Shown: piece by piece, positions 1 through 64,000 of the stretch
Numbering within the stretch: the stretch's first letter is position 1
How the letters are laid out: every line of letters begins with the position of its first letter
NCBI GenBank assembly: GCA_020850325.1
Contig: JADZEW010000035.1
Location: 124,001 to 188,000 of the forward strand
DNA: 64,000 nt
Source of the DNA: Methanoregulaceae archaeon
GTDB lineage: Bacteria > Armatimonadota > Fimbriimonadia > Fimbriimonadales > Fimbriimonadaceae
Reading direction: 5' to 3'
The notes under the pieces: generated by a model
What the model was told of the DNA's origin: nothing
What the model saw: the letters and a program-made list of their open reading frames with translations, nothing else
Database searches by the model: none
Translations under genes and position numbers: made by a program

Positions 1-797
1 TATGACTTTGATGCCAGCCTCCGGTTCGTACGAAACGCCCACCACAGCACGCCGGCCGAAAGAGCCAAGAAGAGTACGACGAACACTGCGGCGATTGGAC
101 CCGGCAACAGACTCGCGGCGAGCGGAATGCCAACCAATGACGCGACCCCGGCGAGCCAGGCCGCGACGAGACGTCGGGCCGAAGATGTCCCTAACCACGC
201 CCCCCGGGCGTGATCCAGCAGGATCGGCGCTCGGCAGCCCTTGCACCAGAGTTGCCCCGGCGGATTGGAGGATGAACACTCGAGGCACGTCATCGGGTGA
301 TGATGATGGGGCTCAAGCTGGTTCTTCCAGGCACGCATCTCGCGGAGGTCGTCGGCAACGACGACTTGAGGGTACTGCGAAAGCGTCGGCTCAGCGATCG
401 CCACGGCGTGCGCAACCCAGCCGCGCTGATACGCAATGCGTGCAATGCGCATGGTCGCCCCCAGATTCCCGGGCCGAAGGCTAAGCTGTTCGTACGCATT
501 CTCCATCGCTTGGATATCCAGCCGCGCAAACTCGCGCTTCGTATGATAACTCCGCAAAGCCGGAAACGTGGCCACCATCGAAAACACCGCAAGCAAAAGG
601 AGCGGTGTGAGCTGCTCATTGGGTTGTAGCATGATCGCTACCCCCACCACGATGCCCAGCGCCGCGCCCAGCAATCCAATCCCGGCATCGATTTCGCCCA
701 TGATGCTCCAGCTGATGAGGGAGAACACCCACACCGAGATCGGGAGCCACACCGCGCATCCCATCAGGCTCATGATCGATCCCGGGGAGTCAATCAT
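1..797 (-). CDS. Membrane protein with cytosolic helical part and zinc ribbon (3' end outside window)
   Basis: I read 265 codons without a stop on the reverse strand, starting at ATG 797 five bases after the plsY stop codon; the gene leaves the window at base 1. Visible order: two or three hydrophobic segments in residues 10-80, a helical soluble stretch around residues 85-160 that looks TPR-like, a His cluster (164-167), a zinc ribbon with two CxxC pairs at residues 171-174 and 185-188, then two more hydrophobic helices (210-255). The close spacing makes it the third gene of the nth-plsY unit. Function not recognised. The family could not be named from sequence alone; the zinc ribbon is the most useful handle. 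Confidence 0.72.
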   Translation of the reverse strand, partial: MIDSPGSIMSLMGCAVWLPISVWVFSLISWSIMGEIDAGIGLLGAALGIVVGVAIMLQPNEQLTPLLLLAVFSMVATFPALRSYHTKREFARLDIQAMENAYEQLSLRPGNLGATMRIARIAYQRGWVAHAVAIAEPTLSQYPQVVVADDLREMRAWKNQLEPHHHHPMTCLECSSSNPPGQLWCKGCRAPILLDHARGAWLGTSSARRLVAAWLAGVASLVGIPLAASLLPGPIAAVFVVLFLALSAGVLWWAFRTNRRLASKS

Positions 798-801
798 TGT
801 C

Positions 802-1485
802 TCATTGTAGGACGAATGAGGCCACGACCGTTGCGGCCAATACGACACCTAAGATCAAAGCGATCACGCGAGCCTTGAGCGAAGGTGCCGCATCTTCGCG
901 CGACTTCTGTCCAAGCAGGGGCTCGGTTCCCTGTCGAATCCGCTCGAAGTTGCTTCGGTGACGATACGCCAGATACAGCCCGAAGAAAAGATAGGCCGGA
1001 TAGAGCGTTGATGGATCCTTGACGAGGATCCCGAGCGGCAAGATGCTCACCGCACCCACCACCGAACTGATACTTACGATCATCGTCGCCGAAATCATCA
1101 GCAGGAAGATCGCGGCCGCGCCACCCGCGACGAGCGGTGTCGAGCCGATGAGGGCGCCAAAACCTGTAGCAATTCCCTTCCCGCCTTTAAACCCTAAAAA
1201 TGGGGAAAAGCTGTGGCCGATCACCGCCGCCGCGCCCGCTGCGAACGCATACTCGGTCTGGTTCAGCAGCAGATGGCCGATGTACGCTGGCACGAGGCCC
1301 TTGAGCACGTCGAGCAAAAAGACGACAAACGCGGGGCCCTTGCCGAGGGCTCGCAAGACATTGGTCGCTCCGACATTACCGCTGCCCACCGTGCGGATAT
1401 CGACCCCCTTCGCCCTCGCGATGAGGAAGCCGAACGGGATCGCGCCAAGGAGATATGCCCCGAGGAGCAGCATCGCAAGGGTCAT
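802..1485 (-). CDS. plsY: Acyl-phosphate:glycerol-3-phosphate acyltransferase PlsY
   Basis: Inner-membrane enzyme that transfers an acyl group from acyl-phosphate to glycerol-3-phosphate, the first step of phospholipid synthesis in bacteria using the PlsX/PlsY route. The 227-residue product is hydrophobic throughout and carries the family motifs: GSGNVGATNVLR near residue 35, GHSFSPFLGFKGGKG near residue 90 (glycine-rich loop) and HRSNFERIRQGTE near the C-terminus. It is slightly longer than the usual ~200 residues. Its ATG overlaps the stop of the upstream nth fusion gene by four bases (ATGA), so the two are very likely translationally coupled. PlsX is not in the window. Confidence 0.95.
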   Translation of the reverse strand: MTLAMLLLGAYLLGAIPFGFLIARAKGVDIRTVGSGNVGATNVLRALGKGPAFVVFLLDVLKGLVPAYIGHLLLNQTEYAFAAGAAAVIGHSFSPFLGFKGGKGIATGFGALIGSTPLVAGGAAAIFLLMISATMIVSISSVVGAVSILPLGILVKDPSTLYPAYLFFGLYLAYRHRSNFERIRQGTEPLLGQKSREDAAPSLKARVIALILGVVLAATVVASFVLQ

Positions 1486-3407
1486 GCCCGCAGCCGCTCC
1501 CGCGACTCTTCAACGAGCGCTCGAACAAACTCGACGACCCGCTGATGGTAAGCAAGGAAGGCGTTGGCGTCGTCATATCCAAATGCGAGGGCAAGACGAG
1601 CCAACTTCGCCGGATTCTCCGGCAAGACTTCAGGCGTCAAGCCCAGCCAGACGAGGTGAAGCCGAACCGAGTGGAGGTGGTGCCAGGCTTCAAGCAGCCC
1701 GTCGCGCTCGACCGCATTGACCAGCTGTGCACGAGCCAGGGTCTTGATTCGCTCCGCTCCATCGACCGTCGAGCCGGCTTGAGTCGCCGTCGGGAACCGG
1801 AGTTCATGAATCTGGACGATCCACAGCAAGTCCGCCAAGCTGCCGTAGCCCAATGATACGTGGCGCCATCGGTGCGATGGACGCATCTCTTCCGTCTCCT
1901 GACGATGTCGAACAACGACCAATTCTCGCAACCGCTCTGGCGTGATTGGCAGCGCAAAACCTACTCGGCGTACGCGCTGCGCGGCCTCCACCTCGCCGGC
2001 GATGCTCCTGGCCGAAACCAAGCTGTACCGTTCGCGCATCGGCATGTGCTCGAGCTCGTACTTGAGAAAGGCTTCCCAGGTCCACGCGACCGGTTCGATC
2101 TCAAGCTGGTTAAATCCGTGCCGTCGTAAGCCATCGAACCACGAGCGAAGCAGTGCGGTTTCCTCGACCACCGTCGACGATAGCCCGAAGCAAAGTAACC
2201 GCACCGGCGCGCTGCCCGCGACGGAGCGCATCGCCCATTCCCCGAGAGCAACAGCCTGCAAAGAAAGACTGAGCCGGCGAGCCGCCATCTGAACCAAACC
2301 ATCCAGCACGTCGCTCATGATCGCCCCGGCCGAAGCGGGATCGAACGGTGGTCGGGCGGCGGAGGAGAGCTTGCGTTGCGCCCACTGGGCAACGACGGCT
2401 GGCGAAGCCGTACGGTCCGGTTCCTCAAGAGCGAGAGGCGCCGCCTCGAGCAGGTGAGCGCTCAGGATCGGATCCTCCAAGAACCCAGGAAGCAATGCCG
2501 CTGCGTGCAGCCACACTTCCGCTACCCTCGCGGCAGCAGAGCGAGACCCCTCCAACTGGGGCCAGATATCGGCCGACTGCGGGGCACGATCAACCGACCG
2601 CACGACCGCATGCCCGAACGCGTATTCGGCGAAGCAGCGCTGCTTCCGAGCGGTGTCAAAAACTGGGGTCGGGGCAGAAACCGGCTGGCTCATCCGTGCT
2701 CGGTGGGTCGGCGTAGCCGATGCCGAGTGATGATAGCCGATTTGGTGTTTTGCCGCCCACGGACATCGCGCCAACAGCGGACACGATTCGCAGGCCGGGT
2801 TCCGCGCGTGGCAACGGAGCCTTCCGTGCCGAATCAGCGTCAAGTGAGCTCGCCGCGCAAGCCCTTTCGGGGTCTTCTTCGCGAGCACTTCATGCGACTT
2901 CGCCTCCGAGACGCCCTCGGAAATCCAACCCAACCGTTTGCCAACTCGGTACACGTGAGTGTCGACGGGCAAGACGTCTCGGCCAAATGCAAAAGCGAGC
3001 GTCACGGCGGCCGTTTTTGGCCCCACCCCCGGCAACGACTCCAACCAAGCCAGCGCATCCCGATCAGACAGGGCGGCGAGATGGTCGATCGCATAAGCGC
3101 CCTCTCGTTCGAAGACTTCCGCCAAAGCCGCGCGCATCCGGCGAGTCTTCTCCTTGGCCAGCCCGGCTGGCTTCAGAATCTCCTCGATCGCTTCCGCAGG
3201 AGCGGCCATCAGTGCCTCCCACGAAGGAAACGCTCGCTTCATCTCGGCAAACGCCGGGTACGTGCGCGCATCGTTGGAATGCTGCGAGAGAATACAGCTG
3301 ACCAGTTCATCGAGCGGCGCAAACTCACGATCCGGCACCGCCGGGCCGTCGTAGGCTTCCAACGCTTCGACGACTTCGAGGACCGTCAACCGCGGGCGTG
3401 CCGCCAT
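1482..3407 (-). CDS. nth: Endonuclease III fused to a degenerate GlnE-like nucleotidyltransferase region
   Basis: Residues 1-220 are a complete endonuclease III (base-excision repair glycosylase/AP lyase): helix-hairpin-helix LPGVGPKTA with Lys131, catalytic Asp149 (VDTHV) and a canonical 4Fe-4S loop C199-x6-C206-x2-C209-x5-C215. The frame then continues without a stop for about 400 residues. This part resembles glutamine-synthetase adenylyltransferase GlnE in layout: WEAFLKYELEHMPMRERY..SARSIAGE corresponds to the GlnE segment around 'Y..WERQALL.AR.VAGD', and LGYGSLADLLWIVQ to 'LGPGGIRDIEF.VQ', followed by the helical C-terminal part. The catalytic DxD and the RLRPDG block of GlnE are not visible, so it is probably not an active transferase. 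An internal ATG at 2693 could serve as a separate start for the second part (403 aa). The start at 3407 has TAAGCT 6 nt upstream. Confidence 0.8.
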   Translation of the reverse strand: MAARPRLTVLEVVEALEAYDGPAVPDREFAPLDELVSCILSQHSNDARTYPAFAEMKRAFPSWEALMAAPAEAIEEILKPAGLAKEKTRRMRAALAEVFEREGAYAIDHLAALSDRDALAWLESLPGVGPKTAAVTLAFAFGRDVLPVDTHVYRVGKRLGWISEGVSEAKSHEVLAKKTPKGLARRAHLTLIRHGRLRCHARNPACESCPLLARCPWAAKHQIGYHHSASATPTHRARMSQPVSAPTPVFDTARKQRCFAEYAFGHAVVRSVDRAPQSADIWPQLEGSRSAAARVAEVWLHAAALLPGFLEDPILSAHLLEAAPLALEEPDRTASPAVVAQWAQRKLSSAARPPFDPASAGAIMSDVLDGLVQMAARRLSLSLQAVALGEWAMRSVAGSAPVRLLCFGLSSTVVEETALLRSWFDGLRRHGFNQLEIEPVAWTWEAFLKYELEHMPMRERYSLVSARSIAGEVEAAQRVRRVGFALPITPERLRELVVVRHRQETEEMRPSHRWRHVSLGYGSLADLLWIVQIHELRFPTATQAGSTVDGAERIKTLARAQLVNAVERDGLLEAWHHLHSVRLHLVWLGLTPEVLPENPAKLARLALAFGYDDANAFLAYHQRVVEFVRALVEESRERLRA

Positions 3408-3413
3408 ATAGGA

Positions 3414-3419
3414 AGCTTA
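3414..3419 (-). promoter_or_regulatory. -10 box of the nth fusion gene, leaderless geometry
   Basis: TAAGCT on the reverse strand ends exactly 6 nt before the ATG at 3407, placing the expected transcription start on the A of the start codon. It supports this start for the nth fusion gene. The rnj gene diverges from the same short interval. Confidence 0.5.
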
Positions 3420-3443
3420 CTCAGCAGGTACCCTGCTTGACGC

Positions 3444-5090
3444 ATGGCTGTCGTACAAATCCTTCCTTTAGGCGGTGTCGGTGAGATTGGCAAGAACTGC
3501 ATGGCGATCCGTCAAGGCGATGACATCATTGTCGTCGACGTCGGCCTGTCGTTCCCCAACGAGGAGATGCTTGGGGTCGATATCGTTATCCCCGACTTCC
3601 AGTATCTGATCGAAAACAAAGACCTCGTCCGTGGCATTTTTCTGACCCACGCCCATGAGGATCACGTCGGCTCACTTCCCTATCTGCTCCGTGACGTCAA
3701 AGCCCCGATCTACGCCAGCGAGTTCACCCACGCGCTGATCCGCAGCAAGCTCGAAGAAAAGTCGAACATCAAGGAACTGGACCTGCGCGTGTTCAAGCCG
3801 GGAGACATTATCGAGGTCGGCTCGATGTCCGTCGAGCCGGTGCGCGTCACGCACTCCATCCCCGAGACCACGGCGATGGCAATCCGCACCCAGCACGGCA
3901 TCGTGCTGATGACCGCCGACTTCAAGTTCGACTTCACGCCCATCGACGGCAAGCTGTCGAACATCGCTCGTCTGGGTGAACTGGGTAAGGAAGGCGTCAT
4001 CCTTCTGCTCAGCGACAGCACGAACGTCGAGCGTCCGGGTTGGGGCCCCAGCGAACGCAGTGTCATCCCCGGCCTGCGCAAGGTGTTCAATGAAGCTCCA
4101 GGCCGCGTGTTGCTCACTACCTTCGCGAGCAGCATCCACCGCATGCAGCAGGTGTACGACGTTGCCGCCGAAACGGGCCGAAAGGTCGCGGTTCTCGGTC
4201 GGCGGATGGAACAGAACGTCGATATCTGTTCGCGGATGGGTTATCTGAAGATTCCCCGCGAGACCCGCGTCAACCTCGACGAACTCAAGCTCCTCGATCC
4301 TCGACAGATCGCCATCCTCTCCACCGGCAGCCAAGGTGAGCCGATGTCTGCGTTGGTGCAGATGTCGAAGGAAACCTACGGACGCATGCAGCTCGTGGCC
4401 GGCGACACGCTGATCTACTCGGCTCGCCCCATTCCGGGCAACGAAGCCGCCATTTGGCGCACCGTCAACCGGCTGTTCCGCATGGGGGTGAACGTCGTTT
4501 ACGAATCGGCCACGCCGGTCCACGTGAGCGGCCACGGCTATCAGGAAGAGCTGAAGATGATGATCAATCTGACTCGGCCCTTCTATGTCGCGCCTGTCCA
4601 TGGAGAGCCCCGCCACCAGCACATGTACTGCAAGATGGCCCAGGATATGGGCCACCCTGAGCACCGCATCTTCACCTTAACCGACGGCATTCCCCTCTAT
4701 CTCGATGAGAAAGAGGCCTATTTCGGCGAACCGTTCCCTTGCGGACGGCGCCTGGTGGACTACGGCGGCAACGTCGGCGTAGCCGATGAAGTCCTGCGCG
4801 ACCGCACCACGCTGGCGAAAGACGGCGTGATTACCGTCGCCGTAGCCATCGACCCCGAGCAGGGCGAGATGGTGGGTGACGCGTTCGTGTCGGCCAAGGG
4901 CGTCAATGCTCCGGATTCGCTGTTAGCTCAGTTAGCGGAAGTGGTCACTGACCACGTCGCCAGCCTGCGCGAGCACGAGATCAAGGACGTGGACAAGGTT
5001 CGGCACGATGTGGGCGATGTCGCGCGGCGGTTCATCACCAAGCGGCTCAACCTGCGGCCGATCGTGCTGCCGAATGTCATCGAAGTCTGA
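3444..5090 (+). CDS. rnj: Ribonuclease J
   Basis: Cytosolic metallo-beta-lactamase-fold nuclease with endonuclease and 5' exonuclease activity in mRNA decay and rRNA maturation. The 548-residue protein has the normal family length. It begins MAVVQILPLGGVGEIGKN, carries the zinc site H69-A-H71-E-D73-H74, the beta-CASP region with DSTNVERPG and a later FASSIHRM block, and the motif ATPVHVSGHGYQEE before a C-terminal domain ending around ARRFITKRLNLRP. It diverges from the nth-plsY unit. A possible -10 (TACCCT) lies 9 nt before the ATG. Its presence in a bacterium with an outer membrane is one of the taxonomic hints in this window. Confidence 0.97.
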   Translation: MAVVQILPLGGVGEIGKNCMAIRQGDDIIVVDVGLSFPNEEMLGVDIVIPDFQYLIENKDLVRGIFLTHAHEDHVGSLPYLLRDVKAPIYASEFTHALIRSKLEEKSNIKELDLRVFKPGDIIEVGSMSVEPVRVTHSIPETTAMAIRTQHGIVLMTADFKFDFTPIDGKLSNIARLGELGKEGVILLLSDSTNVERPGWGPSERSVIPGLRKVFNEAPGRVLLTTFASSIHRMQQVYDVAAETGRKVAVLGRRMEQNVDICSRMGYLKIPRETRVNLDELKLLDPRQIAILSTGSQGEPMSALVQMSKETYGRMQLVAGDTLIYSARPIPGNEAAIWRTVNRLFRMGVNVVYESATPVHVSGHGYQEELKMMINLTRPFYVAPVHGEPRHQHMYCKMAQDMGHPEHRIFTLTDGIPLYLDEKEAYFGEPFPCGRRLVDYGGNVGVADEVLRDRTTLAKDGVITVAVAIDPEQGEMVGDAFVSAKGVNAPDSLLAQLAEVVTDHVASLREHEIKDVDKVRHDVGDVARRFITKRLNLRPIVLPNVIEV

Positions 5091-5105
5091 GACGCTGTGG
5101 CGTCT
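5090..5105 (+). terminator. Short hairpin at the end of rnj
   Basis: AGACGC-TGTG-GCGTCT forms a perfect 6-bp stem with a 4-nt loop directly at the rnj stop codon, in the short gap before the convergent reverse-strand gene. There is no clear T run, so a terminator or a 3'-end stabilising hairpin are both possible. Confidence 0.35.
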
Positions 5106-5148
5106 TGTGTCGATGTTTCTCGACTCGACTCGGTTCAGCTTCCGGCCG

Positions 5149-5529
5149 CTATTGGAAAGGTTCGCTCGCGCCCTGCTCCTTGTCGATGTTACGGGTGATG
5201 TCCATGGGCCGGGGGCCGCTCATGGTCACCCGGACCCTATACACTTTCTCGTCTTCGTGCAAGACGGTGAGTTTGCCGCGCCGGCGCATTGGCCCAAGGA
5301 TGGACTCAGGATACTCACGTTCCAAGGCCGACACGAGTGTAGCCATGTCTCGTGGGTACTGCCCTTCTTGTTTAACGTAGGCGTTAACGAGACTCTCGAT
5401 GTTGTTTCGAACATAACGATTGTTCAGGTCCTCTTGACCGAGATAGAGCCAGACGGTCAAGGCTCCGATGAGCACGACCACGGCCGACAACACGATGATG
5501 AGCTTCTTCCGTCGCACTTTGCCAATCAC
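5149..5529 (-). CDS. Small single-span membrane protein, tandem paralogue B
   Basis: 126 residues with a basic N-terminus, one membrane helix (residues ~10-30) and a soluble C-terminal part presumably outside the membrane. It is clearly homologous to the gene immediately upstream: both share KKLII, the block YVKQEG.YP.DM..L, SILGPMRRRG, KLTVLHED..VYR.R..M.GP.P.D and NIDK. The start is GTG 5529, preceded by GAAGGAG and overlapping the upstream stop codon (GTGA). The YP.DM..L stretch recalls the soluble part of pseudopilins, but there is no type IV pilin leader, so I do not assign a function. It is the last gene of the RHS unit. Confidence 0.75.
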   Translation of the reverse strand: MIGKVRRKKLIIVLSAVVVLIGALTVWLYLGQEDLNNRYVRNNIESLVNAYVKQEGQYPRDMATLVSALEREYPESILGPMRRRGKLTVLHEDEKVYRVRVTMSGPRPMDITRNIDKEQGASEPFQ

Positions 5530-5891
5530 TCCTTCAGAAGCTCTTTTTTATCAATGTTCAAAATGACGTCAACAGGCTTCGGACCACCCATGACGAGCCG
5601 GATGCGGTAGACGCTGTCGTCCTCGTGCAATACCGTGAGCTTCGCACCGCGGCGTCGCATCGGTCCGAGGATAGACTCTGAAGACTTGCTCTGATTGGCA
5701 ATGATGAGCGACTCCATATCCTGCGGGTAGCGTCCCTCTTGCTTAACATACCGTCGCACCATGTTAGGCATGTTGATCACGAAACGTTTGCTATCAAGCT
5801 CTTGCTGCATGAGGAACAACCATACGCATGTTGCACCGATCAAGGCGAGCACGATCGATGACACGATGATGAGCTTCTTCCGACGTCGCAT
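5526..5891 (-). CDS. Small single-span membrane protein, tandem paralogue A
   Basis: 121 residues: basic start MRRRKK, one membrane helix (~5-28), then about 90 soluble residues. Over the whole length it matches the next gene downstream, so the pair arose by tandem duplication. The ATG overlaps the stop of the preceding gene (TAATG) and its own stop overlaps the next start, indicating a coupled operon transcribed from the RHS gene. Codon use and base composition are more A+T-rich than in the flanking housekeeping genes. Function not recognised. Confidence 0.78.
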   Translation of the reverse strand: MRRRKKLIIVSSIVLALIGATCVWLFLMQQELDSKRFVINMPNMVRRYVKQEGRYPQDMESLIIANQSKSSESILGPMRRRGAKLTVLHEDDSVYRIRLVMGGPKPVDVILNIDKKELLKE

Positions 5892-6313
5892 TATTGAGCA
5901 ACACGCATTCTCGCGTCCGTCTTCTTTAAGAAGGCAAATGCCGCCCGAATCGCTGGACCAGAGACATCTTGATCAACTACGTAGCGACGACTTCCTCCCG
6001 TCGCAAGTATGAGGTCAACCAGGATACCTTCATCGCGTTTATTAACTGGATGAACATAAGCATTCCAGTTTCGACCGAAGACATGGCACGCCATCATGAA
6101 TCTGCGGTCCGTTGCGACCGGTTCGCTTTGACTCAACTTCCATTCATCGGGCATACTGCGTGCTTCAGACATTGCGATGAGCAAATCTTCAATTGAGTAG
6201 TATTCATCCGTCTCATAACGTCCCTTTATCGACACTCGGCTGTCGACTACTCGCAACCTGACCCAGGGCCAAGCGACCTCCAGGAGGAGACCTTCGCAAA
6301 TCAAGAATGACAT
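5891..6313 (-). CDS. Unknown protein directly behind the RHS gene (candidate immunity gene)
   Basis: 140 residues if translation starts at ATG 6313, which follows the RHS stop codon by 7 nt and has AGGAGG 11 nt upstream, that RBS lying in the last RHS codons. A longer reading frame opens at 6376 but would overlap the RHS C-terminus by 56 bases. The product has no signal peptide or membrane helix. Motifs visible but not assignable include VAWPWVRLRVV, YETDEYYSIEDLLIAM and ATGGSRRYVVDQD. Position after a polymorphic RHS protein is typical of immunity genes; that is inference from location only. Confidence 0.6.
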   Translation of the reverse strand: MSFLICEGLLLEVAWPWVRLRVVDSRVSIKGRYETDEYYSIEDLLIAMSEARSMPDEWKLSQSEPVATDRRFMMACHVFGRNWNAYVHPVNKRDEGILVDLILATGGSRRYVVDQDVSGPAIRAAFAFLKKTDARMRVAQ

Positions 6314-6320
6314 GAGCGAC

Positions 6321-9300
6321 TTATCCTCCTGCATTCCCTGCCCCAGGCGTCTTTCTTGCTGCTGCGCCTCCAACAATAATCACCCCACCAGCTGCGACAC
6401 CAGGTGCAAGAGTGCCTCCGCTAACAATGATGATAACACCACCGACAATTACAAGGCCTGCGACTAAGCCAACCATCCCCCAATCAACTTGCGCCGGACG
6501 ATTGTGCGGCATACGCGTTGGCAGCCTAAGAGGTGGACTTGCGGGGCTGTGGCTCTGTCGTCCAGGAGGCGGACCCGACACAATCTTCCTTTCACCAGCA
6601 TCTTTCTTTCTCCGTTCTTCCAGGCTCTTACCCGCTTCAATGATCTCCTCTTCTGTCAGGTCCGGATTGTTCACTTGTTTATCCTTTCCTTTCGCTTTCT
6701 TGACCTTATCCTTCTTCTTCTTCTGCATCTCGTCATGAATCTGCCGCTGATAATCTTGGTTTGTCTTATACTTTTCAGCTACTGAGTCGCCAAGTCCCTT
6801 TTTTAGCGCCCTGTAGACTGCTTCGCTAAATAGACCTGTTGGATCCACCCACCTCATAGGGTTATTAGACGCATACTGATAGTCACCTCGGCCCGACGAC
6901 ACTGGATCACGACTGATGAAGCCGCCAATGCTTGAATCGTAGTATCTGTGGCCCAGAAGTTTCAAACCAGTGTCAGTGTCTTCCTGGTACCCGAAGCCAG
7001 CCGCGTTCCCAAAGGGACCCTGCCAGGTCCCACTTGAGCCAATCACGTTGCCAAAGGCGTCGTACTCACGGGTTGCCTCTACCGCCTGTGTGGTCGTCCG
7101 CGAATCGGCATTCTTGATCCCTGAGTGCAGATAGCGCGAAGTGCCGCTCCTACGCTCTGAAATGCCTGGCGTGTAGGTCGCCTGGTTGTCTCCCAGGACC
7201 GGGTCAGTCACATACGCGTCATCCCGCCGGTAGTTCCTGGTGCCCCCTGAGTCCGTCTTCGTGATTCGGGAGTCGAGGCCGTTGTACGCATAACTCGATA
7301 CCACAGCCCCCGTTGTTGAGATCAACCGAGATTCGTGGTCCCAGTTGTAGGTGGTTGTGCTTCCACCCACCGTCTGAGTCTTTCGGCGTCCCGCCGCGTC
7401 GTAGGTGAACGACTTCGAGCCGCCGCCCCAAGTCACTGACGTCAGTTTGTCCCCGTCGTCCACTGCGTAGGTTTCTTGGGGTCCACCCAGGATGTTCCGA
7501 TGCGTGCGGTTGCCGTTCGCGTCATAGCCATAGGTGATCTGCCAGGTTGGCGCACCCGACGGCCCCTTGTACTCCCGCGTCAGCTGGTTGATGTTGTCGT
7601 ATTCGTAGGCCGTTGTCACGCCAGCAAGCGTATGAGAGAGCACGTTGCTTGCCGCGTCATACGTGTACGATTGAGCTCTGAGCGTCACAGGACCCGGCTT
7701 CTTGAGCGTGATCGACGTCGGTCGTGATCGGTTGTCATAGGCGACGTCCTCCCACGTGCCGTTTCCGAGCGTCCGCTTGGTCATGCGCCCGGCGTCGTCA
7801 TAGGTCCACGTCGTTACCTCGTTCAGCCAGTTCGTCAGCTGCGACAAGCGACCGAAATTGTCGTACTGGAAGACGGTGTCGCCGTTCCCAGGATCGGTCA
7901 TTCGCGTGCGCTCGCCCAAGCAGTTGTACTGGTAGGTGAGGGGCGCGCCCTGAGGAGAAGCGAAGCTTGTGAGGTTTCCCCACGAGTCGTAGATCCAAGT
8001 CGACGTTCCCGATCCGTCGGTCATGTTCACGGTGTGCCCGTAGTTCGCGTAACTGAACGAGACATCGGGCGTGCCAGGCGGGTAGTTCACCAAAAGGGGT
8101 CGGTCGGATGCATCATAGCCGTAGTAGGTGGTCCATTGTTCCCCCGAGCCATAGGCCCCCCAATAGGCACTCAAGTTGCCATTGGCGTCATATTGCCAAA
8201 GCTCCTTACTACCATCGGGCATATCAAGTCGCTTGACCTCGTCCCGCAGGGTCGGCGTGTAAGTTCGCGTCTTGTCCCGACCATTGTCGATTCGATACAA
8301 GAAGCCCGATGGCGTGTAGAAGTAGTCCTCAGTCTCGCTCTTAGCGTTCGTATAGCTTGAGACGAGGCCGCGATCATCGTAGACCCACGAGTGGACCTTG
8401 CCTCGCTCATCGATCGCTTGAGTGACGTTGCCTTCCGAGTCGTACTGCACCTGCACCGTGGTCGAGCCGCCCGGCTGCGTGATGGTGACCGGTCTTCCCC
8501 AGTTATCGTAGGCGACCGTCGTCTCATGAAGCAGTTGGTTCTTTGCACTCGTCACCCAACCCATGATGTTTCCAGTCACGTAGGAAGTGCGACTTCGCGG
8601 GTCAAGAACGGTTGCCGCGTTGCCATAGGCATCATAGGTGAAGGAGTAAGGCCGCGAAGTGCTGCCATCGTAGGTTGTCGCGTTCGTGACTTGGCCCGTC
8701 GTACCGCTGACGTTGGCGGTCATCAAGTTCTGATCCGCTGTGCCTCCAGGATAGTCCCGAAACACGCGACTGGTCACCCCATGGGTGTACTCGTAGCCTA
8801 GAGTGCTGGGCGACAGATCGCCATACGAAGAGACCATTTCACTATCGGCATTGTACGTGGCGTAGCTCTTCTCACCGGTGGGACTCGTGGCAGTGGTTAC
8901 GTTCCCATTGACGTCTAGGTTGTACGTGGTCCAGTGCCCGCGCTTGCTACGACTGCTTTGGACGCGGCGGACGGAATCCCAGTTGTACGTTTCGTAAAAG
9001 CCAGCTTCATCCATCACTGACCAAATCTTGCCATTGGAATAGTAGTCTTTACTGATGCGTCCCAATGGATCGGTCATGGACGACCACGTGGAGTTGTAGA
9101 TGAAGTTATAGCCGGTGTAGGGTGGGGCCATGACGACTCCAGGCTCCATGAAGTTGGTCTGGCGGTCAGTTCCATCGTAGGTGCAGGTCCACACCTTGCC
9201 TTTATGGTCCGTCTCGCTGACAACATTGCCGCGCGAGTCATACGTAAACACGCGCTCATGGTCGACACCGTCAAGAGCTGGGCTCTTGAGTTTCCAGAGC

Positions 9301-10439
9301 CGGCCGTTCCCGTCGTATTGTAGTGTCCATTTCCGATTGACGCCCTGAAGACAGTCCCTAACTTCTTTCAAGCGAATGGGACTCTGCTGATAGCCAAAGC
9401 TGATCGTATGACCGTTCGGGCCTGTGATTAGCTTTAATCTTCCAGACTCAAGCTCTCTCGAGATTGTCACGGTGTTGGCAACGTTCCGTCCGATGATCTT
9501 CGTCAGAACGGCTTGGCCGCAGAATGTGGAATCCCCTGGGTCCGGGTGCGAGAACTCATACTTGATGCGGTGCTTGGTCGTGAGCGTGTAGACCTCGGCA
9601 TGGGTCGTGCCGCCCACGGTGATAAATCCATAGATGCCATCTGGGGGATACCACCCTGCCGGTGTCTTATTGTTGTTGTAAACGTAAGGTATCGTCTGGC
9701 CGTTGCCCCAGCGAAGGGCAATGATGTTGCCGTTGCCAAGTGCGCCATGAGGATTCTGGCGGCTCAGCCGAGCCTCAAAGTTACTTGACCACTTGTCTCC
9801 AAACGGTCCCTGAAATGCCGCCTTGCTGTTGTGATTCAGGGACACTCCTAGATTCAGGCCACCGCGGACGGGCAGATTAAACAGTGGGATGCTAGTGTAG
9901 CGATTACCGGTGTTCGAGTTAACGAGGGCCGATACCGAGTTCGAACCACCGCCCGGGAATGCAGACTCCCACGGCAACGGTGGACCACCTCCGATCGTCC
10001 CGTGTCCTCCCTGAGGAGCGGTTGTCGCAGATTCAGCCGAATCAGGTTCGTGTGGTGCGGGTGCCATACTCTCGTGCTGAGCCTCCTCGTACATCGGATT
10101 CATCGGGTCGTAGTTTGGCGGCGCACTAGTCGGGGCCGATGTGAGTGGGAGTTCGCTGGCCGCAGCCTGCTCGGCCTCAAGCTGCCCCAAGATTAGCTTG
10201 GCGTCGCTCGACCAGATGCCATCCTGGGTCGCTTCATCTCTGCCAGGGTTCGGACCGGGATCAACTGCACCTGGACTCTCCGTATAATCGGGTGGCTCAG
10301 CTTGCGTGACCAAACGCAGCCACTCGTAGGTGCTGACCCCAACGACTCGAAGTCCCTCCGCGCTGCACGACAGAGCCATTGTGCAAGCCAGCAGAACGCT
10401 GATTACCCGAAACCACCATCGATTTCTCACGCCACACAT
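6321..10439 (-). CDS. Secreted RHS/YD-repeat protein with variable C-terminus
   Basis: 1372 residues from ATG 10439. The open frame extends further upstream, but this start gives a basic, hydrophobic signal segment (WWFRVISVLLACTMALSC) and sits 10 nt below a good -10 box. After a low-complexity linker and a beta-rich entry region come numerous YD repeats (YDGNGR, YDSRGN, YDASDR and so on) and the RHS core signature: FGYQEDTDTGLKLLGHRYYD, GGFISRDP, Y.YASNNPMRWVDPTGLF. The last ~168 residues after DPTGLF differ from the core: a Lys-rich charged stretch, a Pro-rich stretch, and a Gly-rich hydrophobic segment able to span a membrane twice. No known nuclease, deaminase or ADP-ribosyltransferase motif is visible there. 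A contact-dependent toxin or a surface/matrix protein are both possible. Confidence 0.9.
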   Translation of the reverse strand: MCGVRNRWWFRVISVLLACTMALSCSAEGLRVVGVSTYEWLRLVTQAEPPDYTESPGAVDPGPNPGRDEATQDGIWSSDAKLILGQLEAEQAAASELPLTSAPTSAPPNYDPMNPMYEEAQHESMAPAPHEPDSAESATTAPQGGHGTIGGGPPLPWESAFPGGGSNSVSALVNSNTGNRYTSIPLFNLPVRGGLNLGVSLNHNSKAAFQGPFGDKWSSNFEARLSRQNPHGALGNGNIIALRWGNGQTIPYVYNNNKTPAGWYPPDGIYGFITVGGTTHAEVYTLTTKHRIKYEFSHPDPGDSTFCGQAVLTKIIGRNVANTVTISRELESGRLKLITGPNGHTISFGYQQSPIRLKEVRDCLQGVNRKWTLQYDGNGRLWKLKSPALDGVDHERVFTYDSRGNVVSETDHKGKVWTCTYDGTDRQTNFMEPGVVMAPPYTGYNFIYNSTWSSMTDPLGRISKDYYSNGKIWSVMDEAGFYETYNWDSVRRVQSSRSKRGHWTTYNLDVNGNVTTATSPTGEKSYATYNADSEMVSSYGDLSPSTLGYEYTHGVTSRVFRDYPGGTADQNLMTANVSGTTGQVTNATTYDGSTSRPYSFTYDAYGNAATVLDPRSRTSYVTGNIMGWVTSAKNQLLHETTVAYDNWGRPVTITQPGGSTTVQVQYDSEGNVTQAIDERGKVHSWVYDDRGLVSSYTNAKSETEDYFYTPSGFLYRIDNGRDKTRTYTPTLRDEVKRLDMPDGSKELWQYDANGNLSAYWGAYGSGEQWTTYYGYDASDRPLLVNYPPGTPDVSFSYANYGHTVNMTDGSGTSTWIYDSWGNLTSFASPQGAPLTYQYNCLGERTRMTDPGNGDTVFQYDNFGRLSQLTNWLNEVTTWTYDDAGRMTKRTLGNGTWEDVAYDNRSRPTSITLKKPGPVTLRAQSYTYDAASNVLSHTLAGVTTAYEYDNINQLTREYKGPSGAPTWQITYGYDANGNRTHRNILGGPQETYAVDDGDKLTSVTWGGGSKSFTYDAAGRRKTQTVGGSTTTYNWDHESRLISTTGAVVSSYAYNGLDSRITKTDSGGTRNYRRDDAYVTDPVLGDNQATYTPGISERRSGTSRYLHSGIKNADSRTTTQAVEATREYDAFGNVIGSSGTWQGPFGNAAGFGYQEDTDTGLKLLGHRYYDSSIGGFISRDPVSSGRGDYQYASNNPMRWVDPTGLFSEAVYRALKKGLGDSVAEKYKTNQDYQRQIHDEMQKKKKDKVKKAKGKDKQVNNPDLTEEEIIEAGKSLEERRKKDAGERKIVSGPPPGRQSHSPASPPLRLPTRMPHNRPAQVDWGMVGLVAGLVIVGGVIIIVSGGTLAPGVAAGGVIIVGGAAARKTPGAGNAGG

Positions 10440-10449
10440 CCTCACTGCT

Positions 10450-10479
10450 ATATTAGCCACGGTTTTGCCATTTTGCCAA
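10450..10479 (-). promoter_or_regulatory. Promoter of the RHS unit
   Basis: On the reverse strand TTGGCA (10479-10474) and TAATAT (10455-10450) are separated by 18 nt. The start would fall about 4 nt before the ATG at 10439, so the mRNA would be nearly leaderless. This is one of the clearest -35/-10 pairs in the window. Confidence 0.55.
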
Positions 10480-10656
10480 GGAAAATGCGAGGAAGTTCGC
10501 CCTTCACATAAGCCGTCACGAAGTCCGATGCACCAACGTTGCGGCACCGGGGCGGAGAAGCACATGACCTCGACCACGCAGGTTCTTCGCGGCGTGACCA
10601 GAGTCACCAGGTCTACCGCCCCAATCTGACGCCGCTCTCAACAGGCCCGGATCGGC

Positions 10657-10662
10657 TAACAT
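10657..10662 (+). promoter_or_regulatory. -10 box with leaderless geometry
   Basis: TAACAT ends 6 nt before the ATG at 10669, predicting transcription to begin at the start codon. No convincing -35 is visible. Confidence 0.5.
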
Positions 10663-10668
10663 AGGCCC

Positions 10669-11190
10669 ATGCGTTCCGCGCTCGTCGTGTTTGGTTGCAT
10701 TGCCCTCTTGGCGACCATATCTGCCCAAGAGACCCTGAAACGGCGCCCGGTCACCGCCGTGCCCGGAGCAATCACCCAAAGCGAGGCCTCCGTGGTCTTC
10801 TCCCGCATCGAGCGCACCTTCTCACGCCTCACGCGCATCAGCCGCACATTGCCGGCCATGCCCAAGTCGAATAACCCGACGACGCGCGCCGAGGTGTTAA
10901 CCCGCATGATCCGGCTCGTGGACGAGTTTAAGGGCGAGTTCCGATTTACGCCAAAGCGCATTCCCTACGACGGCTCCGCCCTCACCGTCAATGCTCCCGC
11001 CCGAGCCCAAGTGGAGCGCTTGATCGCTTGGGGATTTGTCGCCAAGACCAGCCCCCTCGTCACGGGAGTTCAGGAGACGCTGACGCCCGTTGAGTTCGGT
11101 GACGCAATCGGGCTCTTCATCACTCGAATGGCCGATCTGACCCACACCCCGAGTCCCAAGTGGAGCCCCTACATGTCGGGCGGTAACTAG
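10669..11190 (+). CDS. Secreted protein of unknown function
   Basis: 173 residues with a clear signal peptide (MRSALVVFGCIALLATISAQ). The mature part is basic and helical (FSRIERTFSRLTRISRTLP), followed by a stretch resembling half of an S-layer-homology-like helical repeat (RAQVERLIAWGFVAKTSPLV), but I cannot name a family. The start is supported by TAACAT 6 nt upstream. Its stop codon overlaps the stop of the convergent alkD gene (shared CTAG at 11187-11190). Function unknown; export is the only firm inference. Confidence 0.8.
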   Translation: MRSALVVFGCIALLATISAQETLKRRPVTAVPGAITQSEASVVFSRIERTFSRLTRISRTLPAMPKSNNPTTRAEVLTRMIRLVDEFKGEFRFTPKRIPYDGSALTVNAPARAQVERLIAWGFVAKTSPLVTGVQETLTPVEFGDAIGLFITRMADLTHTPSPKWSPYMSGGN

Positions 11191-11843
11191 GGCTGCGATA
11201 GCGCCCAGTTGATCCACGTTGGCGCAAACGGCGAGATGCACCCCTTCGCCACCGGATAGTCGCGATACACCCCGAGCCTCTCGCCGATTTCGAGGGCACG
11301 ATTCCGGCGAGGTTCGTCCTTGACCCCAATCTCGACGAGGCACCAGTTCATCGCCTCCTGCTTCGCGGGCGGCGCATCCGCCATCTGTGCCTCGATCAGC
11401 GCTAGCAGTTCATCGTGGTCGAGGTTGCCCCCCTCGATCGAGCGGGAGCAGAGCCACCAACCGAGACGGGCGGAGCACATGTGATCGGAATCCCGCCACT
11501 CGTCGCGGAGCGTGTCGGCGTGCTTCGTCTTCAGGATCACGTTCTTGCCGAACCAGTCCGCCAGCTTGGTGAAGTCGATCTCCGACATCATTCTGCGCAG
11601 CTCATCGAGGCTGAGCGCCTTGGGCTTCATGATCAGCGAACCGAGAAGCCGGGCGTCCTGATTCCCCGTCGCCCACAGCTCCAAGCCAAGTTCGTGGTTG
11701 GTCTTGATCTGCTTCGCCAAATCGCGCAGCTCAGAGAGCACCACGCCGAAGTGATTCTCGCCACCGCCGTGCTTGACGTAGATATCGCGCATCTTGGCGT
11801 TCGACTTCGACTTCAGCAGGCCCATGATCTCGGCGCACGTCAT
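11187..11843 (-). CDS. alkD: DNA alkylation repeat protein, AlkD-type DNA glycosylase
   Basis: 218-residue all-helical protein of the DNA_alkylation (HEAT-like) family, which removes N3- and N7-alkylated purines. It shows the family pattern NHELGLELWATGNQDARLL early in the repeats, the aromatic-acidic segment TLRDEWRDSDHMCSARLGWWL in the middle and WCLVEIG followed by a C-terminal helix. The length fits AlkD. The start at ATG 11843 has TAGAAT exactly 6 nt upstream, and the gene diverges from the GH76 gene within 37 bases. Substrate specificity cannot be read from the sequence. Confidence 0.82.
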   Translation of the reverse strand: MTCAEIMGLLKSKSNAKMRDIYVKHGGGENHFGVVLSELRDLAKQIKTNHELGLELWATGNQDARLLGSLIMKPKALSLDELRRMMSEIDFTKLADWFGKNVILKTKHADTLRDEWRDSDHMCSARLGWWLCSRSIEGGNLDHDELLALIEAQMADAPPAKQEAMNWCLVEIGVKDEPRRNRALEIGERLGVYRDYPVAKGCISPFAPTWINWALSQP

Positions 11844-11849
11844 GGACCT

Positions 11850-11855
11850 ATTCTA
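11850..11855 (-). promoter_or_regulatory. -10 box of alkD, leaderless geometry
   Basis: TAGAAT on the reverse strand ends 6 nt before the alkD ATG at 11843. Confidence 0.5.
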
Positions 11856-11868
11856 GTCCGCAGGCGGA

Positions 11869-11874
11869 TATGAT
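11869..11874 (+). promoter_or_regulatory. -10 box of the GH76 gene, leaderless GTG start
   Basis: TATGAT ends 6 nt before GTG 11881. There is no Shine-Dalgarno-like sequence between them, so the box decides the GTG start. The alkD and GH76 -10 boxes lie only 13 bp apart in opposite directions. Confidence 0.5.
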
Positions 11875-11880
11875 GCAAGC

Positions 11881-12891
11881 GTGCTTGCGTTTCTTGCGAT
11901 GACGATGATGGCTCCTCAACCCGACCTCGCCGCGAGAGGTCGTGAAATGCTCGCCACGATCCGGCGTGAGTATTACTTGCCCGAAAGCAAGCTGTATTCC
12001 GAGCGCCCCGACCGCAAACAGCCCGCGTTCAACTGGGGAGTCGGCGTTCTGCTGTCGGCGCTCAATGCCGCCGCCCGGCACGACACCACCTACGTGCCTT
12101 GGTTGCGAGAGTACGCCGACGCGAGCCGCGTGTACTGGAACCAAGGCGGCTACGATGTCCTCCCCGCCCCCAAACCGCTCGACCGCTACTATGACGACAA
12201 CGCCTGGATGGTGCTCGCGCTCGTCGAAACCCACGAAGTGCTGGGCGATCGCAAGTATCTGGACTGGGCGAAGGAAGCGCTCGACTTCACGCTGACCGGC
12301 GAGGCCAAAGATGGCGGCATCTACTGGCGTGAGTCCGATCGAGCGTCTCGCAATACCTGCAGCAACGCCCCTTCGGCCGCAGCATGTTTGGCCGTCTACG
12401 AGCACACCAAAGATGCCAAGCTCCTCGCGAAAGCCCGCGAACTCTATGACTGGACTCGCAAGCATCTTCAAGACCCTGCGGACGGCCTCTACTGGGACAA
12501 CCTCCACAATAATGGGAAGCTCGACAAGACCAAGTGGAGCTACAACACGGCTCTCATGATCCGCACCGCCGCCGAGTTGCGGGCCATCGATCCCGCCTAT
12601 GCCGACGGGAGTGACCTCAAACGGATGATCGACGCCTCCCACCAGCGGTGGTTCGCCAAGAGTCGCTACGACGACGTTGGCCGCTTTGCCCACCTCTTGC
12701 TCGAGAGTTGGCTCATTGCCGGAGAGCAGAAGCCCGACTACTTAACCGCGACCGAGAGTCTTCATAAGTTGCGAAGCGGCAAGGGCTTCTTGCCCTCCCA
12801 TTGGGGCCGGGATGCAGCCGACGATAATCCCGAGCTACTCGATCAAGCCGCGTTCGCCCGCACGTGCTTCGTCTTGGCCGTCAAAAAATAA
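11881..12891 (+). CDS. Glycoside hydrolase family 76 protein (alpha-1,6-mannanase type)
   Basis: 336 residues with a short hydrophobic N-terminus (residues 1-12), perhaps a weak signal peptide. The (alpha/alpha)6-barrel features of GH76 are visible: FNWGVGVLLSALNAA, the paired acidic residues in RYYDDNAWMVLALVETHE (catalytic Asp-Asp of the family), GGIYWRESDRASRNTCSNAP, and LYWDNLHNNGKLDKTKWSYNTAL. GH76 enzymes cut alpha-1,6-mannan backbones. No transporter or regulator for mannan lies beside it, so it may act alone on external or cell-wall glycans. GTG start fixed by the upstream -10 box. Confidence 0.87.
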   Translation: MLAFLAMTMMAPQPDLAARGREMLATIRREYYLPESKLYSERPDRKQPAFNWGVGVLLSALNAAARHDTTYVPWLREYADASRVYWNQGGYDVLPAPKPLDRYYDDNAWMVLALVETHEVLGDRKYLDWAKEALDFTLTGEAKDGGIYWRESDRASRNTCSNAPSAAACLAVYEHTKDAKLLAKARELYDWTRKHLQDPADGLYWDNLHNNGKLDKTKWSYNTALMIRTAAELRAIDPAYADGSDLKRMIDASHQRWFAKSRYDDVGRFAHLLLESWLIAGEQKPDYLTATESLHKLRSGKGFLPSHWGRDAADDNPELLDQAAFARTCFVLAVKK

Positions 12892-12922
12892 GCGAGCCGA
12901 GGCAATGCCCCGGCCCGCGCTT
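12890..12922. terminator. Imperfect hairpin between convergent genes
   Basis: AAGCG...CGCTT with inner CCG/CGG and GGC/GCC pairs forms a long interrupted stem around an AAT loop just after the GH76 stop, facing the convergent Spy-like gene. It could serve either strand; no T run follows on the plus strand. Confidence 0.4.
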
Positions 12923-12946
12923 GCATCTCCCTGAGATGAGTTCGAA

Positions 12947-13441
12947 TTAGCGGCCGCCGCCGCCCTTGCCGCCCTTGTTAGTGCCGCCCTTGTTCGCGCC
13001 ACCCGCGGCTCCACCGCCGGCTCCGCGCTCCTTGCGCATCTTCTCGACTGCCGCTTTCATGAGCTTCTCATAGTCGGCCTTCTGCTTCGGCGTAAGGATC
13101 GCCATCAGCTTGTCGTTCCAAGTCTTCATCTTGGCCGTGAACTGCGCCCGATCCGGCTGCTTGCCCGACTTCTGAGCAGCTTCGCGGGTCTTCATCATAT
13201 CGTCGCGCATCTGCTTCGTCGTCGCTTCCCACTTCTGCTTCTGAGCCGCGGTGAGGTTGAGCTTCTTGAGAATCTCCTCCTGCATCTGGCCTCGCATGCG
13301 GAACTGCTGGCCACCCTGGCCCTGACGACCCTGCTGTCCACCTTGGCCGCCATTCTTGGGACCCGCACTCTGAGCAACTGCCGAAGTCGCCAACGCCATG
13401 ACTGCCGCAACCGCGACCAATCCAGTCAAAACCTTTTTCAT
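12947..13441 (-). CDS. Spy/CpxP-like periplasmic LTXXQ-type protein with Gly-rich tail
   Basis: 164 residues from ATG 13441 (GGAGG 7 nt upstream; an adjacent ATG lies three bases earlier). Signal peptide MKKVLTGLVAVAAVMALATSAVAQ. The mature chain has a Gly/Gln-rich linker, two LTxxQ-type motifs (LNLTAAQKQKWE and LTPKQKADYEKL) flanking a charged helical region, and a Gly/Lys-rich tail. Proteins of the Spy/CpxP type are periplasmic chaperone-like or envelope-stress sensors. The low-complexity flanks are unusual in length. It is separated from the MlaF gene by 63 bases and may have its own promoter. Confidence 0.75.
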   Translation of the reverse strand: MKKVLTGLVAVAAVMALATSAVAQSAGPKNGGQGGQQGRQGQGGQQFRMRGQMQEEILKKLNLTAAQKQKWEATTKQMRDDMMKTREAAQKSGKQPDRAQFTAKMKTWNDKLMAILTPKQKADYEKLMKAAVEKMRKERGAGGGAAGGANKGGTNKGGKGGGGR

Positions 13442-13504
13442 CATCTTGCCTCCATGAGAGTTCACACGCAAGGACGCCGCAACGCCCCGCATGTTCACCA
13501 CGCG

Positions 13505-14236
13505 CTAGAGAGATTTCGCTTCGGCCCGGTCAATTAGTTCCCGAATCGCCGGATGATCGGACTCGCGGAACTTATCGGGAGCCCCGTCGAACACGAGTTT
13601 CCCCTTATCCAAAAAGGCAACCCGATCCGCAACGCGAAACACCGAGGACACATCGTGGCTGACCACCAAACTCGTTACGCCGAGGTCTCGCCGGAGCTCG
13701 ACGATCAGTTGGTCGATCGTGTACGCGGTCACCGGATCGAGTCCGGTTGTGGGCTCGTCGTAAAGGATGACTCGGGGCTTCAAAGCAAACGCCCGCGCGA
13801 TGCCAACTCGCTTCTTCATGCCGCCGCTCAACTCGCTGGGCAGCCGATCGGCTGCTTCCACAAGTCCAACTCGCTCAAGAAGCTCTGCCGTTAGGGTCTC
13901 CGCTTCCTTGATGGACAACGCCCGACGGCGTCTAACTCCGAAGAGAACATTGTCTCGAACGCTGAGGAAGTCGAACAGTGCCGCCGACTGGAAGACCATG
14001 CCCATGTGCTGGCGAGCCTCTTCCGGGTTCGCGAGAACATCGATGCCATCCACTTCGATCTTGCCCTCTTCGGGAACAATCAGCCCGGAAATGCACTTGA
14101 GCAGCGTCGTCTTGCCGCCCCCCGAACTGCCCATGATCGCCACGATCTGGCCGCTCTCGATGGGAAGATCGATAGCATCGAGCACGGTGCGCCCGTCGAA
14201 TCGTTTGGTTACGCCTTCGACGGCAACCGACGGCAT
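13505..14236 (-). CDS. ABC transporter ATP-binding protein, MlaF-like
   Basis: 243-residue nucleotide-binding subunit: Walker A GSSGGGKTT (~residue 37), Q-loop in MGMVFQSAALFDFLSV, signature LSGGMKKRVGIARA, Walker B VILYDEPTTGLDP and switch His in VVSHD. The phrase FQSAALFDFLSVRDNV is characteristic of the MlaF/Ttg2A subgroup that powers phospholipid transport between the membranes. No MlaE permease, MlaD or MlaC gene is in the window, so it is an orphan subunit here. It starts 3 nt after the AraC-family gene and is probably co-transcribed with it. Confidence 0.88.
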   Translation of the reverse strand: MPSVAVEGVTKRFDGRTVLDAIDLPIESGQIVAIMGSSGGGKTTLLKCISGLIVPEEGKIEVDGIDVLANPEEARQHMGMVFQSAALFDFLSVRDNVLFGVRRRRALSIKEAETLTAELLERVGLVEAADRLPSELSGGMKKRVGIARAFALKPRVILYDEPTTGLDPVTAYTIDQLIVELRRDLGVTSLVVSHDVSSVFRVADRVAFLDKGKLVFDGAPDKFRESDHPAIRELIDRAEAKSL

Positions 14237-14239
14237 GGG

Positions 14240-14929
14240 CTACTCAGAGGCCGAAATCGCCATGCTGCCTCGCCGCATGCTGGAGGGAGGTGCCGAGAAC
14301 CGTTGGGCAAACGCCCGGGTGAAGTGAGCGACGCCCGTGAATCCCACCTCGATCGCAACTTCACTGACCGGCATATCGCCCTCGACCAGAAGTTTGCGCG
14401 CCCTTTCCAACCGCAAGGCCATTAGGTATTTGCGGAACGGCTGCCCCGTCGCCTGGCGGAACAGGTGTCGAAAGTGAGACGTGCTGAGTCCGACCTCACG
14501 CGCGACCCGATCGTCATCGAGCTGCCGGTGCAGATTCTGATCGATGTACGCGAGCGCGCGATCCATCATGATCTTCGTCGGGGTCAGGCTCGGATCGAAC
14601 ACCGGAGCCAACACTTGCTCGACGATTTCACGAGCGATTTTCCCGACCTCGACTGCATCATCGGTCTTGTCGATGGCCCGGGCCGCCTCAAGCTGAACCC
14701 GGTGCATTTCTCGCGCGCCACCCATCTCCATGGTCGCCGCCGTTACCATGGCGATGAACATCAGCGCCGCGCCTCGCGCTTCGTCCAGATCGCTCGTCCG
14801 CACAATGCTCTGTTGCAACTGATCGAGCGCCTTGACCATGCGCAAGCGGTTTGCGCAACGGACGATGCCCCCGATCTCGCTCAGGGCGATTCCGCCGGCA
14901 TCGGAATGAAACGGACAACCTTGTGCCAT
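14240..14929 (-). CDS. AraC-family transcriptional regulator
   Basis: 229 residues. The C-terminal ~100 residues form the double helix-turn-helix of AraC/XylS proteins: DDDRVAREVGLSTSHFRHLFRQ, GQPFRKYLMALRLERARKLL and PVSEVAIEVGFTGVAHFTRAF. The N-terminal half (residues 1-115) is a helical domain starting MAQGCPFHS that I do not recognise as a standard AraC sensor. It lies between a peptide-binding lipoprotein gene (10 nt upstream) and the MlaF-like gene (3 nt downstream) in one unit, so it may regulate this operon. Confidence 0.87.
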   Translation of the reverse strand: MAQGCPFHSDAGGIALSEIGGIVRCANRLRMVKALDQLQQSIVRTSDLDEARGAALMFIAMVTAATMEMGGAREMHRVQLEAARAIDKTDDAVEVGKIAREIVEQVLAPVFDPSLTPTKIMMDRALAYIDQNLHRQLDDDRVAREVGLSTSHFRHLFRQATGQPFRKYLMALRLERARKLLVEGDMPVSEVAIEVGFTGVAHFTRAFAQRFSAPPSSMRRGSMAISASE

Positions 14930-14938
14930 CTATTCTTT

Positions 14939-16546
14939 CTACTTTTCTAATCTGACGGTTGTATGCGGCAGGTGACCGAAAAGTGAATCTCGGAGCCCCA
15001 TGACCCGCGGATTGATCAGTTCGGCGTCTCGCTGGAAATAAATCGGGATCCACGTGGCATCCTGCAGGGCAATATCCTCGGCCTCCGCGTAGAGCGGCAA
15101 CCGCTTGTCATTGTCGAGCATCGCGTCGGCTTCGGCGCAAAGCGCATCGAACCGCGGATTCGAGTAACCATGGTGGTTCTCGGGCGAACCCGTCGCCAGC
15201 ATATGGCTCAGGAAGTTCTGCGGGTCGAGGTAGTCGGCCGCCCAGCGCATGTGATAGATCGCGTTCTGGCCCTTGTTGTATCGCTCAAGATACGCCTTCC
15301 ACTCCGTGATGCGCGGGTTCAAGGTGATGTTCAGGTTGGTCTTCAGCTGGCTGACAATCTCCTCAGCGACCAAGCTGACGTCGCGCTGGCCGTCGCGGAA
15401 TCGGAACTCGACGGGCGGCAGACCCTTGCCGTCCGGATAGCCGGCTTCGGCCAACAACTGCTTCGCCTTTGCCGGGTCATAAGGAATGAACGCTCCTTTC
15501 TCGCGGTGGCCGAGAACTCCAGGCGGCACGATCGAGTAGGCCGGCTCGTTGATCCCACCAAAGATGTCCTTGGCAATCCGCTCACGGTCGATCGCCATCG
15601 CAATCGCCTGGCGCACCCGAATGTCTTTGAAGGCAGCATAGTCCTTCCCCGTCACATTGATGCCGACGTAATAGATCGACGGGCGGGAATAGAACGTGAG
15701 CTGCGAAGCGAACTTCGGGTCTTCCTGAATGCCCTTCACATCTTGACGCTGGATGTAACAGAGATCGAGTTCGCCCGTGCGGTACTTGTTGAGCCGCGTT
15801 GCAGAGTCGGTGATGACCGGTCGCTCGATCGCGTCCAGAGCCGGGCGGCCTCCGTGATAATCCTCGTTGGCGGCGAGCTTCAGCATCTGAGCCGGCTCGT
15901 AAGACGTGGCCTTGAACGGACCCGTTCCGACCATCTGCTGGACGTTGCGGATTTCGTTCTTGCCGTCGAGCGCTTCCTTGGCGACGACCGCCGACACAAG
16001 ATAGGTCAGCTTGCCTAGGAAGTACGGACGCGGCTTGTCGATCTCCACCTTAAGCGTGTAGTCGTCGACGACGGTCACGCCGCTGATCGAATCCGCCTTG
16101 CCTTCCTTCACGTCCATCAGGCCGACAACGTCGCCGAGATAAGCCGTGATCGTCTCGGATGCGAGTTCGGATGCGCAAGCTCGCTCCCAGCTCCACTTGA
16201 AGTCCTCGGCTTTCACCTCGCGACCGTTGTGGAACTTTACACCCTTCCGGATGGTGAAGACGTAGGTCTTGCCGCCATCCTGAATCTCCCAGCTTTCGGC
16301 AAGCAAGGGCTTCGGCTGGTTGTCCTCACCCCACGTCACCAAGCCTTCGTAGACCTGCTGGAGCGCGTCGATGGTGTCGCCATCTTGAACGACGCCTGGA
16401 TCGAGAGTCGTGGGAACCGTGTTGAGCGGATAGCGAAGTACGTTGCCGCTACCTTGGCTCGCCTTCTCCTTGAAATCACCTTTGGCGCAACCGCCAACCA
16501 AGAGTGCGGCGAGGCCTGCCACGACGAGGAGAGATGCTCGCATCAT
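14939..16546 (-). CDS. Peptide/oligopeptide ABC transporter substrate-binding lipoprotein (SBP_bac_5)
   Basis: 535 residues from ATG 16546. Lipoprotein signal MMRASLLVVAGLAALLVGGC with the lipid-bearing Cys followed by AKGD. Family features: LDPGVVQDGDTIDALQQVYEGL, the SBP_bac_5 hallmark LLAESWEIQDGGKTYVFTIR..VKFHNG, VGTGPFKATSYEP, and the C-terminal ADYLDPQNFLSHML and DATWIPIYFQ. It should capture oligopeptides or similar solutes. The partner permeases and ATPases are absent from the window; the only ATPase in the unit is of the MlaF type. It diverges from the TPR gene across about 57 bases. Confidence 0.92.
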   Translation of the reverse strand: MMRASLLVVAGLAALLVGGCAKGDFKEKASQGSGNVLRYPLNTVPTTLDPGVVQDGDTIDALQQVYEGLVTWGEDNQPKPLLAESWEIQDGGKTYVFTIRKGVKFHNGREVKAEDFKWSWERACASELASETITAYLGDVVGLMDVKEGKADSISGVTVVDDYTLKVEIDKPRPYFLGKLTYLVSAVVAKEALDGKNEIRNVQQMVGTGPFKATSYEPAQMLKLAANEDYHGGRPALDAIERPVITDSATRLNKYRTGELDLCYIQRQDVKGIQEDPKFASQLTFYSRPSIYYVGINVTGKDYAAFKDIRVRQAIAMAIDRERIAKDIFGGINEPAYSIVPPGVLGHREKGAFIPYDPAKAKQLLAEAGYPDGKGLPPVEFRFRDGQRDVSLVAEEIVSQLKTNLNITLNPRITEWKAYLERYNKGQNAIYHMRWAADYLDPQNFLSHMLATGSPENHHGYSNPRFDALCAEADAMLDNDKRLPLYAEAEDIALQDATWIPIYFQRDAELINPRVMGLRDSLFGHLPHTTVRLEK

Positions 16547-16591
16547 AACGTGGAGTTTATACCCTTGGTTCGGGCGCATCCGCGATACCAG

Positions 16592-16597
16592 TACAAT
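16592..16597 (+). promoter_or_regulatory. -10 box of the TPR gene, leaderless GTG start
   Basis: TACAAT ends 6 nt before GTG 16604. TTCGGG lies 17 nt upstream as a possible -35. This spacing identifies the GTG as the start and discards the much longer upstream reading frame that overlaps the divergent lipoprotein gene. Confidence 0.55.
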
Positions 16598-16603
16598 TCA
16601 GAG

Positions 16604-17473
16604 GTGGACGATCGATATAAGCGCATCGCCGACCTCTTCGGTTTGGCCCTTCCGGCCCCCGTTGAGGGCGACGAAGAAGACACTCCCCGCCGGTTGACCG
16701 GTGGGACGGCAAAGGAGAGTGCCGACTTGGGCGCCCTGAGCCTCACCGAAGGTGACTATGAGAAAGCGATCGAACACTTCCGCCGTGCGGTCGAGCAGTC
16801 AAAGGATGAAGATCCCGCTCTGCGCATCGACCTTGCGGGAGCCTATGAGTACGCGGAGATGGCGCCGCAGGCCATGCGGCAATACCTAGAAGCCCTGCGG
16901 GTGACCTCCGATGCTCCCGAGCCTCATGTCGGATTGAGCCAACTCTACAAGCGGGAGGGCCGTTGGCGCGAGGCCATCGCTGAACTCGAAGCCGCCCTGC
17001 GAGCCGATCCTGAGAATGCCTTTCACTACTTCAAGCTCGCCGAGTTGCATGCCGAGATCGGCGACCGCGCTAGCGCGCTCAGCGCGATTCAAGCCGCCGT
17101 CGTTCACGCTCCCGATGATCCCTTCTACCACTACTGGATGGGCGACCTGCTGATCGCGATGAAGCGCCCCGACGAGGCCGTCGATGCCCTCCGGGCCGCC
17201 GTAGAGCTCTCGCCCGGCGATGACTTCCTGTTTCTTCGCACCTCCGTCGCGTTCTGGAACGCGGGGCGACCGTCCGAGGCGGTCAAAGCCGTTCGACTCG
17301 CGAGCGATCTCGACCCTGACCAAGCCCTCTATCACGGCTTACTCCAGCGTTTCCTTCTTGCCCAGAATCAGGAAGAGGAAGCCGCGCTGGAAGCCAAGAG
17401 AGCCCAGGAACTCGATGATTACGACGCAGAGCGCCTGAGGCGTCTCCTCATCGAAGTCGGCTTGACCCCCTGA
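16604..17473 (+). CDS. Tetratricopeptide repeat protein
   Basis: 289 residues from GTG 16604. After a ~45-residue acidic N-terminus there are about six consecutive TPR units (for example EGDYEKAIEHFRRAVEQ, EGRWREAIAELEAALRADPE, MKRPDEAVDALRAAVELSPG, AGRPSEAVKAVRLASDLDPD). No signal peptide or membrane segment, so a cytosolic scaffold. It precedes sucD by 21 bases on the same strand and may be its operon partner, but sucD also has a possible -10 of its own. Binding partner unknown. Confidence 0.87.
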   Translation: MDDRYKRIADLFGLALPAPVEGDEEDTPRRLTGGTAKESADLGALSLTEGDYEKAIEHFRRAVEQSKDEDPALRIDLAGAYEYAEMAPQAMRQYLEALRVTSDAPEPHVGLSQLYKREGRWREAIAELEAALRADPENAFHYFKLAELHAEIGDRASALSAIQAAVVHAPDDPFYHYWMGDLLIAMKRPDEAVDALRAAVELSPGDDFLFLRTSVAFWNAGRPSEAVKAVRLASDLDPDQALYHGLLQRFLLAQNQEEEAALEAKRAQELDDYDAERLRRLLIEVGLTP

Positions 17474-17494
17474 CGGGTATCCTCTGCCCCGTTC

Positions 17495-18364
17495 ATGGCA
17501 GTTCTCGTAGACCGTTCGACCAAGGTCATAGTTTGCGGCATGACCGGCCGCGAAGGTGCATTTCACACCGGGCAGATGATCGAGTACGGCACCCAAGTGG
17601 TTGCTGGCGTCACTCCCGGTAAGGGAGGCACCGAGTTCCTCGGCCGACCCATCTTCGACTCCGTCGAGGAGGCTGTCGCCGCTACTCAGGCCAACGGCGC
17701 GCTGATCTTCGTCCCCGCACCGTTCGCTCCGGACAGCGTTCTGGAGTGCGAGGCGGCGGGTCTTCCCTTCGTGACCTTGATCACTGAGGGCATTCCGATC
17801 AACGATATGCTGATGGTCACGAACAAGTTGCGCGCCAACGGAACCACCCGCCTGCTCGGCGGCAACTGCGCGGGAATCATCACCCCCGGTCAGTGCAAGA
17901 TGGGCATCATGCCCGGCCACATCTTTGCCGAGGGCCCGGTTGGCCTCGTCTCCCGCTCAGGCACCCTCACCTATGAGATCGTTTGGGAGATGACCCGCAA
18001 CGGTTTCGGCCAAACCACCTGCGTCGGCATCGGCGGCGACCCGATCCCTGGCACCCGGTTCATCGAGGTCATGGAGATGTTCGAAGCCGACCCGGCCACC
18101 AAGGCGGTCGTCATGATCGGCGAGATTGGTGGCACCGACGAAGAAGCCGCTTGCGAAGTCATCAAGACCATGACGAAGCCCGTTGTCGGGTTCATCTCTG
18201 GCCGGACGGCTCCTCCCGGTAAGCGCATGGGCCACGCGGGTGCGATCGTTTCTGGCGGGTTGGGCACCGCGCAGTCAAAGGTCGACGCGCTCCTCGCCGC
18301 CGGCGCTCAGGTTGCTGACAAGACCCATGATGTTCCGCGCCTGCTGGCGGAGGTGATGCGATGA
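17495..18364 (+). CDS. sucD: Succinyl-CoA synthetase alpha subunit
   Basis: 289 residues, the normal length. Converts succinyl-CoA to succinate with nucleotide triphosphate formation, together with SucC. Visible: CoA-binding Rossmann start [57 protein letters not shown] and the phosphohistidine loop [13 protein letters not shown]. The beta subunit gene sucC, usually immediately upstream, is not adjacent: a TPR gene takes that place. TATCCT lies 11 nt before the ATG. The stop codon overlaps the ridA start. Confidence 0.95.
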
Positions 18365-18741
18365 TGCGAGAAGTTCACGCGACCGATCAAGCTCCCGCGG
18401 CGATCGGCCCCTACAGCCAGGCCGTCCGTGCCTCGGGCAACTTCCTTTTCATGAGCGGCCAGATCGCGCTTCGCCCCGATGGCACTCTTGTCGAGGGCGA
18501 TGTCCGCGCGCAAGCCGAGCAAGTGATGCTAAACATGCGCGGGGTTCTTGAGTCGGCTGGATTGACCTTCGACCACCTGGTGAAGACCACCATCTTCCTA
18601 TCGTCGATGGACCACTTCGCCATCGTGAACGAGGTCTACGGCGCGGTGTTTTCCGGCCAGCCGCCGGCGCGATCAACGGTAGCGGTCGCTGGACTGCCCA
18701 AGGGCGTCGACGTCGAAATCGAAGGCATCGCGGTCTACTAG
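18361..18741 (+). CDS. ridA: RidA family 2-iminobutanoate/2-iminopropanoate deaminase
   Basis: 126-residue cytosolic protein that hydrolyses reactive enamine/imine intermediates released by PLP enzymes. Typical motifs: APAAIGPYSQAVRA near the N-terminus, LFMSGQIALRPDG, and the active-site Arg in PPARSTVAVAGLPKGVDVEIEGIAV. The start ATG overlaps the sucD stop by four bases, implying translational coupling. Convergent with rnc, whose stop is only 6 bases away. Confidence 0.95.
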   Translation: MMREVHATDQAPAAIGPYSQAVRASGNFLFMSGQIALRPDGTLVEGDVRAQAEQVMLNMRGVLESAGLTFDHLVKTTIFLSSMDHFAIVNEVYGAVFSGQPPARSTVAVAGLPKGVDVEIEGIAVY

Positions 18742-18747
18742 TCCGAC

Positions 18748-19446
18748 CTAGGGCTCATGCTGCTGTCGAACGCGTTCGGCACTCTGAGCACGCTCGATAA
18801 TCGCCAGCGCATCCTGCGCTGCGGCCTGCTCGCCTTCCTTCTTGTTGCGCCCTTCTCCGACGCCCATGACCTCGTTGTCGAAGAGAACCTCGACACGGAA
18901 GCGGCGGTTGTGGGCAAGCCCACTCTCACTTACCACGCGATAGAGGGGAGTCTTGCGCCAAATTGACTGGGCGACTTCCTGGAGCTTTGACTTGTGATCG
19001 TTGGGGCTGACATCACCCGTCGAGATCATCGCCAGATAAGGGTTCAACTGCTCCAGGACGAACCAGCGCGCATTCTCCAAGCCCGACTCAAGGTAGATGG
19101 CACCGATGATCGCCTCAAGCACGTCGGCCAGGATCGAGGGCCTCAGACGCCCACCTGTGGCCTCCTCGCTCATGCTGAGTTCCAGGTACTTATCGAGGCC
19201 GAGTTTCAGCGCGGTTTCGGCAAGCGGGCCTTCTTGAACGACGCTCGATTTGGCCTTACTCAGCATTCCCTGATCCCACTCCGGATGGTGCTCATACAGG
19301 TACTGCGCCACGACCAGCCCGAGAACCGAGTCGCCAAAAAACTCAAGTCGTTCGTAGCTGTCCTGGACCTTCGGCGTTGCCGAGCGGTGGCGCATGGCCA
19401 GTTGGAACATCTCCTTGCTGCGGAGGGGAATACTCTTCGGGATCAT
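18748..19446 (-). CDS. rnc: Ribonuclease III
   Basis: 232 residues from ATG 19446, which overlaps the stop of the upstream aminotransferase gene (ATGA); a GTG six bases earlier is a less likely start. Double-stranded-RNA endonuclease for rRNA and mRNA processing. RNase III signature YERLEFFGDSVLGLVV and the second acidic site LADVLEAIIGAIYLE are present, followed by a dsRNA-binding domain (SKLQEVAQSIW ... GVGEGRNKKEGEQAAAQDAL). Complete and of normal length. Confidence 0.96.
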   Translation of the reverse strand: MIPKSIPLRSKEMFQLAMRHRSATPKVQDSYERLEFFGDSVLGLVVAQYLYEHHPEWDQGMLSKAKSSVVQEGPLAETALKLGLDKYLELSMSEEATGGRLRPSILADVLEAIIGAIYLESGLENARWFVLEQLNPYLAMISTGDVSPNDHKSKLQEVAQSIWRKTPLYRVVSESGLAHNRRFRVEVLFDNEVMGVGEGRNKKEGEQAAAQDALAIIERAQSAERVRQQHEP

Positions 19447-20627
19447 GAGCACCGCTGAAGCGCGCGGGCCATCCTCTGGATGCCTTCGCGGATCTGTTCG
19501 GGCGAAGCGGTATAGCTGAGGCGCAAGAATCCCGGGCCCTCGAAAACCGACCCCGGCACCAGCGCGACGTGTGCCTCCTCCAACAGGAGTTCGGCAACCG
19601 CGACGTCATCACGACAACGCTCTCCCAGATAAGCCTGGACGCCCACAAAAACATAGAACGCCCCGGCGGGGCGAGAAATCACCAGGCCGGGAATCCCGGC
19701 CAGTTCAGACAAGGTCAGATCGAGTCGTGACGCGAACTCCGCGCGCATCCCTTCGACCACTTCGTCAGGCAGCGCCAAAGCGGCGATTGCCCCACGCTGG
19801 ACGAACGACGTCGGGTTGCTCGTCACCTGGTCTTGGAAGCACGACACCGCCTTCGCCACGGGCTCCGGTGCGGCCATGTAGCCGATCCGCCATCCGGTCA
19901 TCGAGTACGTCTTGCTGCAGCCCGAGATTGTGATCGTGCGATCCTGAATCTCCTTGCCCAGCGCGGCAATCGACTCATGCTTGCCTTCGTACACCAACCG
20001 CTCGTAAATCTCGTCGCTGATGACCCACAGGTCGTGGCGCATGGCAAGCGCCGCAATCTGCTTCAGAGTCTCCCGCGGAAAGACCGCCCCCGTCGGGTTG
20101 CTCGGCGAGTTGACGAGAATCGCCTTCGTTCGCGGCGTAATCGCCGCCTTCAAATCATCGATCGATGGAACGAAGCGATCTTCAGCCCGGGTCGGCACGA
20201 CCACCGGCACACCGCCGCACAATGCGATCTGATCTCGATAGGTCATCCAATAGGGCGCAAAGAGGATGACCTCGTCGCCCGGGTCGAGGAGGACCCAGAG
20301 CGCATTGAACACACTGTGCTTGGCCCCGCACGAGGCCACGACTTGCGACGGCTCATAGCGCAGACCATTTTCACGCCAGAACTTGTCGGCAACCGCCTCG
20401 CGCAGCGCGGGAATGCCCGCGCTCGGCGTGTACTTGGTGAAACCACCCTCGATCGCTTGGATCGCCGCTCGACAAACCGGTTCGGGCGTGTTGAAGTCCG
20501 GCTCGCCGGCGCCGAAGGAAATGACATCGACCCCTGCCGCCTTCATCGCGTTGGCCTTGGCCGTGATCGCTAATGTGGGGGACGGACGGGCGACGGACGC
20601 CCGCACGCCGAGGGCTCGGGTGCTCAC
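19443..20627 (-). CDS. aspC: Aspartate aminotransferase (class I PLP transaminase)
   Basis: 394 residues. Fold-type I aminotransferase with SPTLAITAKA at the N-terminus, ISFGAGEPDFNTP, the PLP-phosphate-contacting SCGAKHSVFNAL, VNSPSNPTGAVF, ISDEIYERLVYEGK and the Schiff-base Lys in SGCSKTYSMTGWRIGY. This pattern fits subgroup I-gamma aspartate aminotransferases of the thermophile/Gram-positive type. Start is GTG 20627 with TATACT 7 nt upstream, so it may be leaderless. Translationally coupled to rnc. Confidence 0.93.
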   Translation of the reverse strand: MSTRALGVRASVARPSPTLAITAKANAMKAAGVDVISFGAGEPDFNTPEPVCRAAIQAIEGGFTKYTPSAGIPALREAVADKFWRENGLRYEPSQVVASCGAKHSVFNALWVLLDPGDEVILFAPYWMTYRDQIALCGGVPVVVPTRAEDRFVPSIDDLKAAITPRTKAILVNSPSNPTGAVFPRETLKQIAALAMRHDLWVISDEIYERLVYEGKHESIAALGKEIQDRTITISGCSKTYSMTGWRIGYMAAPEPVAKAVSCFQDQVTSNPTSFVQRGAIAALALPDEVVEGMRAEFASRLDLTLSELAGIPGLVISRPAGAFYVFVGVQAYLGERCRDDVAVAELLLEEAHVALVPGSVFEGPGFLRLSYTASPEQIREGIQRMARALQRCS

Positions 20628-20650
20628 CTAACGAAGTATAACCGACGGGC

Positions 20651-21022
20651 CTAAATCCAAGTGGAGGCCCTGCGGAACAACTTTGCGGTGACCGGACGCG
20701 GAAGTTGGGCAAACACGAAATCCGGCCAGCCCACCATGAAGTCGAGGTCGTATCCGGAAGGTGGAGCAATGAGCACGAGCGGCACCTCGGCCGCCCTTGG
20801 GTCCGCAGTTTTCATCTCATGAAGCCGCTCGTACCCCGCAATCCGATGCGGCTCATCGAGAGCGGCCACCAGATCTACGAACACCATATCTGCCCCATCA
20901 CTCGCCTCGACAAGCCCCTCCTTGGTATCGACAACGATCAACTCATCGTTCGGCAAAAAGGACTCAGGCGCGCGGAATGCCTCGATAATCTCCGCATCGT
21001 GACAAAGCAGGACGTATCTCAT
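20651..21022 (-). CDS. Small cytosolic protein of unknown function
   Basis: 123 residues from ATG 21022 (AGGG purine stretch 8-11 nt upstream; the frame also opens at 21085). The chain alternates hydrophobic beta-type segments (RYVLLCHD, DELIVVDT, ADMVFVDL, VPLVLIAPP) with helices in the manner of a receiver or flavodoxin-like fold, but it lacks the conserved Asp/Thr/Lys pattern of response regulators. Upstream of aspC on the same strand with 23 bases between. No family recognised. Confidence 0.6.
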   Translation of the reverse strand: MRYVLLCHDAEIIEAFRAPESFLPNDELIVVDTKEGLVEASDGADMVFVDLVAALDEPHRIAGYERLHEMKTADPRAAEVPLVLIAPPSGYDLDFMVGWPDFVFAQLPRPVTAKLFRRASTWI

Positions 21023-21146
21023 GAACCTACCCTCAAGACGTTCGCTACCAACCCTTCTGCTTCGCTCGCGCAACGATTTGAGCATGCGATCGCAAAATCC
21101 TTCATTTTCTCGGAACGCGGGGCAACATATCAGCGTTATATCATTG

Positions 21147-21170
21147 TATACTGATACGACAGAGGTGATC
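21147..21170 (+). promoter_or_regulatory. -10 box and strong Shine-Dalgarno of the ECF sigma gene
   Basis: TATACT (21147-21152) lies in an A+T-rich patch and is followed by AGAGGTGATC (21161-21170), an extended match to the anti-Shine-Dalgarno sequence ending 4 nt before ATG 21175. This gene clearly has a leader and a strong RBS, in contrast to the leaderless starts elsewhere in the window. Confidence 0.55.
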
Positions 21171-21174
21171 TGGA

Positions 21175-21756
21175 ATGCAGTCCGAAGAGTTTGTCCGTTC
21201 CGAGTTTGACGCGCGCCGCTTTGAAGAAATGATGGGGGCCACGCACCGTAGGGCCTTCTCGATGGCCTATCAGCTAACTCGAAACTCCACTGATGCCGAG
21301 GACTTGATGCAGGAAACCTACGTCAAGGCGTGGCGTGGTTTCGACAGCTACATGCCCGGTCGCCCCTTCTTGAACTGGCTGCTACGTATCATGCAGCGCG
21401 CATATCTCGACGGCCGACGGCGAGACAATCCCATCCGCCGCGCGGAGTCGCTGAACTCGATGATCAGTCCCAGCGATGGCGACGTGCAAGAGCTTCCTAT
21501 CCCCGACCGGGGTCCGTCTCCCGACGATGAAGTGATCTACACCGAGTACCAAGCCGAGCTGCGGCGCGCCCTGCGAGAGCTCCCCGATGTCTATCGTGAA
21601 GCGATCGAAATGTGCGACCTCGAAGGACTGAGCTACTCAGAGATCGCCGAAGCTCAGCGTACGACCATCGGAACCGTTCGCTCGCGGATCCACCGCGGCC
21701 GCAAGTTCTTGCGCGACATCGTCCAGCAGCACGGTCTTGGTCTTCCCCCCATTTGA
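21175..21756 (+). CDS. ECF-type RNA polymerase sigma factor
   Basis: 193 residues. Sigma region 2 is recognisable at RRAFSMAYQLTRNSTDAEDLMQETYVKAW with FLNWLLRIMQRAYLDGRRR, and region 4 at LRELPDVYREAIEMCDLEGLSYSEIA..RTTIGTVRSRIHRGRKFL. The size and domain set fit extracytoplasmic-function sigma factors of the SigE/RpoE type. No anti-sigma gene follows; instead there is a hairpin-rich gap and a DnaA-like ATPase gene. A preceding A+T-rich promoter region might be autoregulated, which I cannot test here. Confidence 0.94.
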   Translation: MQSEEFVRSEFDARRFEEMMGATHRRAFSMAYQLTRNSTDAEDLMQETYVKAWRGFDSYMPGRPFLNWLLRIMQRAYLDGRRRDNPIRRAESLNSMISPSDGDVQELPIPDRGPSPDDEVIYTEYQAELRRALRELPDVYREAIEMCDLEGLSYSEIAEAQRTTIGTVRSRIHRGRKFLRDIVQQHGLGLPPI

Positions 21757-21779
21757 GAAGGAGTTTTCCCCAAATGGGG
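21747..21779. promoter_or_regulatory. Inverted repeat at the end of the sigma gene
   Basis: CCCCATTTG (21747-21755, overlapping the sigma stop codon) and CAAATGGGG (21771-21779) are perfect 9-bp inverted copies around a 15-nt purine/pyrimidine loop. No T run follows. The right arm can also fold alone (CCCC-AAAT-GGGG), so two mutually exclusive hairpins are possible. Terminator, attenuator or protein-binding site cannot be distinguished. Confidence 0.45.
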
Positions 21780-21842
21780 ATTAACGTGGGGGAAAGCCCG
21801 AATTTGGAAAACTACGAAACACGTAGCAATGCGTCGTTTTCG

Positions 21843-21900
21843 TGAGCCGTTGAGCGTAACGGCATCGCTTTTCCGGCAGATTTGGGCCCTTGACGGCTCA
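21843..21900. promoter_or_regulatory. Long-range inverted repeat in the leader of the DnaA-like gene
   Basis: TGAGCCGT (21843-21850) and ACGGCTCA (21893-21900) are perfect 8-bp inverted copies 42 bases apart. A smaller hairpin CCGTT/AACGG (21847-21851 / 21858-21862) competes for the left arm, and CTACG/CGTAG (21812-21816 / 21822-21826) lies just upstream. The set suggests a structured RNA leader in the 195-base gap between the sigma gene and the ATPase gene. Confidence 0.4.
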
Positions 21901-21951
21901 CCGCACAATTCTTAACAATGAGAGGCGACCCAAGGGTAGGGTCCACGAGAG

Positions 21952-22965
21952 ATGGGGATCGTCTCAGACAGATTGGGGGGTAGTGAGGTTGTCGAGCATT
22001 CCGCGTTGCGGAGGCCTCGCTTGTCATCGGTTCTTCTTCAGTCCGGGGGCAAGAGTTTTGAGTCCATTGTCACCCTGCCCTCCAACGTCCAGGCCGTCGA
22101 GTCGTCCCTGCTGTTTTCAACCGGTCGACTTCCCTTCGTAGCGTTAGTTGGCCCCAGCGGATGGGGCAAGTCCCACTTGCTGCAAGCCGCCGCAACGGCC
22201 TGTGCCGCCGTCGAACGGATTCCCCGCCCGACCGTCATCAGCGCGAAGGAGTGGATGTCGGCCGCCTATCAGGTCGATCCGTCCGCGCCTCTCATCGTCG
22301 ATGACGTTCAAGAGGCGCTCGAGCAGCACAAGATTCGAATCCAACTCCGGCTGGCGCTAGAGCGTAGGGTCCGTGCCGGACGGCCCGTGATGCTCGCTTT
22401 CTCGACGCCGAAGCCGACGCGGGCGATGAAGAGCTTCTTGCCGGCCTACCACACGGCTTGGGTTACCGCGACCATCGAGCCGCCGAACGCAAACGACCGT
22501 CAGCGCGTCGTCGCCGCCATGGCGAAGGCCGAGGGACTTGCGCTCGCCGAGTCGCTGGTACGCATTCTCGCCCGAAAGCTTCCCGGAGACGGCCGCACCT
22601 TCGAGGGCGCCCTCAAACGACTTCGTCTCGCCGACACCCGCTGGCTCGATGCCGTGGCAACGCTCCGCGCGTTAGGCGTTCTCAACCCTTACTTTGCCGA
22701 CCAGCACAACTGGGACCTTCGCGAGTCGATCCTCGATGCGATCTACCGACGCTGCAAGACGGAGTGGAACCGCGACCTAGCTTTGTACGTGATGTTGCAC
22801 GTCGCGCTCTTGCCCGAGGCGGATGTCGCCAGCTTCATGGAGATGGAACCGGGCGCGGCCTTCTCGCGAGCCAGCCGGTTCCGCAAACTCCATGAGGGAA
22901 GCGAGGACATTCGACTCCAGACCCGACGTTGCATTGAGTCCATCGTCGATGGCATCGGCAACTAG
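21952..22965 (+). CDS. DnaA-like AAA+ ATPase lacking the DnaA-box-binding signature
   Basis: 337 residues. The AAA+ core is DnaA/Hda-like: Walker A GPSGWGKS (67-74) followed by HLLQAAA, Walker B PLIVDDVQ (113-120), sensor I VMLAFSTPK (146-154) and a sensor II segment DGRTFEGALKRL that matches the DnaA pattern '..R.LEGAL.RL'. A C-terminal ~75-residue helical part takes the place of DnaA domain IV (ILDAIYRRCKTEWNRDLALYVMLHVALLPEADV), but the GGRDHSTV motif that reads DnaA boxes is not there. There is no DnaA domain I. A replication regulator (Hda/DnaA paralogue) is possible. The exact start is uncertain because the first ~25 residues look poorly conserved. Confidence 0.75.
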   Translation: MGIVSDRLGGSEVVEHSALRRPRLSSVLLQSGGKSFESIVTLPSNVQAVESSLLFSTGRLPFVALVGPSGWGKSHLLQAAATACAAVERIPRPTVISAKEWMSAAYQVDPSAPLIVDDVQEALEQHKIRIQLRLALERRVRAGRPVMLAFSTPKPTRAMKSFLPAYHTAWVTATIEPPNANDRQRVVAAMAKAEGLALAESLVRILARKLPGDGRTFEGALKRLRLADTRWLDAVATLRALGVLNPYFADQHNWDLRESILDAIYRRCKTEWNRDLALYVMLHVALLPEADVASFMEMEPGAAFSRASRFRKLHEGSEDIRLQTRRCIESIVDGIGN

Positions 22966-23002
22966 GATTCCAGACTTCAGACTTCTAATCTCTGAATGAC
23001 GC

Positions 23003-23034
23003 GGAGCGTCGCGGTGGGTTCGTCCCGCGACTCC
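23003..23034. terminator. Hairpin between convergent genes
   Basis: GTCGCGG (23008-23014) and CCGCGAC (23025-23031) pair perfectly around a 10-nt loop, extended by outer GGA/TCC. It lies between the DnaA-like gene and the convergent RND permease gene and could terminate either. Neither strand has a good T run. Confidence 0.45.
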
Positions 23035-23051
23035 GACCCACCACGCACTTT

Positions 23052-26000
23052 CTACACTTCCGCCCGAACCTTCAACTTTTCCGCTCGGCTCTCGGACAGG
23101 AAGTAGAGCACGGGTACCGCGATGCGCGATAGCAGCGTCGAGGCGATCTCACCCGCCATCAGCGCGATCGCCAGGCCCTGAAAGATCGGATCGAACAAGA
23201 TCACGAACGATCCGACGATTACCGCCGCTGCCGTTAGCAACATCGGACGGAATCGGATCGCGCCCGCATCCACCACCGCCTGTTCCAGCGTCGAGCCCTC
23301 TCGGCGGCGGAGCTCGATGAAGTCCACGAGGATGATCGAGTTCCGTACGATAATGCCCGCACCGGCAATGAAGCCGATCATGGACGTCGCCGTAAAGAAC
23401 GCCCCCATCAGCGCGTGCCCAGGCAGGATGCCCACGAGCGTTAGCGGAATCGGCGCCATGATGACGAGCGGCGTCTTGAAGTCCTGGAACCAGGCCACCA
23501 CGAGGATGTAGATGAGGATAAGCACCGCACCGAAAGCAATACCGAGATCGCGGAATACCTCGTACGTAATGTGCCACTCGCCATCCCACTTCATCGTCGA
23601 GACGTTCGTGTCCTCGGGCAGGTGAGTGGAAAGCACGTTGAGCTTCGCTCCATCGGCCAAGACCAGCTTATCGATGGCCTCGTTCATCTTGAGAATCGCG
23701 TAGACTGGACTCTCTTGCCGGCCGACCACGTCTCCGGTCACGTAGATGACCGGCAGCAGATTCTTGTGATAGATGCTCTTGTCCGTCGGCACCTCAACCG
23801 GGTTGATCAGTTCCGACAGGGGTACGACCGAGCCCGACATCGACCGCACGTTGATCTGCTGGAGCTGATCCAGTCCGCTCCGCTCCGAACGCGGTAGCCG
23901 AACCCGAATCGGCACGTCCTCGCGAGCCCCTTCGTCGTGAAGCAATCCAACTTGGCTCCCCTGCAGCGCGGTCGTCATCGCAGTCGTTACGTCCGCTACG
24001 GTCACTCCGGCTAGCGCGGCTTTCTGCTTGTCGACCTCGAACTGGTAGGTGGTCTGGTCATCATCCATGTACCAGTCCACATCCGAAACGCCCTCGGTCG
24101 TGCTGAAGATGTCCTTGACCTTGCGTGCCGCGTCTTCGCGCGTTTCCTGATCAGGTCCGTATACTTCGGCGACGAGCGTCTGCAACACCGGCGGGCCCGG
24201 GGGAACTTCGGCGATCTTCACGCGGGCGCCATATTGCGCGGCGATTCGCGTAATGTCTGCCCGAATCCGCTTGACGATATCGTGGCTTTGCGCCTTCCGC
24301 TCCGTCTTGTTGGCGAGGTTGACCTGGATGTCCGCCTGGTAACTCGCGTTCCGCATAAAGTAGTGGCGCACGAGCCCATTGAAGTTGAACGGGCTCGACG
24401 TTCCGATGTAGATCTGGTAGTCCGTTACCTCGGGCACTTTCGCCCCGTAGTCCGCAAGAATCCGCGCGACTGCCGCGGTCTGCTCGAGCGTCGTGCCCGT
24501 CGGCATATCGACGATCACCTGGAACTCGCTCTTGTTGTCGAATGGCAACATCTTCACTGTGACTACCTTCATGCCGACGAGCGACATCGCACCCACCAGC
24601 AGCAAGGCCACAAAGCTGAAGAAGACCGTTCGCACCTTCCATGACCTCAGCAAAGGCGTCATGAACCTTCGGTAAACCTTGGTGAGGCCGTCTTCCGGAC
24701 CTTCACCTTCCGCATGAGCGTGCTTGCCGTGGCCACCCTTCTTCAGGATTCGCACGGCCGCCCACGGCGTGACCATGAAGGCGATCAGCAGAGAGAAGAT
24801 CATCGCTGCCGACGCACCAACCGGGATCGGGCGCATGTATGGCCCCATGAGCCCGCCCACAAAGGCCATCGGCAGGATCGCCGCAATCACCGCAAACGTC
24901 GCCAAGATCGTCGGGTTGCCTACTTCGTCAACCGCACGAATCGCGGTGCTGATCACCCCGTGCTTCTTGGCGTCGGGCATCCGCAGGTGCCGCACGATGT
25001 TCTCGACCACGACGATCGCGTCATCGACAAGAATGCCGATCGAGAAGATCAGCGCGAAGAGCGTGATCCGGTTCAGCGTAAAGCCATAAAGATAGAAAAC
25101 CAGGAGCGTGAGCGCCAGCGTCACCGGGATCGCGACCAGCACGACCAGCGACTCCTTGATGCCCAGGGCGATCGCGATGAGGATCGTTACCGACACGACC
25201 GCGATCACCATGTGATAGAGCAATTCGTTGGACTTCTCGGCCGAGGACTCGCCGTAGTTTCGAGTTACCGATACGGTGACGTCGCTCGGGATGATCGTGC
25301 CTTTCAGCGTATCGACCTTGGCCAGAACGCCGTGGACGACATCGATCGCATTGACCCCTTGCCGTTTCGCAACGCTGATCGTTACTGCAGGCTCCAACGA
25401 ACTCGACTTGCCGTTCTTGGATGCCGGTCCTGAACCAAAGAAGACGTAGTTGTTCGCATCCTCCGGCCCGTCGATGACGGTGGCGATGTCGGACACCGTG
25501 ATGGGCTTTCCGCTCTGTGCGCCCACGACAACCTCGCGGACCTGTTCCACGGTGCGAAAGTGCTCACCGGCTTTGATCGCAATCTCTTGATTGCCTTCCG
25601 CAAACTGACCCGCCGGTCCCTGCTTGTTTGCTCGGTCCAGCGCACCCATGACTTCCGCAGGCGACAGACCGTAACCTGCGAGCTTGGTCCGGTCGAGCTG
25701 AACTCGCAGTTCCCGCTTCCGCCCACCGATCAGCGCGGTCTGGCTGACGTTAGGCACGCTCTTGAGCGCATCCTCAACGCGCGAAGCAATCTGGCGCAGC
25801 GTGAACGAATCGACCGTTTGGCTATGGAGCGTCAGCGCGAGGATCGGCACATCGTCGATCGATCGCGTCTTGATGATCGGCTGGCTCGCACCCGGCGGGA
25901 TGATGTCGAAGTTGCCTTGCAGCTTCTCACGGAGGCGGACAAAGGCCTTCTCCTGATCTTGCCCGACGAGGAACCGAACCACCACCATCGACATGCCGGG

Positions 26001-26276
26001 GCTGCTTGTCGAGTACACGTACTCCACGCCGGGGATCTCCCAGATCAGCTTCTCCATCGGCGTCGTTACGCGACGTTCGACGTCCTTCGCGGTTGACCCC
26101 GGCATCTGCACAATGACATCCGCCATCGGCACGATGATCTGCGGCTCTTCCTCGCGCGGCGTCTTCAGCACCGCGAAAAAGCCGAGCAAGAGAGAGGCAA
26201 TGATGACGAGTGGCGTCAGCTTGCTGTTGATGAACGCGGCGGCGAGCTTGCCAGCGAACCCAATCTTTGTGTTCAC
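23052..26276 (-). CDS. RND-family efflux permease
   Basis: 1074 residues, normal for an inner-membrane RND proton antiporter. N-terminal helix then PREEEPQI and [18 protein letters not shown] in the porter domain; the proton-relay Asp pair sits in [19 protein letters not shown]; the second half repeats the architecture ([45 protein letters not shown]). GTG start at 26276 overlaps the stop of the adaptor gene (GTGA). Within the family it looks like the MdtBC/CzcA-like hydrophobe group, not classical AcrB; substrate unknown. Forms a tripartite pump with the adjacent adaptor and the divergent TolC-like gene. Confidence 0.93.
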
Positions 26277-27745
26277 GGCTGCTCAACCTTGGCACCGTCG
26301 CTGATGCCCACCCGGTCCCCGACAACGATACGGTCGCCCTTTCCGAGGCCCGAGAGCACTTCGACATCGCCGTTCGTGACCTCACCCAGCGTCACAATCC
26401 GAAGCCGGGCGATTCCTTCCGTATTGACGATGAAGACGTAGTTCAGGCCCTCACGTTGCCAGGTCGCGGTCTTCGGAATCACGATCCGACGGCCCGTGCC
26501 GGTGATCAGCGCGGCCTTGCCAAACATCCCCGACTTAACATCACGGGTGGCTTGCAAAGCGAACTTGACCGTAAACCGGTGGCTGCCCGGATCGGCCGTG
26601 GGCACCACTTCAACGACCCGGCCGGTAAGCGCCTTTCCGCCGAGAGCGTCGATCCGGATCTCCGCGGTCTTGCCCTTCGACAGGCTGCCGAGCAAGCTCT
26701 CCGGCACTTCGGCCTCGAATCGGAACTCGCCACCCTCGACTTGGAGGATCGGCACGCCCGGACTTGCGAGCGTTCCCGGGTCGGCCAACCGGGCGGTTAC
26801 TCGACCATCGAACGGCGCGGAAATCTGGACATACGAGAGGCTCACGCGGGCGGATCTGGCCGCCGCGGCAGCTTGCATGGTTCGAGCAGAAGCGAGGTCG
26901 TAGTCCTTGCGCCGAAGGTCGATCTGCATGGCCGCGGCTTTGGCCTGCGCGAGACCCGCCTGCGCCTGCTTAAGCGCCGCCTTTGCCTGGGTGACCCCTT
27001 CGTTCGCGGCGCGAATCTCTTGTGCCCGCGAGCCCTCGCGCGCCATGCTCTCAGTTTGGACGGCGGCATCGTATTGGCCCTTCGCCAGATCAAAGCGGTT
27101 CTGGGCGACGTCGAGCTCTCGGCGAGCGAGCGCACCATCCTCGACCAGTTTGGTCACCCGGTCGAGTTCGACTTGGGCGAGACGTAGGCTGGATTGCGCC
27201 TGGGCGACCGCGATTCGCGCCTGCTCGAGTTCTTGATTGCGCGAACCAGCCACGGCAAGATCACGCCGAGCTTCCGCGGCGGCGAGGCCGGCTTCGGCCT
27301 GCTTCACCTGAGCGTCCGCCTGAGCAATACGCGTCGCGCTCGACTTCACTTCCATGTCCGCCGCGGTTCGGGCACTACCCGCGCCCGCCACCGCCGCCCG
27401 GTAGTCGGCGTCCGCCATTTCCACCGCGGACTTGAGTTCGCGGCCGTCGATAGAGACAAGTGATTGGCCCTGCCGGATGGCATCACCCTCGCGGACGTTG
27501 ACCGCCACGATCCGCCCCATGACCTTCGAGGAAAGCGAGGAGGCGAACATCGAGCGCACGGTGCCGGTGACGGTGTGGGTCAGCGGAGCATCGACCTCCT
27601 CGATGATTGCGGTTGCCGCGCGAACCGTTGCGGGGATCTTGGCGGGCGCGCTGGGCTCGGAGGGTCGACCACAACCCGTTACGCCCGCCAAGATGGCCGC
27701 CGGTAAGAAGGCGAACAAAGCAAAGTGTCTCTTGCGATATCTCAT
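26273..27745 (-). CDS. RND efflux periplasmic adaptor (membrane fusion lipoprotein)
   Basis: 490 residues with a lipoprotein signal ([13 protein letters not shown]). The biotinyl-lipoyl-like half domains are visible at [28 protein letters not shown] and [22 protein letters not shown], with a long alpha-hairpin between them rich in Ala/Gln/Glu heptads (residues ~110-290), longer than average. The beta-barrel and membrane-proximal domains follow ([37 protein letters not shown]). The first gene of the pump operon; it diverges from the outer-membrane channel gene over 138 bases. Confidence 0.92.
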
Positions 27746-27883
27746 GGCTGTCTACTGATCTAGAGTCAGCACCCCACCAAACCGATTCAAGCTCTCGCGC
27801 GAAGCCCGTGAATCACTTCGGGCGGCCTCATGCCTCTTTGGTTTTAGAGCTGGGCCATTTCCCTGGCCCTAGGAAGTACATGC

Positions 27884-29257
27884 ATGCGACCGTCTTCATC
27901 ACTTCGCTACGTTGCGTCCCTGCTGGTCTTCGCCGCAGCCGCCCTCGGGTCCGCCCAAACGGCATCGGAACCGCTGACCCTGGAACGAGCGACGCAACTG
28001 GCCATCGAGTCGAGTAAGAGCCTGCGCCGGGCCGTGGCTAGCTACGCTCAGGCTCGCGGCGGATTGCGAGAGGTAAACGCCGCGTTCCTGCCCCAGATCA
28101 GCCTCGGCGCCCAAGCCACCCAGTTCGACCGCGAGAACGTCGTCGACTTCGGAAGGAAGATGGGGGGACCGAGTCTGCCCGTCACTATCGCCGAGCGCTG
28201 GAATCCCGCAATGACGGCCACGCTGGGTCTGCAAATCGACATCTCCGGCGCCGTGCGTTCCGCTTCGAATCAAGCCGAGTTTCATGCCCTCGCCGCCCGG
28301 ATCGAAATCGATCGCGTCCGCAACCAACTCGCCTTCGAGGTCCGGAGCGCGTTCTTCGACGTGGCCCGCGCCCAGGGCCAAGTGAAGGTGGCCACTGACC
28401 AACTGGCCGCGGTGCAAAAGCGGCTCGACGACACCCGGCTGTTCGAGAAGGTCGGCAACGTTCCGAAGTTCGATGTCGTCTCCGCTGAGCGAGATTTGGC
28501 CGAAGCCGACCAAGGTCTGCTGGCCGCCCGCACGAGCGAAGAGCTCGCGAAGGCACGCCTTCGCATCCAGCTTGGGTTGCCCGGCGATGCCGAAGTCCAA
28601 CTGGATACCGCCGCTCTTGACTCCGCGAAGGTCGGACCCGATGGAACTCTCGAATCCCTCCTCGATGACGCTCGCCGAAACCGCCCCGAGTTGCTTGAAC
28701 TCCAAGCCACCGTCGAAGCCGCCAAACACGGCGTCCACTACGCTCGGCGCAGCATGATGCCCTCGATATCCGCCGGACTGAGCTACACCTACCAACCCAA
28801 TCACGGCGCCTTCACCCTCCCCCGCACCACCGCCGCCACGATCAGCCTCTCGATTCCATTGTTCGATGGTGGCTTGGCGCGGGCCCGAGTAGAACAGGCT
28901 CAAGCGGGCCGTGCAGTTGCCGAAGCCGATCTCGCCGCTACTGCCGAGCAAGTCGAACTCCAAGTTCGCTCGGCCCACTTGAACCTCACCCAAGCGCAAG
29001 CTCGCGCACGGGTCGCGGATGCGGCCATGGTTCAAGCTCAAGAGGCGTATCGACTGGCTCAACTACGCTACTCGATCGGCGTCTCCCAAGCGTCCGTGGT
29101 CTCGCCCCAGTTAGAGCTTGCCTTGGCGACCGCCGCCCTCACCAACGCTGCTAACCAGCGGACGAACGCCTCGATCGACATTCTTCTCGCGAAAGCTCAG
29201 CTCGACTTCGCCGTCGGGCGATTTGCCCCGAAACCTACGGAGAACAAACCCCAATGA
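27884..29257 (+). CDS. TolC-family outer membrane efflux protein
   Basis: 457 residues with signal peptide MRPSSSLRYVASLLVFAAAALGSAQ (first part shown in two blocks: MRPSSSLRYVAS and LLVFAAAALGSAQ). Two homologous halves with coiled-coil helices, the typical entry LTLERATQLAIESSKSLRRA, PQISLGAQ after the first helix, and the second-half equivalents ARRNRPELLELQA and MMPSISAGLSYTYQP. AGGAAG seven bases before the ATG serves as RBS. As the outer-membrane duct it should complete the divergent RND permease/adaptor pair. Its stop overlaps the next small gene. Confidence 0.91.
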   Translation: MRPSSSLRYVASLLVFAAAALGSAQTASEPLTLERATQLAIESSKSLRRAVASYAQARGGLREVNAAFLPQISLGAQATQFDRENVVDFGRKMGGPSLPVTIAERWNPAMTATLGLQIDISGAVRSASNQAEFHALAARIEIDRVRNQLAFEVRSAFFDVARAQGQVKVATDQLAAVQKRLDDTRLFEKVGNVPKFDVVSAERDLAEADQGLLAARTSEELAKARLRIQLGLPGDAEVQLDTAALDSAKVGPDGTLESLLDDARRNRPELLELQATVEAAKHGVHYARRSMMPSISAGLSYTYQPNHGAFTLPRTTAATISLSIPLFDGGLARARVEQAQAGRAVAEADLAATAEQVELQVRSAHLNLTQAQARARVADAAMVQAQEAYRLAQLRYSIGVSQASVVSPQLELALATAALTNAANQRTNASIDILLAKAQLDFAVGRFAPKPTENKPQ

Positions 29258-29490
29258 CTACCGCAACCCTGAACTCGACCTCAAGTGCATGCTCACGAAG
29301 CATCGACCGCCAGACTCACCTCGTCGCAGGACTCATGCTTGTCGCCGCCTTCGTCCTGTCCAACCTCGTGCACCCGAGTTGGATCTACCTGGCCCTCTTG
29401 CCCGCGTTCGGACTGCTGCTCGATGCGACCACCGGCATCTGCCCGATGACGTTGATCATGCGCAAGATGCCGTGGAATCGTGGGCGCTAG
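29254..29490 (+). CDS. Small two-helix membrane protein, DUF2892-like
   Basis: 78 residues, translationally coupled to the TolC-like gene by an ATGA overlap. After a polar start, two membrane helices (HLVAGLMLVAAFVLSNLV and IYLALLPAFGLLLDATTG) are followed by CPMTLIMRKMPWN. This organisation (paired helices, then a Cys-Pro motif) is that of the DUF2892/YgaP-membrane-part family. Some relatives carry a rhodanese domain; none is present here. Role unknown, perhaps linked to the efflux system through the operon. Confidence 0.75.
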   Translation: MTTATLNSTSSACSRSIDRQTHLVAGLMLVAAFVLSNLVHPSWIYLALLPAFGLLLDATTGICPMTLIMRKMPWNRGR

Positions 29491-30081
29491 CTAGCGGCGC
29501 CGCCGACGCAGCAATACCGCCGATCCCAGCCCGAGCGCGGCAAGTGTCGCTGGTTCAGGGACCACGACCGTCGCCGCAAGCGAGTACTCTCGACCCTCGT
29601 TCAGACCGACGAGTTGACTATTCTGGAGAACGCCCCCTATCGGGACGTTCGTGCTCGAGTCAGGCCAGTTCGTCCATCGATATTGGCCTCCGACGCCTGA
29701 CGTAAAGTCGATGATTCTCGTTCCGAAGAACGTCTGGTTATAGCGAAATCCTAAGACGTCTCCGGCCTGGACGGCAATGCGGCCCGAGTTGATTTGGAAC
29801 GAGTTGAATCCCAGTGAGTTGACGGTCACCGTGTTGAACCCGACGAGTTCGAAGCCATTGGCTACTGGGCGCCACATCTGAAGCGTGACCTCGCCCGTTC
29901 CACCCGCCCACAAACGCCATTCCGAAATCTCGCCAGCTGCTGGTGCGGCATGGACGCCGCTAATGAAGGTGATCTCATGCGCCAGATCGACATTCGGCCG
30001 GTCGATGACATCGGGCCCAAAGTTTTGAGCTACGGCGGCCGAAGCCACTCCAAGGCAAGCGAACACGAGATAGGTTTTCAT
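29491..30081 (-). CDS. PEP-CTERM sorted secreted protein
   Basis: 196 residues from ATG 30081. Signal peptide MKTYLVFACLGVASAAVAQ. A single beta-rich domain of about 150 residues (WRLWAGGTGEVTLQMW, AGDVLGFRYNQTFFGT) is followed by the sorting tail VPEPATLAALGLGSAVLLRRRRR: PEP motif, hydrophobic helix and basic end. Such tails are processed by exosortase-type systems; none is encoded in the window. The stop codon abuts that of the convergent DUF2892-like gene (CTAGCTAG). Ligand or enzymatic role not recognisable. Confidence 0.85.
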   Translation of the reverse strand: MKTYLVFACLGVASAAVAQNFGPDVIDRPNVDLAHEITFISGVHAAPAAGEISEWRLWAGGTGEVTLQMWRPVANGFELVGFNTVTVNSLGFNSFQINSGRIAVQAGDVLGFRYNQTFFGTRIIDFTSGVGGQYRWTNWPDSSTNVPIGGVLQNSQLVGLNEGREYSLAATVVVPEPATLAALGLGSAVLLRRRRR

Positions 30082-30141
30082 GTGTTCCAAGCGGCTCCCG
30101 CCACTTGCTCCACTCCCATTGTATTCGGATGCGACGTGAAG

Positions 30142-30169
30142 AGCCTAAACTGGCCCGATAACCTCGCAA
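30142..30169 (-). promoter_or_regulatory. Possible promoter of the PEP-CTERM gene with overlapping palindrome
   Basis: On the reverse strand TTGCGA (30169-30164) and TAGGCT (30147-30142) are 16 nt apart. The -35 lies in a perfect hairpin ACCTCGCA-ACAT-TGCGAGGT (30161-30180). The palindrome could be an operator or a weak terminator for something upstream. Confidence 0.35.
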
Positions 30170-30260
30170 CATTGCGAGGTCATGGCGCATCGAGTAAGTC
30201 CACGAGTGCCGAAGACATAGTCCCCTGACGACACCACGCAAATCGAACTTGCCCTCGTGT

Positions 30261-30266
30261 TATAAT
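30261..30266 (+). promoter_or_regulatory. -10 box of the tRNA-Val gene
   Basis: A perfect TATAAT lies 12 nt before the mature 5' end of the tRNA. No good -35 match is evident. Confidence 0.5.
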
Positions 30267-30278
30267 CTAGGTTCGCTC

Positions 30279-30353
30279 GGGCGGTTAGCTCAGTGGTAGA
30301 GCACTTCGTTCACACCGAAGGGGTCACAGGTTCAAATCCTGTACCGCCCACCA
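30279..30353 (+). tRNA. tRNA-Val (anticodon CAC)
   Basis: The 75-base sequence folds as a full cloverleaf: acceptor stem GGGCGGT/ACCGCCC, D arm with AGCTCAGTGGTAGAGC, anticodon stem CTTCG/CGAAG around loop TTCACAC (anticodon CAC, reading GUG valine codons), T arm with the invariant GGTTCAAATCC, and an encoded 3' CCA. A perfect TATAAT stands just upstream. A guanidine riboswitch begins about 40 bases after the 3' end. Confidence 0.97.
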
Positions 30354-30356
30354 CGT

Positions 30357-30374
30357 CTCGAAAGCTAGTTCGAG
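30357..30374 (+). terminator. Hairpin after tRNA-Val
   Basis: CTCGAA-AGCTAG-TTCGAG is a perfect 6-bp hairpin 4 bases after the tRNA CCA. It may end the tRNA transcript or protect the 3' end for processing; no T run follows. Confidence 0.4.
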
Positions 30375-30392
30375 CCTGCTGAGCCGATCGCT

Positions 30393-30434
30393 CCCTGACG
30401 AGGGGCGCCGTACCAGGATTCGCAAAGACGGCGT
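30393..30434 (+). promoter_or_regulatory. Guanidine-III riboswitch (ykkC-III class)
   Basis: The segment carries the class consensus: GACGAGG, then GCGCCGTACC, then AAGACGGCG. Two helices can be drawn. P1: CCTG (30394-30397) with CAGG (30414-30417). P2: GCGCCGT (30405-30411) with ACGGCGT (30428-30434). Together they interlace as the pseudoknot known for guanidine-III. The P1 bases differ from the published Thermobifida-type sequence I remember (CCGG pairing) but retain pairing, which argues for a real structure. The Shine-Dalgarno GGAG (30437-30440) lies 3 bases after P2, and the controlled gene is the guanidinium exporter gdx, so ligand binding should affect translation initiation. Confidence 0.88.
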
Positions 30435-30448
30435 GCGGAGACCTAGAT

Positions 30449-30772
30449 ATGGCTTGGTTCGTTCTCGTTGTTTCGGGAGTCCTTGAGGCCGTTTGGGCTG
30501 GCGCGCTCAGCGCATCCGAAGGCTTCACGAAGCCCGTCCCAAGCGTTGTCTTCGTCATTACGCTTATCCTAAGCATGGCCGGACTCGCCTACGCGATGCG
30601 GACCTTGCCGGTCGGTACAGCTTACGCCGTTTGGGTGGGCATTGGCGCCGTCTTGACTGTCGTCTACGGGATGGCGACAAAGGTCGAGCCCGTTACGGCA
30701 CTCCGGGTGTTGCTGGTCTTGGGCTTGATCGGCTGCATCGTCGGGCTCAAGCTCACGTCATCTTCGCAGTAA
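30449..30772 (+). CDS. gdx: Guanidinium exporter Gdx (SugE), SMR family
   Basis: 107-residue four-helix small multidrug resistance protein. The conserved membrane Glu is in MAWFVLVVSGVLEAVWAGAL, and the EGFT signature that separates guanidinium exporters from EmrE-type drug pumps follows (SASEGFTKPVPS). The helix-3 segment GTAYAVWVGIGAV is also conserved. It works as a dual-topology dimer exchanging protons for guanidinium. The preceding guanidine-III riboswitch and an RBS GGAG 8 nt before ATG confirm both start and function. Confidence 0.95.
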   Translation: MAWFVLVVSGVLEAVWAGALSASEGFTKPVPSVVFVITLILSMAGLAYAMRTLPVGTAYAVWVGIGAVLTVVYGMATKVEPVTALRVLLVLGLIGCIVGLKLTSSSQ

Positions 30773-30806
30773 GCGAGGGTGTCGCCCACATCTGCTATCG
30801 TAAGCC

Positions 30807-31835
30807 GTGTCTGCGGGAACCTACACGCGACGCCTCTACCTGGCGGCCGAGAACCCGATTCGGGCCCTGATCAGCCGCGGGCTCATCTTGGTCGCGCTCA
30901 TGGCGATCGCGTGGCTGATGCTCTGGCTCGCGCGGAGCGGTATCCACGACAACCAAGGCGGGTCCCCTGACGCGCTCGACATCCTCTACTTCGCGGTCGT
31001 CACCGTCACCACGCTCGGCTACGGCGACATCGTCCCGGTTTCACCCGAAGCTCGCGCGATTATCACCTTCGGCATCACCCCCCTCCGCATCCTCGTGTGG
31101 ATGGTGCTCCTGACCACCGCCTACGAACTCGTGCTCCGGCGCTCAATCGAACGGATCGAAATGCAACAGCTCAAGAACTCACTGAACAGCCACGTCGTCA
31201 TCTGCGGCTTCGGCGTCAAGGGCCAGTCGGCCGTCAAGGAACTGCTCGAACGCGGAACGAAGGCGAACCAGATCATCGTCATCGATCCTTCGCCCGCCGC
31301 CCTCGAAGAAGCCAACCGCCTCGGCGTGAACTTCCTGCTCGGCAACGCCGCCAGCGAACAAATGCTCCGCGACGCCGCGATCGACAAGGCGAGCCATGCC
31401 ATCGTCGTACCGAACAACGACGAGGCTTGCGTTCTCATCACCCTCACCATCCGCGAGCTTGCCCCCAAGGTCAAAATCCGCGCCGCCGCCCGGGAGGACG
31501 AAAACGTCAAGCTCATCCGCCGCAGCGGGGCCGACACGGTGATCGCGCCATCGGTCAGCGGCGGGCGTCTGCTTGCGTCCGCGACGTCCTCGCCGTGGGC
31601 AACCGACGTGATCGAAGAGCTCTTCGAGCACGGACGAGGCGTCGACATCTACGACTACCCGGTGCAGGAACAACATGTGGGCAAGAAGCCCAGCGAACTC
31701 GCCGCACTCAGCGGAATCCTAGTCCTTGCCGTCCACACTAAAGACGGCATGATGCTCGACTTCCGCAGCGCCCTCGACCGCCCCCTTCAGAAAGGGGATA
31801 TCGTAATCGTGTACGCCGCACCGAAGGGCCGCTAA
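30807..31835 (+). CDS. Potassium channel with RCK (TrkA-N/TrkA-C) domains
   Basis: 342 residues. Two membrane helices flank a pore with the K+ selectivity filter in VTTLGYGDIVPVSPEAR (residues ~66-82). Cytosolic TrkA-N domain starts HVVICGFGVKGQSAVKELLERG with Rossmann GxGxxG and continues IVVPNNDEACVLITLTIRE; the C-terminal ~80 residues are TrkA-C like (GKKPSELAALSGILVLAV). Kch/MthK-type ligand-gated channel. Start is GTG 30807, with TATCGT 5 nt upstream, so possibly leaderless. Confidence 0.92.
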   Translation: MSAGTYTRRLYLAAENPIRALISRGLILVALMAIAWLMLWLARSGIHDNQGGSPDALDILYFAVVTVTTLGYGDIVPVSPEARAIITFGITPLRILVWMVLLTTAYELVLRRSIERIEMQQLKNSLNSHVVICGFGVKGQSAVKELLERGTKANQIIVIDPSPAALEEANRLGVNFLLGNAASEQMLRDAAIDKASHAIVVPNNDEACVLITLTIRELAPKVKIRAAAREDENVKLIRRSGADTVIAPSVSGGRLLASATSSPWATDVIEELFEHGRGVDIYDYPVQEQHVGKKPSELAALSGILVLAVHTKDGMMLDFRSALDRPLQKGDIVIVYAAPKGR

Positions 31836-31860
31836 CCGTCGCGAATGGGTAAGGTGGGCA

Positions 31861-32928
31861 ATGGGGACACCCGCCCGCGATGACTCGGTCGATGTCATCA
31901 AGGGGATCGGCATCTTCTTCGTGGTCACCAACCACTGCTTCTCGCGCACGACCCGGAAGTTCCTCGGAGTCGAGGTCACCGAAGATCTGACGCTCTACGC
32001 CATCAATCGTGCGATCCACTTCGCGGTGCCCGTGTTCTTGTTTATCTCCTGTGCGATGCTCGCCCGGAGCTTCACCGCACGGCCGGATATCAAACGGTAT
32101 GCGGTCGCCCGATTCCGCAAGACGTTCGTGCCTTACGTGGTGGCAAGCATTCTCTACTACTTTCTCGTGTTTGGCACCATCGGGCCGAACACGTGGCTCG
32201 ACCTCCTGACCCGAACGGCCACCGGCCGGGCTCACTTCCATCTGTACTTCACGATCGTGCTGATTCAAATCAGCGTCGTCGTGCCACTTCTGGTCCTGCT
32301 GCTCGGCAGCCGCCGAATGGACTGGCGATGGGCCGCCTTGGCGGGCATTGGGCTGCAGGTGATCGTGTACGGCGTGCAGCGTGAGTGGTTCCAGTGGGAG
32401 CGTCCGGCATCGGTGTTCGTCTGGTATCTCGTGCCGTTGCTCTTAGGAGTGGCCGTGGGGCGCAGCTCGGTCGCATCAGAGGAGATTCGTCGAGCGTCGC
32501 CCGTCCTCATCTTGTTGACCTTAACGGCCATGGCCGCTTACGTGTGGGCTTCAATCGCACCGCTCCGCGGAGCAACCGCCTCCAGCGACCTCATCAACTT
32601 CACCTACGCGATCTTTACCGCCGCCCTGGCCCTGGTGCTTTGGTCATCAACTCCGACTTGGCCGAAGGGCCAGCCTCGCCAAGTCGTACGGCGATTGGGT
32701 GAAGTGTCTTTGCCCGTGTTCCTCATCCATCCGGCAGTCATGTATGCCTTGGGCGGACCGAGGGTCACCTCGCTGATCGAGCAGATGCCCGCTTCAGTGG
32801 TGTTCTTTTGGTTAGCGACACTGCTCTTCAGCTACCTGGCCGCGCGCGTGCTCGTTGCATCGCGATTGGGGCGATGGGTGCTGGGTCAGGGCGAAGAATC
32901 GAAACGCGTCACGATCGCCTCTCCCTAA
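31861..32928 (+). CDS. Membrane acyltransferase, acyltransferase-3 family
   Basis: 355 residues with about ten membrane helices. The family's N-terminal motif is present as DSVDVIKGIGIFFVVTNHCFSR (catalytic His in the first helix), with VPVFLFISCAMLARSF and the Arg-rich loop RYAVARFRKTFVPYVV following. Such enzymes O-acylate sugars of surface polysaccharides. TAAGGT lies 5 nt before ATG. It precedes the DUF2202 gene by 12 bases on the same strand. Acceptor unknown. Confidence 0.85.
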   Translation: MGTPARDDSVDVIKGIGIFFVVTNHCFSRTTRKFLGVEVTEDLTLYAINRAIHFAVPVFLFISCAMLARSFTARPDIKRYAVARFRKTFVPYVVASILYYFLVFGTIGPNTWLDLLTRTATGRAHFHLYFTIVLIQISVVVPLLVLLLGSRRMDWRWAALAGIGLQVIVYGVQREWFQWERPASVFVWYLVPLLLGVAVGRSSVASEEIRRASPVLILLTLTAMAAYVWASIAPLRGATASSDLINFTYAIFTAALALVLWSSTPTWPKGQPRQVVRRLGEVSLPVFLIHPAVMYALGGPRVTSLIEQMPASVVFFWLATLLFSYLAARVLVASRLGRWVLGQGEESKRVTIASP

Positions 32929-32940
32929 GTAGGTGACCCA

Positions 32941-33534
32941 ATGAAAACACTCGCACTGCTTACCCTTGCCGCCACGATCCTTCCGAACCTCGTTGGTGCA
33001 AGCCAGGCAATCTCGGCTGACGAGCGAGCCGGGCTCATCTTCATGCGTGAGGAAGAAAAACTCGCCCGTGACGTGTACCGCAAGCTCGAAAGCAAGTGGG
33101 GTTCGCGACCGTTCGGCAACATCGCTCGAGCAGAGGAAACCCACACCGCCAGCGTAAAGACGCTGCTCGACCGGTACAGCATCACCGATCCGATGAAAGA
33201 CGACGCCCCCGGCAAGTTCCAAGACAAGGACCTGCAGAAGCTCTACGATCAGCTCATCGCCGAAGGCATGAAGTCTCGCGCCGACGCGCTCAAAGTGGGC
33301 GTCCTGATCGAGGAACTCGACATCGCCGATCTTGAGCGGTGGGTGGCAAAGACCAAGGCCGCGGACATCAAGAACGTCTACGAAAACCTCACGCGCGGCT
33401 CGAGGAACCACCTGCGCGCCTTCTATCAGAGCTTGAAGCGCCAAGGCGGGTCGTATACTCCCAAGCACTTGAGCCAAGCCGCGTTCGACAAGATCGTCAA
33501 CAGCCCGATGGAGCGCGGTCGAGGCGGAGCCTAA
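32941..33534 (+). CDS. DUF2202 ferritin-like exported protein
   Basis: 197 residues with a signal peptide (MKTLALLTLAATILPNLVGA). The mature chain matches DUF2202: LIFMREEEKLARDVYRKLE, RAEETHTASVKTLLDRY, QKLYDQLIAEGMKSRADALKVG, VLIEELDIADLERW and LTRGSRNHLRAFYQSL. These blocks bring paired Glu and His residues into a four-helix bundle of ferritin type, with possible metal binding. Activity of the family is not established. Its stop codon overlaps that of the convergent lipoprotein gene. Confidence 0.9.
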   Translation: MKTLALLTLAATILPNLVGASQAISADERAGLIFMREEEKLARDVYRKLESKWGSRPFGNIARAEETHTASVKTLLDRYSITDPMKDDAPGKFQDKDLQKLYDQLIAEGMKSRADALKVGVLIEELDIADLERWVAKTKAADIKNVYENLTRGSRNHLRAFYQSLKRQGGSYTPKHLSQAAFDKIVNSPMERGRGGA

Positions 33535-33899
33535 CTACCGCTGAGCCGAGTGAGATAGAACCGCTTATCTCCTTCCGCCTGAAGCTCATACTTGTCCGGC
33601 CCCTGCGGGACCATCTTGACGCGCATCGTCCCTCCCTGCGGCGTCACGGTTCCCTGGGGGCCGGAGATCGTCGGGGGCTCCATGATAAGCACATCGCCTT
33701 CGATCTTGTACGTACCTTTGACCGTGGCCCCCGGAATCGTGACCATCGTGCCTGAGTATTGACCACCCGTGAACGTGAGATCCATTTCCGAAACGCCTTG
33801 AGTCAGCCGCCACTGGCCGCTTAGGTCATTGGACTTCGAGCAGCCAGCCAGGAGCAACATCGAGGCGACGGCCGGCATGAGTAAGGGCACGTACTTCAT
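33531..33899 (-). CDS. Small lipoprotein of unknown function
   Basis: 122 residues from ATG 33899; the ATG nine bases upstream lies inside the -10 box TATAAT, so the downstream ATG (7 nt below the box) is preferred. Lipoprotein signal MKYVPLLMPAVASMLLLAGC. The mature domain is a small beta-sheet protein (LSGQWRLTQGVSEMDLTFTG, GTYKIEGDVLIMEPP, YELQAEGDKRFYLTRL), similar in style to lipocalin-like stand-alone domains. Function not assignable. Confidence 0.8.
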   Translation of the reverse strand: MKYVPLLMPAVASMLLLAGCSKSNDLSGQWRLTQGVSEMDLTFTGGQYSGTMVTIPGATVKGTYKIEGDVLIMEPPTISGPQGTVTPQGGTMRVKMVPQGPDKYELQAEGDKRFYLTRLSGS

Positions 33900-34044
33900 A
33901 TGCCGCATTATATGCCCTGCATGCTACAGAACAACAGCCGAAGCTCGGTCGCGAACGCGTTTGGGCAGGACCGATGCTTTGCCTCAAGTTCACCACTGCC
34001 CATTCGTCCGTCGCGTGGGCTGACGCACAAGTGGCGAGTCCGGC

Positions 34045-34050
34045 TATGAT
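34045..34050 (+). promoter_or_regulatory. -10 box of the DUF1003 gene, leaderless geometry
   Basis: TATGAT ends 6 nt before the ATG at 34057. Confidence 0.5.
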
Positions 34051-34056
34051 CGGTTT

Positions 34057-34674
34057 ATGGCATCATCTGATGCGGGCCTATCACGACCCGAGTTTGAACG
34101 GCCCGATCTGAGCCTCGGGGGCGACCAACTAGCCGCGGTCTTGGCAGTTCTCGAACGAGATCGCCTGGAACTTGCGAAACTCGAAGAGGCGGTCGAAGAG
34201 GCATTCCGCCAACACCGGCAGGAAGATCATGATCCGAGTGACGCACTTGACGCGGGTCTAACCTTTGGACAGCGCCTGTCGGATCGAGTGGCGGAGTTTG
34301 GCGGCAGTTGGACCTTTCTCATTGTTTTTGGCGTGATCATCACGCTCTGGGTCATCTTCAATGCGCTTGCGGTGGTCAATCGATTCGACCCGTACCCTTT
34401 CATTCTGCTGAACCTAATCCTTTCGTGCGTAGCTGCCGTTCAAGCTCCAATCATCATGATGAGCCAGAACCGCCAAGAAGCTAAAGATCGGTTCCGGGCG
34501 CAGCACGACTACCGAGTCAATCTCAAGGCCGAGTTAGAAATCCGCGAACTGCATGACAAGATGGACCACCTTCTCTATCGACAAATGCAACGGTTACTGG
34601 AGATTCAACGCTTGCAGGTTGAGTTGTTGTCCGAACTTCGGGCTCAAGCACCATCCGGTCCTCCGCAAATGTGA
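34057..34674 (+). CDS. DUF1003 membrane protein
   Basis: 205 residues. The central part is typical DUF1003: LSDRVAEFGGSWTFLIVFGVIITLWVIFNAL then FDPYPFILLNLILSCVAAVQAPIIMMSQNRQ..KDR, two membrane helices with a conserved Pro-Tyr-Pro turn. Charged helical stretches flank it; the C-terminal one (RVNLKAELEIRELHDKMDHLLYRQM) is a likely coiled coil facing the cytosol. The family role is unknown. Start fixed by the leaderless -10 box. Confidence 0.9.
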   Translation: MASSDAGLSRPEFERPDLSLGGDQLAAVLAVLERDRLELAKLEEAVEEAFRQHRQEDHDPSDALDAGLTFGQRLSDRVAEFGGSWTFLIVFGVIITLWVIFNALAVVNRFDPYPFILLNLILSCVAAVQAPIIMMSQNRQEAKDRFRAQHDYRVNLKAELEIRELHDKMDHLLYRQMQRLLEIQRLQVELLSELRAQAPSGPPQM

Positions 34675-34682
34675 CAGGTTTC

Positions 34683-34711
34683 TTGCGTTGGGTTCAGAAT
34701 GTCGCTAAACT
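34683..34711 (+). promoter_or_regulatory. Promoter of the second PEP-CTERM gene, leaderless
   Basis: TTGCGT (34683-34688), a 17-nt spacer and TAAACT (34706-34711), ending 6 nt before ATG 34718. This is the best complete promoter among the leaderless set. Confidence 0.6.
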
Positions 34712-34717
34712 GCATCC

Positions 34718-35488
34718 ATGAGAGCATGGCTGAGTCTGATAGCGTTTGCGGCGGCAGCGGTTACCTGGAGCTTCCCACAAGCCCGCGTGGTCAATGGGTT
34801 CGGACCCATCGATCTCGTCGATATGGTCACTCAAAGTGAGGTGGGAGTCAGTAGCACGTTCTTCCCCACCGACAGCCTAGCGATGGATGCCACCGGCAAC
34901 CTCTACTCGGCCGATCCTAACGGGGTCATCTTCAACGTCACCACACCTGGCAACTTCCCCGTTGGCCCAACCGGATTCAGCCAGATCGGCGACCTGGTTT
35001 ATGCACCGGGCGGGCTCTTCGGCTTCAGCAATGCCACCCAAACCCTATTCTTCTTCGACCTCATCAACACGACGGTAACGTACACGCAGAACATACTCGG
35101 CTTGTTCGGCACGGTTACCGGCGTTGCTTACCAGAACTCGACGGGACTGATCTACCTGAGCACGGCCAGCGGCGTGAACAACGACACGCTGTACGAAGTG
35201 TCTCTCTCGAATCCAAACGCGATCGTGAAAGGCACTATGGCTCACAACGACGTTGGCAGCTACATCACGGATATCGAGTTCGGTGCGAATGGCACGCTGT
35301 ACGCGATGACCTGGTACAACCGCCACTTTTACTCGGTCAACACGGCCACCGGGACTACCGGCTTGATCAGCGCCGGACCCCACCGCGACGTGACCGGTAT
35401 GGCCCTCGATCCCGTTCCCGAACCGGCAAGCATGGCCACGATCGGGTTGGGGCTTGCCGCACTGTTGCGTCGGATTCGGAAGACCTAG
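34718..35488 (+). CDS. PEP-CTERM secreted protein, beta-propeller-like
   Basis: 256 residues. Signal peptide MRAWLSLIAFAAAAVTWSFPQA. The body has repeated short segments of the type LAMDATGNLYSADPNG, VAYQNSTGLIYLSTASG, IEFGANGTLYAMTWYN, as in beta-propeller blades of NHL/SMP-30 style. It ends VPEPASMATIGLGLAALLRRIRKT, a PEP-CTERM sorting tail. The stop codon is shared with the convergent gcvT stop (CTAG 35485-35488). Confidence 0.85.
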   Translation: MRAWLSLIAFAAAAVTWSFPQARVVNGFGPIDLVDMVTQSEVGVSSTFFPTDSLAMDATGNLYSADPNGVIFNVTTPGNFPVGPTGFSQIGDLVYAPGGLFGFSNATQTLFFFDLINTTVTYTQNILGLFGTVTGVAYQNSTGLIYLSTASGVNNDTLYEVSLSNPNAIVKGTMAHNDVGSYITDIEFGANGTLYAMTWYNRHFYSVNTATGTTGLISAGPHRDVTGMALDPVPEPASMATIGLGLAALLRRIRKT

Positions 35489-36570
35489 GCCCGCTTAAAG
35501 AACCGCTTGTTGACCACCGTGGCGGGCTCACGCTTGCCTCGGATGTCCACCTCGCACGGAGTTTCTGGCTTGATATCCGCATCCAAGAACGCGAACGCGA
35601 TGCCGCAGTCGAGCAACGGTGAGTAGACGCCACTGGAGACTTCGCCCACCTCTCGATCACCCACGTACACCTCCATGCCCGGCGCGAGCAAGCGCTTGGA
35701 GCCCAACCGAATGCCCTGAAGCTTCTTCGCCGTTCCTTCGGCGCGGGCGCGATTAATGTGCTCTGATCCGATAAACGACTTGGTCTTCGAGATCACCCAG
35801 CCAAGCCCGGCGGCGATCGGACTCATCTCATCTCCCAGCTCGTGTCCATAGAGCGGCAAGCCCGCTTCCACACGAAGCGCATCCCGTGCGGCAAGTCCGC
35901 AAGGAACAACCCCTGCCTCGGCCAAAGCATCCCACAGACGAGGCGCATCCTCGTTGGCGCAGATCAGTTCGAATCCTTCTTCGCCGGTGTAGCCCGACTT
36001 CGGCGCGAAGCACGGAACCCCCGCGACGGTGGTCATGACCGTTCCGAAGAAAGGCAGTTCACCGAGCGCGGATCCCGCTGGGCTCAGACGACCGACGATC
36101 TCCGCCGCCTTCGGACCCTGGACGGCGATCATCGCGGTGCCCATCGTCTCGTCTTCGATCTCAACGCCAAATGTGTTCTGCGACTTGATCCAAGCCACAT
36201 CCTTCTGGTGGTTGGCGGCATTGACGACCATGCGGTAGGTCGTGGCATCGACGCGGTAAACGATAATATCATCGACGAGCCCGCCGCGGTCGTTCGGCAG
36301 CAGCGAGTAGTGGCCACGGCCGTCTTCAAGCTCGGCCACATCGTTGGCGGTGATCCACTCGAGAAACTCTAGCACCCGCTCGCCGCGGAACCACAGCCGC
36401 GCCATGTGCCCAACATCGAACATCCCCGCCCCATCGCGAACGGCTTTCGCCTCCGCGATCACGCTGCTGTACTGAACCGGCATCTCCCAACCGGCAAACT
36501 CGACCATCCTTCCACCGGCGGCCACGTGGCGGTCGTAAAGCGCAGTGCGAAGAAAGGGCTGGGTATCCAT
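35485..36570 (-). CDS. gcvT: Aminomethyltransferase, glycine cleavage T protein
   Basis: 361 residues from ATG 36570 (TATACT 7 nt upstream); the open frame continues upstream but that part is the antisense of the divergent gene. T protein moves the aminomethyl group to tetrahydrofolate, releasing ammonia. Typical features: LYDRHVAAGGRMVEFAGWEMPVQY, DVGHMARLWFRG, tetrahydrofolate-site Asp in the RGGLVDDIIVYRV region, SGYTGEEGFELI, and LAARDALRVEAGLPLYGHEL. The C-terminal beta-barrel is complete. H, P and L protein genes are not in the window. Confidence 0.95.
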   Translation of the reverse strand: MDTQPFLRTALYDRHVAAGGRMVEFAGWEMPVQYSSVIAEAKAVRDGAGMFDVGHMARLWFRGERVLEFLEWITANDVAELEDGRGHYSLLPNDRGGLVDDIIVYRVDATTYRMVVNAANHQKDVAWIKSQNTFGVEIEDETMGTAMIAVQGPKAAEIVGRLSPAGSALGELPFFGTVMTTVAGVPCFAPKSGYTGEEGFELICANEDAPRLWDALAEAGVVPCGLAARDALRVEAGLPLYGHELGDEMSPIAAGLGWVISKTKSFIGSEHINRARAEGTAKKLQGIRLGSKRLLAPGMEVYVGDREVGEVSSGVYSPLLDCGIAFAFLDADIKPETPCEVDIRGKREPATVVNKRFFKRA

Positions 36571-36595
36571 GGCCCAGAGTATACGGCTTGGCGGC

Positions 36596-36624
36596 TTCGG
36601 CCCTCCGTCGAGTTGCCTTATAAT
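36596..36624 (+). promoter_or_regulatory. Promoter with leaderless GTG start
   Basis: TTCGGC (36596-36601), 17-nt spacer, TATAAT (36619-36624), then exactly 6 nt to GTG 36631. The perfect -10 makes GTG the likely start, giving an immediate signal peptide. Confidence 0.6.
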
Positions 36625-36630
36625 AGGGGG

Positions 36631-39009
36631 GTGCGCACGCGACTGATTTCCACCTTTCTTGGGTTCGGGCTCGCCACGGCATTGGCTTTCTGCCAAAGCG
36701 TCGAACCCGAAACCACCCGGCTCGAGTCGATGCTTGTCCCCGCAAAGCGGATCAACACCCAGCAGTTCTTGCCGCAGATCAACAGCCGCGTATCCGCGCG
36801 CCTGCGCCAACCGCGCAACAAACACCGCGATCCGTTGCCTTATGCCGAGCCCAACACCCTGCCCTTTGGCGGATTGCTCGAAGAACCCCGTGGAAGTGAA
36901 CTGAGCCGCTTCCCGGCGCTCGGGTTCACCGGGTGGCGCCCGCCCGACCCCTACCTAGCCGTCGGCCAAGATCACATCGTCGCCGTCGTCAACTCGAGCC
37001 TGGCCTACTACACGAAGACCGGCACCCCCCTCTTCGAGCAGGACTTCGACACCTTTTTCAACAGCCTGTACAGCCAGGGTCAGGACAAGTTCATCTTCGA
37101 TCCGAAGGTGATCTACGATCGCCATGCCGATCGGTTCGTCGTCCTCGCCATCGACCAGAGCAATGCCGATCAGCGTAGCCGAGTCCTCGTCGGCGTCTCC
37201 GACGACGGCAACCCGACCGGGAACTGGTTCCTATACGCGATCGATGTGAAAGCGACGATCAGCGGCGTCGCGTGCTGGGGCGACTACCCCGGCTTCGGCT
37301 TCAACAAGGATGGCTACGGCATCGCCCTGAACATGTTCAGCTTCACGGACGCATTCCGTGGCGTTCAGATTGTGACCATCCGCAAGAGTAGCGTCCTGAG
37401 CGGCGGAGCCGCCGTCGTCACGAAGTTCATCAACACGTCCGCCGACAGCTTTACCCTGCAGGTCGCCGACACGTTCGACGGAGCCACGAGCAAGCTGTAT
37501 CTGACGAACGCCGCATCGACTTCTTCCATTAAGATCTGGACCTTGGACAACCTCGCCGGAACGCCCGCGGCACCGACAACCCAGAACGTGACCGTCCCCA
37601 GCAGCGTGTTCCCGCCCGGATTCAGCGCCCCCAGCGCCAGCGGACGGCAACTCGACGAGCTCGACGGGCGACTCATCAACACCGTCTTCCGTGGCGGAAA
37701 GCTGCTTACCACCCACACAGTCAAAGCGACGACGGACTCTCGCAACCGCATCCGCTGGTATGAGTTCAACCAACCAGAAGGCGGTGCGGCCACGCTCGGG
37801 CAGTCCGGAGAAGTCAAAGAGCCGACATCTCAGGACAATCACTTCCACTGCGGTGCCATCACCAAGAACGCAGCCGGAGATATCGGCATCGTCTTCACCC
37901 GCAGCGGCGCGAATATCGCCGCCGACATCATGCGCACCGCCCGCAAATCCACCGATCCTGCCGGGTTTATGGGCGCGCCGGTCCTCGTCCAAAGCAGCTT
38001 TGGCAGCACCTACGGGTTCTCGGGCGTCAACCGCTGGGGCGACTACGCCGCGATCACCGTCGACCCGGTCGATGACACCAAGTTCTGGGCGATCCACATG
38101 AACGGTGGTAACAGCACCACGTGGAAGACCGAGGTGTTCAGCTTCGTTGTGACCCCCGGCCTCGATACGTTGTCGTTTAGTTCGAGCCAAGCCTTCGGCG
38201 GCGGTGCCTCGCCGACCGGGACCGTCAAGCTCACCGCACCGGCCACAGCGGTGACGAATGTGGCCCTCAGTTCGAACAACACGTCGCTGATCACCGTGCC
38301 TGCGTCCCTCACGTTTGCGGCGGGCCAGGACACCCGCACGTTTACGCTTGGCATGGTCGGCGGCGTCAACTCGAACACCAACGTGACGATCACGGCTTCG
38401 CTCGCGGGCGTCAATCGGTTGGCGGTCATCACGCTGCTGCCCGCCAACCTTACTGGCTTCAGCCTCGCCGCAACAACGCTCACCGCAAACAACGTGACGA
38501 CGGCAACGCTCAATCTGGGCGGCAAGGCCGGCCCAGCGGGCCGCGCGGTCACCGTGACCTCGAACAACAACATCGCATACTCGCTCTCACCGATCACGGT
38601 GCCGGCAGGCTCGAACACTACGACCTTCACCGTGTTCACCCGCAACACGCTCACGGCCATAGTCGCCACCCTATCCGCATCGCTGGGGACGACGATAAAC
38701 CGGCAGCTGACGGTCATCATGCCTCCGCCGCTGGTCGCTTACACCGTGAATCCCACCACGATTAAGGGCGGCTCACCGGTGTGGAGTACGGCCCGCATCC
38801 AGCTGCTCGCGCCTACAAGCGGCGTCTTGATCCGTTTCACGAAGAACTCGCCGAACGTGCTGATGGTGAGTTCTGCCTTAATCCCAGAAGGCAGAGATCG
38901 GGTCAACGTTCAAATACTCACAACGCCGGTCGGAGCGACCCAGGTCGCGACGATCGATGCCCGTCTGAACGGGGTCATCAAGGTACAGACGCTGACCATC
39001 ACGCCCTAA
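36631..39009 (+). CDS. Large secreted beta-rich protein with Ig-like C-terminal repeats
   Basis: 792 residues from GTG 36631. N-terminal signal (RLISTFLGFGLATALAFCQ). Residues ~90-510 look like a propeller-type domain, with blocks such as FTGWRPPDPYLAVGQDHIVA, FDPKVIYDRHADRFVVLAID and GDYPGFGFNKDGYGIALNMF. The rest contains about three ~80-residue Ser/Thr/Asn-rich repeats resembling bacterial Ig-like domains (LSFSSSQAFGGGASPTGTVK, LAATTLTANNVTTATLNLGG, VNPTTIKGGSPVWSTARIQL). No PEP-CTERM, LPXTG or other anchor. Probably an extracellular or surface adhesive/binding protein; no enzymatic motif seen. A strong terminator follows. Confidence 0.85.
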   Translation: MRTRLISTFLGFGLATALAFCQSVEPETTRLESMLVPAKRINTQQFLPQINSRVSARLRQPRNKHRDPLPYAEPNTLPFGGLLEEPRGSELSRFPALGFTGWRPPDPYLAVGQDHIVAVVNSSLAYYTKTGTPLFEQDFDTFFNSLYSQGQDKFIFDPKVIYDRHADRFVVLAIDQSNADQRSRVLVGVSDDGNPTGNWFLYAIDVKATISGVACWGDYPGFGFNKDGYGIALNMFSFTDAFRGVQIVTIRKSSVLSGGAAVVTKFINTSADSFTLQVADTFDGATSKLYLTNAASTSSIKIWTLDNLAGTPAAPTTQNVTVPSSVFPPGFSAPSASGRQLDELDGRLINTVFRGGKLLTTHTVKATTDSRNRIRWYEFNQPEGGAATLGQSGEVKEPTSQDNHFHCGAITKNAAGDIGIVFTRSGANIAADIMRTARKSTDPAGFMGAPVLVQSSFGSTYGFSGVNRWGDYAAITVDPVDDTKFWAIHMNGGNSTTWKTEVFSFVVTPGLDTLSFSSSQAFGGGASPTGTVKLTAPATAVTNVALSSNNTSLITVPASLTFAAGQDTRTFTLGMVGGVNSNTNVTITASLAGVNRLAVITLLPANLTGFSLAATTLTANNVTTATLNLGGKAGPAGRAVTVTSNNNIAYSLSPITVPAGSNTTTFTVFTRNTLTAIVATLSASLGTTINRQLTVIMPPPLVAYTVNPTTIKGGSPVWSTARIQLLAPTSGVLIRFTKNSPNVLMVSSALIPEGRDRVNVQILTTPVGATQVATIDARLNGVIKVQTLTITP

Positions 39010-39029
39010 CCACTCGGGTTGCAGAGGTT

Positions 39030-39058
39030 CGGGCCGACCTCACCGTCGGCCCGTTTTT
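39030..39058 (+). terminator. Rho-independent terminator
   Basis: CGGGCCGAC (39030-39038) and CGG-type complement GTCGGCCCG (39045-39053) form a perfect 9-bp G+C stem with a 6-nt loop, followed by TTTTT. It ends the large secreted-protein gene. Confidence 0.9.
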
Positions 39059-39093
39059 GCGCCTTTCCTCACGGATCGCTCATAACATTCCCG

Positions 39094-39099
39094 TAACAT
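39094..39099 (+). promoter_or_regulatory. -10 box of the CotH operon, leaderless geometry
   Basis: TAACAT ends 6 nt before ATG 39106. It lies just after the preceding terminator, so the operon starts here. Confidence 0.5.
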
Positions 39100-39105
39100 T
39101 GGGTC

Positions 39106-40758
39106 ATGAACGGTCCGTTGCTCTTCCTTGCCATCGCTTCGGTTGCTCAGGGCTTTCCGCCTCCCGGTCAGGGTCCCGGTGGCCGCGGTGGTCCGGGAAT
39201 GGGGCCAAACTCGCCCGAACTGAAGCTGGTCAAGAAGTTCGACTTGGACAAAGATGGACTCCTGAGCCGCGAAGAGCGTGCGGAAGCTCGCGCCTATGTG
39301 AAGGAGCAACGCGGCAATGCGGGCGGATTCGGCGGGCCCGGAGGAGGCCCCGGCGGACGTCCTGGAGGCCGTCCCGGAGGACCCGGCGGCCCCGGTGGTC
39401 CGGGGGGCGGTCGAATCGCGGGCACCCCTGGCCCTAAGCTCTCCCCTGACAGCGTTGCGAAGCACCCCGACGCCCACCTCTACGATCCCAAGGTTATCCG
39501 CACCCTGTTCTTGCAGTTCGAAAGCGAGGACTGGGAGGCCGAACTCGCCGACTTCTACAACACCGACGTCGATGTCCCGGCAACGATGACCGTCGATGGC
39601 AAGCGATACGACAAGCCGGTCGGCATCCACTTCCGCGGCGCCTCCTCCTTCTTCGGTGTCCCCGCAGGAAACAAGCGTTCACTCAACGTGACCGTCGATT
39701 TCATCGACTCAAAGCAGCGGCTCTACGGGTTCAAGACTCTGAACCTGCTCAACGCAAACGGCGATCCCTCGTTCATGAGCACCCCGCTCTTCAGCTTCCT
39801 CGCCCGGCCGCATATCCCAGCCCCGCGTTCGAACCACGTGAAGGTCGCGGTGAATGGCGAAAGTTGGGGCATCTACGTCAACGTCGAGCAGTTCAACAAT
39901 GACTTCGTGCAGGAGCACTTCAAGTCCTCGCAGGTGGAAGGCAAGTCCGGAGCCCGCTGGAAGGTGCTCGGCAGTCCCCAGGCCGACGGCGGTCTCAACT
40001 ACCTCGGCGACAACGTTGCCGAGTACGAACGGCGCTACGAGATCAAGAGCAAGGACAACCCGGAAGACTGGAGGGCGCTGATCGAACTAACGCGCGTTCT
40101 GTCGACCACCCCGACCGATCAACTGGAGGCCGCCCTGAGGCCGATCCTCGACATCGAGGGTGCACTCTGGCTTCTAGCGCTCGACATCGGGCTCATCAAC
40201 AGCGACGGCTATTGGACGCGAGCCAGCGACTACAACCTCTACCGAGATCCCAAGGGTGTCTTCCACGTGATTCCTCACGACATGAATGAGGCCTTCCGCG
40301 CCGGCGGGCGGGGTCCTGGCGGCCCCGGCGGCTTCGGCGGACCTGGTGGACCCGGTGGCGGTCCAGGAGGCCCTGGCGGTCCAGGAGGGCCCGGCGGATT
40401 TGGCAGCCCACAGCGGCCCGGTCCCGGTGGCCCCGGCGGAGGGGGCATCAACCTCGATCCCTTGTTCGGCCTCGACGATAACCGCAAACCCCTGCGCAGC
40501 CGACTCCTCGCCGTCCCGTCGCTGCGCGCAAAGTACATGGAGAACATCCGCACCCTCGCCCGCGAGGGCCTCGACTGGAGCCATATCGGCGGCAAGATCG
40601 CGGCGATGAGGCAGGTGCTCGACGCCGAGATCAAGGCGGACACCCGCAAGAACAGCCCGTACGAGGCGTTCCTGAGCCAAACCGCTCCCGATGGAGGCCT
40701 CCGGCAGTTCATCGACGCTCGTCGCAAGTTCCTGCTCGAATACCGGGAGGGACAGTAA
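39106..40758 (+). CDS. CotH-kinase family secreted protein with EF-hand and Gly-Pro-rich tracts
   Basis: 550 residues. Signal peptide MNGPLLFLAIASVAQG. An EF-hand-like calcium loop DLDKDGLLSREE lies at residues ~46-57. Two collagen-like Gly-Gly-Pro tracts follow: one before the CotH domain (~75-105) and one embedded in its distal half (~400-445). CotH features: LFLQFESEDWEAEL, KPVGIHFRGASSF, NKRSLNVTVDF, FKTLNLLNANGDPSFM, ESWGIYVNVEQFN, DYNLYRDPKGVFHVIPHDMN. CotH proteins are atypical kinases that phosphorylate secreted proteins. The operon with VTC and DUF4956 genes is a recurrent arrangement in bacteria. The Gly-Pro tract inside the kinase fold is unusual. Confidence 0.92.
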   Translation: MNGPLLFLAIASVAQGFPPPGQGPGGRGGPGMGPNSPELKLVKKFDLDKDGLLSREERAEARAYVKEQRGNAGGFGGPGGGPGGRPGGRPGGPGGPGGPGGGRIAGTPGPKLSPDSVAKHPDAHLYDPKVIRTLFLQFESEDWEAELADFYNTDVDVPATMTVDGKRYDKPVGIHFRGASSFFGVPAGNKRSLNVTVDFIDSKQRLYGFKTLNLLNANGDPSFMSTPLFSFLARPHIPAPRSNHVKVAVNGESWGIYVNVEQFNNDFVQEHFKSSQVEGKSGARWKVLGSPQADGGLNYLGDNVAEYERRYEIKSKDNPEDWRALIELTRVLSTTPTDQLEAALRPILDIEGALWLLALDIGLINSDGYWTRASDYNLYRDPKGVFHVIPHDMNEAFRAGGRGPGGPGGFGGPGGPGGGPGGPGGPGGPGGFGSPQRPGPGGPGGGGINLDPLFGLDDNRKPLRSRLLAVPSLRAKYMENIRTLAREGLDWSHIGGKIAAMRQVLDAEIKADTRKNSPYEAFLSQTAPDGGLRQFIDARRKFLLEYREGQ

Positions 40759-40763
40759 AGGCG

Positions 40764-41408
40764 GTGATCTCACCCTCTCTGTTGGGGGCCGAGCGGGCCG
40801 CGTATGAGCTGAAGTTCGCGCTGACGTCTGAGCTTCAGCCGGCGATCTTGGATTGGGCCAAGTCGAACATGGCCTCCGATACGCATGCCGATGCCGAGGG
40901 CAGTTACCGGGTGACGACCCTCTATTACGACACTCCCGCCGCCTCGATGTTTCACCGCGCGCCAGGTTATCGGACCACCAAGTATCGCGTAAGACGCTAC
41001 GGCGCCGAAGACCTCGCGTACTTCGAGCGCAAGCGCAAGCGCGGCTCGCGGGTCCGCAAGATGCGCGACGCCGGACATGACGCGCCTGCGTGGTTTGAGA
41101 GCGAACGATGCGCACGCAGTCTCGAGCCCGCGCTTTGGGTGACGTACCAACGACACGCTTTCGTGGGCGATGGCGGGATGCGCTTGACGATGGACGGCGA
41201 TCTCCGTGCTTGGCCCGCTTATGACCGGCCCTTGTCATTCGAGTCAGGTGGCCCTTTCGTTCTCGAGCTGAAGTTCCACGGGGCCCTTCCCGCGATATTC
41301 CGCGATCTGGTGGCCAACTTCAGGTTGATGCCGACGACGTGTTCGAAGTACCGTCTGGCTATGGCGCACTTCATCGAATCGCCGGAGGTCAAGTGCCCGA
41401 CTTCCTAA
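40764..41408 (+). CDS. VTC-domain protein (polyphosphate polymerase-like)
   Basis: 214 residues, GTG start six bases after the CotH stop. The VTC tunnel fold is recognisable from its basic and acidic strands: AAYELKFALTSE, RVTTLYYDTP, TTKYRVRRYG, YFERKRKRGSRVRK, LWVTYQRHAFVG, MRLTMDGDLRA and VLELKFHGALPA, ending with SKYRLAM. In fungi VTC4 polymerises polyphosphate; bacterial relatives next to CotH are of unproven function. The stop overlaps the DUF4956 gene start region by 16 bases. Confidence 0.88.
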   Translation: MISPSLLGAERAAYELKFALTSELQPAILDWAKSNMASDTHADAEGSYRVTTLYYDTPAASMFHRAPGYRTTKYRVRRYGAEDLAYFERKRKRGSRVRKMRDAGHDAPAWFESERCARSLEPALWVTYQRHAFVGDGGMRLTMDGDLRAWPAYDRPLSFESGGPFVLELKFHGALPAIFRDLVANFRLMPTTCSKYRLAMAHFIESPEVKCPTS

Positions 41409-42046
41409 GGCAGACCTTCGCGAGCGACGTCAACGTCGTGTGGACCGATGTGGTCCTGCGCCAGATTCTGGCGTTGCTCTTCGGTTCCGCCGTCGCGGGG
41501 GTTTATGCCTTAACCCGCGGTTCCGGCCCCGAGCGGCGCTCGATCATTACGACGCTGGTGCTGCTGACCATCTTGATCGGTACGATCTCCTCGGTCATCG
41601 GCGACAATGTCGCGCGGGCATTCAGCCTCGTAGGTGCACTGAGCATCGTGCGTTTCCGCACCGTCGTCGAGGACACGCGCGACACCGCATTCGTCATTCT
41701 CGCCGTCACGGTGGGCATGGCGGTTGGCTCGGGCTACCTCATCGCGCCCTTGGCCCTCATCCCAACTGCTTTGGTCGCCGCGATGGCCTTCGGCGGTCGT
41801 CCCGATCCCAAAGGCACCGAGTACGCGGTCGTCGTGCGTACGACCCTCGGCGTTCCCGAGGCGGACATTCTTGACGCCTTGCGGCACCACAGCAGCCGCC
41901 TCGAGGTTCACCGTGTTGCGACGGCCCGTCAAGGCTCGGCGATGGAGACGGAGTATCGGGTCACGCTCAACACGGGTCCCCGCGATCTCCATGACCGACT
42001 GTCTACACTTCCTGGAGTGGTCGGGGTCGAAATCCAGCTGAGCTAG
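41393..42046 (+). CDS. DUF4956 membrane protein
   Basis: 217 residues from GTG 41393, inside the end of the VTC gene with GGAGG 4 nt upstream. Four membrane helices (e.g. ILALLFGSAVAGVYAL, SIITTLVLLTILIGTISSVIG), the family phrase ARAFSLVGALSIVRFRTVVEDTRDTAF, and a cytosolic C-terminal ferredoxin-like part (YRVTLNTGPRDLHDRL..LPGVVGVEIQ). DUF4956 occurs with VTC and CotH genes, so the three probably act on one envelope process. Confidence 0.88.
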   Translation: MPDFLRQTFASDVNVVWTDVVLRQILALLFGSAVAGVYALTRGSGPERRSIITTLVLLTILIGTISSVIGDNVARAFSLVGALSIVRFRTVVEDTRDTAFVILAVTVGMAVGSGYLIAPLALIPTALVAAMAFGGRPDPKGTEYAVVVRTTLGVPEADILDALRHHSSRLEVHRVATARQGSAMETEYRVTLNTGPRDLHDRLSTLPGVVGVEIQLS

Positions 42047-42052
42047 TGCTGG

Positions 42053-42170
42053 CTCGGATTAGCTGGCCTACCCGTACGCTTCTTTGTGGGCGAGGGATGT
42101 CTCGTGCCCTCGCTGAGCCTCTCAATATGCAATGTCCCAGCAGGACTCGGATAAGCTCGGATTGGCTGGC
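42053..42170. repeat. Imperfect direct repeat in the gap after the DUF4956 gene
   Basis: CTCGGATTAGCTGGC (42053-42067) and CTCGGATTGGCTGGC (42156-42170) differ by one base and lie 103 bases apart. A partial third copy (ACTCGGATAAG) precedes the second. The segment between them holds a strong hairpin. No ORF of note. Confidence 0.5.
42090..42113 (+). terminator. Hairpin after the CotH operon
   Basis: GCGAGGG (42090-42096) and CCCTCGC (42107-42113) pair perfectly around a 10-nt loop, 43 bases after the DUF4956 stop. No T run; likely the operon's 3' structure. Confidence 0.45.
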
Positions 42171-42176
42171 TCAGGC

Positions 42177-42214
42177 AAAAAGAACCCCTCCCGGCGATAG
42201 CCGGAAGGGGTTCT
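42177..42214 (-). terminator. Rho-independent terminator of the Tricorn gene
   Basis: Read on the reverse strand, AGAACCCCT...AGGGGTTCT with inner CCGGC/GCCGG arms makes a stem of about 15 bp and then runs into TTTTT. It lies 17 bases after the Tricorn stop codon. Confidence 0.9.
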
Positions 42215-42231
42215 GAAGTTAGGGACGGCGC

Positions 42232-45200
42232 TTAGCCTCCGCCCGAGACCTTGACTCGTGGGAAGTCCGGCCGCTTCACCGGACGCTTGCCCTTCTTCAG
42301 TTCGTTCAGCAGGTGTTCGACCGCCTTCTCGAGCTGAGGATCCTTGCCTGCCGCCAACTGGTCGGGGCGGTTGTCGATGTTGATGTCCGGATCGACGCCC
42401 GTGTTCTCGGCGATCCACTTGCCCTCGACCGGATCGTACAGGCCGAACTCCGGCGAGGTCAGCATGCCGCCATCCACGAGCGGAGCCGAGCCGGTGATAC
42501 CGACCAAGCCGCCCCACGTGCGGGTACCAATCAGCGGACCAAGCTTGGCTTGACGGAAGAACCAGGGGAACAGGTCGCCGCCCGAGCCTGCGTACTCATT
42601 CACCAGCATCGCCTTCGGCCCTTCGACGGCCTGAGTCGGGAACCCGACGTCACCGCCGTTACGCTGCCGGAACGCAGCCTTGGTCTCGCGAAGCAGCTTC
42701 TCGATGAAAAACGTGGGGATCATGCCACCCCCGTTGAATCGCTCGTCGACGATCAGCGCTTCCTTGTCACTCTGGCTGTAGTAGCCCTTCGTGAACTCGA
42801 TCATGCCATCGGTCGACGTGTCGGGGACGTGCAGATAGCCGATCCGCCCACCGGACAACTCGGCGACCTTGCGTCGGTTGCCCTCGACCCACTCGATGTA
42901 GCGAAGCTCCGTCTCCGAAGCGGTCGTGCGGACGACGACCTTGCGCGCGCCATCCATCGTCGGTTTGTCGTTGACGGTGAGCGTGACGAGGCGATTCACC
43001 TTGCCGACGAGCAGCGAGTGCGGGTTTTGGTTGCCCACCGTATTGCCGTCGATGGCAAGCAGATACTCGCCTTCCTTGACCACGACCGCGGGATCGCCCA
43101 GCGGTCCGCGTCGAGGCTCTTCGAACGCGAGGCCGCGGTAGATCTTCTTGAATCGGACCCGGCCGCTCGCGAGTTCATAGTCCGCACCCAGCGTTCCCGT
43201 CGGAATCGCGGATACGGGCGCCCCCATATCACCACCGCCTACGTAGGCGTGGCCGGTACCGAGTTCGCCGATCATCAGCGCCATCACGTAGCTGAGGTCA
43301 GATCGATACGCGACGAACGGCAAGAACTTCTCATACTGCCGGCCGATCGCCATCCAGTCGAGGCCGAGCATATCCTTGTCGTAGAACTTGTCTCGCTGCC
43401 AGCGCCAAGCTTCCCAGAAGATCTGCTTCCACTCCTTGCGCGGGTCGATAACCGCTTCGACGTCATTGAGATTCACGCGGCCTTGGCCCACCTCGATTCC
43501 CGGACGCAGATCGACGATGCCCAATACCCCGCCCGCGAAGTAGGCAATCTTGCTGCGACTCGGGTTGACATCGAGCATCTGCACGCCCTGAAGGAGCGGC
43601 AGCGGCTGGCGCGAGTTGAAGTCAAACATCAACATCGAGCCCTGCGCGGTCAGCGCGATGACCCCGTTGTTGATGCCGATCAGACCGGCATAATCGCCCG
43701 ACGGCCAGGGCATGGCCACCGCGCGGTTGCCAATTCCGGCTAGGTCGACCCGCATCGGGCCGGGCTTCTCGGGCGGCTTCGGTGGTTCTTGGCCCGCGGG
43801 CTCTTCGTCGCCCGGTCGGAGCAAGGGGTTCGGTGTGTCCGCGGCGAGCGGAATCACATACACCCGCTGCGCAGCCGAGAAGTTCAGGTTGAACTCGAAT
43901 GCACCCGGAGTCGGGTTGAAGGTCCGCGCGGAGATGATGTAGAGGTACTTGCCGTTCTGGTCGAACGTCGCGAAGTCATCCCGGTAGTAGCCTTCCGTGA
44001 TCTGGGTGAGTTCCTTCTTCTCGAGGCTGTACAGGTTCACCGCGCTCTGCAGGTTCTTGCCCGAAGTGATCACGGTGATCCAGTTAGAATCGGGCGACCA
44101 GTTGTGGACGGTGATCGCACCAAACTCGTCCGTCACCACCTTGTCTGCCCGCTTCGACGCCATGTCGAAGACGTAGAGGTCGTTCGTGACCGTGGTGTAG
44201 CTCAGCTTCTGACTGTTGGGAGCCCACTGAAAGCCCGTCAGCCGGTGCTCGCTCGGAGTCGCGACTTCGGTCCACTCGCCACCCATTTGCGGCATCGTGT
44301 AGATGCGCGCATCACCACTCTTGTCGCTCATGAAAGCGATAACCTTGCCATCCGGTGACCAGGAGATGTTCGACTCCTTCGAGGAAGAATCGCCGCCGAA
44401 GTGCCGCGTTTCGCCGGTGCGGGCCGGGACGGAGAACAGTTCGCCTCGGGCGGCCACCGCGATCCGCGCGCCGCTCGGGCTGATCGAGAAGTCGTTGACC
44501 ATCGAGCCCAGCTTGCGCAACTGGGGCCGCGCGGCCACGAGGTCGCCTGCGAGCTTAGGCACGATCTTGTCGACCTTGCTGTCCGCGACATTGAAACGAT
44601 AGAGCTCGCCATTCTTCTCGAAGACGATCGTCTTGCCGTCGGTCGAGGGCCACTTGATGTCCGAGTCCGCGTAGTTGGTCACCTGGATCTCGCGGTTGTT
44701 CGTCGTGTCGAAGGCGTACAGGTTGCGCGTGCCCTGGTTCTTGTCGCCGATGTAGAACACACGGTTGCCGACCCACATCGGATGCCAGCGGTTCTCGCGG
44801 CCACTCGGAATCTCGCGGTAGGTGCTGGCGTCCAAATCGGAGAACGCGATGCGACCCTGCGTGCCACCCCGATACCGGCGCCAGTTGAAGTTGTGCGAGT
44901 TGTTGCGGTGGAAGGCCACGCGCTTGCCATCCGGCGCAAAGCTCACGCCGTCCAACTCATTGAGCTTGGTCGTGATCGGGAATCCGCCCTCGGGCGAGAT
45001 CAGCCGAAGACCCGCCGTGAAGGAACCGGGCGTGTCGTGGTTGCTGACGTAAGCGATCTTGCCGTCAGGCGTCCATCCTCGAACCGCTTCGGCTCCAGGC
45101 TCGAAAGTGAGTCGCTTGGGTTCACCACCTTCGGCGGGCATCACGAAAACGTCAGGATTTCCATCGTACGTTCCGGTGAACGCAAGCCATTTTCCGTCCG

Positions 45201-45399
45201 GCGAAAACGAGGCAAACTGCTCCGAGCCGGGGTGAGTGGTCAGGCGTCGGGCGAGGCCGCCGTTGAGTTCGGCTGACCAAAGATCGCCGGCGTAGGTAAA
45301 GACGACCGTATTGCCATGCACGGCCGGGAACCGCATCAGGCGCATTTCGGAACTGGCGCCAACTTGGCTCAAGGCGAGTGCGGCGAGTGAAACGAGCAT
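42232..45399 (-). CDS. Tricorn-type protease
   Basis: 1055 residues. A short signal-like N-terminus (LVSLAALALSQVGA) precedes a six-bladed propeller (MRLMRFPAVHGNTVVFTYAG, SFSPDGKWLAFTGTYDGNPD), a second propeller of PD40/WD40-like blades, a PDZ domain (~residues 740-830) and a C-terminal S41 peptidase domain. The nucleophile is Ser939 in NEYAGSGGDLFPWFFRQ, followed by TRTWGGLVGI. Tricorn degrades peptides produced by the proteasome or other proteases; with an export signal it might act in the periplasm. RBS AGGAGG lies 4 nt before ATG 45399. Ends with a strong terminator. Confidence 0.93.
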   Translation of the reverse strand: MLVSLAALALSQVGASSEMRLMRFPAVHGNTVVFTYAGDLWSAELNGGLARRLTTHPGSEQFASFSPDGKWLAFTGTYDGNPDVFVMPAEGGEPKRLTFEPGAEAVRGWTPDGKIAYVSNHDTPGSFTAGLRLISPEGGFPITTKLNELDGVSFAPDGKRVAFHRNNSHNFNWRRYRGGTQGRIAFSDLDASTYREIPSGRENRWHPMWVGNRVFYIGDKNQGTRNLYAFDTTNNREIQVTNYADSDIKWPSTDGKTIVFEKNGELYRFNVADSKVDKIVPKLAGDLVAARPQLRKLGSMVNDFSISPSGARIAVAARGELFSVPARTGETRHFGGDSSSKESNISWSPDGKVIAFMSDKSGDARIYTMPQMGGEWTEVATPSEHRLTGFQWAPNSQKLSYTTVTNDLYVFDMASKRADKVVTDEFGAITVHNWSPDSNWITVITSGKNLQSAVNLYSLEKKELTQITEGYYRDDFATFDQNGKYLYIISARTFNPTPGAFEFNLNFSAAQRVYVIPLAADTPNPLLRPGDEEPAGQEPPKPPEKPGPMRVDLAGIGNRAVAMPWPSGDYAGLIGINNGVIALTAQGSMLMFDFNSRQPLPLLQGVQMLDVNPSRSKIAYFAGGVLGIVDLRPGIEVGQGRVNLNDVEAVIDPRKEWKQIFWEAWRWQRDKFYDKDMLGLDWMAIGRQYEKFLPFVAYRSDLSYVMALMIGELGTGHAYVGGGDMGAPVSAIPTGTLGADYELASGRVRFKKIYRGLAFEEPRRGPLGDPAVVVKEGEYLLAIDGNTVGNQNPHSLLVGKVNRLVTLTVNDKPTMDGARKVVVRTTASETELRYIEWVEGNRRKVAELSGGRIGYLHVPDTSTDGMIEFTKGYYSQSDKEALIVDERFNGGGMIPTFFIEKLLRETKAAFRQRNGGDVGFPTQAVEGPKAMLVNEYAGSGGDLFPWFFRQAKLGPLIGTRTWGGLVGITGSAPLVDGGMLTSPEFGLYDPVEGKWIAENTGVDPDINIDNRPDQLAAGKDPQLEKAVEHLLNELKKGKRPVKRPDFPRVKVSGGG

Positions 45400-45468
45400 A
45401 GAACCTCCTGGTAACTTCCTTGCACGTTACCTGCTCGGGGGCCCGCCCTGGGACCTTAGCCACGCCCG

Positions 45469-47493
45469 CTAGGCTTCGCTTTCTTCGTACTTGTCGCGAA
45501 GCGCCGCAACCACGTTCGGATCGGCCAACGTCGTCGTGTCGCCCAGCGCCCGCCCCTCGGCCACGTCGCGCAGCAATCGCCGCATGATCTTCCCCGAGCG
45601 CGTCTTGGGGACGTCGGCGGTGATGAAGATGTCGTCGGGCCTCGCGATCGGCCCGATTTTCGCCGCCACGTGGTCCTTCAGCGCCTTAATCATGACGTCT
45701 GGCGTCACCTGCGGGTGCTCGTGCTTGAAGTCTTCCTTGATGATCACGAACGCGCAGATCGACTGCCCCTTCAGGTCGTGGGTCTTACCGATGACCGCCG
45801 CCTCGGCAACCGCTGAATGGTCCACCAGCGCAGACTCAACTTCCATCGTCGAGATGTTGTGGCCCGCGACGAGCATGATGTCGTCCACCCGGCCGAGCAG
45901 CCAAATGTAGCCGTCTTCATCGACCTTGCACCCGTCGCCCGCGAAGTACTTGCCGTGGAACTTGCCCCAGTAAGTGTCCACATACCGTTGGTGATCACCC
46001 CAGATGCCGCGCAGCATCGACGGCCAAGGGTGGAGCAGCGCGAGGAAGCCGCCGACCTGCTCGCCCATTTGGTGCGGCTTGTCGCCCTTTCCGCCAACTG
46101 AGGAAGGCGAACCGATCTGGGCCAGGATTTCACCCTCCTCGTCGAGGACACCAACCTGCACCCCTGGCAAGGGCCGCGTCGCCGAGCCCGGCTTCGTCTC
46201 CGTGAGAGCCGGCAACGGCGAGATCATGATCGCGCCCGTCTCCGTCTGCCACCAGGTGTCTACGATCGGGCAACGCCCTCCGCCGATCTTCTTGTGGTAC
46301 CAAATCCACGCCTCTGGGTTGATCGGCTCGCCGACCGTGCCCAAGAGCCGCAGCGAACTCAAGTCGCAGTTTTCGGGATAGTGGTCGCCCCACTTCATGA
46401 ACGCCCGGATCGCGGTCGGCGCGGTGTAGAGGATGGTGATCCGGTGCCGCTCGATCATCCGCCAGAAGCGGTCCTTGTCCGGAGCATCCGGCGCGCCCTC
46501 GTAGAGAAACACCTTGGCGCGGTTGGCCAGCGGACCATAGACCACATAGCTGTGCCCGGTTACCCAGCCGCAGTCCGCCGTACACCAGAAGAGGTCGCCC
46601 GGCTTGTGGTCAAACACCATCTTGAACGTCGCCGCGACACCGGTCATATAGCCACCGGTCGAGTGAACGATGCCTTTCGGCTTGCCCGTCGATCCGCTGG
46701 TGTACAGGATGTAAAGTCGATCTTCCGGGTCCATCGGCTCGCATGGGCATTCCGTCGACTGAGCAGGCACCAAATCGTCCCACCAGATATCCCGACCCTC
46801 GGTCCAATGATGTGAGGCGAGGTCACCCGCCCGGCGGTAGACGAGCACGTTGGTGATCGTCGGACAACCCATGGCGAGTGCCTCGTCGGTGATGTGCTTC
46901 AACTGCACGATCTGGCCGCGCCGCCAACCGCCGTCGGCGGTCACAACCACCTTCGCCCCGGCGTCGTTGATTCGCTCGGCGAGGGAGTCCGCGCTGAACC
47001 CGCCGAACACCACCGAGTGAATCGCGCCGATCCTCGCGCACGCCAGCATCGCCATCGGCAGTTCCGGCACCATCGGCATGTAAAGGCACACGCGGTCGCC
47101 CTTCCCGACCCCGAGCGACTTCAGCGCGTTGGCAATCCGGCTGACGTCGTCCTTCAGTTCGGCATAGGTGATCGTGCGCTGATCGCCTGGCTCACCTTCC
47201 CAGATGAATGCAACTTCGCTGCCGGCTCCGGCTTCGACGTGGCGATCGACGCAGTTATCGCACGCATTCAGCGTGCCGCCGAGGAACCACTTCGAGTCGG
47301 GACAGTTCCACTCGAGCGCCGTCGTCCACGGGGTCATCCACCGCAGGGTGTTCGCCCAGTTCGACCAGTAGGCGACGAGTTCCTCGTCGTAGATCGCGGG
47401 ATCCGCGTAGCCGGCTTGGGCCACGAACTCGGCTGAAGGCGCAAACGTTCGCGATTCGTCGAGCAGGGTGTCGATGGTGTGGTGATCAGTCAC
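45469..47493 (-). CDS. acs: Acetyl-CoA synthetase (AMP-forming)
   Basis: 674 residues from GTG 47493. ANL-family enzyme that activates acetate to acetyl-CoA through acetyl-AMP. Motifs: N-terminal [20 protein letters not shown], the P-loop [55 protein letters not shown] and the acetylatable active-site Lys near the C-terminus in [15 protein letters not shown] degenerate -10 (TAAAAC) ends 6 nt before the GTG. It follows the epimerase gene by 19 bases and could also be read from it, which would connect acetate and hydroxyproline carbon use. Confidence 0.97.
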
Positions 47494-47512
47494 CCCGAGG
47501 TTTTACCCGCGC

Positions 47513-48448
47513 TCACCCCAACCCATAGCGGAACGGGTCGGCCTCATCGAACACCGGCGTCAGTGCAGCGGTCACGAACGCTCGCCCGCTAATGCGCGGC
47601 AGGATCATATCCCCGTCCCATCGGTACGAAGCCAGGAACACACCGCCGGTCACCGACTCTTGTCGCCAAACCACGCCCTCGGCAAGATGCCCGTCGAGCG
47701 CCAGACACGCAACCTTTGCGCTCGTGCCCGTGCCGCAAGGAGATCGATCGTACGCCCGCCCGGGGCATAAAACGAAGTTGCGCGCACCGCCCGGCTGGTT
47801 GGCGTACAGCTCGATGTGGTCGATCAGCACCCCGTCGACCACGAGCTCACCCATCGCCTGACGCACCGCCATCGTGTAGGCGAGCAGATCATCGAGCCGA
47901 TCAGAACACATGAGTTCGAGCGGCACTTCCGCGATGAAGAAGCCGTTGCCGCCGTAGGCCAGGTCCCCGCGCAGCACCGCCGGAAATCCACTCGGACGGG
48001 CGCCTACTTCGACCTCGAACCCTGCCGTCAAGCGACGGCTCGGCACGTTCTCGATCGTGATCATCCGGTCCTTCTCGAACCACGCCTTGACCGTTCCCAC
48101 CGGAGTATCGAGCACGACGGTGTCTCCGCCCGCTCGACCCAGGTACCGCAAAGTCTCGGCAACTCCAATCGTGCCGTGTCCGCACATGCCCAGATAGCCG
48201 ACGTCGTTGAAGAAGATGACCCCGGCATCCGAGCCCTGATTCACCGGCGGCGTCAGCAACGCCCCCACCACGGCATCATGCCCGCGCGGTTCTTTCACGA
48301 TTCCGCGGCGCAGGTGGTCGTAACGCGCACGGAAGGACTCGCGCCTTTCGGCCATGGTCGCCCCCTTCAGGGGCGGGAATCCGGCGACAACGGTTCGGGT
48401 CGGCTCACCCTCGGTGTGGGAGTCGATGATCTGCAGGCGGTCTGGCAT
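47513..48448 (-). CDS. 4-hydroxyproline 2-epimerase / proline racemase family
   Basis: 311 residues. The two catalytic Cys motifs of the proline-racemase family are intact: YLGMCGHGTIGVAETLRYLG and YDRSPCGTGTSAKVACLALDG. The start ..LQIIDSHTEGEPTRTVVAG is also typical. Cys/Cys enzymes comprise proline racemase and 4-hydroxyproline 2-epimerase; the neighbouring aldehyde dehydrogenase favours hydroxyproline. The product D-hydroxyproline would be oxidised next. ATG 48448 is only 18 bp from the divergent dehydrogenase start, with TAACCT as a possible -10 8 nt upstream. Confidence 0.87.
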   Translation of the reverse strand: MPDRLQIIDSHTEGEPTRTVVAGFPPLKGATMAERRESFRARYDHLRRGIVKEPRGHDAVVGALLTPPVNQGSDAGVIFFNDVGYLGMCGHGTIGVAETLRYLGRAGGDTVVLDTPVGTVKAWFEKDRMITIENVPSRRLTAGFEVEVGARPSGFPAVLRGDLAYGGNGFFIAEVPLELMCSDRLDDLLAYTMAVRQAMGELVVDGVLIDHIELYANQPGGARNFVLCPGRAYDRSPCGTGTSAKVACLALDGHLAEGVVWRQESVTGGVFLASYRWDGDMILPRISGRAFVTAALTPVFDEADPFRYGLG

Positions 48449-48454
48449 CGGCGG

Positions 48455-48462
48455 TAAGGTTA
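48455..48462. promoter_or_regulatory. Overlapping divergent -10 boxes between epimerase and aldehyde dehydrogenase
   Basis: TAAGGT (48455-48460, plus) ends 6 nt before ATG 48467; its partner TAACCT on the minus strand occupies 48462-48457 and ends 8 nt before ATG 48448. The two boxes share four base pairs, so polymerase can use only one direction at a time. Any -35 element would lie inside the opposite gene. Confidence 0.55.
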
Positions 48463-48466
48463 GCCT

Positions 48467-49864
48467 ATGCGTGTTAACGCTTACCTAGCCGGCCAGCTTG
48501 AGCCGGCCGAGGGCAATGCCCTCCTCAGCCTGAACCCCTCTCAACCCGACGACGTGGTGATCGAGGGTGCCACCGGCACCCCCGACCAAGCCACCCGCGC
48601 GCTTGCCGCCGCCGCCAACGCCACGTGGGCCTCACGATCCGGGCCCGAACGCGCCGAAGTGCTCTACCGCTGGGCGGGCAAAATCGGCGAACGCACCGAG
48701 GAGATGGCCCAAGCCATCGCCCGCGAAGTCGGCAAACCGATCGGCGAGGCGCGCGGCGAAGTCGGACGCTGCATCGCCATCCTTCGCTACTATGCGGGCG
48801 AGTGCGTCCGCGAAGTCGGCAACGTCGTCCCCGCGCTGACCGCGGGCTCGCTCCAATATTCGCTGCGCCAGCCGGTCGGCCCCTGCGTGCTGATCACGCC
48901 GTGGAACTTCCCGATGGCGATCCCGCTGTGGAAGGCCGCTCCCGCCCTCGCATACGGCAACACCGTGGTGCTCAAACCGTCCGAGCTGAGCCCCTATTGC
49001 GCGCAGCTGCTCGCCGAGACCGCCCACGCCGCCGAGGTTCCGGCTGGCGTCTTCAACGTGCTCCAGGGCACCGGTGCCGGAGTCGGTGCCGCTCTCCTCG
49101 AAGGCGGATTGGCGAAGGCAGTCAGCTTCACCGGGTCACAAAAGGTGGGCATGATGCTGGCCGAAGCCGCCGCCCGCGCGAACATCAAGTTTCAGGGCGA
49201 AATGGGCGGCAAGAACGTCGCCATCGTCGCGCACGACGCGGACCTCGACCAAGCCGCCGCGCTCATCGCAGGAGGTGCTTTCCGCTTCGCGGGCCAGAAG
49301 TGCACCGCCACCAGCCGAGTGGTCGCCGACCGTCGGGTGATCGCCGAACTTACGATCAAGCTGCGCGAGCAGATCGCCAAACTGCCGCTCGCCCCGGTCA
49401 CCGACGCCGCCTGCGCCATCGGCCCGCTGATTACCGCCTCGTCTCGCGAAAGAGTCGTCGGCAAAATGGGCGGTCTCGCGCCAGTTCTTCCTGAGTTGCC
49501 CGGCTACTTCCTCCCGCCGACCATGCTTGAGGACCTGGACCCAGAAAGCGTGCTCGCTCAGGAGGAGCTGTTCGCCCCGGTCCTCGCGGTCATGGCCGCC
49601 GACAACCTTGATCAGTCGATCGAGATCGCGAACCGAACTCCGTTCGGGCTCAGCGCCGCGCTGTTTACGAAGAACATTGGGCAAGCGCTCACCTACATCA
49701 GCCGCATCGAGGCAGGCATGGTGCGCGTCAATGGCGACACCACCGGCGTCGATCCCCACGCGCCCTTCGGCGGCATGAAGGGGTCGAGCACCCACTCTCG
49801 CGAGCAGGGCCGAGCCGCGATCGAGTTCTACACCGACATCAAGACGGTTCAGATCAATCCGTGA
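48467..49864 (+). CDS. Aldehyde dehydrogenase, probable alpha-ketoglutarate semialdehyde dehydrogenase
   Basis: 465 residues. NAD(P)-dependent dehydrogenase: WNFPMAIPLWKAAPALAYGNTVVLKPSE for the cofactor, FTGSQKVG, the general base in FQGEMGGKN and the nucleophile in FAGQKCTATSR. The C-terminal FGGMKGSSTHSREQG is intact. Next to a hydroxyproline epimerase the last step of that pathway, 2,5-dioxopentanoate to 2-oxoglutarate, is the natural guess. Leaderless -10 at 48455. Its stop overlaps the FAD oxidoreductase start. Confidence 0.9.
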   Translation: MRVNAYLAGQLEPAEGNALLSLNPSQPDDVVIEGATGTPDQATRALAAAANATWASRSGPERAEVLYRWAGKIGERTEEMAQAIAREVGKPIGEARGEVGRCIAILRYYAGECVREVGNVVPALTAGSLQYSLRQPVGPCVLITPWNFPMAIPLWKAAPALAYGNTVVLKPSELSPYCAQLLAETAHAAEVPAGVFNVLQGTGAGVGAALLEGGLAKAVSFTGSQKVGMMLAEAAARANIKFQGEMGGKNVAIVAHDADLDQAAALIAGGAFRFAGQKCTATSRVVADRRVIAELTIKLREQIAKLPLAPVTDAACAIGPLITASSRERVVGKMGGLAPVLPELPGYFLPPTMLEDLDPESVLAQEELFAPVLAVMAADNLDQSIEIANRTPFGLSAALFTKNIGQALTYISRIEAGMVRVNGDTTGVDPHAPFGGMKGSSTHSREQGRAAIEFYTDIKTVQINP

Positions 49865-51471
49865 GCCGGACGACCCTGCTGATCGTCGGCGGCGGCAGGG
49901 GCGGAGTAGCGGCGGCGATCGCCGCCGCTTCGCTCGGCATCGACGTGATTCTGACCGAGGAGACGATCTGGCTCGGCGGGCAGCTGACGAGCCAGGGCGT
50001 TCCTCCGGATGAGCACCCCTGGATCGAATCTACTGGTTGCACTCCGCGCTACCGCGAGTTCCGCGAGCGAGTGCGCGCGCGCTACCGCGCCATGCCCGAC
50101 CTGAAGGCGAAGCATCGGCGCGATCCCGAACTCAATCCCGGCGGCGGCTGGGTGAGCCGTCTCTGCTTCGAGCCGCCGGTCGGGGCTGCCGTCCTCAACG
50201 AGATGTTGCCGCCGAGCGTCGAGGTTCGCTACCGCCGGAAGCCGGTGGGGGCTGAAGTCTCGGGTGACCGCGTCACCGCCGTGGTTCTATGGAATCTGGA
50301 AACCGGCGAGGATGAGCGGATCGAGGCCGATTGGGTGATCGACGCGACCGAACTCGGCGACCTCCTTCCCCTGACCGGAACCGAGTACGTGATCGGGGCC
50401 GAGTCCCGCTCCGAGACCAACGAGCCGCACGCCCCGGATAACCCCGAACCCGACAACGTGCAAGGGCTCACGTGGTGTTTCCGGGCCGCTGTCCCCCCCT
50501 CCCCGCATGCGGGTGGGGTAGCACCAGGTTCCTACCAACTTTGGCGCAACTACGTCCCCCAGTTCACCTTCGGCAACCCTTGGCCGGGGCCGTTGCTGGG
50601 CTTCGAGGTGCTCCACGCCCATACTGGAGAGCCGCGGACCCTGCCGCTGATGCGCGACGACGGCGACTTCTACGCGCTCTTCCCCTACCGCCAGCAGGTC
50701 GATCCCACCAAGTGGTCGGTTCCCCGAGCCGCCAGCACGCTAGTCAACTGGCCCCAGAACGATTACTTCACCGAGTCGATCATCGACGTCGATCCGGTAG
50801 GCAGCCGCTCTCCGTTCCCCGGTGCATCCGGCCCGATCAGCGAGGCGCGGTTGAAGGAGTCAGTCGACCTGTCACTTTGCCTCATGCATTGGCTCCGCAC
50901 CGAAGCGCCTCGCCACGATGGCGGCGTCGGCTATCTCGAGTTGGACTTCGACGCCGAGGCGTTCCCCGAAGTCGAGGGCGTGCCGTCCGGATTCGCGCTC
51001 TACCCCTACATCCGCGAATCACGTCGCATCCGTTCGTTAACCACCGTCCGCGAACAAGACGTCTCGGCGGACGCTCACCCCGGCCTCGATCGGGCTCCGA
51101 GCTTTGCCGACTCCATCGGCATCGGCGCGTACCGGCTCGATCTGCACCCGAGCACGAACGGGGCCAACACGATCGACACCAGCAGCTTGCCGTTCGAGAT
51201 TCCGCTCGGGTTGATCATCCCCCGGCGAATGAGAAACCTCCTCGCCGCCGCCAAGAACGTGGGCACGACCCACCTCACCACTGGCTGCTACCGGCTGCAC
51301 CCCATCGAGTGGAATCTCGGCGAAGCCGCCGGGCTGCTGGTGGCGTACTCGCACGAGCGAAAGGCCGAACCCCACGCGGTGCATGCCTCGCCGGATGAGT
51401 TTCTAAGGCTGGTCGAAGATCAAGGAATCCGGCGGCAGTGGCCACGGGATCTCAAGCTCCGAGCGCTGTGA
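49861..51471 (+). CDS. FAD-dependent oxidoreductase (FAD_oxidored family)
   Basis: 536 residues from GTG 49861, overlapping the dehydrogenase stop (GTGA). N-terminal FAD fold: TTLLIVGGGRGGVAAAIAAA then LTEETIWLGGQLTSQG, typical of the FAD_oxidored family and not of D-amino-acid oxidases. Later blocks include WVIDATELGDLLPLTGTEYV and the C-terminal RNLLAAAKNVGTTHLTTG with LGEAAGLLVAY. Operon context suggests it might do the oxidative step on the epimerised amino acid, but this family is usually linked to other substrates, so that is inference. A G+C-rich palindromic repeat is embedded in frame at 50493-50519, inserting a Pro/Gly-rich loop. Confidence 0.85.
   Translation: MSRTTLLIVGGGRGGVAAAIAAASLGIDVILTEETIWLGGQLTSQGVPPDEHPWIESTGCTPRYREFRERVRARYRAMPDLKAKHRRDPELNPGGGWVSRLCFEPPVGAAVLNEMLPPSVEVRYRRKPVGAEVSGDRVTAVVLWNLETGEDERIEADWVIDATELGDLLPLTGTEYVIGAESRSETNEPHAPDNPEPDNVQGLTWCFRAAVPPSPHAGGVAPGSYQLWRNYVPQFTFGNPWPGPLLGFEVLHAHTGEPRTLPLMRDDGDFYALFPYRQQVDPTKWSVPRAASTLVNWPQNDYFTESIIDVDPVGSRSPFPGASGPISEARLKESVDLSLCLMHWLRTEAPRHDGGVGYLELDFDAEAFPEVEGVPSGFALYPYIRESRRIRSLTTVREQDVSADAHPGLDRAPSFADSIGIGAYRLDLHPSTNGANTIDTSSLPFEIPLGLIIPRRMRNLLAAAKNVGTTHLTTGCYRLHPIEWNLGEAAGLLVAYSHERKAEPHAVHASPDEFLRLVEDQGIRRQWPRDLKLRAL
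50493..50519. repeat. G+C-rich palindromic repeat inside a gene
   Basis: CCCC-T-CCC..CGCATGCG..GGG-T-GGGG is a near-perfect palindrome embedded in the FAD oxidoreductase gene, followed by TAGCACC. Its composition and the run of GGGTGGGG resemble the element at 63902-63942. In frame it encodes the residues around PPSPHAGGVAPG. Confidence 0.5.
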
Positions 51472-51474
51472 GGT

Positions 51475-51909
51475 TCAAGACGAGGGAATCTTCAGCGTAA
51501 ACCCACCCTCCGGGCCCCCGCCGATGTCGTACATCCAATCGACCACCGATGCTTGGTCCACCGACATCTCGTCCCCCTTCTTGACGCCTTTAAGCTCCAT
51601 CGGATCCACATCGAGACGTCCGTGAAACTGGCCGTTCTCGTAGCGGCCGAGACGGATCCACACGTTCTCTACCCCTTCCGGCTTGGTGACCTTGGCGCAC
51701 ACCGCGAACTTCCCGGTGCTGCCGTGCTTGGCGAACGCCTCCAAGAACTCAGGGAGCCGCCGCTTGGCCATTGCGACCGCCGCGCCCCGGCCCTCTTGGT
51801 CCACAGTTTGGGAGGTCTTCATCCCCGATACTGCGCCTTGGCCAATCACCAGCACCACGGCCACCGCAACCACGATCAAAGCCGCCAGCAACGCGACAAA
51901 CTTGCTCAC
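51475..51909 (-). CDS. DUF2314 protein with N-terminal membrane anchor
   Basis: 144 residues from GTG 51909, which overlaps the stop of the upstream gene (GTGA); the longer frame to 52137 is antisense-like overlap and rejected. One membrane helix (VALLAALIVVAVAVVLVIG), then a soluble domain with the DUF2314 pattern: FAVCAKVTKPEGVENVWIRL, GQFHGRLDVDPMELKGVKKGD and VVDWMYDIGGGPEGGFTLK. Role of the family unknown. Encoded with the deacetylase homologue. Confidence 0.75.
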   Translation of the reverse strand: MSKFVALLAALIVVAVAVVLVIGQGAVSGMKTSQTVDQEGRGAAVAMAKRRLPEFLEAFAKHGSTGKFAVCAKVTKPEGVENVWIRLGRYENGQFHGRLDVDPMELKGVKKGDEMSVDQASVVDWMYDIGGGPEGGFTLKIPSS

Positions 51910-52643
51910 AACGAATCGTACGTCGGGTGGGGGTGATTTGCTTCCGCCAACCAATCGGCAATCTCGATGACCGGAGCCGACCAGACCGGTTGCCGGACCA
52001 GCCATCGGGCGAACATGCGCACCGCCGAGGGATCGGCACCGGGACCAAAGCTGAGGATCAGCCATTGCCCTTGCGAGATCGCGATCTGCGTCACCAGCCC
52101 GAGGGCAACCGCATCCAGCGAGTCGCCTCGGTAGCATCGAAGTTCCTGAACTGACTCCAAGCCATTGAACCCGTCATGCGACGACCGGATCGTGTCGTAC
52201 TCGTCGCGCAGCGCGCCACCCAGAAGATCGTCGTTCAGCCGGACAATCGAACGGTGAACGACTTGGGGAATGACCGGCAGGCCACTCTCGCCGGTAAAGA
52301 CCTTGACCAGAGGCATCGCCGCCGAGTGGCGCCGGTCAAACATCCCGAGGAGCAACCGCTTCATCTCGAGCACCTCGTCGGCGACGGTTTCGGCGTGCAT
52401 CCGGGCGATTAAGCCATCTTCATCGGTCGCCCCCTGAAGGGCGAGGTTGCCCAACTCGACCCCTTCATTCGCCAAGTCCTGGCAGGCGGACAAGTTATCG
52501 AGGAAGGTTGGGGCGTCGAGATAGAGGGTCGCACGGAGACCCAAATCTGCGAGCACTCGCAAACTGTCGAACTGCGACCGCGTCCCTCCATCAAACGTGA
52601 GGGAGACCGCCGCCACCTTTCCGGGTGGCCAGGAAGCACTCAT
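51906..52643 (-). CDS. Polysaccharide-deacetylase (NodB) fold protein, catalytic residues missing
   Basis: 245 residues from ATG 52643 (TTG at 52667 is the alternative). The NodB fold is evident from VAAVSLTFDGGTRSQFDSLR..LADLGLRATLYLDAPTFLD, but motif 1 is TFDGG instead of TFDDG, and the metal-binding motif 2 (H[ST]xxH) is replaced by VELGNLALQGA, with no His. The end of the chain has SQGQWLILSFGPGADPSAVRM, the place of the fifth motif. It is probably a non-catalytic carbohydrate-binding relative. No signal peptide. Coupled to the DUF2314 gene. Confidence 0.75.
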   Translation of the reverse strand: MSASWPPGKVAAVSLTFDGGTRSQFDSLRVLADLGLRATLYLDAPTFLDNLSACQDLANEGVELGNLALQGATDEDGLIARMHAETVADEVLEMKRLLLGMFDRRHSAAMPLVKVFTGESGLPVIPQVVHRSIVRLNDDLLGGALRDEYDTIRSSHDGFNGLESVQELRCYRGDSLDAVALGLVTQIAISQGQWLILSFGPGADPSAVRMFARWLVRQPVWSAPVIEIADWLAEANHPHPTYDSL

Positions 52644-52700
52644 CAATATAGTTTGGACGTTCCCCAAACGGCGAGCGTCGCGCTAGGGGAGTTTACGGGA

Positions 52701-53573
52701 TCAGTCGAACATGCTCGCCGCAAACTCGGCCGGCTTGAAGTCCTTCAAGTCCTCGACCTTCTCGCCAACGCCGATCAGCTTGATCGGCACCTTGAAGCGG
52801 TCGTACACGCCAAGCAATGCGCCGCCCCGCGCGGTTCCGTCGAGCTTAGTCAGCACCAAACCGGTCACCGCCGCGGATTTGATGAACTCCTCGGCCTGCC
52901 GAATCGCATTTTGGCCGGTGTTTGCGTCAAGGACCAGTAGAACTTCGTCGGGCGGACGCCCCAGCGCTTTCTCGGTGACCCGAGCCACCTTGCGTAGTTC
53001 TCCCATCAGGTTCTCCTTGCTGTGCTGACGCCCCGCAGTATCGGCAAGCACGAACTCGATCCCACGCGCCTTCGCCGCCTGTACCGCGTCGAAGATCACC
53101 GATCCTGAGTCCGAGCCCGGCTGGGAGCGGACGATCTCGACCCCGATCCGGCTGGCCCACGTCTCCAGCTGCTCGATCGCTGCGGCGCGGTAAGTGTCGC
53201 CCGCCGCCAGAATCACACTGAAGCCCTTACGCTTGAGGAGGTGGGCGACCTTCGCGATCGTGGTCGTCTTGCCGACTCCGTTCACGCCGACAAACAGATA
53301 AACCGTCGGCTCCTCGTCGCTCACGATCAATCCGCGCGCTCCGGGTTGACGAAGCCTATCGGTGATCGACTGCTTCAGCCGGTCCTTGATCGCATCGGGT
53401 TCGGTTACCTTTTCATCGCGGACGGCTCGCCTGAGTTCGTCGAGAATCGCGTGGGCGGTAAGAACATGCGTGTCGGTCTGGAGCAGCGCCTCTTCAAGCT
53501 CCTCGTACAGATGCTCATCGATCACTCCCCGGCCGAGCATCCGGTCTACTTGCTCCATCAATCGTCGAAACAC
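52701..53573 (-). CDS. ftsY: Signal recognition particle receptor FtsY
   Basis: 290 residues from GTG 53573. SRP GTPase that delivers nascent membrane proteins to the translocon. Helical N domain (residues 1-80) then the G domain: VGVNGVGKTTTIAKVAHLL, DTYRAAAIEQL, LADTAGRQHSKENLMGEL, LTKLDGTARGGALLGV and the C-terminal GVGEKVEDLKDFKPAEF. The acidic A domain found in E. coli is absent, as in many bacteria. An essential housekeeping gene standing alone here. Confidence 0.96.
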   Translation of the reverse strand: MFRRLMEQVDRMLGRGVIDEHLYEELEEALLQTDTHVLTAHAILDELRRAVRDEKVTEPDAIKDRLKQSITDRLRQPGARGLIVSDEEPTVYLFVGVNGVGKTTTIAKVAHLLKRKGFSVILAAGDTYRAAAIEQLETWASRIGVEIVRSQPGSDSGSVIFDAVQAAKARGIEFVLADTAGRQHSKENLMGELRKVARVTEKALGRPPDEVLLVLDANTGQNAIRQAEEFIKSAAVTGLVLTKLDGTARGGALLGVYDRFKVPIKLIGVGEKVEDLKDFKPAEFAASMFD

Positions 53574-53662
53574 GCCATGAGGGTGGCATATTCTTGCGCC
53601 GTTGCGGGCAAATGGTCTACGAGGCGCGAATCGGGCTGAGCGAATCTGCCAAGATTATTCCG

Positions 53663-54760
53663 ATGTCCACCGCCGCCCCTTCGCGTCTGCTCAGCTTGAA
53701 CTCCGCCTTAGACGCGTGGGGGATCGATGCCTTCCTCGCATGGCACCCGGTCACGATGGGCTACCTCCACAACTTCCACGAGGGCGCTATCGAGCGCTTT
53801 ATGGCGCTGGGACTGCACCGCGACGGGCGTTCGGCGATCATTTGCCCGTCTCTCTCCGCAACGCAAGCCGCCCGCGCCGGCATCAAGGACATCCGTAGCT
53901 GGCGCGATGGCGAAGACCCCCTCGCCCTGTTCATGCAGCTTGCCGAAGAGTGGAATCTGAAATCGGCGATCATCGCCGTCGATGACGAAATGCCCGCCCA
54001 CATGCTGCTCGCGATGCAAATGGCGCTTCCCGCCGCGCTCTTCCGCACCGGGGGCGAGATTCTGGGCAGCCTCATGCGGGTCAAGGCCGAAGACGAGCTG
54101 AACCTCATGCGTCGCGCTGCCCGCATCGCCGACGAGGCCTACGTTTCGCTCCTCGGGTCGGTGAAGGCTGGCTTGACCGAGCGCCAAGTGGATCACATCC
54201 TGCGCAACGAAATGGCCCGGCTTGGCGGAGAGCCGACCTTCTGCATCATCGCCGCCGGGGCCAATGGGGCCGAGCCGCACCACCTGAGCGACGACACCGT
54301 TCTCACAGAGGGCGACGTCGTCATCATGGACTTCGGCTGCCATGTCGAAGGGTATCAGAGCGACGTCACCCGCACGATCGCGATCGGCAGCGCCTCCGAT
54401 GAAGCGAAGAAGGTCTACCGAATCGTTTACGACGCCCACATGGCGGGACGTCGAGCAATCGGGCCGTCCGTGCCCGCGGAGCACATCGACGCCGCGGCAC
54501 GCGAGGTGATCGCGGGAGCCGGATACGGCGAGTACTTCATGCACCGCCTCGGCCACGGCATCGGACGCAAGGGCCACGAGGAACCGTTCATCATCGCGGG
54601 CAACGCCAGCCCCGTCGAGGTTGGCCACTGCTTCAGCATCGAGCCCGGCATCTACCTGCCCGGGAAGTTTGGGGTGCGCATCGAGAACATCGTGACGGTG
54701 ACGCCCGACGGCCACGAATCGCTGAACGCGGAGCCCCCAGCCGAACTGCCGATCGTCTAA
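53663..54760 (+). CDS. Xaa-Pro aminopeptidase (M24 family)
   Basis: 365 residues from ATG 53663; the open frame continues upstream through the ftsY start region. The creatinase N-terminal domain is followed by the pita-bread metallopeptidase domain with the five metal ligands: two Asp in VVIMDFGCHVEGYQSDVTRT, His in FMHRLGHGIGRKGHE, and Glu in FSIEPGIYLP and FGVRIENIV. It cleaves N-terminal residues preceding proline. Its stop codon is shared with the convergent glycosyltransferase stop (CTAA). Functional link to hydroxyproline use would make sense but is inference. Confidence 0.92.
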   Translation: MSTAAPSRLLSLNSALDAWGIDAFLAWHPVTMGYLHNFHEGAIERFMALGLHRDGRSAIICPSLSATQAARAGIKDIRSWRDGEDPLALFMQLAEEWNLKSAIIAVDDEMPAHMLLAMQMALPAALFRTGGEILGSLMRVKAEDELNLMRRAARIADEAYVSLLGSVKAGLTERQVDHILRNEMARLGGEPTFCIIAAGANGAEPHHLSDDTVLTEGDVVIMDFGCHVEGYQSDVTRTIAIGSASDEAKKVYRIVYDAHMAGRRAIGPSVPAEHIDAAAREVIAGAGYGEYFMHRLGHGIGRKGHEEPFIIAGNASPVEVGHCFSIEPGIYLPGKFGVRIENIVTVTPDGHESLNAEPPAELPIV

Positions 54761-55851
54761 CGACCGGCGGCGCGCTGGTACACGCCTTCCAATCGGTCCA
54801 CCATGTGGCCTAGCGTGAACTTCTGCTCGACGATCGTGCGACCGAGCGCGCCCATCTGAAGGCGCTCCGGCTCGTTCTCCAACAGATAGTTGACCGCCTC
54901 TGCAAGCTCATCGGGGCGCAGATCCACAAGCAGCCCAGTCTGCTGGTGGCGCACCACCTCGGGAAGCCCGCCAATCCGCGAAGCCACAACCGCCTTGCCT
55001 CGCGCCATCGCCTCGATGGCGGCAATACCGAATGTCTCCTGGTGCGAGGGCATCGTCGAAAAGTCGAATGCATCGAGCAACCGCGGAACATCGTGGCGAA
55101 CGCCGGTCATCGTCAGGTTATTTTCGATCCCCGCGGATTGAACGGCGTCGTTGAACTCTTCGGCGAAGTGCTCTTCGATGCGCCCCACGAACATGAGGTG
55201 GGTGTTCGGATGCTCTTTCAGCACATCGCGCACGGCTTCGATCATGAGGAGGTGGCCCTTTTCGCGGCACACTCGCCCGACGAGCCCCACAATCCGCTTC
55301 TCCGAACCGAGGCCAAACTCCTCGCGCACCGCCTGCGGATCATAGCGGTCGTACTCGATGAAGTCGGTGCCGTTGTAGACGGTGTCGATGTACTTGTCCC
55401 GAATTCCGCGGCCGTGGAGCATGCCGCGAACATAGTTGCTCACCGCCACCAACCGATTGCGGCGTCGCGCCATTCGCTTGTAAATCTGGTCGTGGTTCGC
55501 GATATGGACGGTCGCCACGGCAGGGCGCCCCATGAGGGCACCGGAAATCGCCCCAAAGTAGGTCGCTCGCGTCAGGTGGGTGTGGACGAGGTCGAAGCCG
55601 CCGGAGCGGAACCGGCGCATCAGCAACCCCGTTGTGCGAAACCACCCCGCCCCCTTCATATCGGTTTCGTGAACCGGGATGCAGAACTCGCGGCACTGGT
55701 CACCCAACCAGCCCCCTTTCGGGCACACGATTTCCACGGTATGGCCCCGATCCATCAAATGGCGGGACAAATGGAGGACGTGCTTTTCTGCGCCCGACGT
55801 GGTCGAGCTCGAAATGACCTGCAGTACCTTCAATGGTTTGGCGTCGGTCAT
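54757..55851 (-). CDS. Glycosyltransferase family 4 protein
   Basis: 364 residues, GT-B fold. N-terminal domain: KVLQVISSSTTSGAEKHVLH with the acceptor-side GAE motif, then HTHLTRATYFGAISGALMGR. C-terminal donor domain: GLVGRVCREKGHLLMIEAV, DVPRLLDAFDFSTMPSHQE and the EX7E motif in ETFGIAAIEAMARGKAVVAS. It transfers a nucleotide-activated sugar, probably in surface glycan or lipid glycosylation. AGAGGTG shortly before ATG serves as RBS. It stands alone, divergent from ftsK. Confidence 0.92.
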   Translation of the reverse strand: MTDAKPLKVLQVISSSTTSGAEKHVLHLSRHLMDRGHTVEIVCPKGGWLGDQCREFCIPVHETDMKGAGWFRTTGLLMRRFRSGGFDLVHTHLTRATYFGAISGALMGRPAVATVHIANHDQIYKRMARRRNRLVAVSNYVRGMLHGRGIRDKYIDTVYNGTDFIEYDRYDPQAVREEFGLGSEKRIVGLVGRVCREKGHLLMIEAVRDVLKEHPNTHLMFVGRIEEHFAEEFNDAVQSAGIENNLTMTGVRHDVPRLLDAFDFSTMPSHQETFGIAAIEAMARGKAVVASRIGGLPEVVRHQQTGLLVDLRPDELAEAVNYLLENEPERLQMGALGRTIVEQKFTLGHMVDRLEGVYQRAAGR

Positions 55852-55908
55852 GGCACCTCTAATCCGTGAGCTGATTAGGCGATTCTACCAGTAACGCATC
55901 ATTGTAAG

Positions 55909-55914
55909 GCTATA
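55909..55914 (+). promoter_or_regulatory. -10 box of ftsK
   Basis: A perfect TATAAT in the ftsK leader, about 48 bases before ATG 55963, so this mRNA has a leader of roughly 40 nt. The exact coordinate is approximate by one or two bases. Confidence 0.5.
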
Positions 55915-55962
55915 ATGCGTCGTTATCGCTAGGACGGCGATTCCATACGTAAAGAGTCACGG

Positions 55963-58152
55963 ATGAAGGCCCCACGCACGCCTGCCCCGGCTCGGAAGCG
56001 CTCCGAGCCTGATCTGTCGCATCGGCTGTACGACATTCTCGCCGTCGTCGCGTTTGCCCTTGCCCTAATCACTGTCTTGTCCCTCATCTTCCAGCACACG
56101 GGGGTGGTTGGCCAAGCCATCGGTAGCGGATTCCGCGCGCTGTTCGGCACCGGATCTTGGATCGTGCCCATCTTCTTCGCCGTTCTTGGCTGGGGCCTGC
56201 TCACCGGAAAGCGCAAGCTCGAGATCACCCACTTCGGCCTCGGCCTGGCGATCATCTTTGCGTCGATCCTCGGATTTCTGGCCCGCGAGCGAGGAGGCGA
56301 CTTCTTCGACCTCGAGGTTGTCGGCGCGTCGGGTGGATACGTAGGGGCGGTCGTGGGGTGGCTCTTCGACGTTGCGCTCGGTTCGGCGAAGTTCGTTGGG
56401 TTGGGCGCGGTTACCCTCATCGGTCTTGTGCTCTGCGTGCGCATGCCGCTGTTCCACCTGCTGAAGCGCGCCCAGAACAAGGCGGTCGACGCCCGCGATG
56501 CTCGCACCGCGACTCCCAAGCCCGAACGCGCTCGAGCCGTCGTCAATATCCCCGAAACCGATGCCCTTCCCGAGCCGGCTCGCCAGCGAGCCAAGCCCAT
56601 CGTTCGTGAAACCGCTCCGGTCCCGACCGCGATCGAGTCGCCGGGACCGAAAGAAGGCTATCAGCTGCCCCCGGTTAACTTGCTCGCAGAACCGATTCTC
56701 AAAACCAAGCGCTCGGCCCAGGAGATTCAGGCAAACATCGAGACACTGGAGTCCACCCTCGAGGAGTTCGGCGTCGATGCTAACGTCGTCGAAATCGCCA
56801 CCGGCCCGACGGTGACGCGCTTCGAAATCCAGCTCGGCCCCGGCATCCGCGTCGCCCGCATCACCGCGCTCGCCGACAACATCGCGATGAACCTCGCCGC
56901 TTCGCACGTCCGCGTGGAAGCCCCGATTCCCGGCAAGGCCGCGATCGGCGTTGAAGTCCCGAACTCGGCCCCCAGCATGGTCACGCTCCGCGAAGTCCTA
57001 GACAATCGCGAGTTTATGGAAAATCCCTCGCGGCTGATCGTCGGCCTCGGCCAAGACGTGTCGGGCATCAACCGTTACGCCGACATCACCCGAATGCCCC
57101 ACATGCTCATCGGCGGCGCAACCAACAGCGGCAAGAGTATCGGCCTCGCCAGCATCATCATGAGCCTCCTGATGCGCAACACGCCGAAGGATCTCAAGTT
57201 CGTCATGATCGACCCCAAGCGGGTCGAACTCGCCCTCTTCGATGGCATTCCTCACCTGCTCTGTCCGGTCATCAAGGATGTCAAAGAAGCCCCCGGCGTT
57301 TTGCGCGCCGTTTGGCGCGAGATGGATCGCCGCTACGACCTGCTGAGCGAGCACGGCATGCGCAACATCGACGGCTGGAATGCCAAAGCAAGCTTCCAAG
57401 ACCGCATGCCGTACATCGTCGTCGTCATCGACGAGTTGGCTGACCTGATGATCCAAGCCCGGGCGGAGGTCGAGACCTCGATTGTGCGGATTGCGCAGCT
57501 CGCCCGCGCCGTCGGCATCCACCTCGTCATCGCCACCCAGCGTCCCTCCGTCGACGTGATCACCGGCACGATCAAGGCGAATATTCCGTCGCGCGTCGCC
57601 TTCGCCGTGTCCGCCCAAGTGGACTCGCGCACGATTCTCGACACCAAGGGCGCGGAAGATCTGATCGGCCGGGGCGACATGCTCTACATGCCCATCGATG
57701 CCTCGAAGCCGATGCGTGTTCAGGGCTGCTACGTATCGGAGAAAGAAATCGAGGCGGTATGCGAGTTCTGGCGCAAGCAAGAGCGCCCCACCTATGTTCT
57801 CCAGCCGATCATCGAAGCCGCCAACCGTGGCGAACGTGGGGGCGACGATGGCGGTGACAGCGAGAGCGATCCGCTATGGGAAGAAGCCGTGATGTTCGTC
57901 GCTGAGCGTGGACAGGCCTCGACCTCGATGCTCCAGCGCAAGTTCTCGATCGGTTTTCAGCGAGCCTCGCGACTGCTCGACATGATGGAAGAACGCACCA
58001 TCGTCGGCCCTCGGGACGGTCCCCGACCCCGCGAAGTCCTGGTCGACGTGTACGAGGCCGAGACTATTTTCGGACGCAACTCTGCCCCAGCGGGCGCAGG
58101 GATCCGGCGCGACTTGCTCGAGGATGATGAAGAATCGCTCGGACCTGACTAG
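55963..58152 (+). CDS. ftsK: DNA translocase FtsK/SpoIIIE
   Basis: 729 residues. Four membrane helices in residues 25-170, a charged/Pro linker (170-240), then the motor: alpha/beta domains with the Walker A MLIGGATNSGKSIGLAS, MIDPKRVELALFDGIPHLLC, VVVIDELADLMIQA (Walker B), RAVGIHLVIATQRPSVDVITG and VSAQVDSRTILDTKGAEDL. The C-terminal gamma winged helix that reads polar DNA motifs is present (RGQASTSMLQRKFSIGFQRA). Pumps chromosome termini through the division septum and activates Xer recombination. The linker is shorter than in E. coli. Confidence 0.97.
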   Translation: MKAPRTPAPARKRSEPDLSHRLYDILAVVAFALALITVLSLIFQHTGVVGQAIGSGFRALFGTGSWIVPIFFAVLGWGLLTGKRKLEITHFGLGLAIIFASILGFLARERGGDFFDLEVVGASGGYVGAVVGWLFDVALGSAKFVGLGAVTLIGLVLCVRMPLFHLLKRAQNKAVDARDARTATPKPERARAVVNIPETDALPEPARQRAKPIVRETAPVPTAIESPGPKEGYQLPPVNLLAEPILKTKRSAQEIQANIETLESTLEEFGVDANVVEIATGPTVTRFEIQLGPGIRVARITALADNIAMNLAASHVRVEAPIPGKAAIGVEVPNSAPSMVTLREVLDNREFMENPSRLIVGLGQDVSGINRYADITRMPHMLIGGATNSGKSIGLASIIMSLLMRNTPKDLKFVMIDPKRVELALFDGIPHLLCPVIKDVKEAPGVLRAVWREMDRRYDLLSEHGMRNIDGWNAKASFQDRMPYIVVVIDELADLMIQARAEVETSIVRIAQLARAVGIHLVIATQRPSVDVITGTIKANIPSRVAFAVSAQVDSRTILDTKGAEDLIGRGDMLYMPIDASKPMRVQGCYVSEKEIEAVCEFWRKQERPTYVLQPIIEAANRGERGGDDGGDSESDPLWEEAVMFVAERGQASTSMLQRKFSIGFQRASRLLDMMEERTIVGPRDGPRPREVLVDVYEAETIFGRNSAPAGAGIRRDLLEDDEESLGPD

Positions 58153-58204
58153 AGTTGTCAGTTCTTGCGCAATCCCCAGCTAACATCAGCAAGCACTGAC
58201 CCGT

Positions 58205-59626
58205 ATGACTCAGAATAGGCTAGACGTGAATCACCCTCCCATCATTCAAGGCGGCATGGGCGTTGCCATCTCCAACTGGACCCTCGCGCGAGCGGTGGCT
58301 ATAGAAGGTCAGATGGGCGTGGTTAGTGGCACCGGTATCGACACGGTGCTCACTCGTCGTCTTCAGTTAGGGGATATCGGCGGCCACATTCGCCGAGCGT
58401 TTGACCACTTCCCTATCCCGGAGATTGCCGAGCAGGTTTGGGAGCGCTACTTCGTTGCCGGGGGCAAAGACCCCGACGTGCCGTTCAAGTCGAAGCCCGT
58501 CCCCGGCATCAAGGCCCCCAAGGCTTTTACCGACCTCGTCATCCTCGCCAACTACGTCGAGGTCTTCTTGGCGAAAGAGGGCCATCCCGGCGTTGTCGGG
58601 CTCAACCTGCTCGAGAAAATTCAGATTCCTAACGTGGCCTCGCTCTACGGAGCCATGCTCGCAGGCGTGGACTACGTGATCATGGGCGCAGGCATCCCCC
58701 GCGCGATCCCCAAGATCCTCGATCATCTCAGCGCGGGCACGCCGGCGGAGATGGAGATCAATGTGACTGGCTCAGAAGCCGGTGCCACCGATACACGAGT
58801 CCGCCTCGATCCCTCGGATTACCTCGGCGGCGAATTGAAGAGGCCGAACTTCCTCGCTGTGGTCTCATCGACGATGCTCGGCCAGCTGCTCGCGAAGCGC
58901 GCGGAGCGACCGGTCGATGGATTCGTGATCGAAGGCGCGACCGCGGGCGGCCACAATGCTCCGCCTCGGGGCCAGTACGAGCTTAATGAGCGCGGTGAAC
59001 CGATTTACACCGAAAAGGACCAGCCCGATCTCGCGAAGTTCCGGGAGTACGGCCTCCCTTTTTGGATGGCTGGCTCGTACGCTTCTCGCCTCAGGGAGGC
59101 CCAGGCTGAGGGTGCCGTTGGCGTACAAGTGGGTACCGCCTTCGCCTATTGCGAAGAGTCAGGATTGCGACCTGACCTTCGCGCCCAAGTGATCCAGCAG
59201 GTCCGAGCGGGCACGGTCGACGTGTTCACCGATCCGCTGGCTTCACCGACCGGCTTCCCCTTTAAAGTCGTTCAGCAGGCGGGCACCATGTCTGATCCCG
59301 CCGCTTATGGCGAGCGCACGCGAATCTGCGACCTTGGCTACCTGCGAGAAGCTTATCGAACTCCGGACGGCAAAATCGGCTATCGATGCGCCTCCGAGCC
59401 AGACGAGGACTACATCGAGAAGGGCGGCGATGTCGCCGAGCTCTCGGGTCGCAAGTGCCTCTGCAATGGCCTGATGGCGACGGCGGGAATGCCGCAGCTG
59501 CGCAAGGGCGTCATCGAGCCGCCGATCATCACCTCGGGTGACGATGTGGTGAACCTCGGCCGCTTCTTGCCGGAAGGCAAGGACAGCTACACCGCCGCCG
59601 ATGTAATCGCGAAGTTGTTGGCCTGA
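58205..59626 (+). CDS. Nitronate monooxygenase-like FMN enzyme
   Basis: 473 residues, longer than simple NMOs (~320-370). TIM-barrel flavoprotein start PPIIQGGMGVAISNWTLARAVA, GVDYVIMGAGIPRAIP, the FMN/catalytic loop VIEGATAGGHNAPPRG, GVQVGTAFAYCEESGLRPD and SPTGFPFKVVQQAGTM. A Cys-rich insertion (RKCLCNGLMATAGMPQL) is seen near the end. Such long forms are related to PfaD-type enoyl-reductase-like proteins, so the substrate is uncertain. RBS not obvious. Confidence 0.88.
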   Translation: MTQNRLDVNHPPIIQGGMGVAISNWTLARAVAIEGQMGVVSGTGIDTVLTRRLQLGDIGGHIRRAFDHFPIPEIAEQVWERYFVAGGKDPDVPFKSKPVPGIKAPKAFTDLVILANYVEVFLAKEGHPGVVGLNLLEKIQIPNVASLYGAMLAGVDYVIMGAGIPRAIPKILDHLSAGTPAEMEINVTGSEAGATDTRVRLDPSDYLGGELKRPNFLAVVSSTMLGQLLAKRAERPVDGFVIEGATAGGHNAPPRGQYELNERGEPIYTEKDQPDLAKFREYGLPFWMAGSYASRLREAQAEGAVGVQVGTAFAYCEESGLRPDLRAQVIQQVRAGTVDVFTDPLASPTGFPFKVVQQAGTMSDPAAYGERTRICDLGYLREAYRTPDGKIGYRCASEPDEDYIEKGGDVAELSGRKCLCNGLMATAGMPQLRKGVIEPPIITSGDDVVNLGRFLPEGKDSYTAADVIAKLLA

Positions 59627-59647
59627 TTACGCTTGTTCGCGGAATTG

Positions 59648-59677
59648 TTGGCATTTCCGACGATCTTGCCCTATACT
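59648..59677 (+). promoter_or_regulatory. Promoter of the poly-C lipoprotein gene, leaderless
   Basis: TTGGCA (59648-59653), 18-nt spacer, TATACT (59672-59677), ending 6 nt before ATG 59684. Supports this start and not the upstream one in the open frame. Confidence 0.6.
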
Positions 59678-59683
59678 GGGGCC

Positions 59684-60877
59684 ATGAGTACCTGCCATTC
59701 AGCTCGCTTAGGCTCAGCACTGGGCTTGTTCCTGCTCGCCAGTGGGTGTAGCTTTCTCGCCCCCCCCCCCGCAACGGCACCGTTGAGTGATGAGATCATC
59801 GCTCACGGGTGGTTAAGCTGCACGGTCGATGACTTGGTCTCCGGCACTCACATCTACACCCACCCTTATCAATCATTGCCCCAGTACGGGGCAAACGCTG
59901 AAATCGTCGACACGAATGCCACCAAGTTGACTCTGTCCCGAACAGCAAGCCGGAAGGGCAACAGCACTCCGGCACTAAAAGGTGAGAACACGTCGGCCAT
60001 TTGGTTGATCAGATATGAACTCCGGAGGAGCACCCCCGTGTCCTCGCCCAGTGACGTAATCCTTCGCTATTCGCTTGTTGCAAACACATCATTGTCCTTG
60101 ACCGTTGAGCACAACGCCGCAGGCACGAAAGCAAGCGGATTCGCCGAAATCGCAGAACCTAAGCTCGATTCGGGGCCGAAGACAATCGAAGGGATTCAAA
60201 CGTTCAGTCACTCGGGCACGACAACAGTCAAGTCGCACAGACGGATCCATAATGCTGTCTGGGAGACATATGGAGACGGTAGTAGGACGTTCCTTGATCT
60301 GGACATGCCCTCAATCAAGGCAGTGGTCTCTGCACGAACCGGGGGGTCCGGAGGGAACACAACCGTTGCAGTCGCTGCTGGGACCGGAGTGCTCAAGTTG
60401 TATCCGTCGTCGTTCTCGACGGCCATCCCAACGAACATTATCACGGGGACCATCAACACTCCGCTAGAAATGTGCTTCGTCGATATCTTCTCGACGAGCG
60501 GTGCGCCCCTGTCATTCTATAGCGCACCGGTCGATTCTTCAACGGGATATGAGGTCTTGCTCGATGAGGGCGCAGGGTCGTATCGCGCCTACTTTCACGT
60601 ACCAGGATCGTTGCGCAAAAGGATCGACATCAATTATGACCCTTCGACGGGATTGAGCGGAGTTAACGTCACCTTGCTCTATGGAGACCTCGATGGTGAC
60701 AACTACGTCTCCCAAGCCGAATCCGACTTCGTTGCAAGCAAGGTCGGATTACCAGCGATCTACAGCAATAGTGAAGATGACTATGACATTTGTCGAGCCG
60801 ACTTTGACAAGGACGGCGAGATCACTTCATCTGATGCTGCCGTTGCTGCCGCTAACGTAGGGGTCAGTGGTGACTAG
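59684..60877 (+). CDS. Secreted lipoprotein with dockerin-like C-terminus and poly-C tract
   Basis: 397 residues from ATG 59684. Lipoprotein signal SALGLFLLASGC, immediately followed by FLAPPP encoded by an uninterrupted run of eleven C (59760-59770). A beta-rich middle of unknown type follows. At the end there are two dockerin/EF-hand-like repeats: LYGDLDGDNYVSQAESDFVA and CRADFDKDGEITSSDAAVAA. The dockerin could bind a cohesin partner or calcium. Codon use is more A+T-rich than neighbours, and the next gene shares this, suggesting acquisition as a pair. A change in the C run would shift the frame soon after the lipid Cys. Confidence 0.82.
   Translation: MSTCHSARLGSALGLFLLASGCSFLAPPPATAPLSDEIIAHGWLSCTVDDLVSGTHIYTHPYQSLPQYGANAEIVDTNATKLTLSRTASRKGNSTPALKGENTSAIWLIRYELRRSTPVSSPSDVILRYSLVANTSLSLTVEHNAAGTKASGFAEIAEPKLDSGPKTIEGIQTFSHSGTTTVKSHRRIHNAVWETYGDGSRTFLDLDMPSIKAVVSARTGGSGGNTTVAVAAGTGVLKLYPSSFSTAIPTNIITGTINTPLEMCFVDIFSTSGAPLSFYSAPVDSSTGYEVLLDEGAGSYRAYFHVPGSLRKRIDINYDPSTGLSGVNVTLLYGDLDGDNYVSQAESDFVASKVGLPAIYSNSEDDYDICRADFDKDGEITSSDAAVAAANVGVSGD
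59760..59770 (+). repeat. Homopolymeric tract of 11 C in a coding region
   Basis: Eleven consecutive C residues in the codons just after the lipobox Cys of the lipoprotein gene. Tracts of this length are prone to slipped-strand changes. Confidence 0.9.
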
Positions 60878-61457
60878 AAAGCACAGAATCGCCATCGCCA
60901 TAGCGCTTTGCGGCTCCATTGGCGCGATACCGCTTGCCTCGGCCCTGCGTGCTGAGCAGTTTCCCTTCAAATCCAAGGTTCTGGCAAGTGGTCGAATCAC
61001 ATTTCATGCAGACACCATGACCCACTACTGGGTTATCGATTTCGACACTCCAATGCCGGAGTTGAAGAATGATCTCAAGCAAGAAGTGCTACACCTATGG
61101 CCTACGTGGGACGGTCCCTTCTGCAAGATTCAATCGCTTGCCTGCGTTATGATCGTGGATCATCCTCACTCGCGTTTGTTCGCCGATGACTCGGGCGCGG
61201 GCTTCGAGATTTACCAAGCCGGCAGCAATCGCAGGTTAGGCCAACGATTCAGATCAGAAATGAGACTCGCAAGCAAGCTGGCACCTCGGCATGGAGTCCA
61301 TAGAGTTGTGCTCGTACAGGCTTCAAGGGCTTCGACCAGCGAGAAGTTCTTGAACCGCTTTCGCCGCTTCTTCGGACTTGAGACACGAGTTACGGCAGAG
61401 GATTTTGGAGCCGGCGACCGAATGCCGCCTGATATGGGCCGCCGTGGAGAGCTATAA
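60867..61457 (+). CDS. Secreted protein of unknown function behind the dockerin lipoprotein
   Basis: 196 residues. GTG start at 60867, overlapping the end of the lipoprotein gene by 11 bases; an adjacent GTG follows. Signal-like start RIAIAIALCGSIGAIPLASA. Mature part: SGRITFHADTMTHYWVIDFD, then FCKIQSLACVMIVDHPHSR, and a basic C-terminal region with RRFFGLETRVTAEDFGAG. Composition A+T-rich like its neighbour. No family recognised; it is probably the operon partner of the lipoprotein. Confidence 0.7.
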   Translation: MVTRKHRIAIAIALCGSIGAIPLASALRAEQFPFKSKVLASGRITFHADTMTHYWVIDFDTPMPELKNDLKQEVLHLWPTWDGPFCKIQSLACVMIVDHPHSRLFADDSGAGFEIYQAGSNRRLGQRFRSEMRLASKLAPRHGVHRVVLVQASRASTSEKFLNRFRRFFGLETRVTAEDFGAGDRMPPDMGRRGEL

Positions 61458-61536
61458 AGCTTAGGCAACTGGTCAACTGACGCGAACGCAACCGCAGGAG
61501 GCTGGCGGCTAGGTCGAGGAAGCACCGAAGTCTGGG

Positions 61537-62799
61537 CTAACGCGGCGCGCCCACGTACCCGAGGAACAGCACAATCCCCGTCTCCCGCTCACGGAGCGCG
61601 AGATAGAACGGCCGGTCCACCAGGAACTCCTTGGGCTCGGCAGGCATCGCCGTCGTCTCCACCCCGATCGAAGTTGCAGCCGCGGCCTCGGTGCCTTCTT
61701 CGTCCACTTCCATGAACGTCTTATGCTTCACCGACGCGATGAACAGCTTCTCTTGGCTGATCGCCGATAGGTCAGCCTTATCGGTGAACGCCAGCTTCAT
61801 CCCGAGCTTGGCCAGCGCCTCTTCGAGGTCGTAGCTCTCCTCGATCCGGAACTTCGGCATTTTCACGATCAGCTCTTGCATCGGCAGGTTCCGCGGCAGC
61901 GGTGCGCCGGACATCGCTTTGGCAAATTCCTTGTCCGCGATCTTGGGCAGCATGACGAGCATCTCCATCCGGCCGTTGCCATACGGTAGGGCCACTGCGC
62001 GCATGGACTTGTCTTCGACGTAGCCGAATCGCTCCTGCACCTGCATCATCGCAACTTTGGTCTTTTCGCCGTCGGGCTTAGTGAAGTCGGCGTCGGTGGT
62101 TAGGTCCTTCTTGAAGGGCTCGGCCCATGACCCGCGGAAGTACACGGCATTGATGAGGAACATCCGGGCTTCCGGCTTGATCGCGTCGATGATCGATTCG
62201 ATTTTGCCCTCAGTCGCGGTCTTCACCCAGTTGTTGATCGTCTCGACCGACTTGCGGTCGGCAAAATCGAGCCGCTCGACCCGCGCGCCGTAGGCATCCT
62301 CGTTCATCTTGAGGAACGGATCTTTGAAGGCCGCGTCTTGCTTCGCCCAGATGGAGTTGGCGATGCGGAGCTTGACCGCCGGGTCGGCGTTCGCAAGCAA
62401 CTGGCCCATCGTGCGGCTGGCGTCATTGATTTGCGCCGAGGTCAGCTTGCCGAGTCCGAGGCAGTCGCGCATCTCGCGCTGGGTTTCGCCTTGGGCTCCG
62501 TTGAGCGTCATCGACAGCGCGGTGCTGATGCTGAGCGGCGAGATGAGAACGTTGTCTTTGCCGCCAACCTCGCGCATCAAACGCCAACCGAAGGCCTCAC
62601 CCGCTTCGGCGACCTTGGCATTCGTGCCTTTGGCAAGTTCTGTTGTGGCGTCTGCTACCATCCGTTCACGCTCCCGCGAGTCGCGAATCGGATTGCCGTA
62701 GAGACCGGGATTTCCACCGGGCAACGCGCTGTCCGACGTGCCTCCGCATCCCGCGACGACCAGTGCCGCCATCCACAGCCAACTTCGCTTGCATCGCAT
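61537..62799 (-). CDS. Serpin-family protease inhibitor lipoprotein
   Basis: 420 residues from ATG 62799 (TACAAT 6 nt upstream; the frame opens earlier at 62826). Lipoprotein signal WLWMAALVVAGC (lipid Cys18). A full serpin fold: NVLISPLSISTALSMTLNGA, ANSIWAKQDAAF, INNWVKTATEGKIESIID, FLINAVYFRGSWAEPFKKD, the hinge VDEEGTEAAAATS (365-377) and the terminal FLVDRPFYLALRERETGIVL. The hinge sequence is of the inhibitory type. Counting 17 residues from Glu367 puts P1 at Thr383, P1' at Ala384. It would trap Ser or Cys proteases at the cell surface. Confidence 0.94.
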   Translation of the reverse strand: MRCKRSWLWMAALVVAGCGGTSDSALPGGNPGLYGNPIRDSRERERMVADATTELAKGTNAKVAEAGEAFGWRLMREVGGKDNVLISPLSISTALSMTLNGAQGETQREMRDCLGLGKLTSAQINDASRTMGQLLANADPAVKLRIANSIWAKQDAAFKDPFLKMNEDAYGARVERLDFADRKSVETINNWVKTATEGKIESIIDAIKPEARMFLINAVYFRGSWAEPFKKDLTTDADFTKPDGEKTKVAMMQVQERFGYVEDKSMRAVALPYGNGRMEMLVMLPKIADKEFAKAMSGAPLPRNLPMQELIVKMPKFRIEESYDLEEALAKLGMKLAFTDKADLSAISQEKLFIASVKHKTFMEVDEEGTEAAAATSIGVETTAMPAEPKEFLVDRPFYLALRERETGIVLFLGYVGAPR

Positions 62800-62805
62800 A
62801 TCTAC

Positions 62806-62811
62806 ATTGTA
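62806..62811 (-). promoter_or_regulatory. -10 box of the serpin gene, leaderless geometry
   Basis: TACAAT on the reverse strand ends 6 nt before ATG 62799. Confidence 0.5.
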
Positions 62812-62876
62812 TGACGTAGAAGGCATCGCGTGGTGTCCTCATTTCCTTGGGCGCGCCCACGCGCCACAATTAGCCC

Positions 62877-63896
62877 ATGACGAGCACGCTTCCCGGGTTC
62901 TCGATCGGCGCAGTTCGCGTCGAGAATCCCCTCGTGCTCGCCCCGATGGAGGATGTCACCAACCTCCCGTTCCGCCTGATCGCCAAGCAATACGGCGGAC
63001 CCGGTCTGATGTTCACCGAGTTCGTGAGCGCGATGGCCATCCACTACAAGGCCAAGAAGACCTTCAAGAAACTGCAAGTCCACCCCGACGAGCGACCGCT
63101 GGGCATTCAGATCTTCGGCGCGGAACCCGACATCATGGCGGAAACCGCCCGCCTCTGCGAGGAATCAGGGGCCGACGTGATCGACATCAACATGGGTTGC
63201 TGGGTGCCCAAGGTGTGCAAGACCGGCTCGGGAGCGGCGCTGCTCAAGGATCCCGATACGGCGGAGGCGATCGTCCGCGCCGTGGTGAACGCGGTCAAGG
63301 TGCCGGTGACGGTCAAGGTTCGCGCCGGATGGGACTACTCGCTATTCGCCGCACCCGAACTCGCCCAGCGGTTCGTCGATGCCGGCGCGCAGATGATCAC
63401 GCTCCATGCGCGCTTTGCGAAGCAGGGGTTCGAGGGCGAGGCGGACTGGAAGCTGATCGAGGCGTTGCGCAAGGCGGTGACGGTGCCGCTGGTCGGCAAT
63501 GGCGACGTGAAGACCCCTGCCGACGCTCTGCGGATGCTGAATGAGACGGGATGCGACGGGGTGATGGTCGGCCGGGCCGCAATCTCGAACCCGTGGGCTT
63601 TGGGACGCATCCGCGCCGCAATGGTGGGCGAAGCCGAGCCGCCCGAACCCACGCTCGAGGATCGCATCTCGATCGCGATGGAGCATCTGCGGATGATGGT
63701 GGAGTACGAAACCGCCGCCGACCTCGGCCCACCGAGCCCGGAACTCCGCGCGTGCCGCGCGCTTCGCGGGCAGATTCCGATGTACATCAAGGGCTACCCC
63801 GGCGCTGCCCAAGCCCGCGAGCGGCTAACAAGGTGCTCGTCGGTCGCGGAGTTCGAGGACGTGCTCAGGGAGTTTGTCCTGAGTATGGAGCAGTGA
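62877..63896 (+). CDS. dusB: tRNA-dihydrouridine synthase
   Basis: 339 residues. FMN enzyme that reduces uridines in the tRNA D-loop. Barrel start VLAPMEDVTNLPFRLIAKQYG, ADVIDINMGCWVPKVCKTGSGAALL with the catalytic Cys108, VPVTVKVRAGWD, ITLHARFAKQGFEG, LVGNGDVKTPADALRML and VGRAAISNPWALGRI. The usual Cys-Pro of the motif is Cys-Trp here. C-terminal helical RNA-binding domain complete. The sequence CACAAT lies 6 nt before ATG 62877. Confidence 0.95.
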   Translation: MTSTLPGFSIGAVRVENPLVLAPMEDVTNLPFRLIAKQYGGPGLMFTEFVSAMAIHYKAKKTFKKLQVHPDERPLGIQIFGAEPDIMAETARLCEESGADVIDINMGCWVPKVCKTGSGAALLKDPDTAEAIVRAVVNAVKVPVTVKVRAGWDYSLFAAPELAQRFVDAGAQMITLHARFAKQGFEGEADWKLIEALRKAVTVPLVGNGDVKTPADALRMLNETGCDGVMVGRAAISNPWALGRIRAAMVGEAEPPEPTLEDRISIAMEHLRMMVEYETAADLGPPSPELRACRALRGQIPMYIKGYPGAAQARERLTRCSSVAEFEDVLREFVLSMEQ

Positions 63897-63901
63897 ATGA
63901 G

Positions 63902-63942
63902 CCCCCTCCTTTCCCTTGGAGAGGAGGGGGTTGGGGGTGGAG
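63902..63942. repeat. G+C-rich palindromic repeat after dusB
   Basis: CCCCCTCCT (63902-63910) and AGGAGGGGG (63922-63930) are perfect inverted arms; the inner TCC/GGA extend the stem. A tail TTGGGGGTGG follows. It may be the dusB terminator, or a mobile or repetitive palindrome of the type also seen within the FAD oxidoreductase gene. Confidence 0.6.
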
Positions 63943-64000
63943 AGACCCGGATTGGCAACAGTCCCGTGCCAAACTTGCGTATGGCCTGCATGGGCATCAA

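What the first reader, a model, noticed from the sequence alone, without database searches (positions are those of the whole stretch)
5149..10439. RHS island with membrane-active-looking variable tip and coupled small genes
The region is visibly more A+T-rich than the flanks. The RHS core ends at DPTGLF and the ~168-residue tip has a Lys-rich stretch, a Pro-rich stretch and a Gly-rich double hydrophobic segment, and no known toxin motif. Three small genes follow with start/stop overlaps. If the tip is a pore-forming toxin, the soluble gene or the two membrane paralogues may protect the cell. This is the best candidate for an undescribed toxin-immunity type in the window.
Basis: partly seen in the sequence, partly recalled or inferred. 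Interest (0 to 1): 0.6.

Follow-up and report, generated by a model that had tools for sequence, protein, structure and literature searches.

The report
RHS toxin cassette with membrane-seeking tip
A bacterium of the phylum Armatimonadota carries a recently gained or lost cassette that looks like a secreted antibacterial toxin with an interchangeable, probably membrane-inserting tip and two kinds of candidate protective proteins; it is a new example of a known weapon type rather than a new type of system.

Summary
Window 5149-10439 (-) encodes an RHS protein (DUF6531 plug, YD repeats, core ending DPTGL|F), a 168-residue tip and three small genes, all overlapping (14, 1 and 4 nt), in the most A+T-rich stretch of the window. 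A sister genome (~88% nucleotide identity) lacks the cassette: its flanks are collinear and meet there. Across the family (Fimbriimonadales) the core is conserved but tips are exchanged; of 81 tips some match known toxins (Ntox50, Tox-REase-9, ribonuclease, GIY-YIG, SitA6) and 79 are followed by a closely placed small ORF. This tip belongs to an unnamed family found in eight genomes: helical N-domain, linker and, in most, a Gly-rich hydrophobic C-terminus seen in no other tip sampled. No canonical glycine zipper is present. Wherever the tip is intact, a small soluble gene follows directly; here it is the best immunity candidate. The two membrane paralogues do not travel with this tip; a weak relative overlaps the stop codon of a different RHS tip, so they are orphan immunity genes or a second, envelope-side layer, as in EsxX/ExiAB/ExiCD. 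Membrane damage by the tip is inferred, not shown. New member of a known kind.

The parts
6321..10439 (-). RHS protein (1372 aa from ATG 10439; ORF open from GTG 10607): signal-peptide-like N-terminus, DUF6531 N-plug, YD repeats, RHS-associated core C-plug
   Evidence: Pfam DUF6531 and RHS_repeat, NCBIfam YD_repeat_2x and Rhs_assc_core; translation
6825..6920 (-). C-plug with two DP motifs (RDPVSSGRGDYQYASNNPMRWVDPTGL), expected site of self-cleavage after DPTGL (coordinates approximate)
   Evidence: sequence; by analogy with the Rhs aspartyl protease of Tse5 (PMC10684867); the Asp-Asp spacing here is 21, not the 22-23 described there
6321..6827 (-). variable tip (168 aa): N-terminal helical domain (tip residues 1-80), Pro/Arg-rich linker, Gly-rich hydrophobic C-terminus (two stretches)
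   Evidence: homologues in other RHS genes; AlphaFold pLDDT 89-94 for residues 1-40 and about 84-92 for 61-80, under 50 after 105; hydropathy
5891..6334 (-). small soluble gene (147 aa from ATG 6334), candidate cognate immunity protein; overlaps the RHS stop by 14 nt
   Evidence: position equivalent to the soluble genes that follow the tip homologues
5526..5891 (-). single-pass membrane protein 1 (121 aa); its ATG overlaps the previous stop (TAATG)
   Evidence: weak relatives in RHS loci of G005
5149..5529 (-). single-pass membrane protein 2 (126 aa), 56% identical to 1; GTGA overlap
5091..10650 (.). accessory island: absent in the sister genome G001, where RNase J and the gene at 10669 are about 45 bases apart
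   Evidence: blastn: window 1-5086 and 10713-17817 collinear with G001:C170 at 87.8% and 88.7%

Best explanation
This is an exchangeable RHS polymorphic-toxin cassette of a Fimbriimonadales (Armatimonadota) bacterium. The RHS protein carries a signal-peptide-like N-terminus (Sec export, inferred), folds as a YD-repeat shell (inferred from family), and releases its 168-residue tip by self-cleavage after DPTGL (inferred). The tip has a basic helical N-domain and a Gly-rich hydrophobic C-terminus that probably inserts in the target cell's membrane and depolarises it (inferred). The overlapping soluble gene (5891-6334) most likely binds the tip in the producer's cytoplasm before export. The two membrane paralogues most likely are immunity proteins too: either orphan immunity genes kept from another RHS tip, or an envelope-side layer against returning toxin.
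For: Core conserved with exchanged tips in a family of 85 genomes; among 81 tips there are matches to Ntox50, Tox-REase-9, ribonuclease, GIY-YIG, M91 peptidase, YkuD and SitA6, so these cores carry toxins; 79 of 81 tips have a small ORF nearby downstream, 53 within 10 nt or overlapping. The same tip family occurs in G055, G046, G083, G023, G006, G088 and G077, each intact one followed by a soluble gene. All five tips with a strong hydrophobic stretch in the last 70 residues belong to this family. Empty site in a sister genome. Precedents: Tse5, an Rhs protein with a pore-forming tip (PMC9637101, PMC10684867), and EsxX with soluble plus membrane immunity (PMC12744356).
Against: No toxicity data. 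The canonical glycine-zipper pattern is absent (0 matches; shuffles average 1.7). In G077 the tip lacks the hydrophobic half, but that copy is next to transposase-like remains; in G023 the C-terminus is shorter. The soluble genes following the tip homologues are not detectably homologous to each other except G055/G083, though this is also true of most other homologous tip pairs here. AlphaFold gave no confident structure for the hydrophobic half or for the soluble protein, folded alone. Known immunities to depolarising toxins are often membrane proteins (Tsi5, CdiI-EC93).
Confidence: 0.55

Rival explanations
1. The toxic activity lies in the tip's conserved N-terminal helical domain (residues 1-80), and the hydrophobic C-terminus serves for translocation or anchoring.
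For: The N-domain is the part predicted with confidence and carries many of the invariant residues shared by the four closest copies (Y20, H31, E33, NPDL, E61); it survives in G077, where the hydrophobic half is gone.
Against: No known catalytic motif or fold; about 80 residues of mostly charged helices; G077 looks like a disrupted remnant; CDI ionophores also pair a variable N-terminal entry domain with a C-terminal membrane domain (PMC11630599).
Confidence: 0.2
2. The two membrane paralogues, not the soluble gene, are the cognate immunity to this tip.
For: Membrane-acting Rhs and CDI toxins usually have membrane immunities (PMC9637101, PMC11630599); the genes overlap and so look co-transcribed, and about a third of the first downstream genes in this clade are membrane proteins.
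Against: None of the other tip-family loci has them; a weak relative in G005 overlaps the stop codon of an RHS gene with an unrelated tip.
Confidence: 0.15
3. The tip is a non-toxic structural or anchoring end (for example a membrane stop-transfer end) and the cassette is an adhesin or surface protein.
For: Hydrophobic C-termini can anchor exported proteins; no toxicity data exist; no secretion machine is assigned (T6SS VipA absent).
Against: The same core carries known toxin domains at the same junction in other genomes; the downstream gene is coupled as for the other tips; the cassette is accessory and of atypical composition.
Confidence: 0.1

Closest known systems
Tse5/Tsi5 of Pseudomonas aeruginosa (Rhs effector with pore-forming tip; PMC9637101, PMC10684867)
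   Same: DUF6531 plug, YD-repeat shell, C-plug with two DP motifs, hydrophobic tip of about 150-170 residues, adjacent candidate immunity gene
   Different: Tse5 is delivered by a T6SS and its immunity Tsi5 is a two-TM membrane protein; here a signal-peptide-like N-terminus, no T6SS VipA gene in the genome, a soluble first gene plus two single-pass genes; no tip sequence relationship was tested directly
EsxX with ExiAB and ExiCD of Staphylococcus aureus (PMC12744356)
   Same: membrane-targeting toxin encoded near soluble candidate immunity and a pair of membrane proteins
   Different: LXG/T7SS toxin, not Rhs; has a canonical glycine zipper, absent here; ExiCD are polytopic, here single-pass; two soluble partners there, one here
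CDI ionophore toxins, group of CdiA-CT EC93 (PMC11630599)
   Same: two-part tip with an N-terminal domain and a C-terminal membrane domain; immunity proteins diverge fast
   Different: delivered by CdiA, five-helix ionophore domain, two-helix membrane immunity
WapA/Rhs polymorphic toxins and SitA6 lipoprotein toxins
   Same: exported YD-repeat carrier (WapA, from general knowledge); several tips of this clade match the SitA6 model TIGR02269
   Different: this tip matches no such model; delivery route unknown

Membership tests
Rhs polymorphic toxins | DUF6531 plug, YD repeats, RHS-associated core ending in DPxG | tested here: met
   DUF6531 E 4.6e-07, RHS_repeat 1.4e-50, Rhs_assc_core 5.4e-16; DPTGL at the end of the core
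Rhs polymorphic toxins | conserved core with exchanged C-terminal tip in relatives | tested here: met
   homologous cores with 81 tip sequences, some known toxins
Rhs polymorphic toxins | immunity gene directly downstream of the tip | tested here: inconclusive
   a coupled gene is present and this is the rule for the clade; protection is untested
Rhs polymorphic toxins | aspartyl self-cleavage motif DPXG-X18-DPXG | tested here: inconclusive
   two DP motifs with Asp-Asp spacing 21, the first DPVS and not DPXG; similar variants occur in this clade; cleavage untested
Rhs polymorphic toxins | tip is toxic to bacteria | not testable with these tools
   needs expression
Glycine-zipper depolarising toxins (EsxX, TelE type) | (G/A/S)xxxGxxxG or GxxxGxxx(G/S/T) in the hydrophobic segment | tested here: not met
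   0 matches in the last 60 residues of this tip; 0-1 in the homologues
T6SS Rhs effectors (Tse5 type) | delivery by a T6SS | tested here: not met
   no T6SS_VipA (PF05591) match in the genome (98% complete), with E. coli positive as control

The most novel reading that the evidence does not exclude
A Sec-exported Rhs protein with a new membrane-inserting tip family whose producer is protected in two compartments: a soluble protein sequesters the hydrophobic tip before export and a pair of single-pass membrane proteins blocks insertion from outside, a counterpart of EsxX/ExiAB/ExiCD in an unrelated delivery system and phylum.
Probability: 0.15. Interest if true: 0.65.

Novelty: new member of a known kind. 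Interest (0 to 1): 0.36.

Why it matters
If the inference holds, it adds an unnamed tip family and several unnamed candidate immunity families to the Rhs arsenal. The library searches run here showed no Rhs paper on this phylum, and the genome has no T6SS VipA gene, so delivery is open. The sister genome with the empty site is a ready comparison for how whole RHS cassettes come and go.

Tried and rejected
Glycine zipper: tested and not met. Fold of the tip's N-domain: Foldseek best E 3.5 and VIA-align best Z 5.5, not informative for a helical bundle. PDB profile search: the best match, E 0.003 to a pore-forming lysin component, covers only the hydrophobic half and may be compositional; not used. 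AlphaFold on the soluble protein alone: pLDDT 38, not used. Homology of the soluble gene to the genes after the other tips: none detectable (z up to 2.5); as a calibration, most homologous tip pairs at 30-45% identity in this clade also show no detectable similarity downstream. Pilin-like reading of the membrane paralogues (YxKQxGxYPxD): Pfam gives no significant match and the other weak genome matches include a true prepilin, so only a resemblance. Probable chance matches to the hydrophobic stretch alone in other families were disregarded. Border repeats of the island: none of 8 nt or more found. The alignment-based scan of named genomes failed with four rows and worked with two.

Full report
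OBSERVATION. The minus strand of 5149-10439 holds an RHS gene and three small genes as described. The RHS ORF is open from GTG 10607, but ATG 10439 begins MCGVRNRWWFRVISVLLACTMALSC, a signal-peptide-like stretch, and is the better start (lipoprotein or not is undecided). The genes overlap by 14 nt (RHS/soluble), 1 nt (TAATG) and 4 nt (GTGA), read from the DNA. The island is among the two lowest in G+C of 586 windows of its size (0.559; mean 0.613, sd 0.020), lowest in the tip and small genes.

THE ISLAND IS ACCESSORY. In the same-genus genome G001, whose RNase J is 99% identical, window 1-5086 and 10713-17817 are collinear at 87.8% and 88.7% nucleotide identity, and the RHS cassette is absent; RNase J and the next gene are about 45 bases apart there. 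None of the eleven other RNase J loci inspected (about 1.5 kb flank) has an RHS gene beside it. G001 has RHS genes elsewhere with different tips, one HNH-like and one resembling bacterial toxin 50 by inspection. Gain here or loss in G001 cannot be told apart.

THE CORE DELIVERS TOXINS IN THIS CLADE. Matches to the RHS protein occur in 129 of 151 genomes of the phylum sampled, and to the C-terminal core in 74 of 85 of the family. Named records place two tip carriers among Fimbriimonadales and an unnamed pond bacterium. I collected 83 tips from fetched loci; the 81 of 60 residues or more were scanned. Pfam found Tox-REase-9 (2), Ntox50, Ribonuclease, GIY-YIG, Peptidase_M91, YkuD (3) and DUF2380 (4; NCBIfam likewise gives 4 members for the SitA6 polymorphic toxin model). 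79 of 81 have an ORF of 60 aa or more starting within -60 to +250 nt of the tip stop, 42 overlapping; 27 of these products are predicted membrane proteins. The ORF choice is mechanical and a few are doubtful. That these RHS genes are polymorphic-toxin carriers is therefore well supported; that this particular tip is toxic is by analogy.

THE TIP. Homologues: G055, G083 and G046 (35-41% identity), and more distantly G023, G006, G088 (another family of the order) and G077. All but G088 and G077 are visibly fused to an RHS core; in G077 a transposase-like end precedes the tip and the hydrophobic half is missing. Layout: helical N-domain with the pattern RYxxDxxFRxxIHRExxxxK...NPDLxxEEI, a Pro/Arg linker, then VDWGxVG and one or two hydrophobic stretches. 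With eight sequences AlphaFold gave pLDDT around 90 for most of the N-domain and under 50 for the hydrophobic half. Of 81 tips only five have a 19-mer at Kyte-Doolittle 2 or more in the last 70 residues, and all five belong to this family. The canonical glycine-zipper pattern is absent.

THE SMALL GENES. In every intact tip-family locus the first gene downstream is small and predicted soluble: 147 aa here, 150 in G055, 153-172 in G046, about 147 in G023, about 184 in G088, 288 in G006; in G083 it is decayed but recognisable as a relative of the G055 gene (z 16.8). Otherwise they are not detectably homologous; across the clade, most homologous tip pairs at 30-45% identity likewise show no detectable similarity downstream, as expected if immunity evolves faster than toxin. 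Single-sequence prediction suggests a repeated beta-beta-beta-alpha order in the window protein, but at pLDDT 38 it is only a hint. The membrane paralogues are found in no other of 151 genomes by single-sequence search; G005 has two weak relatives in RHS loci (phmmer E 0.0088 and 0.057; z 4.2), one of which overlaps the stop codon of an RHS gene with an unrelated, unnamed tip, while the other is broken. This puts the family in the immunity position of another tip and argues that the pair here may be orphan immunity genes.

MECHANISM. Most likely: export through Sec (inferred), encapsulation and self-cleavage as for Rhs proteins (inferred from PMC10684867), then insertion of the hydrophobic tail in the target membrane (inferred). 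The soluble gene would keep the tip harmless before export, as ExiAB does for EsxX; the membrane pair would be orphan immunity, or act from the envelope side as ExiCD does (PMC12744356). No T6SS VipA gene is present in the genome.

VERDICT. A real, accessory RHS toxin cassette with an unnamed tip family and unnamed candidate immunity genes; new member of a known kind. The pore-forming claim remains a reasonable inference that a simple expression test would settle.

Noticed in passing
window 1482-3407 (-): One ORF joins an endonuclease III-like part (HhH-GPD, 4Fe-2S) to a C-terminal part matching GlnD_UR_UTase, an unusual fusion; a missed gene boundary or sequencing error was not excluded.
   Followed up: partly
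L076 2562-10421 (G000 contig C1) and L077 1393-3662 (G000 contig C8): The same genome has another RHS locus with three successive tip plus small-gene modules, and a second copy of its first module on another contig (tip 86%, downstream gene 78% identical).
   Followed up: partly
L043 5053-5942 and L157 783-5000 (G005): G005 RHS arrays hold duplicated 173-aa genes, a gene with a sub-threshold SUKH-1 match, and a tip without Pfam match (VVVVRGSQ...GHNS...LCDS) that reminded me of caspase-like proteases; not tested further.
   Followed up: partly
four tips of alignment A8: Four RHS tips match the SitA6 lipoprotein toxin model TIGR02269/DUF2380, which suggests toxin exchange between Rhs carriers and the myxobacterial Sit system.
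   Followed up: no
L073 793-1150 (G083): The gene after the G083 tip is broken by stops and frame changes while its tip frame stays open, with a different region beyond it; relevant to whether the tip is toxic without its partner.
   Followed up: no
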